This document shows, in pieces, positions 1-64,000 of a DNA stretch of 64,000 bases. The position numbers were made by a program, and so were the translations under genes. This stretch comes from Closterium sp. NIES-65 (Eukaryota; Streptophyta; Zygnematophyceae; Desmidiales; Closteriaceae): contig CANXME010000428.1 of NCBI GenBank assembly GCA_948144175.1, positions 1 through 64,000 on the forward strand, read 5' to 3'. The number at the start of each line of letters is the position of its first letter. The first letter of the stretch is position 1. The notes below the pieces were generated by a model, which was not told the DNA's origin, did not search any database, and saw only the letters and a program-made list of their open reading frames with translations.

Positions 1-836
1 CATCTGTGCCTTCTCTCCCGTTGTTCAAAACCCTCCAGGGCGACACATGCTGGTCCATCAGTGCACAGCTGTTCCTCACCACCAGCAACCTCACGGCACT
101 CAATCTCGGCCTTGACTACTCTGAGCCCATCAAGGCGGGCCGCTCTCTGTGCGTCGAGCGCAACGCCACCTTCGCCTTCACTGTGCCTCGGTGCCTACGT
201 TACGGCGTGCTTACAGCACAAGACACGTGTGAACGCCTGCTGCTGGAGGCGGGGAGTGAGGACGACCCAACGGGGGCTGGGAACGTGAACGCTGTGCGCT
301 GGGCTGAGCTGTACCGCAACAATCCCGGCCTCATCTGCTCGAGTGTCATCCCGGTCTCCGCCTCTGCTGTTGGCAGCAACACTGGCGTGCAGGTGAGAGG
401 TGGAGGTGAACTGGGTTGGGGGCGCAAGAGATGGGAGGGAAATGGAGGGAAGATTGGTGGATGGACTAAACGTATACTTGATGGATGTTGGGGCAAGGAG
501 TCATTTCTCATATGCCAGCGTGGTGTTTTTTCCAACTATTTGCCCTTGATTGCCCGTTGAGTGTGTGCCTATCTCTTTCTCTCAATACATGTTTTTTTTT
601 CATTTCTTGTGTTTGTAAATGTCGCCCTTCAGATTTGCCTAAGGGCAGAGTATTGGTCATTCGTCGTTGGCATATGCAAGAAGGGCAGGCAAAAGCCAGT
701 GTCACCATCATTGACATGCTCAGGTGCTTACAGTTTTTATGGTGGAGCTGCCAATGGAGCAATTTCAAAATATTACGTGTACGATGAGAAGAAGTGTGTT
801 GGGAGTGTAGGGTCCAAGTTCATTTGTGTGCCATGA
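1..836 (+). CDS. LysM-domain protein, two exons, 5' end outside the window
   Basis: Probable LysM carbohydrate-binding protein, the kind that binds chitin- or peptidoglycan-like glycans at the cell surface. Exon 1 is open from the window edge to 392. An intron at 393-632 has a CAG|GTGAGA donor and a TTCAG acceptor, and exon 2 (633-836) ends at TGA. Both junctions are phase 0, so the frame is continuous. The first module reads like a LysM (LQGDTCWSISAQLF, then NLTALNLGLDY and a closing LCV). A second, cysteine-bearing module follows (TAQDTCERLL, then LYRNNPGLIC) and continues across the intron. The tail has several cysteines (LTCSG, KKCVGSVGSKFICVP). No transmembrane segment is seen. The apparent first codon at position 6 is a GTG, so the true start and any signal peptide lie upstream. 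The LysM call is fairly safe; the biological role is not known. Confidence 0.7.
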
Positions 837-1089
837 TTAGGAGCTCAGACGGGTATGGAACGGGGACTACATTTGGATTTCGACTTCTCTGATTAGCAGT
901 GTAGCCTTTTCAGAAACCCTGATTATCAGCCTACGTTGTTGAGGTTACTTTTAATCATGTGCAACCACTGCTAAATATATATATATATAAATATTTAATA
1001 AAAATCGAATGTGGTTCAATGCGATTCAATGCGATCGGATGTTATTATGCGCGTCAACTCCCTGCCGCTGACTGAAGCCAGGGTCAGGG
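837..1089. other. Short intergenic stretch between the LysM and RDR-like genes
   Basis: No coding sequence is recognised. It holds an AT-dinucleotide run near 974-1000, which may be part of the LysM 3' region, and a short retrotransposon-identical patch described separately. The RDR-like coding sequence on the other strand stops abruptly at its right edge. Confidence 0.5.
1053..1080 (-). repeat. 28-bp patch identical to copia reverse transcriptase DNA
   Basis: The plus-strand sequence here matches 37153-37180, inside the reverse transcriptase gene of element C, without mismatch over 28 bases. In the copia sense direction it reads GGCTTCAGTCAGCGG onward, coding the GFSQRQG stretch of reverse transcriptase. 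It lies about 10 bp from where the RDR-like homology ends. It may be a remnant of retroelement DNA captured at the break. Confidence 0.55.
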
Positions 1090-3804
1090 TCAGGGTGACA
1101 GGGTCTTTAGGCCCTCGTCCGTGAAGGTGACGCGCAGGAAGTGGTGCGCGTGGGGGCGGTAGTGCGTGAGCACGCGGTTGGTCAGCTCCACGCCCGGCAA
1201 GCAGCACTGCGCGCCCAGCGGTGTGATGAGCAGCCGGAACACCACCACGTGGTTCGCTGGTAGCCTCCACGGCCACGTGCTGCTCTCCCCTTCGCTCGCT
1301 TCCCCTGCCTTCTCCTCCGTGTCTCGTTGTTCCTGCTGCGACTGCGGCTGCAGTTCCAACTCTCCCATAACTGACCCTTGCTGCTCTGCTCCCCTCTCAC
1401 TCTGGTGCTCACGCGTCCCTTCTGGTTCCTTGGCTCGCCCCGTATCGGTGCCTCCTCGCGTCTGCAGCCTACCGTGGTGGCGCATGGCGCGGACGATCTG
1501 GCAGAACTTCCTGGCGGGGTCGAATTCAGGGCGGGAGAAGCGGAGGAACTCCATCAGCACCGCCACGGCAGCGGGCACAGGCTCGTACGCCGGAGTGCGG
1601 TACAAGGAGGCAGTCACGGCAGTGGGGGGGATTGTGCCTTGCTGTACCAGCGCTGTGAGCAGGTACAGCACTGGAAAGGCCAGCACAGCTGGCACTGCAG
1701 ACCCCTTGCTGCCGCCACTGCTGCTGGTGGTAGTTTTGGTGTTGGTGCTGTCAGCTGGGGTGGTGACGGCACGGTGGTATTGGGGAGCGAGGACGGGTCG
1801 AGAGAGATGAAAAGGATGAGGTTGATGGGCGGGGCGGCAGCATAGTGGGCGGTGATGGCGACGCGCGGTGGGTTGCCCAGGTAGCGTGCTCTGAGGTGCA
1901 GCAATGCAGTGCGCATGTGCTCTGCTATGCGCCTCACATGGATGCCATGCCGCACCGACACTGACACCTGCATCACCGACGCCGCTCCCAACACCCCTCC
2001 ACTCCACACCCGCCCCTTCCACCCACTCACGCCACGGCCTCCACTGCTACCAGGCCCACTGTCCCACCGCCTCGCACCAGCACCTCCCCTTCCATCATCC
2101 CCAACGCCCACACACGCGCCTGCTGCTGCGCTTGTACAAGCGCCCGCCCTCGCCCCCGCGGGGAGGAAGTGCTCGTCAGTGGTTCGGGTCCACGGGTCGC
2201 CATCATCAGGGAACCATCTGTCGGGCTCCAGCTGCCACACGTCGTCGTCACATGCACGTGAGAACACGGCAGGCGGCACAAAGAGCAGCAGCAGCAGCAA
2301 GGAGGTGAGGCCGGGCCCGTCTGTGTCGCGGGGGGTGCCGTCCTTGGTGCCCCACAGGCGCACGTCCCGCATGCGCCACTCCAGCTTGTACTCCACTCGC
2401 TGGAACGCCAGGGGGATGGACGTCAGGGAGCCACCACAGAGCGCTGCACCTGCATCCTCCCTTGCACCCCCCTCTCCTGCCGCGCGGCCTCCCCACCCTA
2501 CACCACCCCTCCCCCGCTCACCCGCCTTTGCCTGCACCACCACACGCACGCGCCTCTTCAGAAAGTCAAACTCCACGCAGCAGCTCTCGGGCTTGGAGCG
2601 TCACGTCAGCGCCAGCTGGCCGGGCTGGTGGATGAAGCCGAGGTGCACATTGGCGTGGGAGAGCAGCCCCTCAGGCTCGCGGCGCTGCTCCATGGTGCAC
2701 TGCAGTGCCAGCTGCTGCCCTTTCAGCACCAGCGCCTCCTCCCTCGCCATCAAAAACTCCGCCACCTCTGCTGTGAGGAAGTCTGCGTACCCATACCCTG
2801 CCGACACCCACTCCTCCCGGTACCCGCGTCCCCCCCACCACTGCTCTCTCCCCTGCGCCTGCTGCCCCCCCTGTGCTGGCTGCGCTTGCTGTGGCTCTGC
2901 CAGCGGGCAGGGCGCGGATGCGGGTGTACCCCTTGATCTTCACGCGGTCCACAATCACGCCCAGTGTGTCTCGCACAAACGTCGCCACTGTCTCCGCGGA
3001 GGTGTCCGATGGAATGCGGTCGATGCGGATCTGAGCCTTCGGCCTGCGACTGCTGGGCCTTTGACCGCCGCCCCTGCCACTGCTGCCTCTGTTGCGAACC
3101 CCGCTGTTAACAGCAGCACTGCTGTTACTCTTGCTGCCACTTGCGGTGGTGGGTCCAGTGGTGTTGGAGGGTAGCTAGGCAGCAGAAGCAGCAGCAATAG
3201 ACGAGCCAGCATCGCTCTTCCCGCCCTCCCCCTCACCAGCACCAGCGCCACCATGCACAGCAAGCCCGGGGTTGCGCAGGGCAGCAGGCCCGGCCATGGC
3301 GTGAACATCAGCAGTGAACGCCGCAGCAGCACTGGGGCCAATGAGAGCGGCGTCCAGGTGGCTCACATGCGCGCTGCTGCCCCTGCCCGTGTTCGTGCTC
3401 GTGCTAGCAGAGCTGCTGCCCCGCGGGGAAATCATGGCGCCCACATGAGGGCCACCCGCGAACTCCACACTCGCGCTGCTCTCACTCCCTCTCCGCCACC
3501 TCCCGCTGCCGCCCTCCCTACCCCTGGAGTCATGCCTATGCTCATATCTATCCTCGTGCCTATTCTCATGCCTATTTTCATAACTATTCCCATGCCTATT
3601 CACGTACCTATTCTCGTGTCGACGCTCGTGCCCCTGCCTCTCCCGCTCTCTCGGCGCAAGCGACTCCCCGGGACCACGCCCATGGACGCTGCTGCTGGGC
3701 TCGCGGAGAAGGGCGGAGCTGGTATTTGCGCCAGTAGGACCTGCGACAGCGGGCGCCGCGCGTTGGGAAGGAAACGCGCAATCCATGCTCTCTGTGGCCG
3801 GCAC
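1090..3804 (-). pseudogene. RNA-dependent RNA polymerase (RDR family), N-terminal part, broken
   Basis: RDR enzymes make double-stranded RNA for small-RNA silencing. Read from 3804 downward: an Arg/Ser-rich N-terminus; an RRM-like stretch (QIRIDRIPSDTSAETV, then FVRDTLGVIVDRVKIKGY, near 3030-2910); GLLSHANVHLGF near 2650; VEYKLEWRMRDVRLWG near 2370; DDDVWQLEPDRWFP and PWTRTTDEHFLP near 2220-2160; a region resembling the FEILFKVNSLVQ block near 1650; and VELTNRVLTHYRPHAHHFLRVTF near 1190-1110, matching the block before the catalytic core. Introns are implied but only partly resolved; one lies near 2520-2440. Two stops interrupt otherwise continuous frames: TAG at 3177-3175 and TGA at 2603-2601. 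Homology ends at 1090, so the catalytic DxDGD half is missing. The family call rests on several blocks in order. Exon limits are approximate. Confidence 0.75.
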
Positions 3805-4214
3805 GGTTGCAGCCAGGTGATGGAAGATACAGAGGAGAGGTGGGAGGAGTGGAAAGGGAAGAAGCGCTCGGGTTCTGTTGACATGGTCGCGATGGGTGCA
3901 CGTGAGCAGTCACAGAGAGGCGACGAAAAAAAGTTGGGGTGGCATGGGGGAAGAGGAGGCGAGGATGGAGCGAGGAGCAGGGAGAGGAATGTGGCAGGCA
4001 AGCCAGTGAATCAGTTCAAAGGGGAATTTGCTGGTCAGCAGTTGCAGCAGCAGGATGATTAGGAGAAAGAGAGCTTGACGAACGAGGCACACCAGTAGCA
4101 CATTTAGCACTGGTATCTTCCCCGAACTGCTCACTTTCTCCAAGGAAGCCACCTTGATGGTTGTACCCGCCCTTAGCTCAGCTTGCTCAACGGTCACGTC
4201 GGAAAAAAAAAAAA

Positions 4215-4255
<41 letters not shown>

Positions 4256-5292
4256 TGACCAGCAGCCATGAAACGAACTTGCTGCTTCCGATTTGGCAAT
4301 TCTTGCTCCACCACCTTAACCCATCTTGACCTCTCTATGGACAACGTGCCGCACACAGCAGACAGCAGTTGGGCAGGTGGGACTGAAACAAACGGTTGAA
4401 AACAGATAAGAGAAGCTCGTCAGGAGCAAGAGTGAGAGATATGTCCATGTGTGATGCAATCCGCTCAATCCCGAAGCTATTGTTATTCAAACGACCGTCA
4501 TCTGTGACGCACCCTGCGGTCTCGCCACATTCGTACGACCGTCAGATCCACAGCTCGTCGGACCAACTGGGATTCGAGAGTATTCCGGTAATTGATGTCG
4601 GTTGCTGCAAAAATCTTCTCGAATTCGCTAAAGCCAGCCAATAGTACCTTCACTCATTTTCATATTCGCGAGGCGGAAAGGCTGGTCGGAACACTCTCCC
4701 GATAGATTACTTGACTCTAACAAGACTGTGATCGCTAAGTAAGCTGTGATCGTGATCAATGAAATATTATCAGGCCAAACATGCGACGCTTTCCGATTCA
4801 TACGACGCTATGCGACGTGTTCCCAATGCCCGTGCCATGCGAGGCTTCTGCAATTGTGACCATCGTTCTCTACATCCAATCATGCTCAGTCGTATGGGAT
4901 AGATAGAGTGCTTGACGAACATGCTTATCGCATAAGACGCTGCCCGCCATCCTAGGACCGCCGATGCGTCGCCTGAAGACATTGAATGCTACCATGGAAT
5001 CGGTGACCATGTCCAATCAGAAATGTGACTGGACAAGCACAATCAGACCGTCCGTTTCTGATGAAGTCTAATCGGGTGTACAGTAATACTCGACGATGTG
5101 TCTGTTGATGTAAACTGTCGTCTCGCGACGACCTAGAGTCGATGTTGCCATGGCCGAAAAGCGAATGCCTGATGAGATTTGTCCCCTCCTCGCTCTTTCA
5201 TTCGGTGGCAGCCCCAAAACAACCCAATTATATACACACGGGTGACGTCATCACATGCCGCCCCGCCCCGCCTGGCACAAAGGGAATTGAGG
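3805..5292. other. No confident gene; RDR 5' flank and intergenic DNA
   Basis: Apart from a poly-A/(CA)n microsatellite I see no family match or convincing exon. The part just right of 3805 may contain the promoter or first exon of the RDR-like gene. Longer open stretches, such as 5133-5672 on the minus strand, have arbitrary composition and I do not call them genes. Confidence 0.4.
4203..4251. repeat. Poly-A followed by (CA)n microsatellite
   Basis: About 16 A residues (4203-4218) run directly into about 16 CA dinucleotides up to 4251. It looks like a simple repeat, possibly seeded by an A-rich tract. It lies upstream of the RDR-like gene in that gene's sense. Confidence 0.9.
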
Positions 5293-5390
5293 CAAAACGA
5301 AAAAACCCTACGAATCCCTCCGGGCCCCCAGAAATTCCCGGCTGACCAGGCCAAAAAACCCTCCGAAACCCGCGGGTTCAATGTCGTATT
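5293..5390. repeat. CCCTCCG-rich block, possible left subterminal repeat of the YR element
   Basis: This block carries AAAACGAAAA, AATCCCTCCG, CCCTCCGAAACCCG and a CCCGCGGG palindrome. Very similar words (AAAACGAAAATCCCTCCG, GAAAACCCG) recur at 10160-10230, on the other side of the tyrosine-recombinase gene. The pair may mark the subterminal parts of one element of roughly 4.9 kb. No exact ends or target duplication could be assigned. Confidence 0.3.
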
Positions 5391-6162
5391 CTTATTCTCA
5401 TATATATGTCGGCTGAACTGTTGCAATTTCGGGGACATTTGTCGAACAGTGCTCGACGGACATTGGCCAATCGCCGTCGAGCACCGTGCACCCCCGACAA
5501 CACTTTTTACACCCGGTGGCATGTCGCCCACACGGTGGCGCTGACGGTCGACGGTTGCGAAATACCAACTGTCACAATCAACAGAGACGTCAACTGCGGC
5601 CGACCTGTCGCCTCGTCGGTCGACCGAACTGTCGCTGTCGGATGGGCGACGGGTTACGTCTGTCGGAGTCAAACGTTCACGTCAACTGCTGACTGCCACG
5701 TCAAATGTCTCAGTCTCCACCGGGAGCAACATCAGCCCAAGGTCACTGTATAAACCTGAATTCATAGTAGAAGCACCACACTTTCCTCAGCAGGCCAGGA
5801 TTTAGGGAGAACTGCTAGCCTTCGGTGGGCATTGATGGAGACCGATCCGTCGACGACAGCGCCTTCCCGGCAGGCGGACGTAGGACGGATACCTGTCGAA
5901 TTGGAGTCCATCTCGACACCACCCCCTTCGTCGTCTGGAGCCACGCCGGTTTCTTCCGCGCCCCCTTCGACGACGCGTGCCATACCGGAGGTGGCAGCGC
6001 CCACCTCGACATCGCGAGCCATACCGGTAGTAATACAGCCGGTTGTTACGGACCAGCGTTCGACGGGTATTCCGGTCACTGTTGAAGTGGGTGGTGCACA
6101 GACCGAATTCCCTTCGACAGGTCAATCCATACCTGTTGTCGTAGAACCCATCTCGACAACAA
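5391..6162 (+). other. Leader region of the YR element with a Pro/Ser/Thr-rich open stretch
   Basis: An open frame from 5832 to 6356 encodes a low-complexity P/S/T/R-rich chain. Its frame is offset by one from the recombinase frame that follows. It could be the N-terminal tail of the recombinase with a frameshift, or non-coding. 5391-5831 has no recognisable feature beyond many TCGAC words. Confidence 0.3.
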
Positions 6163-8475
6163 ATGCCTCCTTTACACACGAGGCTCCTGCTCACCGTGCA
6201 CCATCGTCGACAGCCCACCGCTCGACGGAACCTTCAGCTGGTGCACCGACCTCGACAGGTGGGCGACGTAGGAGAGCGAGGGCTGTTCCGCCTGAGGTTC
6301 GCCAACCACCCCCTGCCGGACACATCCGCTTCTCGAGCCGGCCCCGCCGCTCCTAGGCGCACTTCGACGAGACCAAGCAGAGAGGACTTAGCCAGGAACG
6401 TCCCTGAAGCGACGGACGATGACGATGTTTGGACGGGAGAACAGCAGGAGGCGGACGATGTCGAACCGCCAGACCCTCTGCGGCCTGCTGCGGCAAATAT
6501 CTCAGAGGAGGATGCCGCGCACATTCTCGGCGACCAACTGGGCGCAGACAATCCGTACTTGGCGACCGGAACACTTAAAAGCAGGATTCTCCGGTGTGAG
6601 GTTCCGCTGCTGGGAGTTGACCAGGATTCCACACGGCCGAACTATGTCTCTGGAAGCATGCACTACAAAGCTTGGGCCTGTAAAATTCTGGCACCCGAGG
6701 GAAGCAACGGAGTGCCTAAAGAGGAGCAGGTGATCTACGAGGACGAGATCGGTAGGGAGATCGGCGACGATATGGGGCCGAGATGGAGGGAGGCGCTGCG
6801 TAACGAGGAGCACCTGCATGGGCCGAAAATAACAAAGTGGCGCTTGCGCGCGTACGTCGAATACATGTCGAGTGAAACCGACCAACAGGTGGCTTCGTTG
6901 GACACAGGCCGGACCAGAGTCGCTGGAAGGAAGGCGAAAAAAAGCACCCCTCCGATGATGCTGGCGCGCCTTACTGCCCTGACGTGCTTCTGCAGAGTAG
7001 AGGCCATACTCTTCGACGAGCCACTAACGAAACCCTTGGACGACATCACCGAGGCCCGGCAGCTTCTTGCGGTCAAGCTGTGGTAGCTGCACGACTTTCA
7101 GTTCGAGTAAGTAGGCTGCCATACACCGGACTCTAAAACTTTTCACTCAAATTCTCACCCAACTACTCGCTGTATCTGCCCACTCAATGCAGGCAGTGCG
7201 TCGATCCACACTGGGGCTCGCTCGACGATGTTTACATGGAGGAGCAGTTCCGCATTCTCGTTTCAGACATCTTGCCGTACTAGGCCAAGGAGTACTTTCG
7301 GGAGTCGATGAGTTACCCCAGTCAGTCGCTGTGGAGGGCCTTGGCCGTGAGGGTGATGATCCTGATGGCGCATCACATGCTGGGCAGGGGGATAAGCATC
7401 CGCGAGATCCGCTACTGCAATATGTTCACTCACGTCCTTCCGCCCATCACGAACAGCAAGGGGGAATCGTCTATCCACGTTCTCGTGGTCGCCTATCGCA
7501 ACTCGAAGACCATCAAAGACAACAAGCTCGGCCACCTATACCTGACTCGACACATGGACTTCCGGCAGTGCGACTTCGGAGCAGTGTTCATGTGGATACA
7601 TTTCATTTTCGACCTTGTGCCGCTCTACTACAACAACGATAAGATCGTGCCCCCCTTGGATTTCACCAACCCGGAAAATTGGTCAAAGAAGCACCTGTTC
7701 TTCGCCCTCTTCGACAAAGACAAGACCGAGTTGCCGTACGCGACTCATGCCAAATGGGTTACCTGGGCGATGAAAAGCGCGGAGTGGATCCTGTCGAAAG
7801 TCACACATATCTTTCGACGGTCTGCGGCACAGATCCTCGCCGACAAAAACTGTGAACTCGACAACATCGCGCAGCTGGGTCAATGGGACATGAACGAGAT
7901 GCGCAGGTCATACGTCACAGGCATCCCGCGCGGGGCCATCCAGCTGCAAGCGGGTTTCACGACGGAACCGGGTGACTATTACCTTGGAAGATCGAAGAGC
8001 GAAGTACCCGCGAAGGTCTTGAAGGCTATCGAGGAGCACATATTTCCAGAGGCGGAGCAGTGGCTCGACGAGGTATGGATGCGTCGAGCGCATAGCGTGA
8101 TCATCGAATGCAAGTTTTGCCCATCTATCTCTCAATGTCACCACGTTTGTTCTTGTTCAGGCGATGGAATGGAACAACGAGCAGGACAAGGAGCATATGT
8201 TCTTCGCAGCGAAAAGTTTCTTGAAGGCCCTGCAAGCCGTCCGAATGCCCATCGCCGAGGATCTTGCGATGTACTACGTCCATTGTGACGACCACCCCTT
8301 CGACGGAGTGACTGTTTGCGACTGTGAGCGTCACCCTTATGTACAGATGTCCGGTTTGTGCAAGGACATGGATTTCCAAAAATGGGCGCTTGACGTGTAC
8401 CCACTCGACAAATACGTCATCGAGATGCGGACCAACCCCACGCTGTCGAAAGCTTCGGTAAGATGGCCCTTCTAA
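6163..8475 (+). pseudogene. Tyrosine recombinase of Crypton / Ndc10 type, three exons, broken by TAG codons
   Basis: Such enzymes cut and rejoin DNA through a tyrosine and mobilise Crypton elements; fungal Ndc10 is a relative. Exon 1 ends at 7106 (TTCGA|GTAAGT), exon 2 is 7193-8072 (ends GACGAG|GTATGG), and exon 3 starts at 8161 and is open to 8475. The splice phases agree (2/2, then 0/0). Before the intron lies an acidic/basic N-terminal domain (TRPNYVSGSMHYKAW onward). Exon 2 has RNSKTIKDNKLGHLYLTRH, like the SKTNxxGR...RH block of Cryptons; then THIFRRSAAQ with His at 7806 and Arg at 7815 (HxxR); then LGQWDMNEMRRSYV with the presumed nucleophile Tyr at 7911; then IQLQAGF and DYYLGRS, as in Ndc10-type proteins. 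TAG at 7084-7086 and 7281-7283 breaks the frame. The start is uncertain, and a GTAAGA near 8460 may lead to a further exon. Confidence 0.7.
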
Positions 8476-8659
8476 GAAGGCTGTAGGATGAAGTCGTCCC
8501 ATTTCGACAGAATCCGGCGCACCCCATGCACGACACGAGCTGCCGCGCCGTTTTGATAGGGGCTCGACAAGGCCGTCGTCGTCTGCAATGGGTACAAAAC
8601 ATACGTAAGCGACAAAACACATGCTCGACGAAAACGCTGTTGGTCTAAGGAGAGCTTAC

Positions 8660-9526
8660 CAGATGGTCGAAATCCTCGTTCAACTCCAGACGAAGGTCCA
8701 TCACCTTCAACACTTCTTGGTCGTCCTCGGTCAGAGCCTGGTGGGTCATCGCGTACTCGGTGCGAAGCTGCTTCTTCATCCACCTGCGACGCAGAGGACA
8801 GAAGAGTAAGATTGTCGAGAACAGCAGCTCGACAGCAGGGTTGCAAAGCTGTCACTCACACGAAAACTTCTTGCGCCAGAGAAGATTGGTGGTTCATATC
8901 GGGAAACTTGTCTTTCGAATCGAAGTGCATCATTCCAGTTCGACTGCCACGGTGCCTCGGAGCCAGCAGATCATCGGGGCGCGATACCACAAACAGGCTC
9001 GAGTGGGAGAACGGAGGCACACTCAGTCTGCATGCACAGCCAATGCACGTGAGAACGGGTTCAGGGCTAAAGACGGAGCACGCAAGGCGACGGGAGAGTG
9101 TCGAACTCATGGTGTTCGCAGCAGAACGAAAACCACTTGCTTGCCGAGGAGGCCGTCGAGGTGGTTGTTCGCAAAAGCGACCGGGGTGGGACGGGCCATC
9201 TCTTCAAGCGCACGCGGCGGAGTCACGATCGACACCTTGGGGAACTGCTCGACGGAGAGCAGCTCATGACAGAACAGGCTGCATGGAAAGCTAAGTCAAC
9301 ATCAGCGATTGGTAAACCGAAACATGGCAAACCGAAAATGTTCGACAGGACACGTACACGATGCCCGCGACCATCATGCTCTCGTTGAACTCCCCTTTCG
9401 GCGCCTCTCTAATCGCATTCAGCTGGTCCTCGAACACCTCCACCTCGACCCCGCCTGCACTAAGGATGAGGCCGCGTCGAACCGTGGCCTCGTTCATGAC
9501 GGGTACGGAGGCGGGGCCCGTAGCCA
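8660..9526 (-). CDS. Possible spliced gene of unknown function, convergent to the recombinase
   Basis: Several exon-like stretches occur on the minus strand. An ATG at 9526 opens MATGPASVPVMNEATV and runs to about 9358. An acceptor CATGCAG near 9280 leads into LFCHELLSVEQFPKV and LEEMARPTPVAFANNH. Another open piece (9110-8858) ends at a GTGAGT donor after SLAQEVFV. A last piece, MKKQLRTEYAMTHQAL to NEDFDHL, meets GTAAGC near 8660. Internal joins between the second and third pieces do not resolve to one frame. I recognise no family. It could be a second gene of the Crypton-like element or a host gene. Confidence 0.3.
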
Positions 9527-10172
9527 TGTCTGTTCTAGCAGTGGAGAGGGCGGACGCGCAGGGGAGTTGGGAACTAGCAAGGACTAGGAAGTAGGGAAGC
9601 AAAAATCGGAAACAGCAACAAAATGAGACCGGACGCAGGGTATTAGCTGTTTGCCATCTCTCCCACAGCGACGGACCAGGGGGGTTCAAGGGCGAGGAGG
9701 CAGGGCGCGTTCCGAGACGTGGGAGGAGGAGGGAGGCCGGCGGGGCCCCATTGGCCTCGACGTGAAACCTTGTCGTTGGGGTGGGCAGCCTTGCATGCAG
9801 CCGAAAGGCCCCTTCCAAGGTTCGGGAGGGGGCCTTCGACACGTCGCCAAGATCAAGCGGCTTGAACAAAACGGGCCCGTCTAGGGCGAGAGCGGTGGAG
9901 CGCAGCGCAGATGGGCGTCGCTTTCGTCTGGCCGGCGAAATATCGCGGACTGGTTCCGTCGGCGAGGCGTCGCTCGGGGAGGGACGGGTGGGTTACCTGA
10001 CGGAACCCGTCGACGAACTGAGCGGGGGGTTGGGCTCGGTTTGGGAGGGGGACCACTGCCAGCTCGAGGGCGCAGGCTGCTGGCGCCAGCTGGGGGTGCC
10101 GGTTTTCGGGCGGGAGGGGGGGGGTGGCTCCCGCCCCTCGCGTGCCCCGCTAGGCGACTGCGGGAAAACGAA

Positions 10173-10222
10173 AATCCCTCCGAGGAAAACCCGCAGGGGC
10201 GAACGGGTTTTCGCGGAGGGAT
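10173..10222. repeat. Near-perfect inverted repeat (hairpin)
   Basis: Arms AATCCCTCCGAGGAAAACCCG (10173-10193) and CGGGTTTTCGCGGAGGGATT (10203-10222) pair almost fully, leaving a loop of about 9-10 bases. The same words occur at 5318-5380. It may be the right subterminal structure of the recombinase-carrying element. Confidence 0.6.
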
Positions 10223-11489
10223 TCGGGCGATGTCTTCCCAGATTCACCCCCAGTTACAAACCAGCAACTTCCGCCTCCAATCAAATTCGATCTTTCGCTG
10301 CTTCCGAGATGTAACCGCAAGCATTCTCACACTGTCGTTACCTGCTGTTACGTTTCGCCAGGCTCGCCAAGTTCCCTGGAGAAAGTTCTTTTGATGCAGA
10401 GCAGCAGCAGGCTAGCTAGCTGTCCTGTCACGTCAGCAATAACAGAAATCCGTTAGGCGAGACTGCCTGGCACAGAATTCGCGTAGACTTCCAGCTAGTC
10501 TCACTGCATACATCAGCGATACGTCAGACATCCTCCTAACTAAACTCTTCTGGCGTTCCAAAGAGCAGCACATCTGCTGCCTTGATCCTGATTGCGTTTC
10601 CAAATATCCCCAGCTATGAGTGCGGCGGCTAGTATGGCTAGACTGGCAGCGCACCGACGGCCGGAAAGCTTTCCGAGTCGTCACCGAAATCCGCCTTTGA
10701 ATTTTGAATAATAATGAATTGGAACATTCGAGGCTTACAGAGCCACACTGGAAAGACGGGCCGCGGATTTCAAAGGTGGATGGTTCTTAGCTCGTGGTGC
10801 TTCCGCGACCGATAGTGAAGCCTTAGGTTCCGCAGAAATTGGAAAACCACGCGATGCTGGCGAGAGCAGCGGCCTTGTGCAAGCAGAGAGGAGAGGGAAA
10901 AGGATCGGCGGGGGCACCATGCGTTGCGGCAGGCGGCGAGACGGGCGGGGACACATCAACATCGGCGGCGTTGGTGGTAGCAGTGGCGGCACCGGGGAGC
11001 CGGGGGAGGAGGGCGAGGGGCCGGTGAAGGGGGGTTGCTGGTGGGGCTGGCGGGCGATTGACATACTCGAAGTCTCCAAGTGAGACACTAGGGGTGGATA
11101 CGCGAGCGAGATTCACTCAAAGGTCTGGTGGGGCGAAAGGCGCCGAGAGGTGTGGAAGACATTTACACTTTCGGTGACGCAGTGAATTCTACGAGCGATG
11201 ACTCTGCTCCGTACCCTGCGCCAGTGGTGCCTACGACGACAACACAATTAGAAATGAAGCGGAAGAGCTTAGATGAAGGGTACGGGAATAAAACGGAGTC
11301 TCACACAGTCCTTCATTCACACAGTCCTTTCTCACACGGTCTCACACCCCTAAACTGGCGGTGAAGAGGGGGTGGAGAGGGGTTGAGCGAAGGGAGGGTG
11401 AGGCAAGGGGGACCGAGAGGAAAGGGAGTTGAAAAGGGGGCCGATGTGAAAGGTTGTGTGCGAGAGGATGGGGCAGAGAGGATGCGCGG

Positions 11490-11590
11490 GGAAGGATGCA
11501 CGCCAGGGGATGCGCAGGGGGGGGATGCGCAGGGGGGGAATGCGCGGGGGGGGAATGCGCGGGGGGGGATGCACGTGGGGGCCATGAGCA
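11490..11590. repeat. G-rich minisatellite
   Basis: A unit of about 15-16 bases, GGGGATGCGCAGGGG with variants GAATGCGCGGGG, is repeated roughly six times. The runs of seven to eight G on the plus strand could form G-quadruplexes. Confidence 0.75.
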
Positions 11591-11919
11591 GTCGCTGTGG
11601 CGCGAGGATTGTGTGAGAGTCACTCGAAGGTCTTTGAGGGGCTGCTGATGGGGTTTGCAGAGGCTAAGAAGTGCTTTGGAGCTCCGAGGGCATTCTCTAA
11701 AATCCTCTAAAACACCCTGCAAATCTCCCTTCCCACCCATGTCCGATTCCGTTGTTCCCGCTCCTTCCCCACTCTCTCTTCCCACGCTCCCATCATCCAT
11801 GACCCCTCCCGGCTCCAGATTTTCTCCGCTCCTGCTTATTTCTCACATCACACCCACTCAATCCCACTCGTACAGCCACACTCCTCGCAAAGGCACCACC
11901 TGAGGACCATCTCGAACTC

Positions 11920-12300
11920 TCCCCTTACACACACTCTTTGCCACTACCCGCTCCCCTTACACTTACTCCCTCCACCTTTTTTACCCACTCCCCCCCCCCT
12001 CTTACCCTTACTCCCTCTCCTTTCCCTTACTATCCCTCCCCCTTCCCCTTACTCCCTTCCCCATCCGTTAACCCTATCCCTTTCCCTTATCCTCTCCCTC
12101 TTTCCTTAACTCCCTCCCTTTCCCCTTGCCTCCTTCCCCTTCCTTTACATCGTCTCCTCCCCTGACTTACTCCCCTTCCCCTTAAGCCCTATCTTTCTCC
12201 TTACCCACTCCCCCTCCCCTTCTCCTTACCCACCCCCCGTCCCTTCATCTCCTTCCCCTCCCCTACCCCTCCCCTGACCCCAATCGCCTACCACGACGCT
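11920..12300. repeat. Pyrimidine-rich tract with irregular CCCTTACTCCC-like words
   Basis: Almost all plus-strand bases are C or T, in loose repeats such as CCCCTTACTCCCT and CTTCCCCTTA. Spacing is irregular, so this is a degenerate low-complexity tract and not a telomere repeat. Similar C/T-rich DNA continues to about 15 kb and could be intron sequence. Confidence 0.65.
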
Positions 12301-12939
12301 AGGCTCTCTGCCATGGCCCGTCTCACCACTCGTCCCTACTAAACATTGCAAGGGTTGGGCCTCCGATGTGCGTGTGCAGCCATCACCACACCGCGCCTTG
12401 CTGGGGTGATGCCTCCCACGCGCCTCTGAAGCTTCGCCAGCGGTTCTGCTGCCAAAAACGTGATTATTTCTCTCTCCCCCCCCTCCCCCGGGGCTGTGCG
12501 CCTGCGTCTCATGCAACCCCACTTGTCGCTAGCCTGCCGGAATCCTCATGCTACCCTTCAACACCATAGCGTTGCTCCCTCCCCTCCTTCCCTGCTCGCT
12601 CCCTCTTCCAACTCCCTCCTTTCCCACTCCTCCCCAACTCTCCAACCATACTTTCGTTAGATGTCTCAAAAGTGATACACACATCGCACTACTCCTTTCC
12701 CCTTCTTTTCCCTCCTTTCTCCCCTACCATTTCCCTCTTTCCAGCTCAGCTAGCACCTGCTTCGCCTACACCCTCTTCTGGCCTGCTGCACGGACGGACT
12801 ACGCCCCACAGGCACTATCTTCCGTACACCTTCATGGACCACTATGCTCTTCACTCTTGCTCCCCTCTCCCCTCTCCCTTTCCCCACTTTTTTCCAGCTC
12901 CGCCCGTGCTTCTCCTACACTAGCTCCCTTCCCGCCCCA

Positions 12940-15167
12940 TTTGTTCACCGTCTTGTGCCCCTACAACGCGGGCGTACTGTTCACGGGCAACCTGCGGGCT
13001 GCTGACATGGCTACGGCGGCGATGCGCGGGAGGTTCGGGGCTGCAGGGTGCTCCTTGGCAAGGAGGTGCATGGGGCTAGGAACCAAGTGGGCTGTGCTGG
13101 GCTACTGTTGCTGCTCAGTGCCAGCCAGGTGAAGAAGGTGGGTGGGTCGTATGAGGAACATGGGCTACTTATGGGTCACCAGTCAGGTCACTAGCAGGTC
13201 ATTTTCAGATCACTGTCAGGTCTTTTCCAGGTGACTCGCAGGTCACTCTGACGTCACCCTCACATCACTCTCAGGTCGCTCTCACGTCCCTGTCAGGCGA
13301 TTCTCAGGTGATTCAGCTGTGTGTTAGGTTTTGCTAGTCGTGAAAGGATGGAGGCTGATCTGCTCGAGGCTAAATGCCACCGAGCTGAATGCCTCGCAGC
13401 CGTGTTTTCACTAAAGGTGTCCGATACTCTCTGTGTTGTGATCACCCTGCCATGGTACTATTTAAAGTGGCAAAGCGTGGGACTAACAGGGACTGGCACT
13501 CTTTACTATAGTGATCGCCCTCTTTTTTTTTCTCACCCACCTCACTCGCTTTTCCTTTTTCTCCCTCGTGGCTGTCTCACTCCCCCCCCCCCCCCCCCCC
13601 ACTGGCACCCCCCCCCTCCCCCCACTCACCCATTGTGTTTCAAAAGGATTTTACTTATACATCATCACTTTCTGCTCCCCTCCCTTCCCTCTTCCTCTGT
13701 CCGCACCACCACTCCTTCCCATCACTCACCAGGACACGCAGGTGGAGATACGAGTACCCTGTCTTTTACCAGTCTTCCATCCATTGCCGCTGATGACGCC
13801 TCCCTATCCAGTATGGTTCTTCTGGCACCCTCTTGCTGATCGAAGAGTGAATGCTAGCACTGCTTTACATGTTCACATTGGCATTAGGCTGTTGCTTTCG
13901 GGTGTCCTCTAATTACTGTGGTCCTTCACTATGCGTTGTATGTATGACATATCACATGTATCGATTAGCAAATCATTGTTTATCCCCTCTGCTCTCCCCT
14001 CCTTCCCCCTCCAGCTCTTTCTCTCCATTTCCATCTGTCACACTCAGCTAATGTGTGCTGGAGCCGACAGCCTTCCATGCCAGGCTTCGTTGCTGCCCTT
14101 GCATTTTTACCTCTTCCCTCCCCCATCTTTCTCCCCCATCTCCTCTCCCATCTCCTCCCCCCTCCCATCCTTCCTCCCCGTCCTGCTCCCTCTCCCACTC
14201 TCGGCTTGTATCCCTTTGTGCAGACAGTTTGTTCGTGTGTTCATGCTTCTGTCCTTTGCTGCCCTGCTTTTGGACCCCTTCCAACCGTCCCACCTTCTCT
14301 TTAAACAGTTCAAGTGCGTTGGCGCTGACAGTGTGTTGGTGGCACGGCCTGATGGAGGCGCCAAGGCGGGAAGAGCAGCTAAGACGAGGCAAGGAGATGG
14401 GAGCATGGGAGCATGGGAGCGTGGGAGCATGGGAGCATGGGAGCATGGGAGCGTGGGAGCGTGGGAGCATGGGAGCATGGGAGCGAGGGAGCGTGGGAGC
14501 ATGGGAGCGTGGGAGCATGGGAGCATGGGAGCATGGGAGCATGGGAGCGTGGGAGCATGGGAGCATGGGAGCGTGGGAGCGTGGGAGCTTGCACATTCTT
14601 TCGAAGAACATGCAGCTGCAACAGTGCGACCAGCATGGCAAATGGGGGGAGAGAGACTGTGAATTGGACAAGGAGCTGGCCACCCTCCTGGATGGTCATT
14701 ATCCCACCCCAGGCCCTTTTTCAAACTTTTCAACCGCCCAACCCACGCCTTTTTTCATCCTCCCCTTACGCATTATCCTCCTCCTCCACCCTCTGCATGA
14801 ACCAGCTGTCCCTCCCCAGCTCAGGTCTTCGTCCTCTGCCCGCCATCACCTTCCCATCTGCTCCCCACCATCCCACCCAAGCAGCACCACCGTAGCCATC
14901 GCACCCTTGGACACCACCTCTCCCTCTCCCCCACATCACCGGCACCATGACCACCTGCTCTCACCCGATTCTCTCCCCCCTCCCCCTCCCCCTCCCCCCC
15001 CCCCCCCCCCCCCTCCCCTCTTTCCTCTCGAGGAATCAACTTCTTGCACTGCAACGCCCCACCTTGTCTTCCCCTTTCCGTATCTCTGTGCAGCTGCTTC
15101 TAGCAGTCGCCTTCCCAGACATGGCATGCAGGGAGGTGGGGCTGGTGGAGGTTGCAAGCTGGGGTAG
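12940..15167 (+). CDS. Possible intron-rich gene, not recognised
   Basis: Several short stretches look like exons set in C/T-rich, intron-like DNA. These are PYNAGVLFTGNLRAADMATAA (near 12962-13025); ERMEADLLEAKCHRAECLAAV ending at AAAG|GTGTCC (near 13321-13421); QFKCVGADSVLVARPDGG (near 14308); MQLQQCDQHGKWGERDCELD and KELATLLDG (near 14610-14690); and a Gly-rich end with TAG at 15165-15167 after an acceptor near 15093. Acceptors follow polypyrimidine runs. I could not build one continuous frame, and no domain is recognised. Confidence 0.25.
13170..13320. repeat. Degenerate tandem repeat, CAGGTCACTCT-like units
   Basis: A unit of about 12-14 bases (AGGTCACT, CAGGTCGCTCTCA and similar) recurs roughly ten times with much variation. 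Many units contain CAGGT, so the stretch is full of cryptic splice-donor-like words. Confidence 0.6.
14399..14588. repeat. 8-bp minisatellite GGGAGC(A/G)T, about 24 copies
   Basis: Units GGGAGCAT and GGGAGCGT alternate irregularly for about 190 bp, with one GGGAGCGA. Because 8 is not a multiple of 3, every forward frame gives the same octapeptide cycle GAWEHGSM/GAWERGSV, so length changes never create a stop inside the array. It lies within the possible gene at 12940-15167; whether it is transcribed is unknown. Confidence 0.9.
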
Positions 15168-15536
15168 TTGGTGGTTGGGATTCGGGCCGAACCAAGGTGG
15201 CTGGAGTGGCCAGAATCAACACTGCAAGTCCCAAGGCGTTCACAGTGTGTTTGCAATGTGCCTTAGGCGGCGGCATGCTTGCGACAAACACAAAGGAGCA
15301 CAACAATGCCTCCTCTAGGTCTTTGATACTGGTACTATTTCTTCAAAGACCATAAGATTTTGTTGTTTTGGAATGTGGTAAGTGGTGAGGTCATTCATAA
15401 GACCTACGATGTAATTTGATTGTGAGTCGATTGTGGCTCACATTGCAGGCTCAAAGCCAAGCGTCACTAAGCCTCTTCCAGGCTACCAATCTGCAAGCAA
15501 CCAAGAAGATCAATCTTCATTCAAGAAAGGCAAGAC

Positions 15537-16850
15537 ATGGCAAGTGGCAAAGAAAGAAGATCATCCACGAGATCTACTCTACCCCCAGTCTCCGAGTTGC
15601 AGACCGAAGGAGGAACAACGCCCGGATTAACACCGGAAGCGACGGAACGTTCTACTCAAGCGCCAGTAGCGCCGCCACCAATCTTCAACCCAAGCTTAAT
15701 GGAGGAGTTCTTCAACTTCATGTCGCAGCAGCAGTCCTCACAACCTGCAAACAGCAACAGCGTAAACAACGGAGCGGCACCAATGAGTATTGACAACTCA
15801 TCGTTCGGACGACATAATCAACAAACACCAAATTCGGTCTCACCTGGTTCCTTCACGTTCATGCCGCCTCGCCATCCAGCGACTCCTCTTCCCGCCATCA
15901 AACGAGACACCGAAGAAAACCTGCAAGTACAAGCGCAGTTCAACAACATCCTGCGACTGCACACATCCACACCATTCAACGGGAAAGACTTCTACTCTTG
16001 GAGCTTCGAGTTTGAACTCCTGATGGAAGGCGCAAATCTCTTTGGATTCTTCAACGGTACCTGGCCATATCCACACAACGGCGAAGACAAGGACAAAGAA
16101 AATTATACGTATCACTCCCTGATGGCTTACACCGTTCTTCTCCGAAACCTGTCGCCGAACGAACAACAAAGCATCCGCGCCTACCGGAACTACGCAAACT
16201 CCGCGGAACTCGCCTATCAACATCTGCGAAGCATTCATCAAGCATCCGACAGTGCTACACAAATCCGACTTATGGCACAACTGACAACAGTTCAAATGCA
16301 ACCTGGAGAAAAGGCCATGCTTTACATCAGTCGCTGTCAAGGACTACGCGACAGACTTATTCGCTGCGGAGGAAACTTATCTGAAGAAGCTTTCGTAACC
16401 GTCGTTCTTGCCGGCCTTGGACCTCAATGGCGCACCACCCGTTCACTTCTTTGCGCTCACGGTCGACTCTCCGAAATGCATCTTTGCGCCAAACGTCACG
16501 CCGAACAGCAGGAAATGGACCTGTTCGAAGAACGCAACAACAAAAGGCATCATCAACCAGTTGTTCTTTACACCAATTGACGACAGCCACGTTACCAAAA
16601 CCGAGGACACGTACCTCCTTACTGTCATCTGTGTCGGACTTCAGGGCATACACGCTTCAACTGCCCTCAGCAACAACGACAACCAGCACCATTCTCCCGT
16701 CCTCTGCGACCCGCGCCTCCCCACATCGCGTCAACTCAACAACGACCCGCTACCCGCCTCAACGACTACTTCAACGCGACCGTCAACTTCGACTTCGGGA
16801 CCTGCACAAACATCAAGAATCGTCGCCATGACACGAACAACAGAGTCAAA
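15537..16850 (+). pseudogene. gag: Element E Gag with CCHC zinc knuckle
   Basis: Gag packages the element RNA into particles. The frame opens at ATG 15537. Residues about 140-345 resemble copia Gag: FNGKDFYSWSFEFELL, YTVLLRNLSPNEQ, LAGLGPQWRTTRSLL. A TGA at 16578-16580 follows LYTN. In the same frame just beyond it lies a full zinc knuckle, CHLCRTSGHTRFNC (C-x2-C-x4-H-x4-C), so the TGA is a later break, probably CGA to TGA. The frame closes near 16850 and the protease follows in the +1 frame. Confidence 0.75.
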
Positions 16851-16899
16851 CATCGACTCGTGTATTACCGGCTCACCACCGACTTACAATCCTGACGAG

Positions 16900-18429
16900 C
16901 AACCATCACCACCACCGTCGTCCCTTAACGTGAATCCAACGTACGCCGCCATCGCGAACAGAGCACCCACCGGACCAGACAAATGGTTCCTCGATAGCTG
17001 TTGTGGTCATCACATGTGCTCCTCATCACGATTTCTTCAGCGCGAACGACGCCTTCCGCAAGACGTCATCATCACTGTCGCCAACAACGAAAACCTGCGC
17101 ACCAACAAACAAGGAGTCGTGGAGCTTCATTCAAACGAAACAAACGTGATCATTCAACTAAACAAAGTACTCGTCGTCGACAACCTCGGCTTCAACTTGC
17201 TGAGCGTCAGCCAACTCATGTCGAAAGGCGTTCACCTGGAGTGCGACTCCGACGCCCTGGAAATCCGTCTTTACCACCGAAAAGGGGGGGTCTTCATCGG
17301 TCGTACAATCCAACAAGACGACGTATTCGTCTTCGATTTCGTCCCCGACAAAGGTACCGCTGACAGCGACGGCATAGTCGCTCTCGCACCCTGGACGCAT
17401 CCGCCAGACCTCGACCCGAACTTCAGTCCTGAAGGCTTCTGGTACTCTCATACCATTCCCGAAGCTGAACCCACCAACGCGCTTGCCGTCCTGCAAACAC
17501 AAGCAACAACACCTGAGTCAGCACCCGTCATCGAAACAACAACAGCACCCGTCATAGCACCAACAACCACCGAACCTGCAGTTGAAGAACCAACCGTCGT
17601 CGCGGAGCAACCTTCCGAAACTCCACAGCCTGGTCCCTCCGTCGCGCTACCACCTCTCATCATCAACACGCCACCGACAGCCGCCCAATAGTTAACGCCA
17701 ACACCACGCGCCGTTCATCAAAGTGCAGCAACACACGCCGCCTTCTTCGCCAACGCAGACTTCTATCAACGCTCCGTCGGTCACAGCGCCTCCGAAGATA
17801 TCTGGCATCAACGCCTTGGACATCCTGGAAACAAAACACTTTACAACACAATACAAGCCAGAGTGTTAGACAAGAACGCCCTACTGCTTCCCAACGGACG
17901 TGAACTCGAACGACCACGCGGTACTTGCTTCATCTGCCCGGAAGCAGATCTGCCTCACCAACCGTTTCCGTCACATCACAACCCAAGCGCCCCAGTTTAC
18001 CAACCACTCGAGAAAGTCTACAGCGACATCCTCTACATACCTCGAACTGAAGGACGTGCAGATCTGAACTACGCCATCACCTTCATCGACGCCGCAACGC
18101 GATATGTCTGGCACGTCAACTTACCGTCACGAGACATGGCCCTAGAAGCCTTCACAGCCTGGCTACCTGTCGCTGAACAAGAATCGGGAGCAAAATTGAA
18201 GAGTTTTCAGTCAGATGGCGCAAAGGAGTACCAGTCACACAACTTCACACGGTTCTTGGCAAAAAGAGGCATCAAACGCCTCATCTCTCTTCCTTACGCT
18301 CACCAACAGCAGGGTGTGGCAGAAAGGATGAACAGGACGCTGCAGACAACCATGCGAAAGCTGCTACGTGGAACTCGACTGCCCAACTCAGAATGGCCAG
18401 CAGCGATGGACCATGCTGTCCTCCTGCAC
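16900..18429 (+). pseudogene. pol: Element E pol, 5' part: protease and integrase
   Basis: Protease: KWFLDSCCGHHM at about 16980, where copia proteases usually show DSGC or DSGA, followed by FNLLSVSQLMSKG. A TAG at 17689-17691 breaks the frame. Beyond it lies the pre-integrase block IWHQRLGHPGNKTL (zinc-binding H..H). The integrase core then shows YSDILYIP, ITFIDAATRYVW, SFQSDGAKEYQS and QQQGVAERMNRTL, giving the D, D and E residues of the catalytic triad. Coding stops at VLLH, where element A is inserted. The +1 offset from Gag may be natural frameshifting or an indel. Confidence 0.8.
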
Positions 18430-18557
18430 TGTCAGATTTATATGACATAGTTACTGTAGGCTATAGTGGGGTAGCTCATATGGGGTACAGGTTTCTAGGG
18501 TTGTATTTGTACCAATCTTCCCTTAGTCATTTTTATTCCTGTTCTACAACTCTCACA
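18430..18557 (+). repeat. 5' LTR of element A (128 bp)
   Basis: Begins TGTCAGATTT and ends CTCTCACA, with TG...CA ends. It matches 25820-25947 except for two substitutions. Very short for a copia LTR. It contains GTAGGCTATAGTGGGGTA, shared with the LTRs of B and C. Confidence 0.95.
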
Positions 18558-18585
18558 TGGTATAGAGCGGGTTCCCTGTGGGAAC
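18558..18585 (+). promoter_or_regulatory. Primer-binding site and adjacent hairpin of element A
   Basis: TGGTATAGAGC directly follows the LTR and resembles the initiator-tRNA-Met site TGGTATCAGAGC with one base missing. GTTCCCTGTGGGAAC (18571-18585) comes next and forms a perfect 6-bp stem with a 3-base loop. A closely similar hairpin follows the site in element B. Confidence 0.75.
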
Positions 18586-18659
18586 TTCGCCCAGGGCCCA
18601 CCGAAGCGCGCCCCGAGGCGCGCTAACTTTTTTTTTTCCTCTCTCTCTCGAGCGACCCT

Positions 18660-19650
18660 CCGTGTCGCCCTTTCCTCGCAGCCCCGCCGCCCCTTCAGAC
18701 GCGGCCCCGCCGCCCTCTCAGACGCGGCCCCGCCCGCCCTTTCAGACGCGGCCCCGCCGCCCCTTTCGGACGCGGCCCCGCCGCCCAATTCGACCGCGGC
18801 CCCGCCGCCCTCTCAGACGCGGCCCCGCCGCCCTCTCAAACGCGGCCCCGCCCGCCCTTTCAGACGCGGCCCCGCCACCCACTTCGACCGCGGCCCCGCC
18901 CGCCCTTTCAGACGCGGCCCCGCCGCCCATCTCGGACGCGGCCCCGCCGCCCCCTTTCGGACGCGGCCCCGCCGCCCTTTCAGACGCGGCCCCGCCGCCC
19001 ACTCCGGCGCGGCCCCGCCGCCCGCTCAGACGCGGCCCCGCCGCCCGTTCCGACGCGGCCCTGCCGCCATCACTCGCGGCCCCACCGCCTCGTCGCGGCC
19101 ACCCTGCCCTGGCGCGGCCCCGCCGCCTCCTACCTGCGGCCCTACAGCCGCCTCAACGGCGGCCCTACAGCCGCCTCAACGGCGGCCCTTTGCCGCCCTA
19201 CCCACGGCCGCCTAACAGCGGCCCACCTGCCGCCCTACCTGCATCCCGCCCGCCGATTTCCCTGCGGCCCGTCGCCGCCCTACCAGCGGCCCACCTGCCG
19301 CTCTACCCGCGGCCTACCCGCCGCTCTGCTCGCGGCCCTACAGCCGCCCTACATACGCGGCACAGCAGCAGCCGAGCCGCCCAGCCAGAGCCGAGCCGCC
19401 CAGCCGCAGCCGAGCCGCCCAGCAGCAGCCGAGCCGCCCAGCTGCAGCCGAGCCGCCCAGCCGCAGCCGAGCCGCTCAGCAGCAGCCGGGCCGCCCCAGC
19501 ACCAGCCGTGCCGCCCAGCAGCAGCCGAGCCGCCCCGGCGCAGCCGAGCCGCCCAGCACCAGCCGAGCCGCCCAGCAGTAGCCGAGCCGCCCAGCAGCAG
19601 CCTGGCCGCCCAGCCGCAGCCGAGCCGCCCTGCAGCCGTCGAGTCGCCCT
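18660..19650 (+). repeat. GC-rich CCGCCC minisatellite in the leader of element A
   Basis: Repeats of roughly 20-24 bases such as CAGACGCGGCCCCGCCGCCC, changing further on to GCCGAGCCGCCCAGCAGCA units. The stretch stays open in several frames only because of its composition. I regard it as untranslated leader between the primer site and gag. Confidence 0.8.
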
Positions 19651-19732
19651 ACCTGCACTGTCTGGTGAGCACAGCACTGCCCTACTGCTACTGCGTGCCC
19701 TTCCCCACTGCTTGCACTGCTAGTCTGTCGTC

Positions 19733-22700
19733 ATGGCTACCCCCAGTGTCCTAGCTTTTAACGCTGAGGGCAGAGCCATTGACTTTGAGGTCTGGGTCGA
19801 CGACCTGCAGTTGTTTTTGCAGTGCAATAGGGCAGACGGTCTTTCTCTCTTTGACCTCACCTCTGGCGCCTCTCCTGCTCCTGCTGTTGATGCTGACCCC
19901 ACTGTTCGCTCTCAGTGGGCCACCCGCGATGCTGCTGCACGTCTTGCTGTGCGTCGCCACTTGCCCACCATTGAGCGCGCGCACTTTAGTCGGTACAAGA
20001 GTGCTCAGACCTTGTACGACGCTGTAGTTGCGTGCTACTCCTCCCCTGCCACTGCTGCACTGAGCCGTCTCATGCTACCCTACCTCTTCCCTGACCTCAC
20101 TGCCTTTCCCACTGTCGCTGACCTCATTACGCACCTCCACACTAGTGACACTCGCTACCGCGCTGCCCTTCCTGCTGAGTTCTGCACCACGAACCCCCCC
20201 TCCATGTAAATCACTCTCTACTACGTAGTCGCACGCCTCCCTGACTCCCTTCGCGTAGTCAGCAACCACTTTCTCTCAGTCTGTCCCACCACCCTCACTG
20301 TTGACCTCCTCGAGAAGGCCCTCCTAGCGGCGGAGAAGAGCATTGTCGCTGTAGGGGCTTCTCGTGGTGACCCTCGCACCCCCATCTTTGAGGGGTGCTC
20401 TCCTTCCCCCCTGCTGCCCTCTATTGCCTCTGCTGCTGCTGCCGACCTGCTTGGTCTTGAGTCGGTCGGCGCGGCGTCTGCCCCTAGTGGGAGACGCCGC
20501 TCTGGCAAGGGCAAGGGGGGCAAGGGTGCGGGTGGAGCAAGAGGAGGCGGTGGAGGTGGCGGTGGAGGCGGCGGAGGGAGTGGGGGTGGCAGCGGGAGTG
20601 GTGGCGGAGGCGGTGGTGGTGGTGGCAGCAGCGGAGGAGGCGGCGGCGGTGGCGGCAGCGGTGGGAGTGGTGGCGGTGGTGGAGGCGGAGGAGGAAGAGG
20701 TGCTCGCGGAGGAGGTGGAGCTGGTCGGGGTGGTGCCCCGCAGCGGAGCGGCTCTGGTAGTGGTCAGCGCTAGCAACAGCAGCGTTCGCGGGACATCCCT
20801 CCGCCCCAGCAGCTTCATGAGTGGTACACTCGCCGTAAGAGGGGTGGGGGTGCTGGTCCGTGCACCTACGTCCTTCGTTCCGCCGACCGCGCTGGTGAGC
20901 AGTGTCGGGGTGCCCACCCCACCCAGCGCTGCTTTGGCCGCCTGACGGACGCTTGGCGTCAGCAGTTCCCCGAGGCTAGTGAGATTCCCCACTGGGATGA
21001 GCTTTCTAGGGCTGGTGTAGCGATCTTTGATCTTGACTTTGATGCTATTCTTGCTGCTATGTATGCTGTGACTATTAGTGAGGAGGGTGACTGTTACCGG
21101 TGTTTCCCGCCCGACCCGGGCATTGGTACTGCTGAGCTAGGTGCTTGTGAGGCTGCTGCTCTAGGTGCCAGTGCGTCTGCGCTCTCAGGTACTGGTAAGA
21201 CTGCGCTCTCAGGTACTGCGTCGCCTTCGTCCTCCCTCACCTTCACACTTGACTCAGGGGCTTCTCGCTCCTTCTTTCGAGACCGCACCACCCTCACGCC
21301 GCTTGGTCGGCCGGTTGCGGTCTCCCTGGCTGACCCCTCTGGGGGTCCTGTCCTCTCTCACTTTTCCACTGTCCTCCCGTGTCTGGCTGCCCCCTCGTGC
21401 ACCCTGTCTGGTCTGTACCTTCCCTCGTTCTCGACGAACTTGGTGAGTGGTGCGGACCTACAGGATGCGGGAGTTCACCAGTTCACTCCTGCGAGTCAGC
21501 GGGTGACCCACTGCAAGGACGCACGCACAGGCCGCCACCTGGCCACGTTCTCGCGTCGGCCGGGGTCGAGCCTCTACACCGTGACCACTGAGTCTCCTCC
21601 TGTCCCTGCGTCTGGTCAGGTAGCTGCGTCAGGTCAGGTGTTTGCTGCTGCGTCCCGGTCTGGCCCTGAGTCTGCCCCCTGTTCGTGTCGCCTCCTGTCT
21701 CACGAGACTCTCCTGTGGCACCACCGTCTTGGCCACCCCTCCCTGTCCCGTCTTCGGGGCATGGCTTCCCGTGTCCTTGTCTCTGGTCTTCCCCAGTCTC
21801 TCCCTCCTCTCCCCTCCGGGCCAGGACCTTCCTGTGTCCCCTGTGTCGAGGGTCGCCTCCGGGCTACTCCTCACTCCTCCCACTTCCCCCCGACAGAGGC
21901 TCCCCTGCAGACGCTTCACATGGATGTGTGGGGCCCAGCCCCCGTCCGTGGGCAGGGTTACGAGCGCTACTTCCTGTTGGTGGTTGACGACTACTCGCGT
22001 TACACCACAGTCCTCCCCTTGCGCAGCAAGGGTGCGGTCACTGAGGTGCTGATCGACTGGATCCGCGAGGCTCGTCTCCAGCTCAGGAGGAGCTTCGGCT
22101 CGGACTTTCCTGTTCTGCGTCTGCACTCTGACCGTGGTGGGGAGTTCTCCTCTCGTCTTCTCCAGGACTACTGTCGAGCACAGGGCATCCGCCAGACCTT
22201 TACGCTTCCGGACTCTCCACAGCAAAATGGGATTGCAGAGCGCCGCATTGGCATGGTCATGGATGTCGCTCGTACGTCCATGATGCATGCGGCTACCCCC
22301 CATTTTCTGTGGCCGTTTGCGGTTCGGTACGCAACGCATCAGCTCAACCTTCACCCCAGGGTCTCTCGGCCCGCGATGTCCCCAGTCTTGCTGTGGACGG
22401 GTAAGGTCGGCGATGCGTCTGCGTTCCGTGTCTGGGGGTCTCGGGCGTTTGTCCGCGACTTGTCTGCGGACAAGCTGTCTCCTCGTGCTGCTCCCTGTGT
22501 CTTCCTTGGCTTCCCCCCTGACGCTCCAGGGTGGCAGTTCTACCACCCCTCCTCTCGTCGTGTGCTGTCCTCCCAGGACGTCACGTTCGACGAGTCAGTC
22601 CCCTTCTACCGCCTCTTCCCCTACCGCACTCCTTCCCTTCCCCCGCCGCCGGACTTCCTTGTGCCGGTTCCCCCCCCGGTAGACCCCCTTCCCCCTCAGG

Positions 22701-25607
22701 TTCCTGCCCCCTCATGTGTGTCCCAGGTAGACGCAGTTGACCCTGTCGAGGTTACTGGTGACTCTGGTGCTGCTGCGGGTGCTGAGCCTGGGGGTGCTGA
22801 CTCTGGGAGTGTTGTGCACGGGGGTGCCGAGCCTGGAGGTGCTGCTACTAGGGGTGCTGAGCCTGGGGGTGCTGAGCCGGGGGGTGCTGTGCCTGGAGCT
22901 TCTAAGCTAGGGGGTGCTGAGTCTGGAGCTGCTGAGCCTGGGGGTGCTGAGTCTGGAGCTTATGAGCCTGGGGGTGCTGTGTCTGGAGCTGCTGAGCCTG
23001 GGGGTGCTGCGTCTGGAGCTACTGCGCCTGGGGTTTCTCTTAGTGCTCCGTCTCGGCGGGAGCCCCTCTCTCTGCAGGAGCTGCGCGAGTGGTTCGCTCG
23101 CCGCTGGAGGCGTACTGCTGGAGCTGGAGCTTCCCCGACCGTCGGGGGTGCTGGTGCCGCCGGTCCCGGAGCTGCTGGGCCTGCGGGTCCTACTGGAGCT
23201 GGAGCTGCTGAGGGTGTTGGTGCTGAGACTACTGCTGTCTGTCTTGGCGGTGGTCCTTCTGCTGGTACTGCTGGAGGTCTTGCCGCTGGAGGTGTTGGTG
23301 GCGCTGGTGCTGCCGCTGAGTGTGCTGGTGTTGTCCCTGCTGAGTCTGGAGTTGCCGCGCGGCCTCGGCCGTACTTCGTTCCGCTCCTACAGCAGGTTCT
23401 TGGTCTTTCTCCTCCTGTAGAGTGTCCACAGCCTGTCCAGTCGCAGTCACTGCTGGAGCCTACCTCCCCACTGCCTGCTCTCTCTCCTTACACTGGTCCT
23501 ACTGGGGGTCTGGCTGAGCGTCGTGAGCCTGCGTCTCGTCCCGCGTCGCCTGTTCGTGCTGCTCGCGCTAGTGGTCGCGGTTCGCGTCAGCGTCCTCCTC
23601 CTGTCCCTGGCACACACCGGATGTCTCTGCGTCCCTCCACTTGCTCCTCTGCGTGCCCCTTTGCCTTCTCCTTTTAAGTCCTCTCTTCCTGCGCTTGCCG
23701 ACCCTGAGTCGGACTCCCTTCGTGCTGCCAGTCCTACTGTCACTCGTCTACTTGCTACTGTCGTCACTGGCCCCTCTTTTGAGTCCGCTGCTGCGTCTGC
23801 TCTTGTCGCTGAGCTCGTCGACTTTGCTGCTCGCTGTCGTCTAGACTACGCTGTCAGTCTTGTAGCTGAGTTTGCGTCTGTCTGTCCTCCGTCCGTCGGG
23901 GGTGAGTGTGCTCTTGGCACGGACGTCCTAGAGGACAGGTAGGAGGAGTTCCAGTGTCTGGCTGCTGCTTCACCTCATCTCGCGTCTGTACTGCTTGCTC
24001 CTGAGGGAGACCCGGATGCACTAGACATCTCGACTCCGCGCTCTTATGCGGAGGCCGTAGAGGGTCCCTACTCCTCTCAGTGGCAGGCAGCTATGGATGC
24101 AGAGATGGCTTCCTGGAAGTCCACAGGCACCTACGTTGACGCGGTTCCCCCTCCTGGGGCGAACATCGTCAGTGGCATGTGGATCTTCAGGGTGAAGCGG
24201 CCGCCGGGCTCTCCACCTATCTTCAAGGCGCGGTACGTCGCTCGTGGCTTCAGTCAGCGGCAGGGAGTTGACTACTTTCAGACCTTCTCTCCCACCCCAA
24301 AGATGACCACTCTTCGGGTGTTGCTGCACATAGCCGCTCAGCGCGACTACGAGCTTCACTCTCTCGACTTCAGCACTGCGTTCTTGCAGGGTAGCCTGCA
24401 CGAGGAGATCTAGCTGCGCCGTCCACCTGGCTTCACTGCGACTTTCCCTCCTGGCACCCAGTGGAGCCTCCGACGGCCAGTCTACGGTCTCCGCCAGGCA
24501 CCGCGTGAGTGGCACGACACACTGAGGACTACGCTTGCGGCTCTTGGGTTTGCTCCTTCTACTGCTGACCCGTCGCTGTTTCTTCGCACCGACACTTCTT
24601 TCCGCCGTTCTACATCCTCGTGTACGTCGACGACTTGGTCTTTGCCACAGCGGACACTGCTGGACTCGCCTACGTGAAGTCCGAGCTGCTGAAGAGACAC
24701 ACGTGCACAGACCTGGGTGAACTGCGCATCTATCTTGGCTTGCAGATCACTCGGGACAGAGCACGCCGCACCATTACCTTGACTCAGTCACACATGGTGC
24801 AGCAGGTCCTTCAGCGCTTCGGCTTCACGTACTCCTCGCCTCAGGCCACTCCTCTATCTACTCGCCACTCGCTCTCAGCTCTGCCTTCGGATGAGTCCGT
24901 AGAGTCGAGTGGTCCGTATGCAGAGCTTGTTGGCTGCCTCATGTACCTGATGACCTGTACACGACCTGACCTTGCATACCCTCTGAGCATTCTTGCACGC
25001 TATGTTGCTCCTGGGAGACACAGACCAGAGCACATGGCTGCAGCGAAGAGGGTATTGCGCTACCTGTGCAGTACGTCGGGCATGGGGCTAGTGCTTGGAG
25101 GGCGGAGTCCAGTGGTCCTTACAGGACACGCGGACGCTTCTTGGGCTGACGACCAGGCTACGCAGCGGTCGTCACAGGGTTACACCTTCAGCCTTGGTTC
25201 CGGCTCTGTCTCGTGGCGGGCTACTCGCTCGTCTTCGGTTCTCAGCTCCAGCTGTGAGGCTGAGATCTACGCAGGGGCCATGGCTGCACAGGAGCTTCGC
25301 TGGCTCACCTACCTGCTGACTGACCTTGGAGAGCCGCCTCGTTCTCCTCCAGTGCTGTACGTAGACAACAAGGCCATGCTGGCCTTGTGTCGAGAGCAGC
25401 AGTCTGGAGCACATAACGAAGCACATTGCTCTTTGCTACTTCCTTGCTCGTGAGCTACAGCAGCGTGGACAGTTGCGGCTTGCGTACGTGGCCTCTGAGG
25501 CCAACACTGCTGATGTGTTCACCAAGGCACTCGCGCCTTGTGACCATCAGCGCTTCTGCACCTAGCTGGGTCTTGTACCTGTCTTCCCTCACTTGCTCTC
25601 CTCTTGA
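19733..25607 (+). pseudogene. gag-pol: Element A Gag-Pol polyprotein, broken
   Basis: Start ATG 19733 (MATPSVLAFNAEGRAIDF). Order: Gag; Gly-rich linker (20524-20760); C-x13-C-x3-H-x4-C finger (20861-20932); protease DSGAS (about 21250); pre-integrase LLWHHRLGHPSL; integrase (HMDVWGPAP, VVDDYSRYTTV, SDRGGEFSS, NGIAERRIG); a GGAEPGGAES-type repeat linker (22770-23040); reverse transcriptase with YVDD (about 24625); RNase H (HADASWADD, SCEAEIYAG). Breaks relative to elements B and C: TAA 20207; TAG 20771 (CAG in B); a 1-nt insertion near 23640; TAG 23940 (CAG in B); TAG 24411 (TGG in B); deletion near 24600; frameshift near 25400; TAG 25563 (CAG in C). Ends at TGA 25605-25607. Confidence 0.9.
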
Positions 25608-25819
25608 CTTTACTTGTACTGTCACATATATATATACCTGCTCTTGCTTGTTTAGCTTTATATATATATATGTGTGTACTCCTGCATGTGAACTGGCCTT
25701 GTGGCCTTGCTCTTGTGCTCGGACTGTGTGGTGACTTTGTGATCCACCCTGAGCTTTGCTTTGTTTTGCTTGACTGGTCTTGTGACCCCTTGTTCTCCCC
25801 CACTTTGCCTATGGGGGTG

Positions 25820-25947
25820 TGTCAGATTTATATGACATAGTTACTGTAGGCTATAGTGGGGTAGCTCATATGGGGTACTGGTTTCTAGGGTTGTATTTGT
25901 ACCAATCTTCCCTTAGTCATTTTCATTCCTGTTCTACAACTCTCACA
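25820..25947 (+). repeat. 3' LTR of element A (128 bp)
   Basis: Same ends as the 5' LTR, and preceded by a polypurine tract TATGGGGGTG. It is followed directly by the target duplication TGCAC at 25948-25952. Confidence 0.95.
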
Positions 25948-28250
25948 TGCACAACTTGCTGTCCTCGTCTTCACTGCCCAATAATGCATCTCCGCACCTG
26001 TTGTGGACTGGGAAGCTGGGCAACACAAAAATGTTAAGAGTTTTTGGGTGTATGGTACAGTACCGCCCACACACTGCACGCGCAGGGAGATTTTCGCAAC
26101 TTGCACAGTGGGGTCTACACCTCGGGCTGGCAAAACATTACGAATCCTGGCGAATCTTTGACGTCCACACAAAGGAAATAGTAGCAGCACGTGACGTTAT
26201 CTTCTACGAGCGACTCACCCTCAACCATTCCCTGGACAACATCGCACGCCACGTCGACCCCACCGGCGGATTTTCTTGCTCCCGAGCCTTCATTTCACCC
26301 TCCGACGCTGCTGACTGGGAAGAAGAAAACGTCGACGGCGCCTCCGAAGCTGCTGGACCCCTTCCCTACTGCTCTGTCCCAATCCCCATGGACGAGGAAA
26401 ATCCTCGCGACAGCAACAATGCCGACGTCTACTACCATTTCGCCGACACTGGTTACGTAACACCCCAACCCGTCAACACCGACATTTCAGAACGCTACGG
26501 CCCCGGATTCGCACCTGATCCTGAAGCGGGAGACGAAGCAGTCTATCCCGAGGATCCCATGCTGAACCGTCACACACCCAGCGGGCTCCAAGTCCCGGGA
26601 CTCGTCGTTGCAGTGCACGGGCCTTCGACGCCACCTGAAGAGCCTCGCTCTGTCAAGCAGGCTCTGAGGGGGGAAGACAAAGAAAAATGGTGCGAAGCCA
26701 TGGAAAAGGAGTTAAAAGCTCTGTCAGACCGAAACACCTGGAAGATCGTCCCTGCATCACTCGCACAAGACAGACCCATTCTCTCCGGAAAATGGGTATT
26801 CCGGATCAAAACCAATTCCGACGGAACCATCGAACGATTTAAAGCTCGATGGGTCGTCTGCGGATTCGACCAAGAGTATGGTTGCGACTTCACTGAAACT
26901 TTTGCACCAGTCATTCGACATACTTCCCTGCGCATTCTCCTCGCCATCGCCGCCTCACATCGCCGCCCACTCCGACAAATCGACGTCGCCAATGCTAATC
27001 TCTACGCCCCAGTCGACGGTGAAATCTTCGTCGAACAGCTCCACGGATTCGTTGACGACCCTTCCCTCGTCTGCCAACTACTTAAATCACTGTACGGAAT
27101 TAAGCAGGCACCGCGACTCTGGCAGGAGTACATGAACGCACGACTTAAACGCATCGGATTCAACCAACTGCCCCATGACCAGGGCATGTATCGCCTCACT
27201 CACGACAACGACTACGTCCTGCTCATCGTCTACGTCGACGATTTACTCTACATCGGGTCAACTACCACCATCGTCACCTGGTTCGAGAAGGAGCTTCAGA
27301 CGGATCTCTCCCTCACAGTCTCACCCAACGTCACGCAGTACCTAGGGCTCAACATCCTCGACGAAAACAACGCAATTCGTCTCAGCGCCTCAAAATACGC
27401 AAGCACTATCGCCGAACGCTTCTGCATCACACCGACGTACGCCGCAACACCCTACAGTTACCTATCGCTCGATCCAACCGAAGAAACCAACCCACTGCCG
27501 TCTGCTGGAATCCAGGAATATCAACAGAAACTGGGCTGCCTACTCTTTGCCGCCGTTACGTGCCGACCGGACTTATCCTACAGCGCCAGCCAGCTAGCGA
27601 CCTACCTCAAGCGCCCAGAAGAACGTCACCTCAAAGAACTCAACCGTGCCCTTCTCTACTTCATCTCGATGCCAACAGTTGGCTTAACGTATCACAAGAG
27701 CACGATGACCAATCTAAAACTACTCGGTTACGTCGACGCTGATCACGCTGCTGATCGTGTCGATCGTCGCTCTCGCACCGGCTCCATCTACCGTCTCGAG
27801 CCCGTCGGAACTATCTCCTGGCAATCAAGTAAGCAGGAACTCGTCGCACTATCATCTGCTGAAGCAGAGTATATTGCTCTCTGCACCGCCACCAAGGAAG
27901 GTCTGTACCTGCGCGAACTGCTGGAAGAAGCGAAAATTGCGAAGGTACCCAACTTCTCGCTTTTCTGCGACAACTAGTCCGCGATACGGATCGCGAACAA
28001 GAACGGCTTCGCCAACAAAACCAATCATATCGCACTGCGATACTTCTTCGTGAAAGACGAAATTGAGAAGGGAAAACTCCAGCTAGACTACTGCCCGACC
28101 ACCGAGATGGCAGCAGATTACCTCACCAAGAAGCTACCTAAGGGGAAATTCGAGTACTACATGCTGCTCACTGGATTGGGCCACGTCACCGAAGCTGACC
28201 ACGTCGACACTCCAGAAACGAAGGGGAGTGTTGGGAATATAAACGCATGA
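25948..28250 (+). pseudogene. pol: Element E pol, 3' part: end of integrase, reverse transcriptase, RNase H
   Basis: Continues the frame broken by element A. It has the integrase C-terminal region (LWTGKLGNTKMLRVFGC); reverse transcriptase (WCEAMEKELKALSDRNTW, GKWVFRIKTN, FKARWVVCGFDQEYG, YGIKQAPRLWQEYM, and LLIVYVDDLLYIG with an intact YVDD near 27230); and RNase H (VDADHAADRVDRRSR, SSAEAEYIAL). A TAG at 27975-27977 falls at the Gln of the conserved CDNQS motif, and the sequence goes on in frame (SAIRIANKNGFANKTNHIA, then DYLTKKLPKGKFEYY) to TGA 28248-28250. One TAG is the only stop I see in this part. Confidence 0.85.
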
Positions 28251-28631
28251 CTTGGTGCGTTTCCGTAGTATCGAACCTCACCCGATACTGAAGCATAACA
28301 AAAGGAGTATGAAGTCGAAAAGGCGCGTACCACATCAAAACCGCAACTGGAGGTTGCGAGCTGTAACCGCCTGGAGGTTACGTAACAGCAAGCGACACTT
28401 CAGTGAACAGTAACCGCCTCAATAGTCGAAGCGTTACGCGTCTCGATAAACATAACCGTTTCCTGTAATCTATCTTTTCTACATATTCCTGTATGCTCTT
28501 TGCTTTAATCAATTACTTGTTCTCACATACCAGCACAAGTACATTCACTCAAAAGACTTCCGCTGTGCTACTCTAGCACCTACTAGCCTATTCTCTGCAA
28601 AGATCCTAAGGCTGAAATCCTCAGCCCAACA
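28229..28631 (+). repeat. 3' LTR of element E (403 bp)
   Basis: Follows the polypurine tract AACGAAGGGGAG. Starts TGTTGGGAATAT and ends CAGCCCAACA, so the 7-bp ends TGTTGGG/CCCAACA are inverted copies of each other. The pol frame ends about 20 bp inside it. No matching 5' LTR exists in the window, so the right edge is inferred from the inverted ends alone. Confidence 0.7.
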
Positions 28632-28964
28632 CCAGCCAACCAAATTACAGTACCCCTGCTCGTGTAACAATCCCGGCAAGGACAAGTTTATTAATCAGCG
28701 ATTCGCATTTCTGGCAGGCTGTGTAGAAATAGGTCGTGTCTTCACTATTATCCACACCCCTTGCTTCCACTACCCATGTTTGCGTGCAGATCAAACGGAG
28801 GTTGCTCATTACTGTGAACAAGAGCCTAGCCTCTGACTGGCATAGCCATCCATGTGCTCCATCCCTCATGCTTCAGTCCCCTTGCCTCATACCAGTCAGC
28901 CAACTCTTCCCTCAACTCATCTCCCTCCCTTCCACATCGCTCCCTGCCAACCTACCATACCTTC

Positions 28965-29835
28965 CTATAAGTCTGCATACATAGGCAACTTCAAGGTATA
29001 GAGATCTGTCATCTTGGTGTAAACGAAATTGTCATATTGGTGGGGCGCATTCAGCTGCCAAGGCGTATAGAGATGTGTCAGCTTGGTCAGGGCAGTCAGC
29101 TGCTGCAGCCCATCATCCGTGACTGCCGTGCCATCCAGATCAAGCCTCTCAAGCCCTGTAAGCCTCACCAGATGCACGATGCCGGCATCTGTCACACCAC
29201 TGCAATAACCAAGCCGCAGGTGTTTGAGAGAGAACGGAGGTGTCAAGTGCGACAGTCCGGCATCGGTCACATTGGCCTGATAGAGAGAGAGGTCTGTGAG
29301 ACTAGTCAAGGACCCAATGCCTTCCAAGGCACAGTCTGAGAAATCAGTGTAATTGAAGTTTAGCTTTTCTAATTGGGGCAGCCTGTAGAGGTGTTTGATG
29401 CCCTCTGCACTGAAGCCTGACCTCGAGTCCAAGTCAATGCTCGTCAGGTGCGTCATTGTGGACACATGGACGAGCATGGCGTCTGAGACGCCGCGGAGAC
29501 ACGCCAGGCTCAGATCAGACTTCTGTAATGCTTCCTTGATTGCCTGGAAGAAATGAACGAAGAGAGAAAGCATAGCAAGGGAATGGATGATCATGGTGGT
29601 GATAAGGAAGGGATGGCAAGCAATATATGCTCTATGGAACAGGCCCCTAAGCACTCACCCGCCATGCAGTCTTTTTATCGCCTACACTCCGCTTGATCTT
29701 CCGGGTAACATTCACTTTCACGTCTTGTACCTTCTGCCATTCCTTGCCGGCTGCCAATTCCTCCATGGCACATGGCAGGTTTAACTCCTGCACCTCTTTC
29801 CTCCTCTCCTCCTCCCATGGAAACTCTGCTACCAT
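28965..29835 (-). CDS. Leucine-rich-repeat protein, two exons
   Basis: Exon 1 runs from ATG 29835 to 29660 (GCATGGCGG|GTGAGT). Exon 2 runs from 29543 (TTCTTCCAG|GCAATC) to the stop at 28965. Both junctions are phase 0. The product of about 250 residues has a charged N-terminus (EFPWEEERRKEVQEL) and then at least six repeats of the LxxLxLxxTxVTDxGLxxLxxL kind (for example LTDLSLYQANVTDAGLSHL, LERLDLDGTAVTDDGLQQL), as in RNase-inhibitor/GALA-like or F-box LRR proteins. No F-box, signal peptide or kinase is seen. These repeats usually bind other proteins; the partner is unknown. In this 64-kb window it is the only host gene that looks complete. An upstream in-frame extension is cut off by TAA at 29872. 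Confidence 0.7.
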
Positions 29836-29871
29836 TTCGTGCCTTCTCTTTCTACTCTCCCCTCTCAGGCC

Positions 29872-30105
29872 TTATGCATCTGATGCCCTACTACCCTCAG
29901 CCCATTGCTCTGCCATAGTACCTTTTTGTTCCACCAACTCCCTTTTCACCGCTGCCAACTCCCCCTTCACTGCTGTCAGTATGTGCCGCAACTCATCCAC
30001 CTCCTCCTTGTGTGCAGCCAGCTCCCGTCTAACTGCTGCCAACACAGCCTCCTTGCACAACTCTTTCAGCCCACTCAGCACTCTCTCAGCAGCCATCTCA
30101 TCCAC
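29872..30105 (-). other. Coiled-coil-like open stretch upstream of the LRR gene
   Basis: It starts MDEMAAERVLSGLKELCKEA and continues with heptad-like Leu/Val spacing (ELRHILTAVKGELAAVKREL). It is in the same frame as LRR exon 1, separated from its ATG only by TAA at 29874-29872 and 12 codons. Either it is an upstream reading frame or exon, or the LRR protein once had this N-terminus and lost it through the TAA. Confidence 0.4.
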
Positions 30106-31513
30106 TCACTGACTCCTCAAACAGCCCTCGTTCTATGGCTGATTGATCCGTGCGTTCAGTTGCCCCCATTCCCTGCTGCCTGGCGAGAGCAAACAAGCCT
30201 GGGTAGGGCAGGGTTTAACGTTTTGCGAAAAAACAGAAACGTAAAAACAAAAGACGGAGAAGGTGCCTGGTGAGTGGACACACAAACAAGACCAATTACA
30301 CAAGCATGAGAGATGAGGCAGTGATGTGAGAAAGAGAGCAGATAAGTAGTAGCAGAAAAAGAGGAACTTGATTGAAAAATGGGCTGTTGGAAAGGGACAC
30401 CACAAGTATCGCAGCAAGGCAGAAACGATTGTAGTGGTGAAGCGGTAGGGACTGCATCGGGTGTTGATGTTAAAGCAATTCACCCCGACTGGCAAAGCAT
30501 GCAGGCCAAGCATAGTAGGAGGAGACAGCCAAGACATGCAGAAATTTGCTGAAAGAGTACAACAACAAACACAACGCTAAGAGGAACCAGAGAAGACAGA
30601 CAAGGGAGACAATGACCAGGCTTGGAGAGGTACACATAGGGGGCCGGTAAGAAGGTGGTGTAGCATCAGTCAGATAGAGCGCGCTTTATTAGCAGAGCAC
30701 CCAGATGGTCCCGGATACATTGGTGTTTAAAAAAAAAGGGTTATAAGAAACACAAATGTAGGGCGACAGGAAGGGAGAGGAGGGGAAGAGAGAACACGAG
30801 AAGCAAAGACAGGAATCTCCTCTTCTTCTATGTATTTCAAAATCTGATTGTATCCACAGTGTGAAAAGAGGCAGGGAGGCGAGGCTTGCACCAGACCTTG
30901 ACATCAGTGTAAGTAGGTGGGGGCCACTGAAAGTGGCAGAAGAACCAAGAGCAAAAGGCCAGAACTGAAGCCAGGAGGAGGAACAGAGTAAGATAGGACG
31001 CATGAGGAGTGGATGGAGCAGCAATGACGGCGGGACGAAGACCTCAGCCTGGCATAGCTTATGCAACGTGGCCCTGGCAGCTCTTCTTGTTACTGGAGAC
31101 GAAAGACTGAGGAAAACTAAGCTCACGCATGCGTGTGAGGGAAGCCGGAGCGAGCACACAACGAGGGAACTTGAAACGACAGGGCTTGGGAGAACAGAAA
31201 AGGTAGCGAAAGAAACTCGAGACGTTGCCGGACATGCTCAAATTCCATAAGTCGACTCACAAACGTGGCTTGAGAGACAACTTACAGACCCTGGCCATAA
31301 ATTAAGCCAGAATTGGCTCGGCCATCGCAAAAAGTATTAGGCCAGAGTAGTAGCATGGGATAAGTGAGTGGAAGGGGTTATTGGTGGTGGTAAGGAGCGC
31401 AATGGAATTGTTTTCGGTGAAGCTCAGAATTAGCAACTGATGAGACAACGTGACAGCTGCAAAAATGATCATGCTCGTAGGTGGTCAGAAGCCAGGCCAG
31501 TCACAGTTGGTCA
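30106..31513. other. No gene recognised between the LRR gene and element B
   Basis: Open stretches such as 30689-31159 (minus) have no recognisable domain. The GA-rich composition of parts suggests untranslated or intergenic DNA. The element B insertion begins at 31514. Confidence 0.4.
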
Positions 31514-31647
31514 TGTCAGAACATTATAGCTTACTCATTTATGTAGGCTATAGTGGGGTATCCCATAGGGGGTACAACCCAGTTAGGGTTTCCTATTTGT
31601 ACTCACTTCGTTCATAGTTCACTCATTCTCTTGTTCACTTCTTGTCA
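31514..31647 (+). repeat. 5' LTR of element B (134 bp)
   Basis: Begins TGTCAGAACATT and ends CTTGTCA just before the primer site. It shares TGTAGGCTATAGTGGGGTA and GGGTTTCCTA-type words with the LTRs of A and C. No partner LTR is present because the 3' end is lost. Confidence 0.85.
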
Positions 31648-31677
31648 TGGAATCAGAGCAGGTTCCCCTGTGGGAAC
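31648..31677 (+). promoter_or_regulatory. Primer-binding site and hairpin of element B
   Basis: TGGAATCAGAGC resembles the initiator-tRNA-Met complement TGGTATCAGAGC with one mismatch. GTTCCCCTGTGGGAAC (31662-31677) follows and can pair as a 6-bp stem. Position and sequence match the hairpin in element A. Confidence 0.8.
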
Positions 31678-31699
31678 TGTGCTTCGGGCCCACCACCTA

Positions 31700-32075
31700 G
31701 AACTTTTTTTCTGCCCTGGCGCCCGCCCTAGCGCCCGCCCTAGCGCCCGCCCTAGCGCCCGCCCTTTCGAGCCGCCCTGTTAGCGCCGCCTGTTAGCGCC
31801 GCCCGTTAGCGCCGCCCGTGCGGCTGCCCGTTCGCGCCGCCCTTTGCGCAGCCAGTAGCGCCGCCCGTGTGGCCGCCCGTTAGCGCCGCCCGTGCGGCCG
31901 CCCGTAGCGCCGCCCGTGAGCCGCCGCCCGTAGCGCCGCCCGTGAGCCGCCGCCCGTCGCGCCACCCTTTAGCGCCGCCCGTGCACCGCCGCCCGTGAGC
32001 GCCGCCCGTGACGCAGCCGCCCGTGAACCGCCGCCCGTGACGCCGCCGCCCGTGACGCCGCCGCCCGTCACGTCG

Positions 32076-32106
<31 letters not shown>

Positions 32107-32530
32107 TGACGCCGCCGCCCGTCCCGCCGCCCGCCCGTCACGCCGCCCGCCCGTGAGCCGGCGCTGCCCGCGAACCGCCCACCCGTGGGCCTTCAGCCCA
32201 CCCGTGAGCTGCCGACGCCGCCCTTGAGCAGCCGACGCCGCCGACGCCGCCCGTGAGCCGCCGACGCCGCCGACGCCACCCGTGAGCCGCCGACGCCGCC
32301 GACGCCGCCCGTGAGCCGCCGACGCCGCTGCCGCTGCCGTCGCCCGTGAGCCGCCACCGAGCCGCCCCAGCCGCCCGTGCCGCCGCCCGAGCCGCCTGAG
32401 CCGCCCGAGCCGCCTGCGCCGCCCGCGCCGCCCTAGCCACCCGAGCCGCCCGAGCCGCCCGAGCCGCCCGAGCCGCCCGAGCCGCCCGTGCTGCCCGAGC
32501 CGCCCGAGCTGCCCGAGCCGCCAGAGGAGC
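31700..32530 (+). repeat. GC-rich GCCGCCCGT minisatellite in the leader of element B
   Basis: Units such as GCGCCGCCCGTTA, GTGAGCCGCCGCC and GAGCCGCCC recur for about 800 bp, including a run of more than 25 C near 32080-32106. The array differs in sequence from that of element A but occupies the same place, between primer site and gag. Confidence 0.85.
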
Positions 32531-32631
32531 TGCACTCCTGCTCCTGTCGGGCTACTACTGCTCCTGGGCTGTGTACCTGCGCCGCTGACCTACCCGACTC
32601 TTCCTGCCCGGTGAGACTGTCAGCTGCTGTC

Positions 32632-35479
32632 ATGGCCACCCCCAATGTCCTAGCTTTTGACGCTGAGGGTAGAGCGATTGACTTTGCAGTCTGGATTGAA
32701 GACCTGCAGCTGTACTTACTGTGTGATGCGGTCGATGAGGTCTCTCTCTTTGACTTTGTCTCTGGCGCTGTCCCTGCCCCTCCTACTGATGCTGATTCCG
32801 CCGTTCGCTCCAAGTGGGCAACCCGCGATGCTGCTGCACGTCTTGCTGTGCGTCGCCACCTCCCTTCCTCCGAGCGTGCCCACTTTAGTCAGTGCAAGAC
32901 CGCTCAGGCCTTGTACGACGCTGTAGTTGCACGCTACTCCTCCCCTTCCTCCGCTACGCTGAGCCGCCTCATGCTACCTTTTCTCTTCCCTGACCTCGCT
33001 GCCTTTCCCACTGTCGCTGACCTCATTACCCACCTCCGCGCTAGTGACGCTCGCTACCGCGCTGCCCTTCCTGCTGAGTTCCGCGCCGCCAACCCTCCTT
33101 CCATGTACATCACTCTCTACTTTCTTGTCACCCGTCTCCCTGAGTCCCTTCGTGTCGTTAGGGACCAGTTTCTCTCTGTCTGTCCCACCACCCTCACTGT
33201 CGACCTCCTTGAGGAGTCCCTGCTAGCGGCTGAGAAGAGCATAGTCGCTGTAGGGGCCTCTCGGGGTGACCCTCGCACCCCCATCTTTGAGGGGTGTTCT
33301 CCTTCCCCCTTGCTGCCCTCTGTCGCCTCTGCCGCTGCGGCCGACCTCGCTGGTTTTGAGTCGGTCGGTGCGGCGTCTGCCCCCAGCGGTAGACGCCGCT
33401 CTGGCAAGGGCAAGGGGGGCAAGGGAGCGGGTGGAGCTAGAGGAGGTAGTGGCGGAGGAGGTGGGGGTGGCGGGGGGAGTGGGGGTAGCGGTGGAGGTGG
33501 TGGCGGGAGTGGAGGTACTGGTGGAGGCGGTGGAGGCGGAGGTGGCGGCGGAGGCGGTAGCGGAGGAGGCGGGGGCGAGGGTACCAGTGGGGGCGGTGGC
33601 GGTGGAGACGGGGGCGGTGGTGGAGGCGGGAGTGGCGGTGGCGGCGGGGGTCGGAGTGGCTCGTCCCAGCGGAGCAGCTCTAGGGGTGGTCAGCGCCAGC
33701 AGCAGCAGCAGCAGCAGCAGCGCTCTCGCACCGTCCCCGCCCCTCAGCAGCTCCGTGAGTGGTACTTGCAGCGTCAGCGTGGTGGTGCGTTTGGTCCCTG
33801 CCCCTACGTTCTTCGCACCGGCGACCGTGCGGGGGAGAGGTGTGGAGGCACCCACACAGCCCGGCGCTGCTTTGGCCGCCTGACCGACGCCTGGCGTCAG
33901 CAGTTTCCGGAGGCCGCTGAGATCCCCCGCTCGGGGGAGCTGTCTAGGGCTGGTGTAGCCATTTATGATCTTGACTTTGATGCTATTCTTTCTGCTATGT
34001 ATGTTGTGACTGGTAGTGATGAGGATGACTGTTACCGGTGTTTCCTGCCCGACCCGGGCATTGGTACTGCTGCGTCAGGTACTAGTGAGGCTGCTGCTCT
34101 AGGTGCCAGTGCGTCTGTGCTCTCAGGTATCGGTGAGTCTGCCCTCTCAGGTACTGTGTCGACTTCGGCCTCTCACACCTTCACACTTGACTCTGGAGCG
34201 TCTCGCTCCTTCTTTCGGGACCGCACTACTCTCACGCCGCTGAGTCGGCCGATTGCGGTGTCCCTGGCTGACCCCTCTGGGGGGCCTATCCTGTCTCGCT
34301 TCTCCACGGTACTTCCGTGTCCGGCGGCCCCCTCTGGCACCCTGTCTGGTCTCTACCTCCCCTCGTTCTCGACGAACCTGGTGAGTGGTGCTGACCTACA
34401 GGATGCGGGTGTCCACCAGTTCACTCCTGCTCGTCAGCGGGTGACCCACTGCACGGAGGCTAGCACGGGACGCCACCTGGCTACGTTTACACGTCGGCCA
34501 GGGTCGAGCCTGTACACACTGACCACTTCTTCTCCTCCAGGTACTGAGTCTGGTAGGGTCCCTTCGTCTGGTCAGGTGTTTGCCGCAGCGTCCAGGTCTG
34601 GTCCTGAGTCTTCCCCCTGTTCGTGTCGTCGTCTGTCTCACGAGACCCTCCTCTGGCACCAACGCCTTGGCCACCCCTCTCTGCTTCGGCTCAGAGGCAT
34701 GGCCTCCCGTCTTCTTGTGTCTGGTCTCCCCCGGTCTCTACCTCCCCTTCCTCAGAGCCCTGGCCCTACCTGTGTCCCCTGTGTCGAGGGGCGCCAGCGT
34801 GCTGCCCCTCACTCCTCCCAGTTTCCTCCGACAGAGGCCCCGCTGCAGACACTTCACATGGACGTGTGGGGCCCAGCCCGCGTCCTTGGACAGGGTCAGG
34901 AGCGCTACTTCCTGCTCGTTGTTGACGACTACTCGCGTTACACCACAGTCTTCCCCTTGCGCAGCAAGGGTGAGGTTACTGAGGTGCTGATCGACTGGAT
35001 CCGCGCAGCTCGTCTTCAGCTCAGGCACAGCTTTGGCTCCGACTTTCCTGTGTTGCGTCTGCACTCTCACAGAGGCGGAGAGTTCTCCTCTGGCCTTCTA
35101 CGTGCCTACTGTCGGGCGCGAGGCATCCGCCAGTCCTTCACGCTTCCGGACTCCCCACTGCAAAATGGGATTGCTGAGCGCCGCATTGGCATGGTCATGG
35201 ACGTCGCCCGTACGTCCATGATGCATGCGGCTGCCCCCCATTTTCTGTGGCCGTTTGCGGTCAGGTACGCAGCGCATCAGATCAACCTCCACCCCAGGGT
35301 TTCCAGGCCGGAGACCTCCCCAGCCCTGCTGTGGACGGGGAAGGTTGGCGATGCGTCGGCGTTCCGGGTCTGGGGATCTCGGGCGTTTGTCCGCGACTTG
35401 TCTGCGGACAAGCTGTCCCCTCGCGCTGCTCCCTGCGTCTTCCTAGGGTTCCCCCCCGACGCCCCTGGGTGGCAATTCT
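32632..35479 (+). CDS. gag-pol: Element B Gag-Pol, first part: Gag, finger, protease, integrase
   Basis: Start ATG 32632 (MATPNVLAFDAEGRAIDF). Gag runs to about 33410 (LYDAVVARYSSPSSATLSRL; FLSVCPTTLTVDLLEESLL). A Gly-rich linker (33436-33660) and a Gln run (33700-33722) follow. The finger CPYVLRTGDRAGERC...C (C-x13-C-x3-H-x4-C) lies at 33799-33870. Protease LDSGASRSFF is near 34185, pre-integrase LLWHQRLGHPSLLR near 34650. Integrase has HMDVWGPARV, VVDDYSRYTTV, HSHRGGEFSS and NGIAERRIGM; the usual D of SDxGGEF is H here (HSH), so one catalytic Asp seems lost. The frame is open up to the ATTCT target site, where C is inserted. Confidence 0.9.
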
Positions 35480-35611
35480 TGTGAGAATAAGCGAACAGGA
35501 ATGAATGAACTAGCAGTGAAATGAGTACAAGTAGGAAACCCTAGAATTGTGTACCCCCTATAGGCTAACCCACTGTAGCCTACACAAGCACAGCATATAT
35601 AATGTTTGACA
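35480..35611 (-). repeat. 3' LTR of element C (132 bp)
   Basis: In element sense it begins TGTCAAACATTATATATGC and ends TTATTCTCACA. It is preceded in sense direction by a polypurine tract (TATGGGGGTG) at about 35612-35621. It differs from the 5' copy only at 35499 (G here, C in the other). Confidence 0.95.
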
Positions 35612-35817
35612 CACCCCCATAGGCAAAGTGGGGGAGAACAAGGGGTCACAAGACCAGTCAAGCAAAGCAAAGCAAGCTCAGGGTGGATCACAAAGTCACC
35701 ACACAGTCCGAGCACAAGAGCAGGGCCAGAGGCCAGTTCACATGCAGGAGTACAGACATATATATAAAACTAGACAAGCAAGAGCAGGTATATATATATG
35801 TCACAGTACAAGTGAAG

Positions 35818-38800
35818 TCAAGAGGAGAGCAAGTGAGGCAAGACAGGCACAAGACCCAGCTGGGTGCAAAAGCGCTGATGGTCACAAGGCGCGAGTGCCT
35901 TGGTGAACACATCAGCAGTGTTGGCCTCAGAGGCCACGTACGCAAGTCGCAACTGACCACGCTGCTGCAGCTCACGAGCAAGGAAGTAGCGGAGAGCAAT
36001 GTGCTTCGTTCTGTGCTCCAAGCGCTGCTCTCGACACAAGGCCAGCATGGCCTTGTTGTCTACGTACAGCACTGGAGGAGAACGAGGCGGCTCTCCAAGG
36101 TCAGTCAGCAGGTAGGTGAGCCAGCGAAGCTCCTGTGCAGCCATGGCCCCGGCGTAGATCTCAGCCTCACAACTGGAGCCGAGAACTGAAGACGAGCGAG
36201 TAGACCGCCACGAGACAGAGCCGGAACCAAGGCTGAAGGTGTAACCCTGTGACGACCGCTGCGTAGCCTGGTCGTCAGCCCAAGAAGCGTCCGCGTGGCC
36301 GGTAAGGACCACTGGACTCCGCCCTCCAAGCACAAGCCCCATGCCCGACGTACTGCACAGGTAGCGCAATACCCTCTTCGCTGCAGCCATGTGCTCTGGT
36401 CTGTGTCTCCCAGGAGCAACATAGCGTGCAAGAATGCTCAGAGGATATGCAAGGTCAGGTCGTGTGCAGGTCATCAGGTACATGAGGCAGCCAACAAGCT
36501 CTGCATACGGACCACTCGACTCTACGGACTCATCCGAAGGCAGAGCTGAGAGTGAGTGGCGAGTAGGCAGAGGAGTGGCCTGAGGCGAGGAGTACGTGAA
36601 GCCGAAGCGCTGAAGGACCTGCTGCACCATGTGTGACTGAGTCAAGGTAATGGTGCGGCGTGCTCTGTCCCGAGTGATCTGCAAGCCAAGGTAGCTGCGC
36701 AGTTCACCCAGGTCTGTGCACGTGTGTCTCTTCAGCAGTTCGGACTTCACGTGGGCGAGTCCAGCAGTGTCCGCTGTGGCAAAGACCAAGTCGTCGACGT
36801 ACACGAGGATGTAGAACGGCGGCAGTGAAGTGTCGGTGCGCAGAAACAGCGACGGGTCAGCAGTAGAAGGAGCAAACCCAAGAGCCGCAAGCGTAGTCCT
36901 CAGTGTGTCGTGCCACTCACGTGGTGCCTGGCGGAGACCGTAGAGTGGCCGTCGGAGGCTCCACTGGGTGCCAAGAGGGAAAGTCCCTGTGAAGCCAGGT
37001 GGACGGCGCAGCCAGATCTCCTCGTGCAGGCTACCCTGCAGGAACGCAGTGCTGAAGTCAAGAGAGTGAAGCTCGTAGTCGCGCTGAGCGGCTATGTGCA
37101 GCAGCACCCGAAGAGTGGTCATCTTCGGGGTGGGAGAGAAGGTCTGAAAGTAGTCAACTCCCTGCCGCTGACTGAAGCCACGAGCAACGTACCGCGCCTT
37201 GAAGACAGGTGGAGAGCCCGGCGGCCGCTTCACCCGGAAGATCCACATGCCACTGACGATGTTCGCCCCAGGAGGGGGAACCGCGTCAACGTAGGTGCCT
37301 GTGGACTTCCAGGAAGCCATCTCTGCATCCATAGCTGCCTGCCACTGAGAGGAGTAGGGACCCTCTACGGCCTCCGCGTAAGAACGCGGAGTCGGGATGT
37401 CTAGTGCATCCGGGTCTCCCTCAGGGGCAAGCAGTCAGACGCGAGATGAGGTGAAGCAGCCGCTAGACACTGTAACTCCTCCTGTCTGTCCTCTAGGACG
37501 TCCGTGCCAAGAGCACACTCACCCCCGACGGACGGAGGACAGACAGACGCAGACTCAGTAACAAGACCAGCAGTGTAGTCGAGACGACAGCGAGCAGCAA
37601 AGTCAACGAGCTCAGCGACTAGAGCAGACGCAGCAGTGGACTCAAAAGAGGGGTCAGTGACGACAGTAGCAAGCAGACACGTGACAGTAGGACTGGCAGC
37701 GCGAAGAGAGTCCGACTCAGGGTCGGCAAGCGCAGGAAGAGAGGACTCAGGAGGAGAAGGCAAAGGGGCACGCAGAGGAGCAGTGGACGGACGCAGAGAC
37801 ATCCGGTGCGTGCCAGGGACAGGAGGAGGACGCTGACGCGAACCGCGACCACTAGCGCGAGCAGCACGAATAGGCGACGCGGGACGAGACGCAGGCTCAC
37901 GACGCTCAGCAAGACCTCCAGTAGGACCAGTGTAAGGAGAGGGAGCAGGCAGAGGAGAGGAAGGCTCCAACAGTGACTGTGACTGGACAGGCGGTGGACA
38001 CTCTACCGAAGGAGAAAGACCAAGAACCTGCTGTAGGAGCGGAACGAAGTACGGCCGAGGCCGCGCGGCAGCTCCAGACTCAGCAGGGACAGCACCAGCA
38101 CCCTCAGCGACAGCACCAGCGCCACCCACACCTCCAGCGGTAGGACCAACAGCAGTAGGCTCAGCACCAACGCCCTCAGCAGCTCCAGCTCCAGGAGGAC
38201 CCGCAGGTCCAGGAGCTCCGGGACCGGCAGCACCCGCACCCTCGACGGTCGAAGAAGCTCCAGCTCCAGCTCCAGCAGCACCTCCAGACTCAGCAGCACG
38301 CCTCCAGCGGCGAGCAAACCACTCGCGCAGCTCCTGTGGAGAGAGGGGCTCCCGGCGAGACGCAGCAGCAGGAGAAACCCCGGGCTCAGCAGCTCCAGAC
38401 GCAGCACCCCCAGGCTCAGCAGCTCCCGACCCAGCACCCCCAGACCCAGCACCTCCAGGCACAGCACCCCCCGGCTCAGCACCCCCAGGCTCCGCACCCT
38501 CCGCAGTAGCACCCTCAGGCCCAGCACCCCCAGCAGTAGCACCCCCAGGCTCAGCACCCCCGCGCACAGCACCCCCAGAGTCAGCACCCCCAGGCTCAGC
38601 ACCCGCAGCAGCACCAGAGTCACCAGTAACCTCGACCGGGTCAACGGCGTCTACCTGGGACACACCTGAGGGGGCAGGAACCTGAGGGGGGAGGGGGTCT
38701 ACCGGGGGGGGAACCGGCACAAGGAAGTCCGGGGGAGGGGGGAGGGAAGGAGTGCGGTAGGGGAAGAGACGGTAGAAGGGGACTGACTCGTCGAACGTGA

Positions 38801-40024
38801 CGTCCTGGGAGGACAGAACACGACGAGAGGAGGGGTGGTAAAACTGCCACCCTGGGGCGTCAGTGGGGAAGCCAAGGAAGACACAGGGAGCAGCACGAGG
38901 GGACAGCTTGTCCGCAGACAAGTCGCGGACAAACGCCCGAGATCCCCAGACACGGAACACAGACGCATCGCCAACCTTCCCCGTCCACAGCAAGGCTGGG
39001 GACATCGCAGGCCGAGAGACCCGGGGGTGAAGGTTGAGCTGATGCGCCGCGTACCTCACCGTAAACGGCCACAGAAAATGGGGGGCAGCCGCATGCATCA
39101 TGGACGTACGAGCGACATCCATGACCATGCCAATGCGGCGCTCAGCAATCCCATTTTGCTGTGGTGAGTCCGGAAGCGTGAAGGTCTGGCGGATCCCCCG
39201 TGCACGACAGTAGTCTCGCAGAAGGCGAGAAGAGAACTCTCCGCCTCTGTCAGAGTGCAGACGCAGAACAGGAAAGTCCGAGCCGAAGCTCTTCCTGAGC
39301 TGGAGACGAGCCTCGCGGATCCAGTCGATCAGCACCTCAGTGACCTCACCCTTGCTGCGCAAGGGGAGGACTGTGGTGTAACGCGAGTAGTCGTCAACCA
39401 CCAACAGGAAGTAGCGCTCGTAACCCTGCCCACGGACGGGGGCTGGGCCCCACACATCCATGTGAAGCGTCTGCAGGGGAGCCTCTGTCGGGGGGAAGTG
39501 GGAGGAGTGAGGAGTAGCCCGGAGGCGACCCTCGACACAGGGGACACAGGAAGGTCCTGGCCCGGAGGGGAGAGGAGGGAGAGACTGGGGAAGACCAGAG
39601 ACAAGGACACGGGAAGCCATGCTCCGAAGACGGGGCAAGGAGGGGTGACCAAGACGGTGGTGCCACAGGAGAGTCTCGTGAGACAGGAGGCGACAAGTAC
39701 AGGGGGCAGACTCAGGACCAGACCTGGACGCAGCAGCAAACACCTGACCCGACGCTGCTACCTGACTGGACGCGGGGACAGGAGGAGACTCAGTGGTCAG
39801 GGTGTAGAGGCTCGACCCCGGCCGACGCGAGAACGTGGCCAGGTGCCGGCCTGTGCGTGCGTCCGTGCAGTGGGTCACCCGCTGACTCGCAGGAGTGAAC
39901 TGGTGAACCCCCGCATCCTGTAGGTCTGCACCACTCACCAAGTTCGTCGAGAACGAGGGGAGGTACAGGCCAGACAGGGTGCCCGAGGGGGCAGCCGGAC
40001 ACGGGAGGACAGTGGAGAAGTGAG
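35818..40024 (-). pseudogene. pol: Element C pol: protease remainder, integrase, reverse transcriptase, RNase H
   Basis: Reads from 40024 down. It starts inside the protease region after the active site (PAAPSGTLSGLYLPSFSTNL), then pre-integrase LLWHHRLGHPSLPRL, then integrase with HMDVWGPAPV, SDRGGEFSS and NGIAERRIGM (triad present). A GGAEPGG-type linker lies at about 38640-38360. One missing base near 37434 shifts the frame. Then comes an uninterrupted reverse transcriptase-RNase H stretch of 504 codons (37332-35818), with WIFRVKRPPGSPPVFKARYV, LVYVDDLVFATAD (YVDD intact), HADASWADD and SCEAEIYAG, ending at LPHLLSS. Apart from the shift and the inverted 5' part it looks functional. Confidence 0.9.
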
Positions 40025-41347
40025 CGACTGACGGCTCCCTCCTGACGGCTCTTGCCGTCCCCTTCTACCGGCCCCGCAACTGCACCTGCTGGCCCCGCCG
40101 CTGCACCTACCGGCCCCCCACCACCCACCCCCCCTTTTCCCGTCGCCTGTCGAGGCGACCTGAGGGGGCCGCTTGAGAGGCCAGCAGAGGGGTGGCAGGT
40201 GTGTGGCCTCCCCTGCTTCTCCTCCTCCTTCATCTCCCACTGCAGCAGCCGAGCCGCTCACCTGCAGCAGCCGAGCCGCCCCACAGCCGAGCCGCCCTGC
40301 CGCCGAGCCGCCGGGTCGCTGAGCTGCTTAGCTGCAGTTGCTGCCGAGCCGCCCTGCCGCCAAGCCGCCGAGTCACCGAGCTGCTGAGCTGCAGTTGCTG
40401 CTGAGCCGCCTTGCCGCCGAGCCGCCCGAGTCGCCCGAGCCGCCGAGCCGCCGAACTGCCGAGCCGCTGGGTCGCTGAGCCTACTCTTCCCACCACAGGT
40501 GAGCTCTTGCCCTGCTAGCACACTGCGCGTCGCCTGCTTGCCTGCCTGCCTGCCTTTTGGCTTGCCTGGCTGCCTGCCTCCCTGCTGCTAGTCCTACTCC
40601 TGCTTCTACTTGCGGAGCCACATGCAACCCCAGCGACGCCGGCGTGAGTCCCTCACGCCCCAGCAGCTGCGTGAGTGGTACGCTGGTTGGGGCTGTAGGG
40701 GTGGCGACGCTACTCCTACTACCACTCCTGCTGCTTCTACTCGTGGTGGCGGCCAGATGCAGCTCCCGCGACCCTCTCGCGTGTCTCTCACGCCTCGCCA
40801 GCTTCGTGAGTGGTACGCTCAGAGTGGAGGGTCTCTCAGTGCTGTTCGCTGCTCTTACGTGATTCGCACTGGTACTCGGACTGGTCAGCCTTGTGGGACA
40901 CATAGTCATACACCGTCCCGCTGCTTCGCCCGTCTGAGCGACGCCTGGCGTACCGTGTTTGGCGACGAGGCTGAGCTTCCCGACTGGGTGGAGTTGCTTA
41001 GGCAGAGGGTAGATATATATGCTCTTGACTATGATGCTATTCTCACTGCCATGTATGCATTGCCTACTAGTGCTGACAGTGCCGGTCACCTGTGCGTCCC
41101 GCCTGACCCAGGTATAGGACCTGCTGCTCTAGCTACTGGTGAGGCTGCTGCTCTAGGTGCTAGTGAGTCTGCTTCCTGAGGTGCGGGTGAGGCTGCGCTC
41201 TCAGGTACCGCGTTGGCTTCGGCCTCCCTCACCTTTACACTTGACTCTGGGGCTTCTCGCTCCTTCTTTCGGGACCGCACCACACTCACGCCGCTTGGTC
41301 GGCCGGTTGCAGTCTCCCTGGCTGACCCCTCTGGGGGTCCTGTCCTC
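40025..41347 (+). pseudogene. gag: Inverted gag-protease segment inside element C
   Basis: It lies on the plus strand although element C is on the minus strand. It holds GC-rich GCCGAGCCGCC leader repeats (40240-40480). A shortened Gag from ATG 40622 (MQPQRRRRESLTPQQLREWY) with two QLREWY repeats follows, then the finger CSYVIRTGTRTGQPC...C (C-x13-C-x4-H-x4-C, 40850-40924), a TGA at 41177-41179 and the protease site LDSGASRSFFRDRTTLTPL (about 41233). Similarity to A ends at GGTCCTGTCCTC (41347). The remaining protease sequence continues on the other strand from 40024. The Gag lacks the N-terminal 250 or so residues present in A and B. Confidence 0.85.
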
Positions 41348-41359
41348 GCTCTGATACCA
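41348..41359 (-). promoter_or_regulatory. Primer-binding site of element C
   Basis: In element sense it reads TGGTATCAGAGC, the exact complement expected for the 3' end of initiator tRNA-Met, directly after the LTR. Unlike in A, B and H there is no leader hairpin next to it. The inverted segment starts at the very next base. Confidence 0.9.
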
Positions 41360-41491
41360 TGTGAGAATAAGCGAACAGCAATGAATGAACTAGCAGTGAA
41401 ATGAGTACAAGTAGGAAACCCTAGAATTGTGTACCCCCTATAGGCTAACCCACTGTAGCCTACACAAGCACAGCATATATAATGTTTGACA
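41360..41491 (-). repeat. 5' LTR of element C (132 bp)
   Basis: Same sequence as 35480-35611 apart from one base. Its outer edge abuts the ATTCT target duplication at 41492-41496. Confidence 0.95.
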
Positions 41492-41496
41492 ATTCT

Positions 41497-44266
41497 ACCA
41501 CCCCTCCTCTCGACGTGTTCTGTCCTCCCAGGACGTCACGTTCGACGAGTCGGTACCCTACTACCGCCTCTTCCCCTACCGCACTCCGTCCCTCCCCCCA
41601 CCCCCGCTCTTCTTGGTACCAGGTCCCCCCCCGGTAGTCCCCCTCCCCCCTCAGGGTCCTGCCCCTTCAGGTGTGTCCCAGGTAGACGCGGTCGAGCCTG
41701 TCGAGGTCACTGGTGACTCTGGTGCTGCTGCGGGAGCTGAGCCTGGGGGTGCGGAGTCTGGGGGTGCTGAGCCTGGGGGTACGGAGTCTGGGGGTGTTGA
41801 GCCTGGGGGTGCGGAGTCTGGGGGTGCTGAGCCTGGGGGTGCTGAGCCTGGGGGTGCTGAGCCTGGAGGTGCTGAGCCTGGGGGTGCTGTGCTTGGGGGT
41901 GCTGAGCCTGGGGTTGCCGAGCCTGGGGGTGTTGTGCCTGGGAGTGCTGTGCCTAGGGGTGCTGAGCCTGGGGGTGCTGAGCGTGGGGGTGCCTCGTCTC
42001 GCCGGGAGCCACTCTCCCCACAGGAGCTGCGTGAGTGGTTTGCTAGGCGCTGGAGGCGTGCTACTGGTGCTGGTGGTTCTTCGGCTGCAGAGGGCACTGC
42101 TGCCGCGCGTCCCGGCGGTGCTCGTCCTGTGGGTGCTGGAGCTGCTGGGTCTGCGAGTTCTCCTGGAGCTGGTGCTGCTGAGGGGGTTGGCGCTAAGCCT
42201 GCCGCTGGCGGTCCGACTGACAGTACTCCTGGTGCTGCTGCTGGAGGTTCTGAAGCTTCTGGTGGTGCTGCTGGAGGTGCTACTGGAGTGGGTGCTCCTG
42301 CCGGGGGTGCTGGTGCTGTTCCTGCTGTTTCTGGCGTCGCCGCGCGGCCCCGACCGTACTTCGTTCCGCTCCTGCAGCAGGTTCTTGGTCTTCCACCTCC
42401 TCCTCCTCCCTTAGAGGGTCCGCAGCCTGTCTGGTCACAGCCACAGCTACAGCCTGCCTCCCCTTTGCCTGCTCCTTCTCCCTACGCTTGTCCGACTGGA
42501 GGTCTTACTGAGCGTCGTGAGCCTGCGTCTCGTCCTGCGTCGCCTGTTTGTACTGAGCGCGCTAGTGGTCGCGGGTCGCGTCAGCGTCCTCCTCCTGTCC
42601 CTGGTACGCACCGGATGTCACTGCGTCCGTCCACTGCTCCTCTGCGTGCCCCTTTACCTTCTCCTCCTGCTTCCTCTCTTCCTGCTCTTGCCGACCCGGA
42701 GTCGGACTCTCTTCGTGCTGCCAGTCCTACTGTCACGCGTCTCCTTGCTACTGCTGTCACTGACCCTTCCTTCGAGTCTTCTGCTGCGTCTGCCCTTGTC
42801 ACTGAGCTTGTCGACTTTGCTGCGCGCTGTCGTCTAGACTACGCTGCCTGTCTTGTCGCTGAGTCTGAGTCTGCCTGTCCTCCGTCCGTCGGGGGTGAGT
42901 GTGCCCTCGGCACGGACGTCCTTGAGGACAGGCAGGAGGAGTTCCAGTGTCTGGCCGCCGCTTCACCCCATCTCGCGTCTGTACTGCTAGCCCCTGAGGG
43001 AGACCCGGATGCACCAGACATCCCGACTCCGCGCTCTTACGCGGAGGCGATAGAGGGTCCCTACTCCTCTCAGTGGCAGGCAGCTATGGATGCAGAGATG
43101 GCTTCCTGGAAGTCCACAGGCACCTACGTCGACGCTGTCCCCCCTCCTGGGGCGAACATCGTCAGTGGCATGTGGATTTTAAGGGTGAAGCGGCCGCCGG
43201 GTTCTCCGCCTGTCTTCAAGGCGCGTTACGTGGCTCGTGGCTTCAGTCAGCGGCAGGGGGTTGACTACTTTCAGACCTTCTCCCCCACCCCGAAGATGAC
43301 CACTCTTCGGGTTCTGCTGCACGTTGCTGCTCACCGTGACTACGAGCTGCACTCTCTCGACTTCAGCACAGCTTTCTTGCAGGGCAGTCTGCACGAGGAG
43401 ATCTGGCTGCGCCGCCCACCTGGCTTCACTGGGTCTTTCCCTCCTGGTACCCAGTGGAGTCTCCGGCGTCCAGTCTACGGTCTCCGCCAGGCGCCACGTG
43501 AGTGGCACGACACACTGAGGACTACGCTCGCGGCACTTGGGTTTGCTCCGTCTACTGCCGACCCGTCGCTGTTTCTGCGCACCGACACCTCTCTGCCGCC
43601 GTTCTACATCCTCGTGTACGTCGACGACTTGGTCTTTGCCACAGCTGACACTGCTGGACTCGCCTACGTAAAGTCCGAGCTGCAGAAGAGACATACGTGC
43701 ACTGACCTGGGTGAACTGCGTAGCTACCTTGGCTTGCAGATCACCCGGGACAGAGCGCGCCGCACCATTACCCTGACTCAGTCACACATGGTGCAGCAGG
43801 TCCTTCAGCGCTTCGGCTTCACGTACTCCTCGCCTCAGGCCACTCCTCTGCCTACTCGCCACTCGCTCTCAGCTCTGCCTTCGGATGAGTCCGTAGAGTC
43901 GAGTGGCCCGTTTGCAGAGCTTGTTGGCTGCCTCATGTACCTGATGACCTGCACACGTCCTGACCTTGCATACCCTCTTAGCATTCTCGCACGCTATGTT
44001 GCTCCTGGGAGACACCGACCAGAGCACATGGCTGCAGCGAAGAGGGTGTTGCGTTACTTGTGCAGTACGTCGGGCATGGGGCTAGTGCTTGGAGGGCGCA
44101 GTCCAGTGGTCCTCACTAGGCACGCAGACGCTTCCTGGGCTGACGACCAGGCTACGCAGCGGTCGTCACAGGGTTACACCTTCAGCCTTGGTTCCGGCTC
44201 TGTTTCGTGGCGAGCTACTCGCTCGTCTTCTGTTCTGGGCTCCAGTTGTGAGGCTGAGATCTACGC
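41497..44266 (+). pseudogene. pol: Element B Gag-Pol, second part: linker, reverse transcriptase, partial RNase H
   Basis: It resumes exactly at the Tyr codon split by the insertion (GWQF + YHPSSRRVLSSQDVTF) in the same frame. A GGAEPGGAES/GGVEP linker lies at 41730-42000. Reverse transcriptase follows (AAMDAEMASWKSTGTYVD; WILRVKRPPGSPPVFKARYV; VYGLRQAPREWH; and LVYVDDLVFATAD near 43617, YVDD intact). RNase H starts (HADASWADDQATQRSS) but is cut after SCEAEIYA; a chance TAG follows at 44268. No internal stops are seen. The missing end and the insertion make the copy defective. Confidence 0.9.
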
Positions 44267-45377
44267 CTAGGAACCAGCGGAGGAATTCGCAGAGTTTGCC
44301 GAGATTCACTCGAGATGATGTTGCCAAGCCGATCTGGTTTGAACCTCGGTGTTGGTTTGACTCAATTCGACCCAACAGGTTCAATTCGACTAGTGGACTG
44401 GACTGGTTTGACTTGAGTTCGGTACTTGCTCAGCCCGACCTGAGACTGACCCGAGATGAACCCATAAACAACCCACGTCACTCTCACCACCTACCTCCTC
44501 CTGCCACTGCTCATCCTTCAATAAGAAAGCTGCTGGCACCCAGCAGCCTCGCTACTGGTGACCTCCTGGTGCTGTGCTGGTGGCCCATCATTAGCCCACG
44601 TGCCTATCCCCACCTACCTCCTCCGCCCTTTGCTCATCTAGCAAGTACGCCACCACCTCCAAACCACCCAGCACCCCCGCGGCCTGCCCAGCCTTGCCTC
44701 AACCGTGACCCACAGTCACCTACAAGCATCAAGCAGCCCGCCACCTCTCACTCACTCAAAGCACACCTTCCTTCTTCCTCTACCTGGCCATGCTCAAAAC
44801 CCGCCATAGGGTACCCAGTGGCCCAGCCCCGCCCAGCAATGCGCAGCCCCACCCAGCCTTGCCTGGCACCACAAGAATCACCTACAAGGCAAGGCATCAC
44901 ACCACGAGCCTCCTCTCTCTGCTCCCAGACAAAAACCGCCAAGGGGCTTTCAGCGGCCCGGCTTCCCCCAGCTTCGCCTGCAGCCTGTCATGCACCTCCA
45001 CCACGTCAGCAGCCTCTAGCTAGCATGCTGCTGAGGGGGTGAGCCATGCACTGCGCTATAGAGGCAGGCAGGAGAGTTGGTGGGGCTCAAGTCAGTGTGG
45101 GAGAAGCAGGCGCAGAGCTGGAGTAGGGAGCGGTGGGGGGAGGGAGGGGAAGAAGGGGGAGGGGGGGAACAGGTAAACAGCATAGGGGTTTATGGGAGGG
45201 ATGTGGGGGACAATGTCGCAGGGGCACGGAGTCAGTGGAGTGGAGTAGAAGTCCCCTGGAGTGTGTAAGAGAAGCGGGTGTGGAGCTGGTGGTAAGTGGG
45301 GTCAGGAAGGGAGTCACGGGGCGGAGCATGGGTCACAAGAGCAGTGCGGCCAGCAGCTAGGGGAGCGCAGCAGCGCG
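44267..45377. other. Unassigned DNA between element B and gypsy element F
   Basis: Starts at the broken end of B. 44330-45040 is C/A-rich and open in one frame but has no domain. 45078-45377 is G/A-rich and probably the leader of element F. I find no 5' LTR of F (no TGTCACCGCATATGC) and no 3' LTR of B here. Confidence 0.5.
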
Positions 45378-46433
45378 ATGCGATCGCTGGGCCGGCCGAG
45401 GCGGAGAGAAAAGCGGGACGACTGCGGGTCTCGCTCGCCCGACTGGCGCCACGCGCGGAGAGAGGCTTACGGAGGGGAAAGGCTCTCACCAGAGCGCCGC
45501 CAGCAGCAGAGCCGAAGGGGGGACGCCTGGTTGCCGTCGCCAGAAAGGCGGCCGTGGCGCGAGGCGAGCAGATGGGAGGAGCGGGAGGTGCGCAGGCTGC
45601 TGCCGCCACAGTGGGGACGGGCGGAAGGGTGGGGAGGATCGAGGGAGAGGCGGTACGAGTCAGGCGGAAGTGGCCAAGAGGGCAGAACGGAGGGCGGAAC
45701 GCTGGCGCAAGGGGCAGAGCGGGCGCGGGAGGCTAGAGAGGGTATGCAGAGAGCACGGGCGAGGGAAACAGAGAGGGGTCGGCCGGAAGGGGCCAGCGAA
45801 TCATGGGGAGAGGGGCGAGGGGGTAGCAACGGCACCCCGAGGGTAGAGGTGCCCGCCAGATTCTCAGGTGACCAGCGTGCAGGGCCGACCCTCAAGAACT
45901 ATCTCATGCAGGTGGGGAATGTGCGGTACCGCTGCAACCGGCACCACATGGACCCAATGGACTTCTTCTTGAGTCTGCTGAACACGCCGGAGGGAGAGGC
46001 CGAGACGCTCTACCGCATGAAGATGGAGGAACTGCTGTGGAGGGCGGGGAGGTACGGCGAGGACCCCACCGAGGCATTCTTGGAGCGACTGCAGCGGCAA
46101 TTCCCAGGTCATACGGCAGAGCGCATAAGGGAGTTCTAGGAATTCAACAGGGGCCGGACTGAGTCGCTACTGACCTACTACAACCGGCTGATCAATGTGG
46201 CGGAGGACGTGAGATGCATGGACAGCAGTCTTCTCATCAGCAAGTTTCTGGGGGGCTTGGACGAGGCCTTAGGAGGGGGGCTGAGGATGAGGGTGTATGA
46301 GCTAGGAGCGGATGCAAGCCTGGAGGAGGTGTTCGCTCTGGCTGAGAGAGTGGAGCTCGCACAAAGGAAATTTGAGGCGTATCTTCCCAGGCCAGCAGAG
46401 AGGAGCAGGCGCCAACGTGGGCGGCGGCAATGA
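45378..46433 (+). pseudogene. gag: Element F Gag
   Basis: Begins at ATG 45378 (MRSLGRPRRREKRDDCG) with a long Arg/Glu/Gly-rich N-terminus of about 155 residues. A gypsy-type Gag core follows: PARFSGDQ, LKNYLMQVGNVRYRC, TEAFLERLQRQFPGHTAERI, TESLLTYYNRLINVAEDV, FLGGLDEALGGGLRMRVYEL. A TAG at 46137-46139 falls between REF and EFNRGR and is probably a mutated CAG or TGG. The frame ends at TGA 46431-46433, overlapping the next frame. Confidence 0.75.
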
Positions 46434-47515
46434 TACCAGGAGGAAGAGGGAGAACGGAGGGATGGGGGGAGACAGGGACGGACACGAGGACATGCCACAG
46501 GTGCAGACAGCCAGGCCATCTGCGCAGGGATTGCAAGAACTGTGATGGGTGTGGGAAGCCAGGGCACAGGAAGCGGGAGTGCCCGGATGCAGCCAGGTGT
46601 GAAAGCTGCAAGAGGTAGGGACATGAGGCGAAGGATTGCTACCAGAGGGAAGGGGGGAGTAGGAGGCATCCAGAGGAGCTGCAGCGGCAGATTAGCAGGT
46701 TGCAGGCACAGCTGAGGGCGACCGGGCTGAAGGGGGAGGCAGAGGCCAGGATGTACGCGGGAGATGGGGGAGGAGAGGAGGTGGAGCAGTATGTGCAGTG
46801 TGCTCTCATGGCGTGGAGAGGAAGGGAGGAGATGGGGCTGAGGAGTGGAGGCAAGGATGGCAGGCGGGAGCATGGAAGGAAGGAACAGGTGAAAGGAGAG
46901 AAGCCAGCCAAGCCAGCCCAGGAGCCAGTCCCCGCACGCCATCCCCAAGAGAGGCTGGCATGCCAGACCTCGGTGCTGCTGCTGGAGAAGGGAGCCATGG
47001 AAGTGGAGGGGGTGAAGGTAAAGACAGCCATCGTAGATACAGGTGCGCAGAGTGTGATGTTGGGCAAGGGGATGGCTGAGAGGCTGGGATTGCTGGCACC
47101 GTAGAGGCATGTGGCTAAGGAGATGCTGGTGATGACAGCGGAAGGAGGGGAGCCGAAGTGGATGCCATGCACACGGACGCCCATAGAAGTGACACTGCTG
47201 CCGGGGGGGGGGGAACACGAAACCAAGATCTGCATGAAGTGTGGGATTTCCGAGTCGGAGGACTTTGACGTGCTGGTGGGCACCGAGTTGGTGTATGCGG
47301 TAGGGATGACCATATGCACATGGGCGGAGAAGGTAGAGTTTAGGACTAGATACTTGAAGAGGGAGGGGCCGCTGGGAGAGCTGCCAGTGCAGTTCGTGAA
47401 GGTGGAGCCGAAGAGAGCTTACCAGGCCGTGGGGGAACGGCTGCCGGGGGAGCAAGGAGGGCAGTCAGGGATGGGAGGAGCGCCCATAATGAAGGAGATG
47501 GACAAGCCACAGTAG
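46376..47515 (+). pseudogene. pol: Element F nucleocapsid and protease
   Basis: This frame is -1 relative to Gag and overlaps it at 46376-46433. It holds three CCHC knuckles: CHRCRQPGHLRRDC, CDGCGKPGHRKREC and CESCKR*GHEAKDC, where the star is TAG at 46616-46618 (CAG expected). The aspartic protease shows VKTAIVDTGAQSVMLG (active-site DTGA, near 47035). TAGs at 47102-47104 (AP*RHV) and 47513-47515 (KPQ*QSDW) also interrupt it. Beyond the last TAG the frame runs straight into the methyltransferase. The -1 overlap may be a natural frameshift site or a one-base indel. Confidence 0.8.
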
Positions 47516-48510
47516 CAAAGTGATTGGCAGCAGCCCATCCACCTCGTAGAGCTGTTTGGGGGGATAGGGGCAGGGCTGTCCGCAGTGGTGAGGAATGGGA
47601 TAGCAGTGAAGAGATGGACATATGTGGAGAAGGAAGACGGGGTGAGGAGGATGGCAGAGCACCATGCCAGGAAGCTGCAAGCAGAATTCCCAGACCTGCT
47701 GAATGAGGAAATGATCAGCAAGGCGATGGGGGGGACGATCCACGATGTGAAGGACATAGGCGAGGCCGAGGTGGCGAGCTGGGGGCAGGTGGATCTGCTG
47801 GTAGCAGGGTGGGAATGCCAAGGGGTGTCTTGGGCAGGCAAGGGCAAGGGAGGGGAAGATCACAGGACAGGGTTGCTGAAGGATCTATTCCAAATCATGG
47901 AGTGGCTGCAGGAGAGGCAGGGCAGGGTGGCATACTTACTGGAGAATCTGGACCTGGAGGGAGATAGCAGAGAGCCAATCCGACTGGTGAGGGAAAGAAT
48001 CAGGAAGCAGCTGGGAGAAGGGGTGAGCTGTGATGCGGCCAGAATGGGGTCTTATGCGCACAGGCTCAGAATGTACTGGCAGAATGTGGTCCCTGCCGCG
48101 CAGCTGCAAGCAGAGATAGAGGGGGTGAGGCGAGCAGCAGAGAGGAAGGTGCAAGACATCCTGGCACCAGGGCGGACCCCAGCACCGGTGAGTCGCAAGA
48201 GCTACAGCAGGCACGAGCAGTGCAACCAAGTGGGGCAGGAGAGGCAGGCTCTGCCCACGCTGGTGGCATATGTGGGGGCAGCAGGGTACAATTGGGAAGC
48301 AGGGAAGCCTGGGCCAGGGATGGTGTATGACCATAAGAGAGGGAGATGGGAGGAGCCCACGGCACTAGAGCAGGAGCTGGCTATGGGGTACGGAGAAGAC
48401 GCAACAGCAGCACCTGGGGCAAGTGAAGCGGACAGGAGGAGGGCTCTGGGGAATGCAATGGATGGCCACGTGATGAGGTGGCTGATTCAGCGAATGTGGC
48501 GGGAGACGGA
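47516..48510 (+). CDS. C5-cytosine DNA methyltransferase domain inside the gypsy pol
   Basis: Transfers methyl groups to cytosine in DNA. Motifs in the family order: I, IHLVELFGGIGAGLSAV (about 47535-47585, AdoMet-binding FGGIGAG); II, TYVEKE; IV, DLLVAGWECQGVSWAGKG with the catalytic Cys codon at 47816-47818; VI, AYLLENLDLEG (about 47930-47962); VIII, GSYAHRLRMYWQNV (about 48050-48090); IX-like EEPTALEQELAMGYG; X, RRALGNAMDGHVMRWLIQ (about 48436-48490). The overall pattern (acidic VEKE, RTGLLKDLF, AHRLRMYWQN) is nearest the Dnmt3/DRM style by eye. Position IV has Glu before Cys where Pro is usual. No stop or frameshift lies within the domain, and it continues in frame into reverse transcriptase. 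Retroelement-encoded methyltransferases have been described in charophytes and dinoflagellates. Confidence 0.85.
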
Positions 48511-49404
48511 CATGAGATGGGGGCAGGAGGAAGGGAAAGGAGGGATGAAGGCGGAGCCACGGGGAGCATGGAGCTGCCAGGCAAAGGAGGAGGAGAGCTG
48601 GGTGGTGGGGGAAGCGATGAGCAAGGGGGGAAGGGAGGCCATGCAGGGGCTGCTAGCGAGGCACCGGAAGTGTTTCGCTTTCACCATGCAGAAACTGGGG
48701 AGGTGCAAGGCGAAGGAGATGGAGCTGAAGCTGAGCAGCACAGAACCAGTGTTCCAGCGCAGGAGGAAGATGCTGCCCGGGGATGAGGAGATCTGCAAGG
48801 AGAAGATCAAGGAGCTGCTGGAAGCGGGACTGATTAGGAGATCGGAGTCTGAATATGCCACACCAACAGTGCTGGCAGCCAGGCGAGACCTGACAGGGGA
48901 GGTGCTGAGCAGGAGGATGTGTGGAGACTACAGGGCACTCAACAAAATCACCATAGTAGACAGATACCCGATGCCGATGGCGGAGGAGATCTTTCATAAA
49001 CTGGCAGAGGGGGTGTTCTTCACTACACTGGACCTGCGGCAGGGGTTCAACCAGATCAAGATCAGAGACGAGGACATCAGGAAGACGGCCTTTCATGGGC
49101 CAGACGGGCTGTACAAGTGGTTGTACATGCCATTTAGACTGCGAAACGCATCAGCAGTGTTCCAGAGGGTCATGGACAGCATGCTGCGGGGAGTGGAGTG
49201 CGCGGCCTGCTACATAGACGATGTGGTAATCTTCAGCACCACAGAGCAGCAGCACCTGCAGGATGTGGAGAAGACCCCGGCGGTGATTGAAGCAGCAAGA
49301 CTCACCTGCCACCCTAAGAAGTGCAGATGGGGGGATAAGACAGTGCAGTACCTAGGGTATGAGGTGAAAGGGGGACAAATAGGGATCCAACAGGCCAAGG
49401 TGGA
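48511..49404 (+). pseudogene. pol: Element F reverse transcriptase
   Basis: In frame with the methyltransferase. Visible blocks: LLARHRKCFAFTMQKLGRCK, KIKELLEAGLIRRSESEYA, MCGDYRALNKITIVDRYPMP, FFTTLDLRQGFNQIKI, RKTAFHGPDGLYKWLYMPF, and CAACYIDDVVIFS with the catalytic YIDD at about 49211-49222, then KCRWGDKTVQYLGYEV. MPFRLRNASAVFQR replaces the usual MPFGLxNAPATFQR, so two conserved positions differ. The frame is cut after QQAKVD by the LTR of element G. Confidence 0.9.
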
Positions 49405-49774
49405 TGTGAGAGTACGACGGCTTATGCCAGCTATGCTTGCTTGCCTTTACTTTATCATTCTATTTCTAGCATAGGTTAATTATATGTATGCATGAATTGC
49501 TTGATTTCCTAGGCTAGGTGCTTTCCTATATTTTATTATAGTTATAGCACCGAGCTAGGTTGCGTGCACCGAATTCTGGCTTTCCGGTTGCCACCAAATT
49601 GCCTTCTACCGAGTTCGGAAAGGATCTGTTCGGGACGCTTCGCGACCCGCGGAACCTTCGCGTAACACCTGGTTACGGGGCCTTTGTGTCGAGCCTATAC
49701 ATAGCCTCGTGTTGTATCCGGGTGATTCATTCAATTCACACTCTCTTTTCTGAGCTCGATCCTAGATCCTCACA
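49405..49774 (+). repeat. 5' LTR of element G (about 370 bp)
   Basis: Begins TGTGAGAGTACGACGG and ends ATCCTCACA, so the 6-bp ends TGTGAG/CTCACA are inverted copies. It interrupts the F frame at KVD. No second copy is left for comparison. Confidence 0.7.
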
Positions 49775-49795
49775 CTTGGTAATCAGAGTCTGTTT
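49775..49795 (+). promoter_or_regulatory. Primer-binding site of element G
   Basis: CTTGGTAATCAGAGTCTG follows the LTR and resembles the initiator-tRNA-Met complement with an extra base (TGGTA-ATCAGAG). From here to the gag start near 50206 is a non-coding leader. Confidence 0.5.
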
Positions 49796-50205
49796 GCACG
49801 CGAAGTTTTTCGACCGCTAAAACCTAGCTTTTAAAACTGCGGGGGCGACGACGGAAAGCGCCGATTTTGGGTACGTAAACGAGTTCTGCGCTATTTTCTA
49901 ACGTCCCCCTCGAACCGGTTTTCGAACCCTCCTCAGGTCGAGTGGCGAAAAAGTTGGAATTTCGACCATCGGATCGATTCGAATCTCAACGGCCTCAAGA
50001 ATTTCGCCCAAAAAGGTTGGAATTTGGAGCGTCGGATCGAACTTCTTCTCAACGGCCAAGATCAGACGCGAATTTCGACTAAGGGAGAATAACGCGACCT
50101 ACAGAATCAGCCCTCATCATTTCTGCAGTCAACTCGACTCACAGTAAGATGACCAGCGCCTAAAATTCATATATTTTCATCGCAAATCTTCCTATAAATT
50201 GCCAA

Positions 50206-51537
50206 ATGGAGGAAAACGGTGATAATTCCGTACGGAAACCTACAGAGTTACACACCGACCTGGACCAGACGCGAGCGGCACTCCAGCAAATAGACGAGCT
50301 TTTTGCGAACCAGTCGGCAGCCGCCACGGCAGCAACGAACGTAGCGGCGAAAGCAGCAGCGACGTCAGCGCAGCAGCGGGGACACCGACACTTAACCCAG
50401 CAGCAGCGGCAGCGGCTACAATGAATCTTGAGGCAGCACGTCCGAGGCTACCAGAGACATTCAATCCGAATGCGAGAGACACTGACGTTCATCGATTCAT
50501 TGCGACTCTCGAAATTTACTTCGAGGCCGTTGGCTGTACGACCCCGACACACGATGCAATGCGGATTTGGCTCGCAGCGATACTGTTACAAGGCCCGGCG
50601 CTCGAGTGGATTTACAACAGCAATAAGATCCGAGGCGAGGGGTCATAGACGCAGTTTCGGGAAGCTTTAATTCAACGTTTCGAACCAATCAACTCCAGCT
50701 ACATGGCGCGGCAGCAGATTCATCGGCATAAATAGTTTGGCAGTGAAACACAGTACACGCAGCAAATGGAGAGTCTTTTCAACCGAATTACCGACTTGAC
50801 CGAAGGGGAAAAAATCCAAGCGTATACTGAGGGGCTAAAGATGGAAGTCCGCCGACAGGTGATTGCCGCAAACTACAACAACTACCGCGACATGGTGCGT
50901 GCAGCAGAGAGATTCGATGCGATGTGAACCCGAGACACGACGCCACGTGCCGAACCGATCATTTGGCATGAAGCGATCGGCACCACCCACGACCGCCAAC
51001 CCGATGGATATGGACAAGATCGACGCGAAGCAGCAGCCGACAAAATATAAGAAGTGCGAATTTTGCGGCGCAGCAGGACATCGACTCTTGGCGTTTTGGA
51101 AGTTGAAGAAGGTACTAGCGGAGCTGCAGTACAACAACAGTGAGACATCCTCGATGTCGAAAAAAGGAGGACATGATGGCGCGAATTTAAAACGCCACGA
51201 CTGGTCGGCAACAGGGGAAATCGCCGAGACAAATGGAGGCTTCGCGAAACAAGACTCTGCACCGACCGGGAAACTCCACCCGAACACCCCCGAGAGTAAG
51301 AATATTCCCTCTCGAGGTTTTCAAGCCTTTAAGAAATCCAGGGGAGATTTGGAGGCCAAGAAAAAGCCTTCAGACATTATTCAGGTACCTGAGAAGTTGG
51401 GCAAACTACTCCCGGGCGTTGAAAAGGGTCGTGCGTTCCAAGGAGTTCATATTCTCTCCCCGCAGCACAGTGTTAATGCTCCCCATTGCCCACAGGAGAA
51501 GCCTACACAGCTGCAAAGGCGTAAGGGAAGGTTCTAG
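50206..51537 (+). pseudogene. gag: Element G Gag with damaged zinc knuckle
   Basis: An ATG at 50206 opens MEENGDNSVRKPTEL with LDQTRAALQQIDELF. A frame change occurs before 50421, from where the Gag core reads PRLPETFNPNARDTDVHRFI, FEAVGCTTPTHDAMRIW, FREALIQRFEPINS and MESLFNRITDLTEGEKIQ. TAG at 50646-50648 (S*TQF), TAG at 50733-50735 and TGA at 50925-50927 interrupt it. After a +1 shift follows CEFCGAAGHRLLAFW, a zinc knuckle whose last Cys is Phe. The frame ends at TAG 51535-51537. Confidence 0.75.
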
Positions 51538-51599
51538 GCCAAGACGAAGCTGAATAGGCCTCAGATAAATCCTTCCAACCCTACTCAGCAGCTGATATG

Positions 51600-52510
51600 G
51601 AGTGAGCAGCTTCGAGCGCAGGACCGAGGGATGATCTATTCGACGTACCCTACGATCCTATAAACGAGACCATCTACGGTTACCCGGAACAGCAAAAACC
51701 ACTACTACTAGAGGTGATCTGCAATGGGCGACGCCTCCAGGCAATGGTGGACAGTGGTGCATCCCACTCGGTGTGCGACCGCGGGACGTTGGAGAAAATT
51801 GGAGAATTTTCGGAGGAGACCAAGTTCTCGGCAACAATGGTGGACAGTACGAAACTTCCCATCCACGGCGAAGCATCACTGCAGCTACACATTGGGGCGG
51901 TGAGGTGGAAGCCAACGTTGCCGATCACAAACATCAAGGGTTTAGATTTCATCTTGGGGCGAGATTTCTTGAAGCAGTTCAACCCCGAGATCGACTGGGT
52001 CAACAGGAAGGCGTGCATCTACAACAACGGGAAACGAATGGAGCTGCAAAGATGGACGGATATAGGGAGCGTTCCTGAAACGACACTGGCACGGTTCGAA
52101 CGGACTGTAAACGAGAGTAACACAGGATACTTTGCACTGGTCATGGCAGCAGCAGAGGAGGAGAAGCCGAGTTCGGAGCTATCTGTAGCAGTAAATGAGG
52201 TGTTGGATCAGTACAAGGATATAATGTCTGACGACCTACCCGCAGGCGTACCTCCAGCACACACCCACGAGCACGAGATCATGGAGGAACCAGGTATGAA
52301 ACCCGTCTCACGTGCACCATACCGACTGAGTCCGACCGAACTGACGGATATGAAGAAACAGATAGAATATCTACTGGACCGACAAATCCGCCCATCCACC
52401 TCTCCCTACGGTGCACCAGTTCTCTTCACTCCAAAACCAGACGGCAGTCTACGGATGTGCATCGACTACCGTGCACTGAACAAACAGACAGTTGAAAACA
52501 AATACCCCAT
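51600..52510 (+). pseudogene. pol: Element G protease and first part of reverse transcriptase
   Basis: Protease: [19 protein letters not shown] near 51740-51790, followed by [19 protein letters not shown], typical of gypsy proteases. Reverse transcriptase: [74 protein letters not shown]. The open frame ends at KYPI, where element H is inserted at the CCCAT target. Confidence 0.85.
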
Positions 52511-52768
52511 TGATAGAATTGGAACTGAACTGATTGATTAGGAAAGAAGGCACTAGGCCTTAAGTACAAACGAGGTTGGGATGGGCAAGGCTAGGGAAAA
52601 GATGGGATGGGAATCCTAGAAAATCTCCAATTGGTGAGTTGGCAAATTTGCAGGATTACGAGGGAATCCCAACCAGATAGGGTTGGGATCACAAACTACA
52701 CCCAACCTACAAATAACCTACGCGATATAGAATATAGTACACAAAGTGTTGATAGCCTAATTCTAACA
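52511..52768 (-). repeat. 3' LTR of element H (258 bp)
   Basis: In element sense it begins TGTTAGAATTAGG and ends CAATTCTATCA. It matches 58051-58308 with a small number of differences (for example ATAGAATT versus ATTAAATT at the end). Confidence 0.95.
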
Positions 52769-52789
52769 CACCCCCTAGGCTGCAACACA

Positions 52790-55700
52790 TCAGCCACAAG
52801 GAGGCCCAACACCCATGGCCGAGAGGAGGCGGTAATGATTCTCGCGAACAAGCGGCTTGGTAAACAAGTCAGCAAGGTTGCATTCGGAGGCAATGTGTTC
52901 AGCCTTCAGCTGCTCGCGCTGCACCAGCTCACGAATAAAGTAGTGACGGACTTCAATGTGCTTGGTGCGGCCATAGAAAACGGGGTCTTTGGTGAGATGA
53001 ATGGAGCTCTCGTTGTCACACCAAAGCGTTGGGTGGTGGTTGGGGATACCCCTGTTCTGTCAGCAGGAAGGAGAGCCAACGAGCCTCCTGTGCAGCCATG
53101 GTCCCGGCATACAGCTCTGCCTCACAGGTCGACAGTGAGACGGAGGATGACCGAGTGGAGCGCCAACTTACAACCCCACTGCCAAGGGTAAAGCAATACC
53201 CTTGGGACGAGCGCCGATCACTCTGGTCATCAGCATAGGATGAGTCACTGTACCCCTCAAGGCGAACCGGGGAAGTGCCGCCAAGTGTGAGCACATAATC
53301 CTGTGTGCCTTTGAGATAGCGAAGAACCCGCTTGGCGGCAGACCAATGGTGGCGAGTGAAGCGACCAGGTGCAACGTAGCGGGACAGTACACTGACTGGA
53401 TAGGCTAAGTCTGGTCGAGTGCACATCATCGCGTACATGAGGGATCCCACGAGCTCGGGGTAAGGCTTGTCACAGGGCTCAGATGAGGGAACGGAGGGTG
53501 CAGTGAGTTGGTGTTGCAGAGAGAGTGGGGTGGGCATTGATGCTGCTTCCTGCATCTGGAACCTCGTCAGAACGTTGTTGATGTAAAACTTCTGTGAAAG
53601 GGTGATGGTGCGGGCTGTGCGATCACGTGTGATTTCCATTCCCAAATATTTTGTCAGCTTCCCAAGATCCTTCATGGCCAGATTCTCACCAAGTGCGGTT
53701 TTGACTGTTGCCAGCTCAGTCTGATCCTTGGTGACAAGGATCATGTAATCGACATAAACGAGGATGAAGAACCGGGAGGGTGTTGCTTTGATGAAGAGGC
53801 TGGGGTCAGAGGTGGATGGGTGAAAGTCGAGGGACCCTAAGGTGCTCTTTAGCTTGTTGTGCCATTCCCGGGGAGCTTGCTTGAGGCCATACACTGGCCG
53901 ATTCAGCTTCCATAGTAGTGCCTGGTAGAAAAGGAGTTGGAAATCCTTCGGGCCGCTCCATATAGATTTCCTCTTGAAGGATCCCTTGCAGGGACGCAGA
54001 AGACACATCCATGCAGTCAACCTCCATGTCATCTCGAGCAGCGACATCGAGAAGGGTGCGCAGTATGGGAGGTTTGGCGGTGGGAGAGAATGTCTCAAAG
54101 AAGTCCAGTCCATGCTTTTGGGTAAATCCCTTGGCACAGTACCGGGCTTTGAAGACAGGAAATTCGCCTGGAAGTTGTTTCACCCGAAAGACCCGTTTTC
54201 CCTTCACAATGTTGACGTCGGAGGGAGGAGAGACGTCTGTGAAAGTTCCTGTGTGAACGAAGGCCTCACATTCTGCGACAATGGCCCCCAACCACTGAGC
54301 GGCGTGAGGACCACAGACTGCTTCAGCATAGGTGAGAGGTGTGGGGATGGAGGGGTTGTCGGAGAAATTGAGGGTGGGAGAGTCTGCGATGTCTGGAAAG
54401 AGGAAGCAGAGTGCGTGGATGGCAAAGCCGATATCAATCAACTCCTCATGTGTCTTCAAGGAGGGATGGCATGAGAGAAAAATCACCCCCGACAGGAGGA
54501 GGATTGAGAAAGACGCGAACGGAAAGGGAGAACGGTTGTGGAGGTGTGCGAGAGCGGGTGCGAGAAGCGATGGGTGAGGGAGGTGGGGCCGGAGTAGGCG
54601 CAGCGGAAGGGGAGGTGGGAGTGGGAGGGAGAGTGGAGATAGGATCGGGATCAGGGGTGGGAGCAGGAGGAGGAGGAGCTGGGTGACGGCGTTGGTAGGT
54701 TTTGAGAGGAACGGGCTCGGTAGGAGGAGATGCGAGAGGAGATGGAGGAGGGGTAGCGGAGGAGGGAGGGAGCGAGGGAGACTGTGTGGTACTGGAGGGG
54801 GAAGCGGGTGATGGGGGATCAGAAATGGTGGAGGGAGCGGGAAGAGGAGGAGATGGAGTGTCGGGAAGAGGGAGACTGTCAAAGTCAGCCCAAGTAAGGG
54901 AGGGAGGCGGAGGAGAGGGGGAAGCCTTGGAGGAGGGGTAGAATGGGTGGGACTCATCAAAGTAAACTCCCGACTGCGATAGAGCTTGTTGGTGGAAGGA
55001 TGGAGGAAGAGATAGTCTGGCGAATCTAAGTTGTGCCCGATGTATACGCACGTGATCGTTTTGGGAGCAAGTTTGCCGCCAGCTGCACGACGGGCTTGGG
55101 AGTTGAGGGCATAGGAAGTGCACCCCCATACACGAAGAGGGCGGACGGATGGCTTTTGACTCGTCCATAGCTCAGCGGGGGTGGTGTGGGTGTGATGAGG
55201 ATGGGGATGGAGATTGTGGAGGGCGGCAGCATGAAGCATGGCGTACCCCCAGAGAGAGGGAGGGGCGGAGGCGTGCGTGAGGAGGCAGCGAGCAATCTGC
55301 ACCAATGTACGGTTCCGGCTTTCGGCAATACCGTTCTGTTGGGGAGTATCCGGGAGAGTGAAGGTCTGACGGATACCCTCAGTGGAGCAGTAAGCTTTGA
55401 GAGTGTTGTTGCGGAATTCACCGCCACCGTCAGAGTGAAGGACCTTGATGGTGGTTTTGAAGTGTTTATGAGCCTGCTTTGCCCATTCAATGATGACGCC
55501 TGGGGCTTCGGATTTGGAGGAGAGAAGGTGGACAAACACATAGCGGGGATAGTCATCAATGATGACAAGGAAGTAAAAGTGTCCACCGCGAGAGCGAACA
55601 GGAGCTGGGCCCCAAAGGTCCATGTGCACGCGATCAAGAGGTGCAGTGGAGATGGACTCAGTGGGGGGATGGGGCTGTTCACGAAGCTTGCTCTGTGCAC

Positions 55701-56415
55701 AGTCAAGGCAAGGCGGCCCTAGGGTGGAGGTAGGAGAGGGAAGTGAGGTTGGAAGCCTGTGGAGGAGTTGCTTTGTGGCAAGGTCTGAAAGCGCGCGAAA
55801 GTTGATGTGGCCAAGGCGGTGATGAAAGAGCATGGTTTTGTCGGAAAGGAGGCGGGAGTGACAGGTGGAGGAGTCAAGGGAAGGTAACGGGAGGTTTGTG
55901 AGGGAGCACGTTTGAATGGGAGCTACTACGAGCGTGTATAGGTTGTTGGAGTTGAGAGTGAAGCGGGCTAGATGAATGCCGGTTTTGGCGTCAAAGAGGC
56001 CAAAGTAGTTGACATCGTTGGGAAAGATGGTAATCACTCCTGCTTGTTGGATTTCACTTTGTGCCAGGAGGTTGTGGCGGAGGGTGGGGGCAAAGATGCC
56101 AGTGACTGTGCCCGATGGAAATGCTGGACAAAGAACTGTGGAGGACCCATGGCATTGGATGGAGAAGCTAGAATCGGCTCCGAGGAGTGGGTTGGGAGCC
56201 TGGTAAGGAACGAACGCGGTTTGGTCTTTGAGCACTGTGTGGGTGGCACCACTGTCTAGTATGAACTCGATCCCTTGTGTGTTTGAAACACCGATGTACT
56301 GTGACCCCTTCTCATTAATAAGACCAGCACCTGAGAACAACAGGTTGAGGCAAATATCAGATGGGGTGCTATCAACTGAGGGACTAGGCACCTCCACTGC
56401 CTCGACATAGTTCAC
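52790..56415 (-). pseudogene. pol: Element H pol: protease, integrase, reverse transcriptase, RNase H
   Basis: Reading down from 56415: protease EFILDSGATHTVL; pre-integrase TMLFHHRLGHINF; integrase (RVHMDLWGPAPV, LVIIDDYPRYVFV, HSDGGGEFRNN, QQNGIAESRNRTL); a Pro/Ser-rich linker reached through frame changes near 54990 and 54470; reverse transcriptase (KRVFRVKQLPGEFPVFKARY, FTQKHGLDFFETFSP, VYGLKQAPREWHNKLKS); RNase H (SDSSYADDQSDRRSS, STCEAELYAG, then DNESSIHLTKDPVF after a shift near 53020), ending at TGA 52792-52790. The catalytic motif is FILVYVDYMILVT: YVDY in place of YVDD. Another shift lies near 53920. It cannot encode an active enzyme. Confidence 0.9.
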
Positions 56416-57333
56416 GCGACGGGGTGGGGCCCAGTTGGGAGGGCGCTTGTTGGTGGAGACACCATGGACGTCGTACCACTCATCATCTCGCTTCTTGAAG
56501 CAAGTTGCCTCAAGGTGGTTGGTGCCTCCGCATTTCTGCCCCGCACGTGGGCCTTTCCTAATGATGTAGGGGCATGGGGGAAAGAAGTTGCGCCTTGGTC
56601 CTTATTGGGAGCGGAATGGGATTCCAGGGGTGTAGCGCACAGCATTGACGGATGCTTGGGCTGCAAGGTCCTTTTCGACGGAAAGGAGAGCCGATGCGAC
56701 TTTTTCGAAGGTGAGTTCCTTGGTGGGAAGTTGCTTGAGCATGGAGCTGGTGACATTGTAGGTCGGGGTCAGTCCTACAAGTAGGCCAGCTGCAGGTGCC
56801 TGTTCGGGGAAAATGATCCCAATGTCCTTGAGTTCCTCATGGATGTTGCGGATTTCAGAAATGTAATCTGCCATGCCAGGGCATTCATCAAGGCGGACCT
56901 GGAACATTCGAGGGATGAGGATGGCAACACCCACTGCTGTCTTGTCATGGAAACGGTCCTGGAGGTACTTCCAAATCGCATGAGCGGAGCGAAAGGTGCG
57001 GTAGGATTTGACGAGCTCAACCGGAGTGGTGGTGATGAAAAGCGGCAGTCTGCTGAATCTGCCTGCTCCCACACACTGAAATCAGTCTCGTACTTGGTGG
57101 TCTGAGCGTCAAAAGCGGCCTTCTCTGCGGCAGTGGCGCCTTCGCCAAGGGGATCGGGAGGGAGAGGCATCTTTCCCTTGCCGCGGTTGAGGAGGATGTC
57201 CTTAAGGCAAATCCCCTTCAAGGAGGTGCTTCTCCACCCCATAGCACCATTCTCCAAAGTTGGTGCTCGTGCCGTTGGGAGCGAGGTTGAGAATGATGAG
57301 GTTTCCGACTAGGGTAGAAGTTGAAGTCGCCAT
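56416..57333 (-). pseudogene. gag: Element H Gag with extended zinc finger
   Basis: ATG at 57333 opens MATSTSTLVGNLIILNLAPN and NFGEWCYGVEKHL. At least two frame changes follow before KYETDFSVWEQADS and the UBN2-like core (TPVELVKSYRTFRSAHAIW, KYLQDRFHDKTAVG, EFLxx-type SEIRNIHEELKDIG, PAAGLLVGLTPTYN, SALLSVEKDLAAQ). The end carries CPYIIRKGPRAGQKC followed by GGTNHLEATC (C-x13-C-x4-H-x4-C, 56574-56500), the same unusual spacing as in elements A, B and C. The protease frame follows directly. Confidence 0.8.
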
Positions 57334-57489
57334 TTGCGCGGAGCGCAGCGCTAAAGTCAACGATACGAAGCGGAGCGAAGTTCGTGTGCAGCGCGGCGAT
57401 TTTGAAAATTGATGAAGTCCGAAATGCGGAAATGTGCGATTTTGCCAATAAGATTGCGATTCCTATTCTGCTTCTCTGCTTCGCCGATG

Positions 57490-57775
57490 ACCCCTTTTCT
57501 GCTGCGCTGATGACCTGTTCCGCTGCGCCGCTGACCTGTGCTGCTGTGCCGCTGAACCTGCTCTGCTGCGCCGCTGAACCTGCTCTGCTGCACCGCTGAC
57601 CTGCTCTGCTGCGCCGCTGAACCTGCTCTGCTGCGCCGCTGAACCTGCTCTGCTGCGCCGCTGAACCTGCTCTGCTGCGCCGCTGAACCTGCTCTGCTGC
57701 GCCGCTGACCTGCTCTGCTGCGCCGCTGAACCTGCTCTGCTGCGCCGCTGAACCTGCTCTGCTGCACCAATGAAA
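57490..57775 (-). repeat. Minisatellite in the leader of element H, about 13 units
   Basis: Plus-strand unit CTGCGCCGCTGAACCTGCTCTG (22 bp), with 19-bp variants lacking GAA. It lies between the primer site and the gag start, as the repeat arrays of A, B and C do. Confidence 0.9.
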
Positions 57776-58012
57776 ACCTGCTATAAGTTTTGAATGTGAG
57801 AAAATTACCACGGAAATTTGAAATTTCAGAGCTTACGATGAAGGAAATTGACGGAGAAATGTGCCGCCGTGGAAATCGGAAATGCACGTAGACGGAGCGG
57901 GAAAGCGCTTTTGACCAGTGCGACGGTGTGAAGACAAAAAACACTAAGCAAAGAAGGCGTGAACCGAGAACGCCATAGGCGAGAGGAAGAGAATGATCGC
58001 GACGCCAAGGAT

Positions 58013-58050
58013 CGGATTCCGCGTGAGCGGAATTTGCTAGCTCGATACCA
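58013..58050 (-). promoter_or_regulatory. Primer-binding site and hairpin of element H
   Basis: In sense, TGGTATCGAGCT directly follows the LTR and resembles the initiator-tRNA-Met site. A few bases on, ATTCCGCTCACGCGGAAT forms a perfect 7-bp stem with a 4-base loop. Confidence 0.75.
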
Positions 58051-58308
58051 TGATTAAATTGGAACTAAACTGATTGATTAGGAAAGAAGGCACTAGGCCT
58101 TAAGTACAAACGAGATTGGGATGGGCAAGGCTAGGGAAAAGATGGGATGGGAATCCTAGCAAATCTCCAATTGGTGAGTTGGCAGATTTGCAGGATTACA
58201 AGGGAATCCCAACGAGATAGGGTTGGGATCACAAACTACACCCAACCCGCAAATAACCTACACGATATAGAATATAGTACACAAAGTGTTGATAGCCTAA
58301 TTCTAACA
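58051..58308 (-). repeat. 5' LTR of element H (258 bp)
   Basis: The right-hand copy, next to the primer site. Its outer edge abuts the CCCAT duplication at 58309-58313. Confidence 0.95.
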
Positions 58309-59452
58309 CCCATACCGCGCATAGACGACCTACTGGACCAACTGCGTGGTGCAACAGTCTTTTCGAAGTTGGACCTACGGTCAGGTTACTGGCAGATCAA
58401 GATGACGGACAACTCGATCCACAAGACGGCGTTCCGTACCAGATACGGCTCCTATGAATACTTGGTGATGCCGTTCGGACTCTGCAACGTTCCAGGCGGA
58501 GATGAGTCACATCTTACGACCGCTACTGGACGAGTGCGTAGTGGTGTATCTGGACGACATTCTTATATACTCCAAGAACATGAAGGAGCACGTGGAGCAT
58601 CTGTGGAAGGTGTTCGAGATCCTGCGGAAAAACAAGTTCTACGTGAAGCTGTCGAAGAGTGACTTTGCCCTGAAGAAGGTGCAGTTTCTTGGGCACATGG
58701 TGAGTGACGAGGGCGTACACGTGGACCCGCGGAAGATCGAAACCGTCAAGAAGTGGAAAGTACCAGAGAACGTGAAGGAGTTACAGCAGTTCCTAGGCTT
58801 CGCCAACTACTACAACAGGTTCGTGCCGCAGTACGCTAAGATAGCAGCGCCACTGACCGACCTACTGAAAAATGATACGCCATCCATGACAAGAAAGCCT
58901 TTGCGATAGTCATAGCCTTCAAAGCATGGAGGTGTTACTTAGAGGGAGCCAAGACTACAGTCTATACTGACCACTGCAGTATCAAATACCTGAAGTCGCA
59001 GCCGACGCTCTCACGACGTTAGATGCGGTGGGTGGACTTCCTTGAAACTCACTTCCACTAGGACATCGTCTACAAACCTGGGCTACATAACAAGGCAGAC
59101 GTGTTGAGCCGCCCTGGACATGTAGCAGGCATCCAGCTCGACGGGATGAACCCTTTGCTCAAGGGTCTATTCAAACATGGGTACTCCGTGGACGCAGAAA
59201 TCGCTACAGCACTGACCAAGAAATTGTTACAGTGGGAGAAAGACTTAGCTTTAAGAAAGGGTTCAGGAAAGATTTGGGTACCAAATTACGCCCCGCTACG
59301 GCAGATCCTATTGGAGGAGTTTTCACGACGTACCTTACGCGGGACATTTCAGGACCAACAAGACGTTAGCAGGGATAGCGAAGTATTACTACTGGCCCGG
59401 GATGGCAGCAAACGTGCAGCAGTTCGTCACCTCCTGCGATACGTGCCAGCGG
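58309..59452 (+). pseudogene. pol: Element G reverse transcriptase remainder, RNase H and integrase zinc domain
   Basis: It continues the RT frame: [52 protein letters not shown] frame change and small loss follow near 58495. Then comes [17 protein letters not shown] (YLDD, near 58540), then FVKLSKS-like [20 protein letters not shown], then LQQFLGFANYYNRFVP. RNase H is reduced: CSIKYLKSQPTLS with a TAG near 59020, then YKPGLHNKADVLSRPG. The integrase zinc domain (HF...CDTCQR, near 59330-59440) follows, with its His part out of frame. It ends where F sequence begins. Confidence 0.8.
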
Positions 59453-61033
59453 GTGTACCTGCGGGGAAGGGAATTCACCTTAGTGACAGACCACCAGCCC
59501 CTGACGTGGCTGATGACAACCCCGGGACTAACGGGCAGGAATGCAAGATGGGCGATGAAGCTGTAGGAGTATGACTTCAAGATTAGGCATAGGCCAGGAA
59601 AAACAGTGCAATACGTGGATGGCCTCTCACGGAACCCGCCGCCGCTCGAGCCCACTGTGACCTTGACAATGCTGGCCAGATTAGTGGAGCAAAACGAGGC
59701 CAATGAGGGGAAGGGGCCAGCAGAGATTTGGGAGGACGAACCGGCCATGCGATGGGTGAAGGGAGAGACAGGAGAGGACAAAGCGCTGCCGGCACGGGTG
59801 AGGGCAAGGGGCCAGCATTACAGGTGGTACCAGCAGCAGTTGCAGGTGCAGACAGAGGACGGATGGAAGCTGGTGCCAGCCCCAAGCGAGAGAGAAGCAG
59901 TGATTAAGGAAGTCCACACCAAGCTAGGGCACTTTGGGCATGAGAGGACAGTGCAGCTGTTGAAGACAGGGAGGTGGTGGGAGGGGATGCGGAGGCAAGT
60001 TAAGGGGTGGGTGGAGGGTTGTGAGGCATGCCAAAGGAGCAGGGCAAACCTCACCCAAGCCAAGGCGGATTTGCAGTCGCTGCCCATCCGAGGCCTCGGC
60101 TTCCGATGGTCCTTAGACCTGGCGGGGGAGCTGCCACTGAGCCGTGGGGGGAAACAGTACAAAGTGCTCATGGTCGAACATGTGAGCAAGTAGCTGGAGG
60201 TAAGAGCGATCCCGAGCAAGTGCTCCAGACACGTGGCAGCAGCGTTCAAGGAACAAGTGTTGTGCAGGTTCGGGGTATGTGCAAAGGTCCTAACAGATCA
60301 AGGGACAGAGTTCCAGGGGGAGTTGAAGGGGATGCTGGAGGATACTGGGATCACCCACAGGCGCACTTCGCGGTACCACCCACAGAGCAATGGGCTGACT
60401 GAGCGACTGGTCCAGACCTTGAAGCGGGGACTGCGAGCATACGGGGAAAAGAGGAAGCGGGACTGGGACGAGGAGCTGCATTGGATAGCAGCAGGGTACA
60501 GATTTGGGAAGCAGGTGGCGCTGAGAGATCACTCCCCTTATAGTCTCCTATATGGGTGTGAGCCGCTGCTGCCGGTGGGAGCAACCCGGGTCCTCACAGA
60601 CACTGTGACTACAGGGACGATAGAGAAGTGGGTGGCGCTGTTCGAGACCAAGGCAAGATACCTACGAGTGATGATGCCAGCGGCATTGGAGAATCTCCAC
60701 ACCGCACAGCTGCGGGATGCTCGGAGATATGAGCAAAGGCAACAGCAAGGGGCCGGGGGCAGACCCAGGAAGGGAGTGAGTCAGGGGCAAGAAGTGTACT
60801 TGAAGCGGGCAAAGCAAGACACGCTGGATGTTGGGGTGGGCACGGAGAGGTGGAGGGTGAAGGAGGTCCATTCCTCAAGGGTGTTGGTTCTGGAAAATGA
60901 CACAGGGGCACTCCTGAAGAAGCACCAGAGCAATACGGACATGGTGAGGGGGAGCAAGCCTCACCAAGCGGGTCCTATGACTCGGCCCCAGGCAGCTAGA
61001 GCACGAGCACAGGAGGGGGTAGTGGGTAGGTGA
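59453..61033 (+). pseudogene. pol: Element F RNase H remainder and integrase
   Basis: RNase H: VYLRGREFTLVTDHQPLTWL, then TAG 59564-59566 (KL*EYDFKIRHRPGK, where Gln is usual), then YVDGLSRNPPP. Integrase: zinc domain HTKLGHFGHERTVQLL...CEACQRSR (HHCC); core WSLDLAGELPLSRGGKQYKV, TAG 60191-60193 (HVSK*LEV, where Trp is usual), VLTDQGTEFQGELKG and YHPQSNGLTERLVQTLK (D, D and E present). The C-terminal region has VSQGQEVYLKRAKQD. No chromodomain is visible. Ends near TGA 61031-61033. Confidence 0.85.
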
Positions 61034-61769
61034 GGCTGTGCAACAGGGAGAAGGAGGAAACAGGAGAGTCGGCATGAGAAGAACAAGTGCAGGAAGAAGA
61101 GCAGGTGCAAGGTGAAGAGCAGGTGCAGGGTGAAGAGGAGGTGCATGAAGAAGAGCGGCGGCTGAGAGGAGGAAGGTTCTCCGACAGCTGTCACCGCATA
61201 TGCACTTAATGCATATGCAATAACAGTAGAATGATGGTATAGTGTGGGCTTCATACTAATTCCATAGGAAGATGAGATAGGAATAAGAATATAAGTAATA
61301 GGTGTCGGATGTAGCGAAGTTACTATTAGGCGCGAGGGTGTAGAAGGGGGGAAACAGGATAAAAGCGGTTGAGATAAAAAGGGGGAAAGACTCCGAAGGG
61401 CGAAATGTGAAACCAATGAACCCCAACCCAGAGCCGCACATTTGGAAATGTGCAGCCAGGGGTAGGGTAAGGTCACTCACCTCCAACCCATCAATGCTTT
61501 CTCGTTGTTATTCTCTCGAACTAGTGGAAGTAGCTGTTTCACGCTCTAGCACTCTACAGCCCAACACTGAGAGGGAACCTACGGAGTGAAGGACAAGGCT
61601 CATTGGGTAACTGAGGCTGTGCAACAGGGAGAAGGAGGAAACAGGAGAGTCGGCATGAGAAGAACAGGTGCAGGAAAAAGAGCAGGTGCAGGGTGAAGAT
61701 CAGGTGCAGGGTGAAGAGGAGGTGCATGAAGAAGAGCGGCGGCTGAGAGGAGGAAGGTTCTCCGACAGC
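61032..61769 (+). repeat. Direct repeat of about 157 bp flanking the F LTR
   Basis: 61032-61188 and 61608-61769 are nearly identical (both start TGAGGCTGTGCAACAGGGAG and end GGTTCTCCGACAGC). Inside each are 18-bp sub-repeats of the GAAGAGCAGGTGCAGGGT kind. The first copy precedes the LTR and the second follows it after about 12 bases. Confidence 0.85.
61189..61595 (+). repeat. Probable 3' LTR of element F (407 bp)
   Basis: Begins TGTCACCGCATATGC and ends GTGAAGGACA (TGTC/GACA ends). It contains GATAAAAAGG, a TATA-like word. It sits just downstream of pol and its purine-rich tail. The call rests on position and ends only, as no second copy exists here. Confidence 0.5.
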
Positions 61770-61841
61770 GCTACATGCGTGGTCTGAGCGTGTGCAAGCA
61801 TTTGAGGTTTGTGCAGTTTGATTTTTCTGAGTGTGTGTGAA

Positions 61842-62586
61842 TGTTATTTGGCTTGAGCAGATATCTTAGGTGACTCCTCTCCTCTAGAGCTTTTCGATGA
61901 ACCAAGTACCACTTCAATCGGAGCACGAACAAGAAATTTACGAACGTTGGAGTTCGTATGCTTTTCATATTTGATTGTAGCAACTGTGGGAAGTTGTGGG
62001 GTTGACTCAATATTGAGTACAGACTTTTGGGGGTTGGGAAATTCGTCTTTTCTATTGTAGTTGCTTCCAAATGGTTGGGAGAAACCAAACCAGGTTGGCA
62101 ACTGTGGCCAAGTTGGGTTGAGGTGGACTGTGGAGGTTGGGATCGTGACAAAGGTCAAAGTTGGGTTGCGTATGGGGAAGGGAATTGTGTGGCATGGGGT
62201 TTCCTTGGTTGGGGACTCTCTTGGGACCTTCCTTCTCATTCTTCTCATCCCTTCCACCTAGTTTAGTGCTACTCTAACTCTCTTGTGTAGTTATTGTGAA
62301 CTTGTGTGAGACTCTTGTGATTGAGTTAAGTTCTTATGGCAGCATACCCCCTTGTGCGCCGATATTGATAAGTCGAGATGTTTTTCATCTCTTGATACGA
62401 TTCAAATTGGAAATTGTAGCCACGGACTAAGGCTACATCATATCTGAGTTTGGTGAAGTTTTGACCATGAGTTTTTTGTCGACGGCGTTTCTTGTGAGCG
62501 CGACTATTCTGTCCAGAAATAGAGACCAACGATTTTGAGAAATTTAGGCACCTAATCTTCATAGACTCCGTCCTTAGTCTCTAACA
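61842..62586 (+). repeat. Putative 5' LTR of the right-edge copia element
   Basis: The right end is supported by the primer site two bases on. TCTCTAACA ends the LTR, and the nearest matching start is TGTTATTTGG at 61842 (TGTTA/TAACA). The partner LTR lies outside the window, so the left end is a guess. 61770-61841 holds nothing recognisable. Confidence 0.35.
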
Positions 62587-62588
62587 AG

Positions 62589-62600
62589 TGGTATCAGAGC
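62589..62600 (+). promoter_or_regulatory. Primer-binding site of the right-edge copia element
   Basis: TGGTATCAGAGC is the exact complement expected for the 3' end of initiator tRNA-Met. Confidence 0.85.
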
Positions 62601-62760
62601 TGATTAAGGACTTCGTGGAGAGTCTACTGAAGTGTGAAGACCCTCCTAGACCCACCATGGCCTGTGGGCGTGCCTAAGTGGAGTTCTGGAGGTTGGATGT
62701 GACTTCCGCTAAGGGAAAACTCTGCCGAAATTTTGTTGGATGAGTGAACCGCCACCATCC

Positions 62761-64000
62761 ATGATTGAGGCGTTGGATGGCTCCAATTACGAGGAATGGA
62801 GTGGGCGGATGAGGAGTGTTTTCAAGCACTACAAGCTGCTCTAACTTGCGATGGGAGAAGAGAAAATGCCTGAGGAAGAAGATGCTAGGGAGCGATGGAT
62901 TGAGCTAAGCACGGTGTTGTTCGACCTCATCTTGCAATCGGTCAACAACGACATGTTCCAGCACATCAAGGACTTGGTCGAGTTGGACGACTCCAGTCCA
63001 AATGCGTGGAAGCTACTGCGCGACGTGATTCAGCCCAACACGCTGCGGATGGTGATTGTGTTGGAGAAGGAGTTGGCTGCCCTCTCCATGAAACCGGGAG
63101 ATGATGTAAACCGGTCCTTGACAAGATCAAGGACACCTATGCTAGAATGGCAGCGGCGGGCAGCGAAGTGTCGCAGATGCAACAGTGCACCAAGATCATC
63201 TCGGTGCTCGACAACTCGTAGGACAACCTCATCCCCACCCTCAACGTTCAACAAGACAAATGGACGCCTGAGTGATTACTGCAGCAGATTCTGCAGGAGG
63301 ACTTCAGCAAGCACCACACGGGAGGTGGTGCTACCAACAAAACTGCTGAGGGGTATGGAGCTGTAGGAGGCAGCAGAGGAAGAGAGTGAGGGATAGGCCG
63401 AGGCCGTGGGAGAGGCTTTGGCAGAGGGAGAGGCCGAGGTGACTATAATGGGGGGCATGGGAGCTCTGGTGGCAGGGGGAGCACCCAAATGGAGGGTGCG
63501 TGCTGGTACTGCAAGAAGGCTGGACACCCGTGGTTCAAGTGTTTCAGCCGGCCTGAGGGATGGGCCCCTCTAGGCGTGAAGCCGCCAAGTGGTGAACGTG
63601 CACGCGGTGGCGCTGTGCAAGGTTCAGGTGCACAAGGTAAAGCCGACCCTGGGATGTTCCTCATGGTTGAGGATGTGCAAGGGAGTGGGGGTGATGTGGG
63701 TTCAGTTGGGAAGGTTGTGATGCACCCCCTCACTCACTGGGTGATCGATTCATGTTGCATGAGTCACATGACCCCACGGGCAGATCTGCTTGATCAGGTG
63801 AAGCCCCCTGGCAAGATCAAGTTTGTGGCTGCCGCTTCAGGTGCTTTGCTCCCTGTAATTGGTGTTGGGAATGCCAAGGTGATGGGAGCCAATGGAGGGC
63901 TCGTGGGACTTGGGAATGTCCTGTTGATTGAAGGTTTATCCGCTAACCTCCTCTCTGTGCGCCGGCTGCAGAAAAGCAAGGCCAAAGTGACTTTCGGCCC
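62761..64000 (+). pseudogene. gag-pol: Right-edge copia element: Gag and start of protease, runs off the window
   Basis: ATG at 62761 opens MIEALDGSNYEEWSGRMRSV (copia Gag, UBN2-like). A TAA at 62842-62844 precedes LAMGEEKMPEEEDARERW and HIKDLVELDDSSPNAWKLL. A frame change near 63110 leads to KDTYARMAAAGSEVSQMQQC, TAG 63219, TGA 63273, a Gly/Arg-rich stretch with TGA 63387, and the knuckle CWYCKKAGHPWFKC (C-x2-C-x4-H-x4-C, about 63498-63542). The protease reads HWVIDSCCMSHMTPRADLL: DSCC where DSGx is usual. ANLLSVRRLQK follows before the window ends. Confidence 0.8.

Follow-up and report, generated by a model that had tools for sequence, protein, structure and literature searches.

A predicted Dnmt3-type methyltransferase carried by a Ty3/gypsy retrotransposon family with unusual ends in Closterium

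The window, a stretch of 64,000 nucleotides of Closterium sp. NIES-65 (contig C428, GenBank CANXME010000428.1), holds a dead copy of a Ty3/gypsy retrotransposon from a large Closterium family in which a Dnmt3-type DNA methyltransferase (DNMT) domain is located between the protease and the reverse transcriptase (RT). Taken whole, the data are probably best explained by a family of the KnitGypsy-Dnmt3 kind, in which a DNA circle would be reopened by the integrase of the element and the methyltransferase would methylate the element's own new DNA. A genome paper exists for this strain (PMC10407611), and the host genome was searched as an assembly of 874 Mb.

The central part of the window copy (45521..49404, forward strand, as are all coding parts described here) comprises the end of gag, the protease, the DNMT and the RT in decayed form. 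It matches copies L035 and L032 at 90% over 3.9 kb in blastn, and Pfam identifies the protease, the DNMT (PF00145) and the RT (RVT_1, E 2.2e-25). The protease active site, DTGA, lies at 47036..47047 and the YIDD box of the RT at 49211..49222. The sequence-only reading had described one continuous frame from protease to RT; this is true of the DNMT and RT, which are spanned by the open frame 47516-49474, but two in-frame stops, one 3' of the protease (47102..47104) and one immediately 5' of the DNMT segment (47513..47515), separate the protease from the DNMT. Other copies, such as L031, are open from gag through integrase. The upstream frame 45249-46139 differs from that of the DNMT, which marks a frameshift, and gave no match in a Pfam scan.

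The element extends past the RT, and its 3' part is found at 59451-61767, beyond a foreign insertion (49405..59450) that splits it. This insertion contains other gypsy- and copia-type elements, named by eye from their open reading frames, and is absent from the L035/L032 match between the flanking matched blocks; by comparison with these two copies, the element also lacks about 410 bp there. The decayed RNase H tail and integrase (59451..61021), recognised by blastn to L035/L032 and by reading of the end, carry a TDQG box at 60293 and terminate in the purine tract AGGAGGGGG. Repeat comparison then places repeat B1 at 61022..61186, with GACA as its last bases, repeat A2 at 61189..61600, starting with TGTCACCG and with an approximate 3' border, and repeat B2 at 61601..61767, with an approximate 5' border and the last bases CCGACA, which form the 3' end of the element. 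The palindrome GACAGCTGTC (61183..61192) spans the B1|A2 joint; it has the same sequence as in other copies and is a proposed integrase site with abutted ends and a 2-bp GC spacer. The 5' repeat of this copy was searched for and not found. With in-frame stops and a frameshift as well, and split by a nested insertion, the window copy is dead. Contig C512 carries a stretch identical to the window DNMT. The 3' part of the element, the host-wide family and the unusual ends had been missed in the sequence-only reading.

The DNMT domain, predicted to be of Dnmt3 type, occupies 47516..48508 and has 331 residues. The motifs that had been read from the sequence, together with the catalytic Cys, are all located in the frame 47516-49474 in the order I (LVELFGGIGAGL, 47543-47578), IV (AGWECQGVS, with the catalytic Cys, 47804..47830), VI (LLENLD, 47936-47953), VIII (AHRLRMYW, 48056-48079) and X (LGNAMDGHVMRWL, 48446-48484), with the customary motif numbers. 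This is the order of Dnmt3, not permuted as in DRM. The Pfam profile PF00145 matches 55 residues at E 2.3e-5, passing its cut-off narrowly (24.4 against 22 bits). A profile built from 15 sequences finds DNMT3A first among PDB chains (E 7.4e-22) and DNMT3B next; the best chains other than DNMT3 are 4onj (2e-7), a DRM labelled 'DNA methyltransferase', HhaI (6e-7) and DRM2 (4e-5). The AF2 model of the domain has a pLDDT of 91.1 and a pTM of 0.90, and the best 50 of its 192 Foldseek matches (E<=0.001) are all DNMT3 entries, with 6f57_D at the top (E 7.4e-18). Since profile, model and Foldseek matches agree, the domain is not a chance match, and by profile, fold and motif order it belongs with Dnmt3A/B and not with plant DRM.

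A domain scoring below the profile cut-off, or genome copies that betray a separate insertion, had been named as grounds for doubting a gypsy element with its own C5 methyltransferase. The domain lies above the cut-off and other genome copies keep it at the same place, and the claim holds. It was scored at 121 places in the host genome, out of 1513 first-look candidates, with 74-100% identity, and this number rules out both a chance match and a separate insertion of a host gene. Of the 121 scored copies, 17 lie in frames of 2,440-2,492 codons without a stop. The PF00145 profile itself gave 123 scored matches in the host genome, cellular and element genes together. The single 2463-codon frame of L031, scanned for domains in five pieces, encodes gag with a CCHC zinc knuckle, protease, DNMT, RT, RNase H, H2C2 and an rve integrase; no tyrosine recombinase matched at E<=0.01 in these five pieces. 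A script found the DDE triad, with 35 positions from the second Asp to the Glu, in four of five copies. Protein relatives were named from Closterium strains NIES-53, NIES-54, NIES-64, NIES-65, NIES-68 and Naga37s-1, and viral contigs scanned with A1 gave 38 pattern matches and zero relatives. L031 is surrounded by an array of 71-bp tandem repeats (1-1182 and 9478-10000 of the oriented sequence), so that its borders are closely fixed.

Closterium is a member of the Zygnematophyceae, a class of algae other than that of Klebsormidium. Its family shares with KnitGypsy-Dnmt3 of Klebsormidium nitens an intronless, non-permuted Dnmt3-type DNMT within a gypsy polyprotein, purifying selection, and a DIRS-like repeat arrangement combined with gypsy domains (PMC5890265, Fig. 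4 legend). The gypsy pol with RVT_1, RNase H, H2C2 and rve that belongs to this kind is present in L031, and the DNMT follows the protease. The K. nitens protein KFL_013780020 (P0081) likewise has the order CCHC-protease-DNMT. This bears out the suggestion that the window holds the same kind of system as other charophyte retroelement methyltransferases, and it removes the idea of a new insertion site in pol. The P0081 sequence terminates shortly past its DNMT, whereas the Closterium frame continues through the integrase. The copies in K. nitens are described as 'fewer' than in Symbiodinium in the portion of PMC5890265 available to us.

A quick tree was built from 40 of the 65 domains with enough coverage and was rooted on a single distant outgroup, DNMT3A; its support is modest. 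The Closterium rows form one clade (SH-aLRT 99), with the K. nitens clade as its sister (86) within a group having the DNMT after the protease (80). The proposed 'new family' therefore stands as a Closterium clade but not in any wider sense, given the weak grouping with the K. nitens clade. Environmental proteins that carry the DNMT after RNase H and before the integrase fall outside the protease-DNMT group. Domain positions were labelled by domain scan for P0031, P0070, P0073, P0076, P0079, P0081 and P0084, and from domain lists or by eye for the rest. Three metagenome gypsy polyproteins, P0073, P0076 and P0084, have the order RT, RNase H, DNMT, integrase and PHD finger, a different place for the DNMT from that in Closterium and K. 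nitens, and the PHD finger was present in all three scanned; the DNMT of P0084 was found by our own profile and not by Pfam.

SymbioDIRS-Dnmt3 and SymbioLINE-Dnmt of Symbiodinium are likewise DNMTs borne by retrotransposons, but of other classes than the Closterium gypsy family, namely a tyrosine-recombinase DIRS with repeats ordered A-coding-B-A-B and a LINE (PMC5890265). Gypsy and DIRS elements encoding DCM have also been reported in stramenopiles, red and green algae and charophytes, according to the accessible part of a review (PMC6338049).

For the estimates of selection, matches other than 993 bp long were removed, then identical ones (27 to 23 unique), then those not open through the RT, leaving eight open copies; pairs were retained only where dS exceeded 0.02 and the ratio was defined. 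The median dN/dS of the DNMT in these copies is 0.135 (interquartile range 0.097-0.143, range 0.063-0.763, 21 of 28 pairs), and it lies below the Ka/Ks of 0.2 that bounds the KnitGypsy-Dnmt3 kind. The corresponding medians are 0.064 for linker plus RT (20 pairs) and 0.038 for the RT (19 pairs). These values show purifying selection on the DNMT, which is kept less tightly than the RT. When all 94 usable pairs with a stop-free DNMT are taken, the median rises to 0.167, with an upper quartile of 0.335 and a maximum of 0.994, the signal of selection being diluted by dead copies.

A sequence trace of methylation was sought in the DNMT region of copies 95-99.99% identical, in 134 non-independent pairs. 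Transitions per site are 0.042 in CG, 0.018 in CHG and 0.010 in CHH contexts, and transversions are 0.0138, 0.0076 and 0.0037, respectively. The excess of CG transitions was rejected as a mark of methylation, because transversions show the same context bias and are raised at CG just as much, which methylation by itself would not bring about. The observed/expected ratio of CpG is 0.75 for the whole of L031, 0.51 and 0.50 for the two parts of the old window copy, and 0.60-0.87 along the window in 8-kb steps.

C5 methyltransferases have Pro-Cys in motif IV. This pair is present in P0081 of K. nitens and in several environmental relatives, whereas Glu-Cys is found in the window copy, in 27/27 host copies and in every Closterium protein with a readable motif IV except P0001, which has Asp-Cys. 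Many environmental relatives also show Glu-Cys. In L031 and L036, moreover, the Asn of motif VI is replaced by His. These replacements could mean that DNA methylation activity is altered or lost, and the domain may no longer methylate DNA and may serve pol instead by binding RNA or DNA or by methylating RNA. Such a change is possible, if on balance rather doubtful. It agrees with the lack of a clean methylation mark in the copies and with the behaviour of KnitGypsy-Dnmt3, which gave no methylation in yeast, a result that its authors call inconclusive (PMC5890265). Against it, the catalytic Cys, the Glu and the Arg-x-Arg are invariant in a 15-row alignment. PMC5890265 reports de novo CG methylation by the SymbioDIRS-Dnmt3 enzymes in yeast.

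The long copies of the family are built as A-ORF-B-GC-A-x-B; they have TG...CA termini and are flanked by 4-bp duplications of the target. In oriented L031, L032, L035 and L036 the order is A1-ORF-B1-A2-B2; all four start with TGTCACCG and finish with CGACA, and their target duplications are ATAC, GTCT, CAGC and ACCA, respectively. Eighteen further 5' ends were read; the one on C1731 has no 3' end and stands outside the count, and the other 17 have a 3' end and all show a 4-bp duplication without mismatch (16 read by script; C418, ACAT, by hand, the script having taken a third B). Overall, the duplication is exact in 22/22 copies with both ends read, at 20 distinct sites. For the 3' ends, 40 were scored, 30 fetched and 27 contained B1; with duplicated insertions counted, B1 starts immediately after GGAGGGGGCA in 27/27, and the B1-GC-A2 joint is GACAGCTGTC in 27/27 and in 5/5 of a second set. 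Shorter A-ORF-B copies also have duplications (GAGT in C667, TAAC in C1637 and GAGG in L033), and L088 resembles them at its 3' end. Lone A-x-B units have a target duplication in two of three cases (L061 and L062, none in L063). The arrangement with B-GC ahead of A1 (A-x-B-GC-A-ORF-B) was seen in 0/23 copies read at the 5' end, representing 21 sites. No tRNA primer site, and no TGG-type one, was recognised by eye after A1.

At the border between A1 and the leader of L031, L032, L035 and L036, a CTTTC close to the A1 terminus could form a small hairpin with a GAAAG a little further on; L033 is without the GAAAG. At C1731:1632936-1634875 (G000), the start of an A-ORF copy is accompanied by a lone A-x-B on the opposite strand about 0.9 kb away, a possible rearrangement.

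Standard LTR retrotransposons combine a DDE integrase and target duplications of 4-6 bp, both of which are found here, with the same LTR at both ends, which is not: the 5' end is A and the 3' end is B-GC-A-x-B. A tyrosine-recombinase DIRS element was also considered and is ruled out by the 4-bp duplications and by the absence of a recombinase match at E<=0.01 in the five scanned pieces of L031.

The joint x between A and B varies from insertion to insertion. After removal of 8 of 27 loci as duplicates of the same insertion, with L064-L066 kept separate, 19 independent insertions of the L031 type have 14 distinct sequences at x, or 12 if two single substitutions in the tail of A are set aside. 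Variation is confined to a single point, where 0-3 bases are added, a few are lost or, in one case, 26 are lost. In the 433 bp of A and B together, the other 18 L031-type insertions have only 13 differences in all from L037. Five copies of the L033 type read AT, none, none, C and C at x, and L064-L066, about 90% like L031, have three different joints in three copies. Because x varies while A and B are nearly identical, we infer that x is formed afresh with every insertion rather than inherited.

A specific proposal for these ends, offered tentatively and at a little under an even chance, is that this gypsy-type element integrates from circular cDNA at GACA-GC-TGTC, that every long copy therefore keeps a fossil two-LTR joint, and that the Dnmt3 methylates the circle. 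In the broader reading, which is probable, reverse transcription would produce linear cDNA whose replicative LTR is B-GC-A, since B starts just after the purine tract and A runs up to the leader. The two blunt ends of the LTR would then be joined imprecisely into a circle with scar x, and A|B would be their meeting point, as it is in two-LTR circles. The integrase of the element, a DDE enzyme, would open the circle at the palindrome inside one LTR, the GC would be dropped, and TGTC...GACA would be inserted with a 4-bp duplication, a single cut yielding both ends. A one-LTR circle opened likewise would give the shorter A-ORF-B copies, which could alternatively come from B1 x B2 recombination, as the solo A-x-B units could from A1 x A2 recombination. 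A symmetric two-LTR circle has two palindromes, yet only one opening is seen, and this counts against the circle model. More tentatively, the methyltransferase, made as part of pol, would be carried along with RT and integrase and might act on the new DNA of the element, linear or circular, before or at insertion. Such methylation would mark the new DNA as host-like or pre-silence it, and copies retaining the DNMT domain would be favoured.

The A|B joint might instead result from template jumps of the RT with untemplated bases, followed by linear integration and without end-joining of a circle. RT jumps can add bases, and they could explain the single orientation (0/23 the other way). This origin is nevertheless unlikely, since the joined points are the two ends of the replicative LTR, on the purine tract side and the leader side, as in two-LTR circles, and the A-ORF-B copies would need a separate explanation. 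More improbable still is an ordinary LTR element with the LTR A-B, whose 5' B was lost long ago and which replicates linearly with x as a mutable spot. The TG...CA ends of A2-x-B2, and its solo occurrence with target duplications in two of three cases, fit such an LTR, but B1 precedes A2 directly behind the purine tract, and x varies among the 19 insertions despite the near identity of A and B. In addition, since the ends of an LTR element share one template, an element lacking B at its 5' end would have to regain it in every round. It is scarcely credible that the methyltransferase works for the host, or is a domesticated host gene, and came to lie in the element by chance: purifying selection by itself does not tell whether host or element benefits, but the 121 scored copies, the relatives in several Closterium strains and the same place after the protease in K. 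nitens argue against it.

The proposed opening of the Closterium circle has a parallel in bacterial insertion sequences of the IS3/IS911 type. These are DNA transposons with a DDE recombinase related to retroviral integrase, and they form a circle in which the inverted ends abut across a short spacer and which is reopened for insertion. REM1 of Chlamydomonas (Perez-Alegre 2005) is counted here among the closest known systems. PAT, Ngaro and VIPER elements have the same order of terminal repeats as the Closterium family, A1-ORF-B1-A2-B2, but encode a tyrosine recombinase where the latter has a DDE integrase and 4-bp duplications (PMC6681497, PMC8969392, as far as consulted).

The kind of element is already known, including DIRS-like repeats with gypsy domains, from PMC5890265; its main text has no mention of a target site, palindrome, circle or junction, and refers to target site duplication for the LINE only. 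What is new, as far as checked, is that such a family exists in Closterium and at this size, that its motif IV carries Glu-Cys, that 4-bp duplications go together with a palindrome inside the element, and that one joint differs from insertion to insertion. No paper on a methyltransferase-carrying retrotransposon of Closterium was found; the literature searches covered open-licence PMC papers, so the circle reading may be published elsewhere.

Methyltransferase-carrying gypsy elements are thus not an oddity of Klebsormidium, as a sizeable family with nearly identical copies is present in Closterium. This culturable algal relative of land plants offers a system for asking how an element profits from carrying a Dnmt3 itself. 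The use of two-LTR circles as integration substrates is a long-abandoned idea from retrovirus work. If the integrase does open end-joined circles, the family would provide a natural example of them, readable from genome sequence alone and open to test with one enzyme and one 10-bp site. It would be a third route of integration for reverse-transcribing elements, in addition to the use of linear cDNA by integrase and of circles by tyrosine recombinase.

Two other regions of the window, 18430-25949 and 35480-41491, are bounded by pairs of terminal repeats of about 130 bp that are 98-99% identical. These are ordinary-looking elements, and their repeats contrast with the split ends of the DNMT element.
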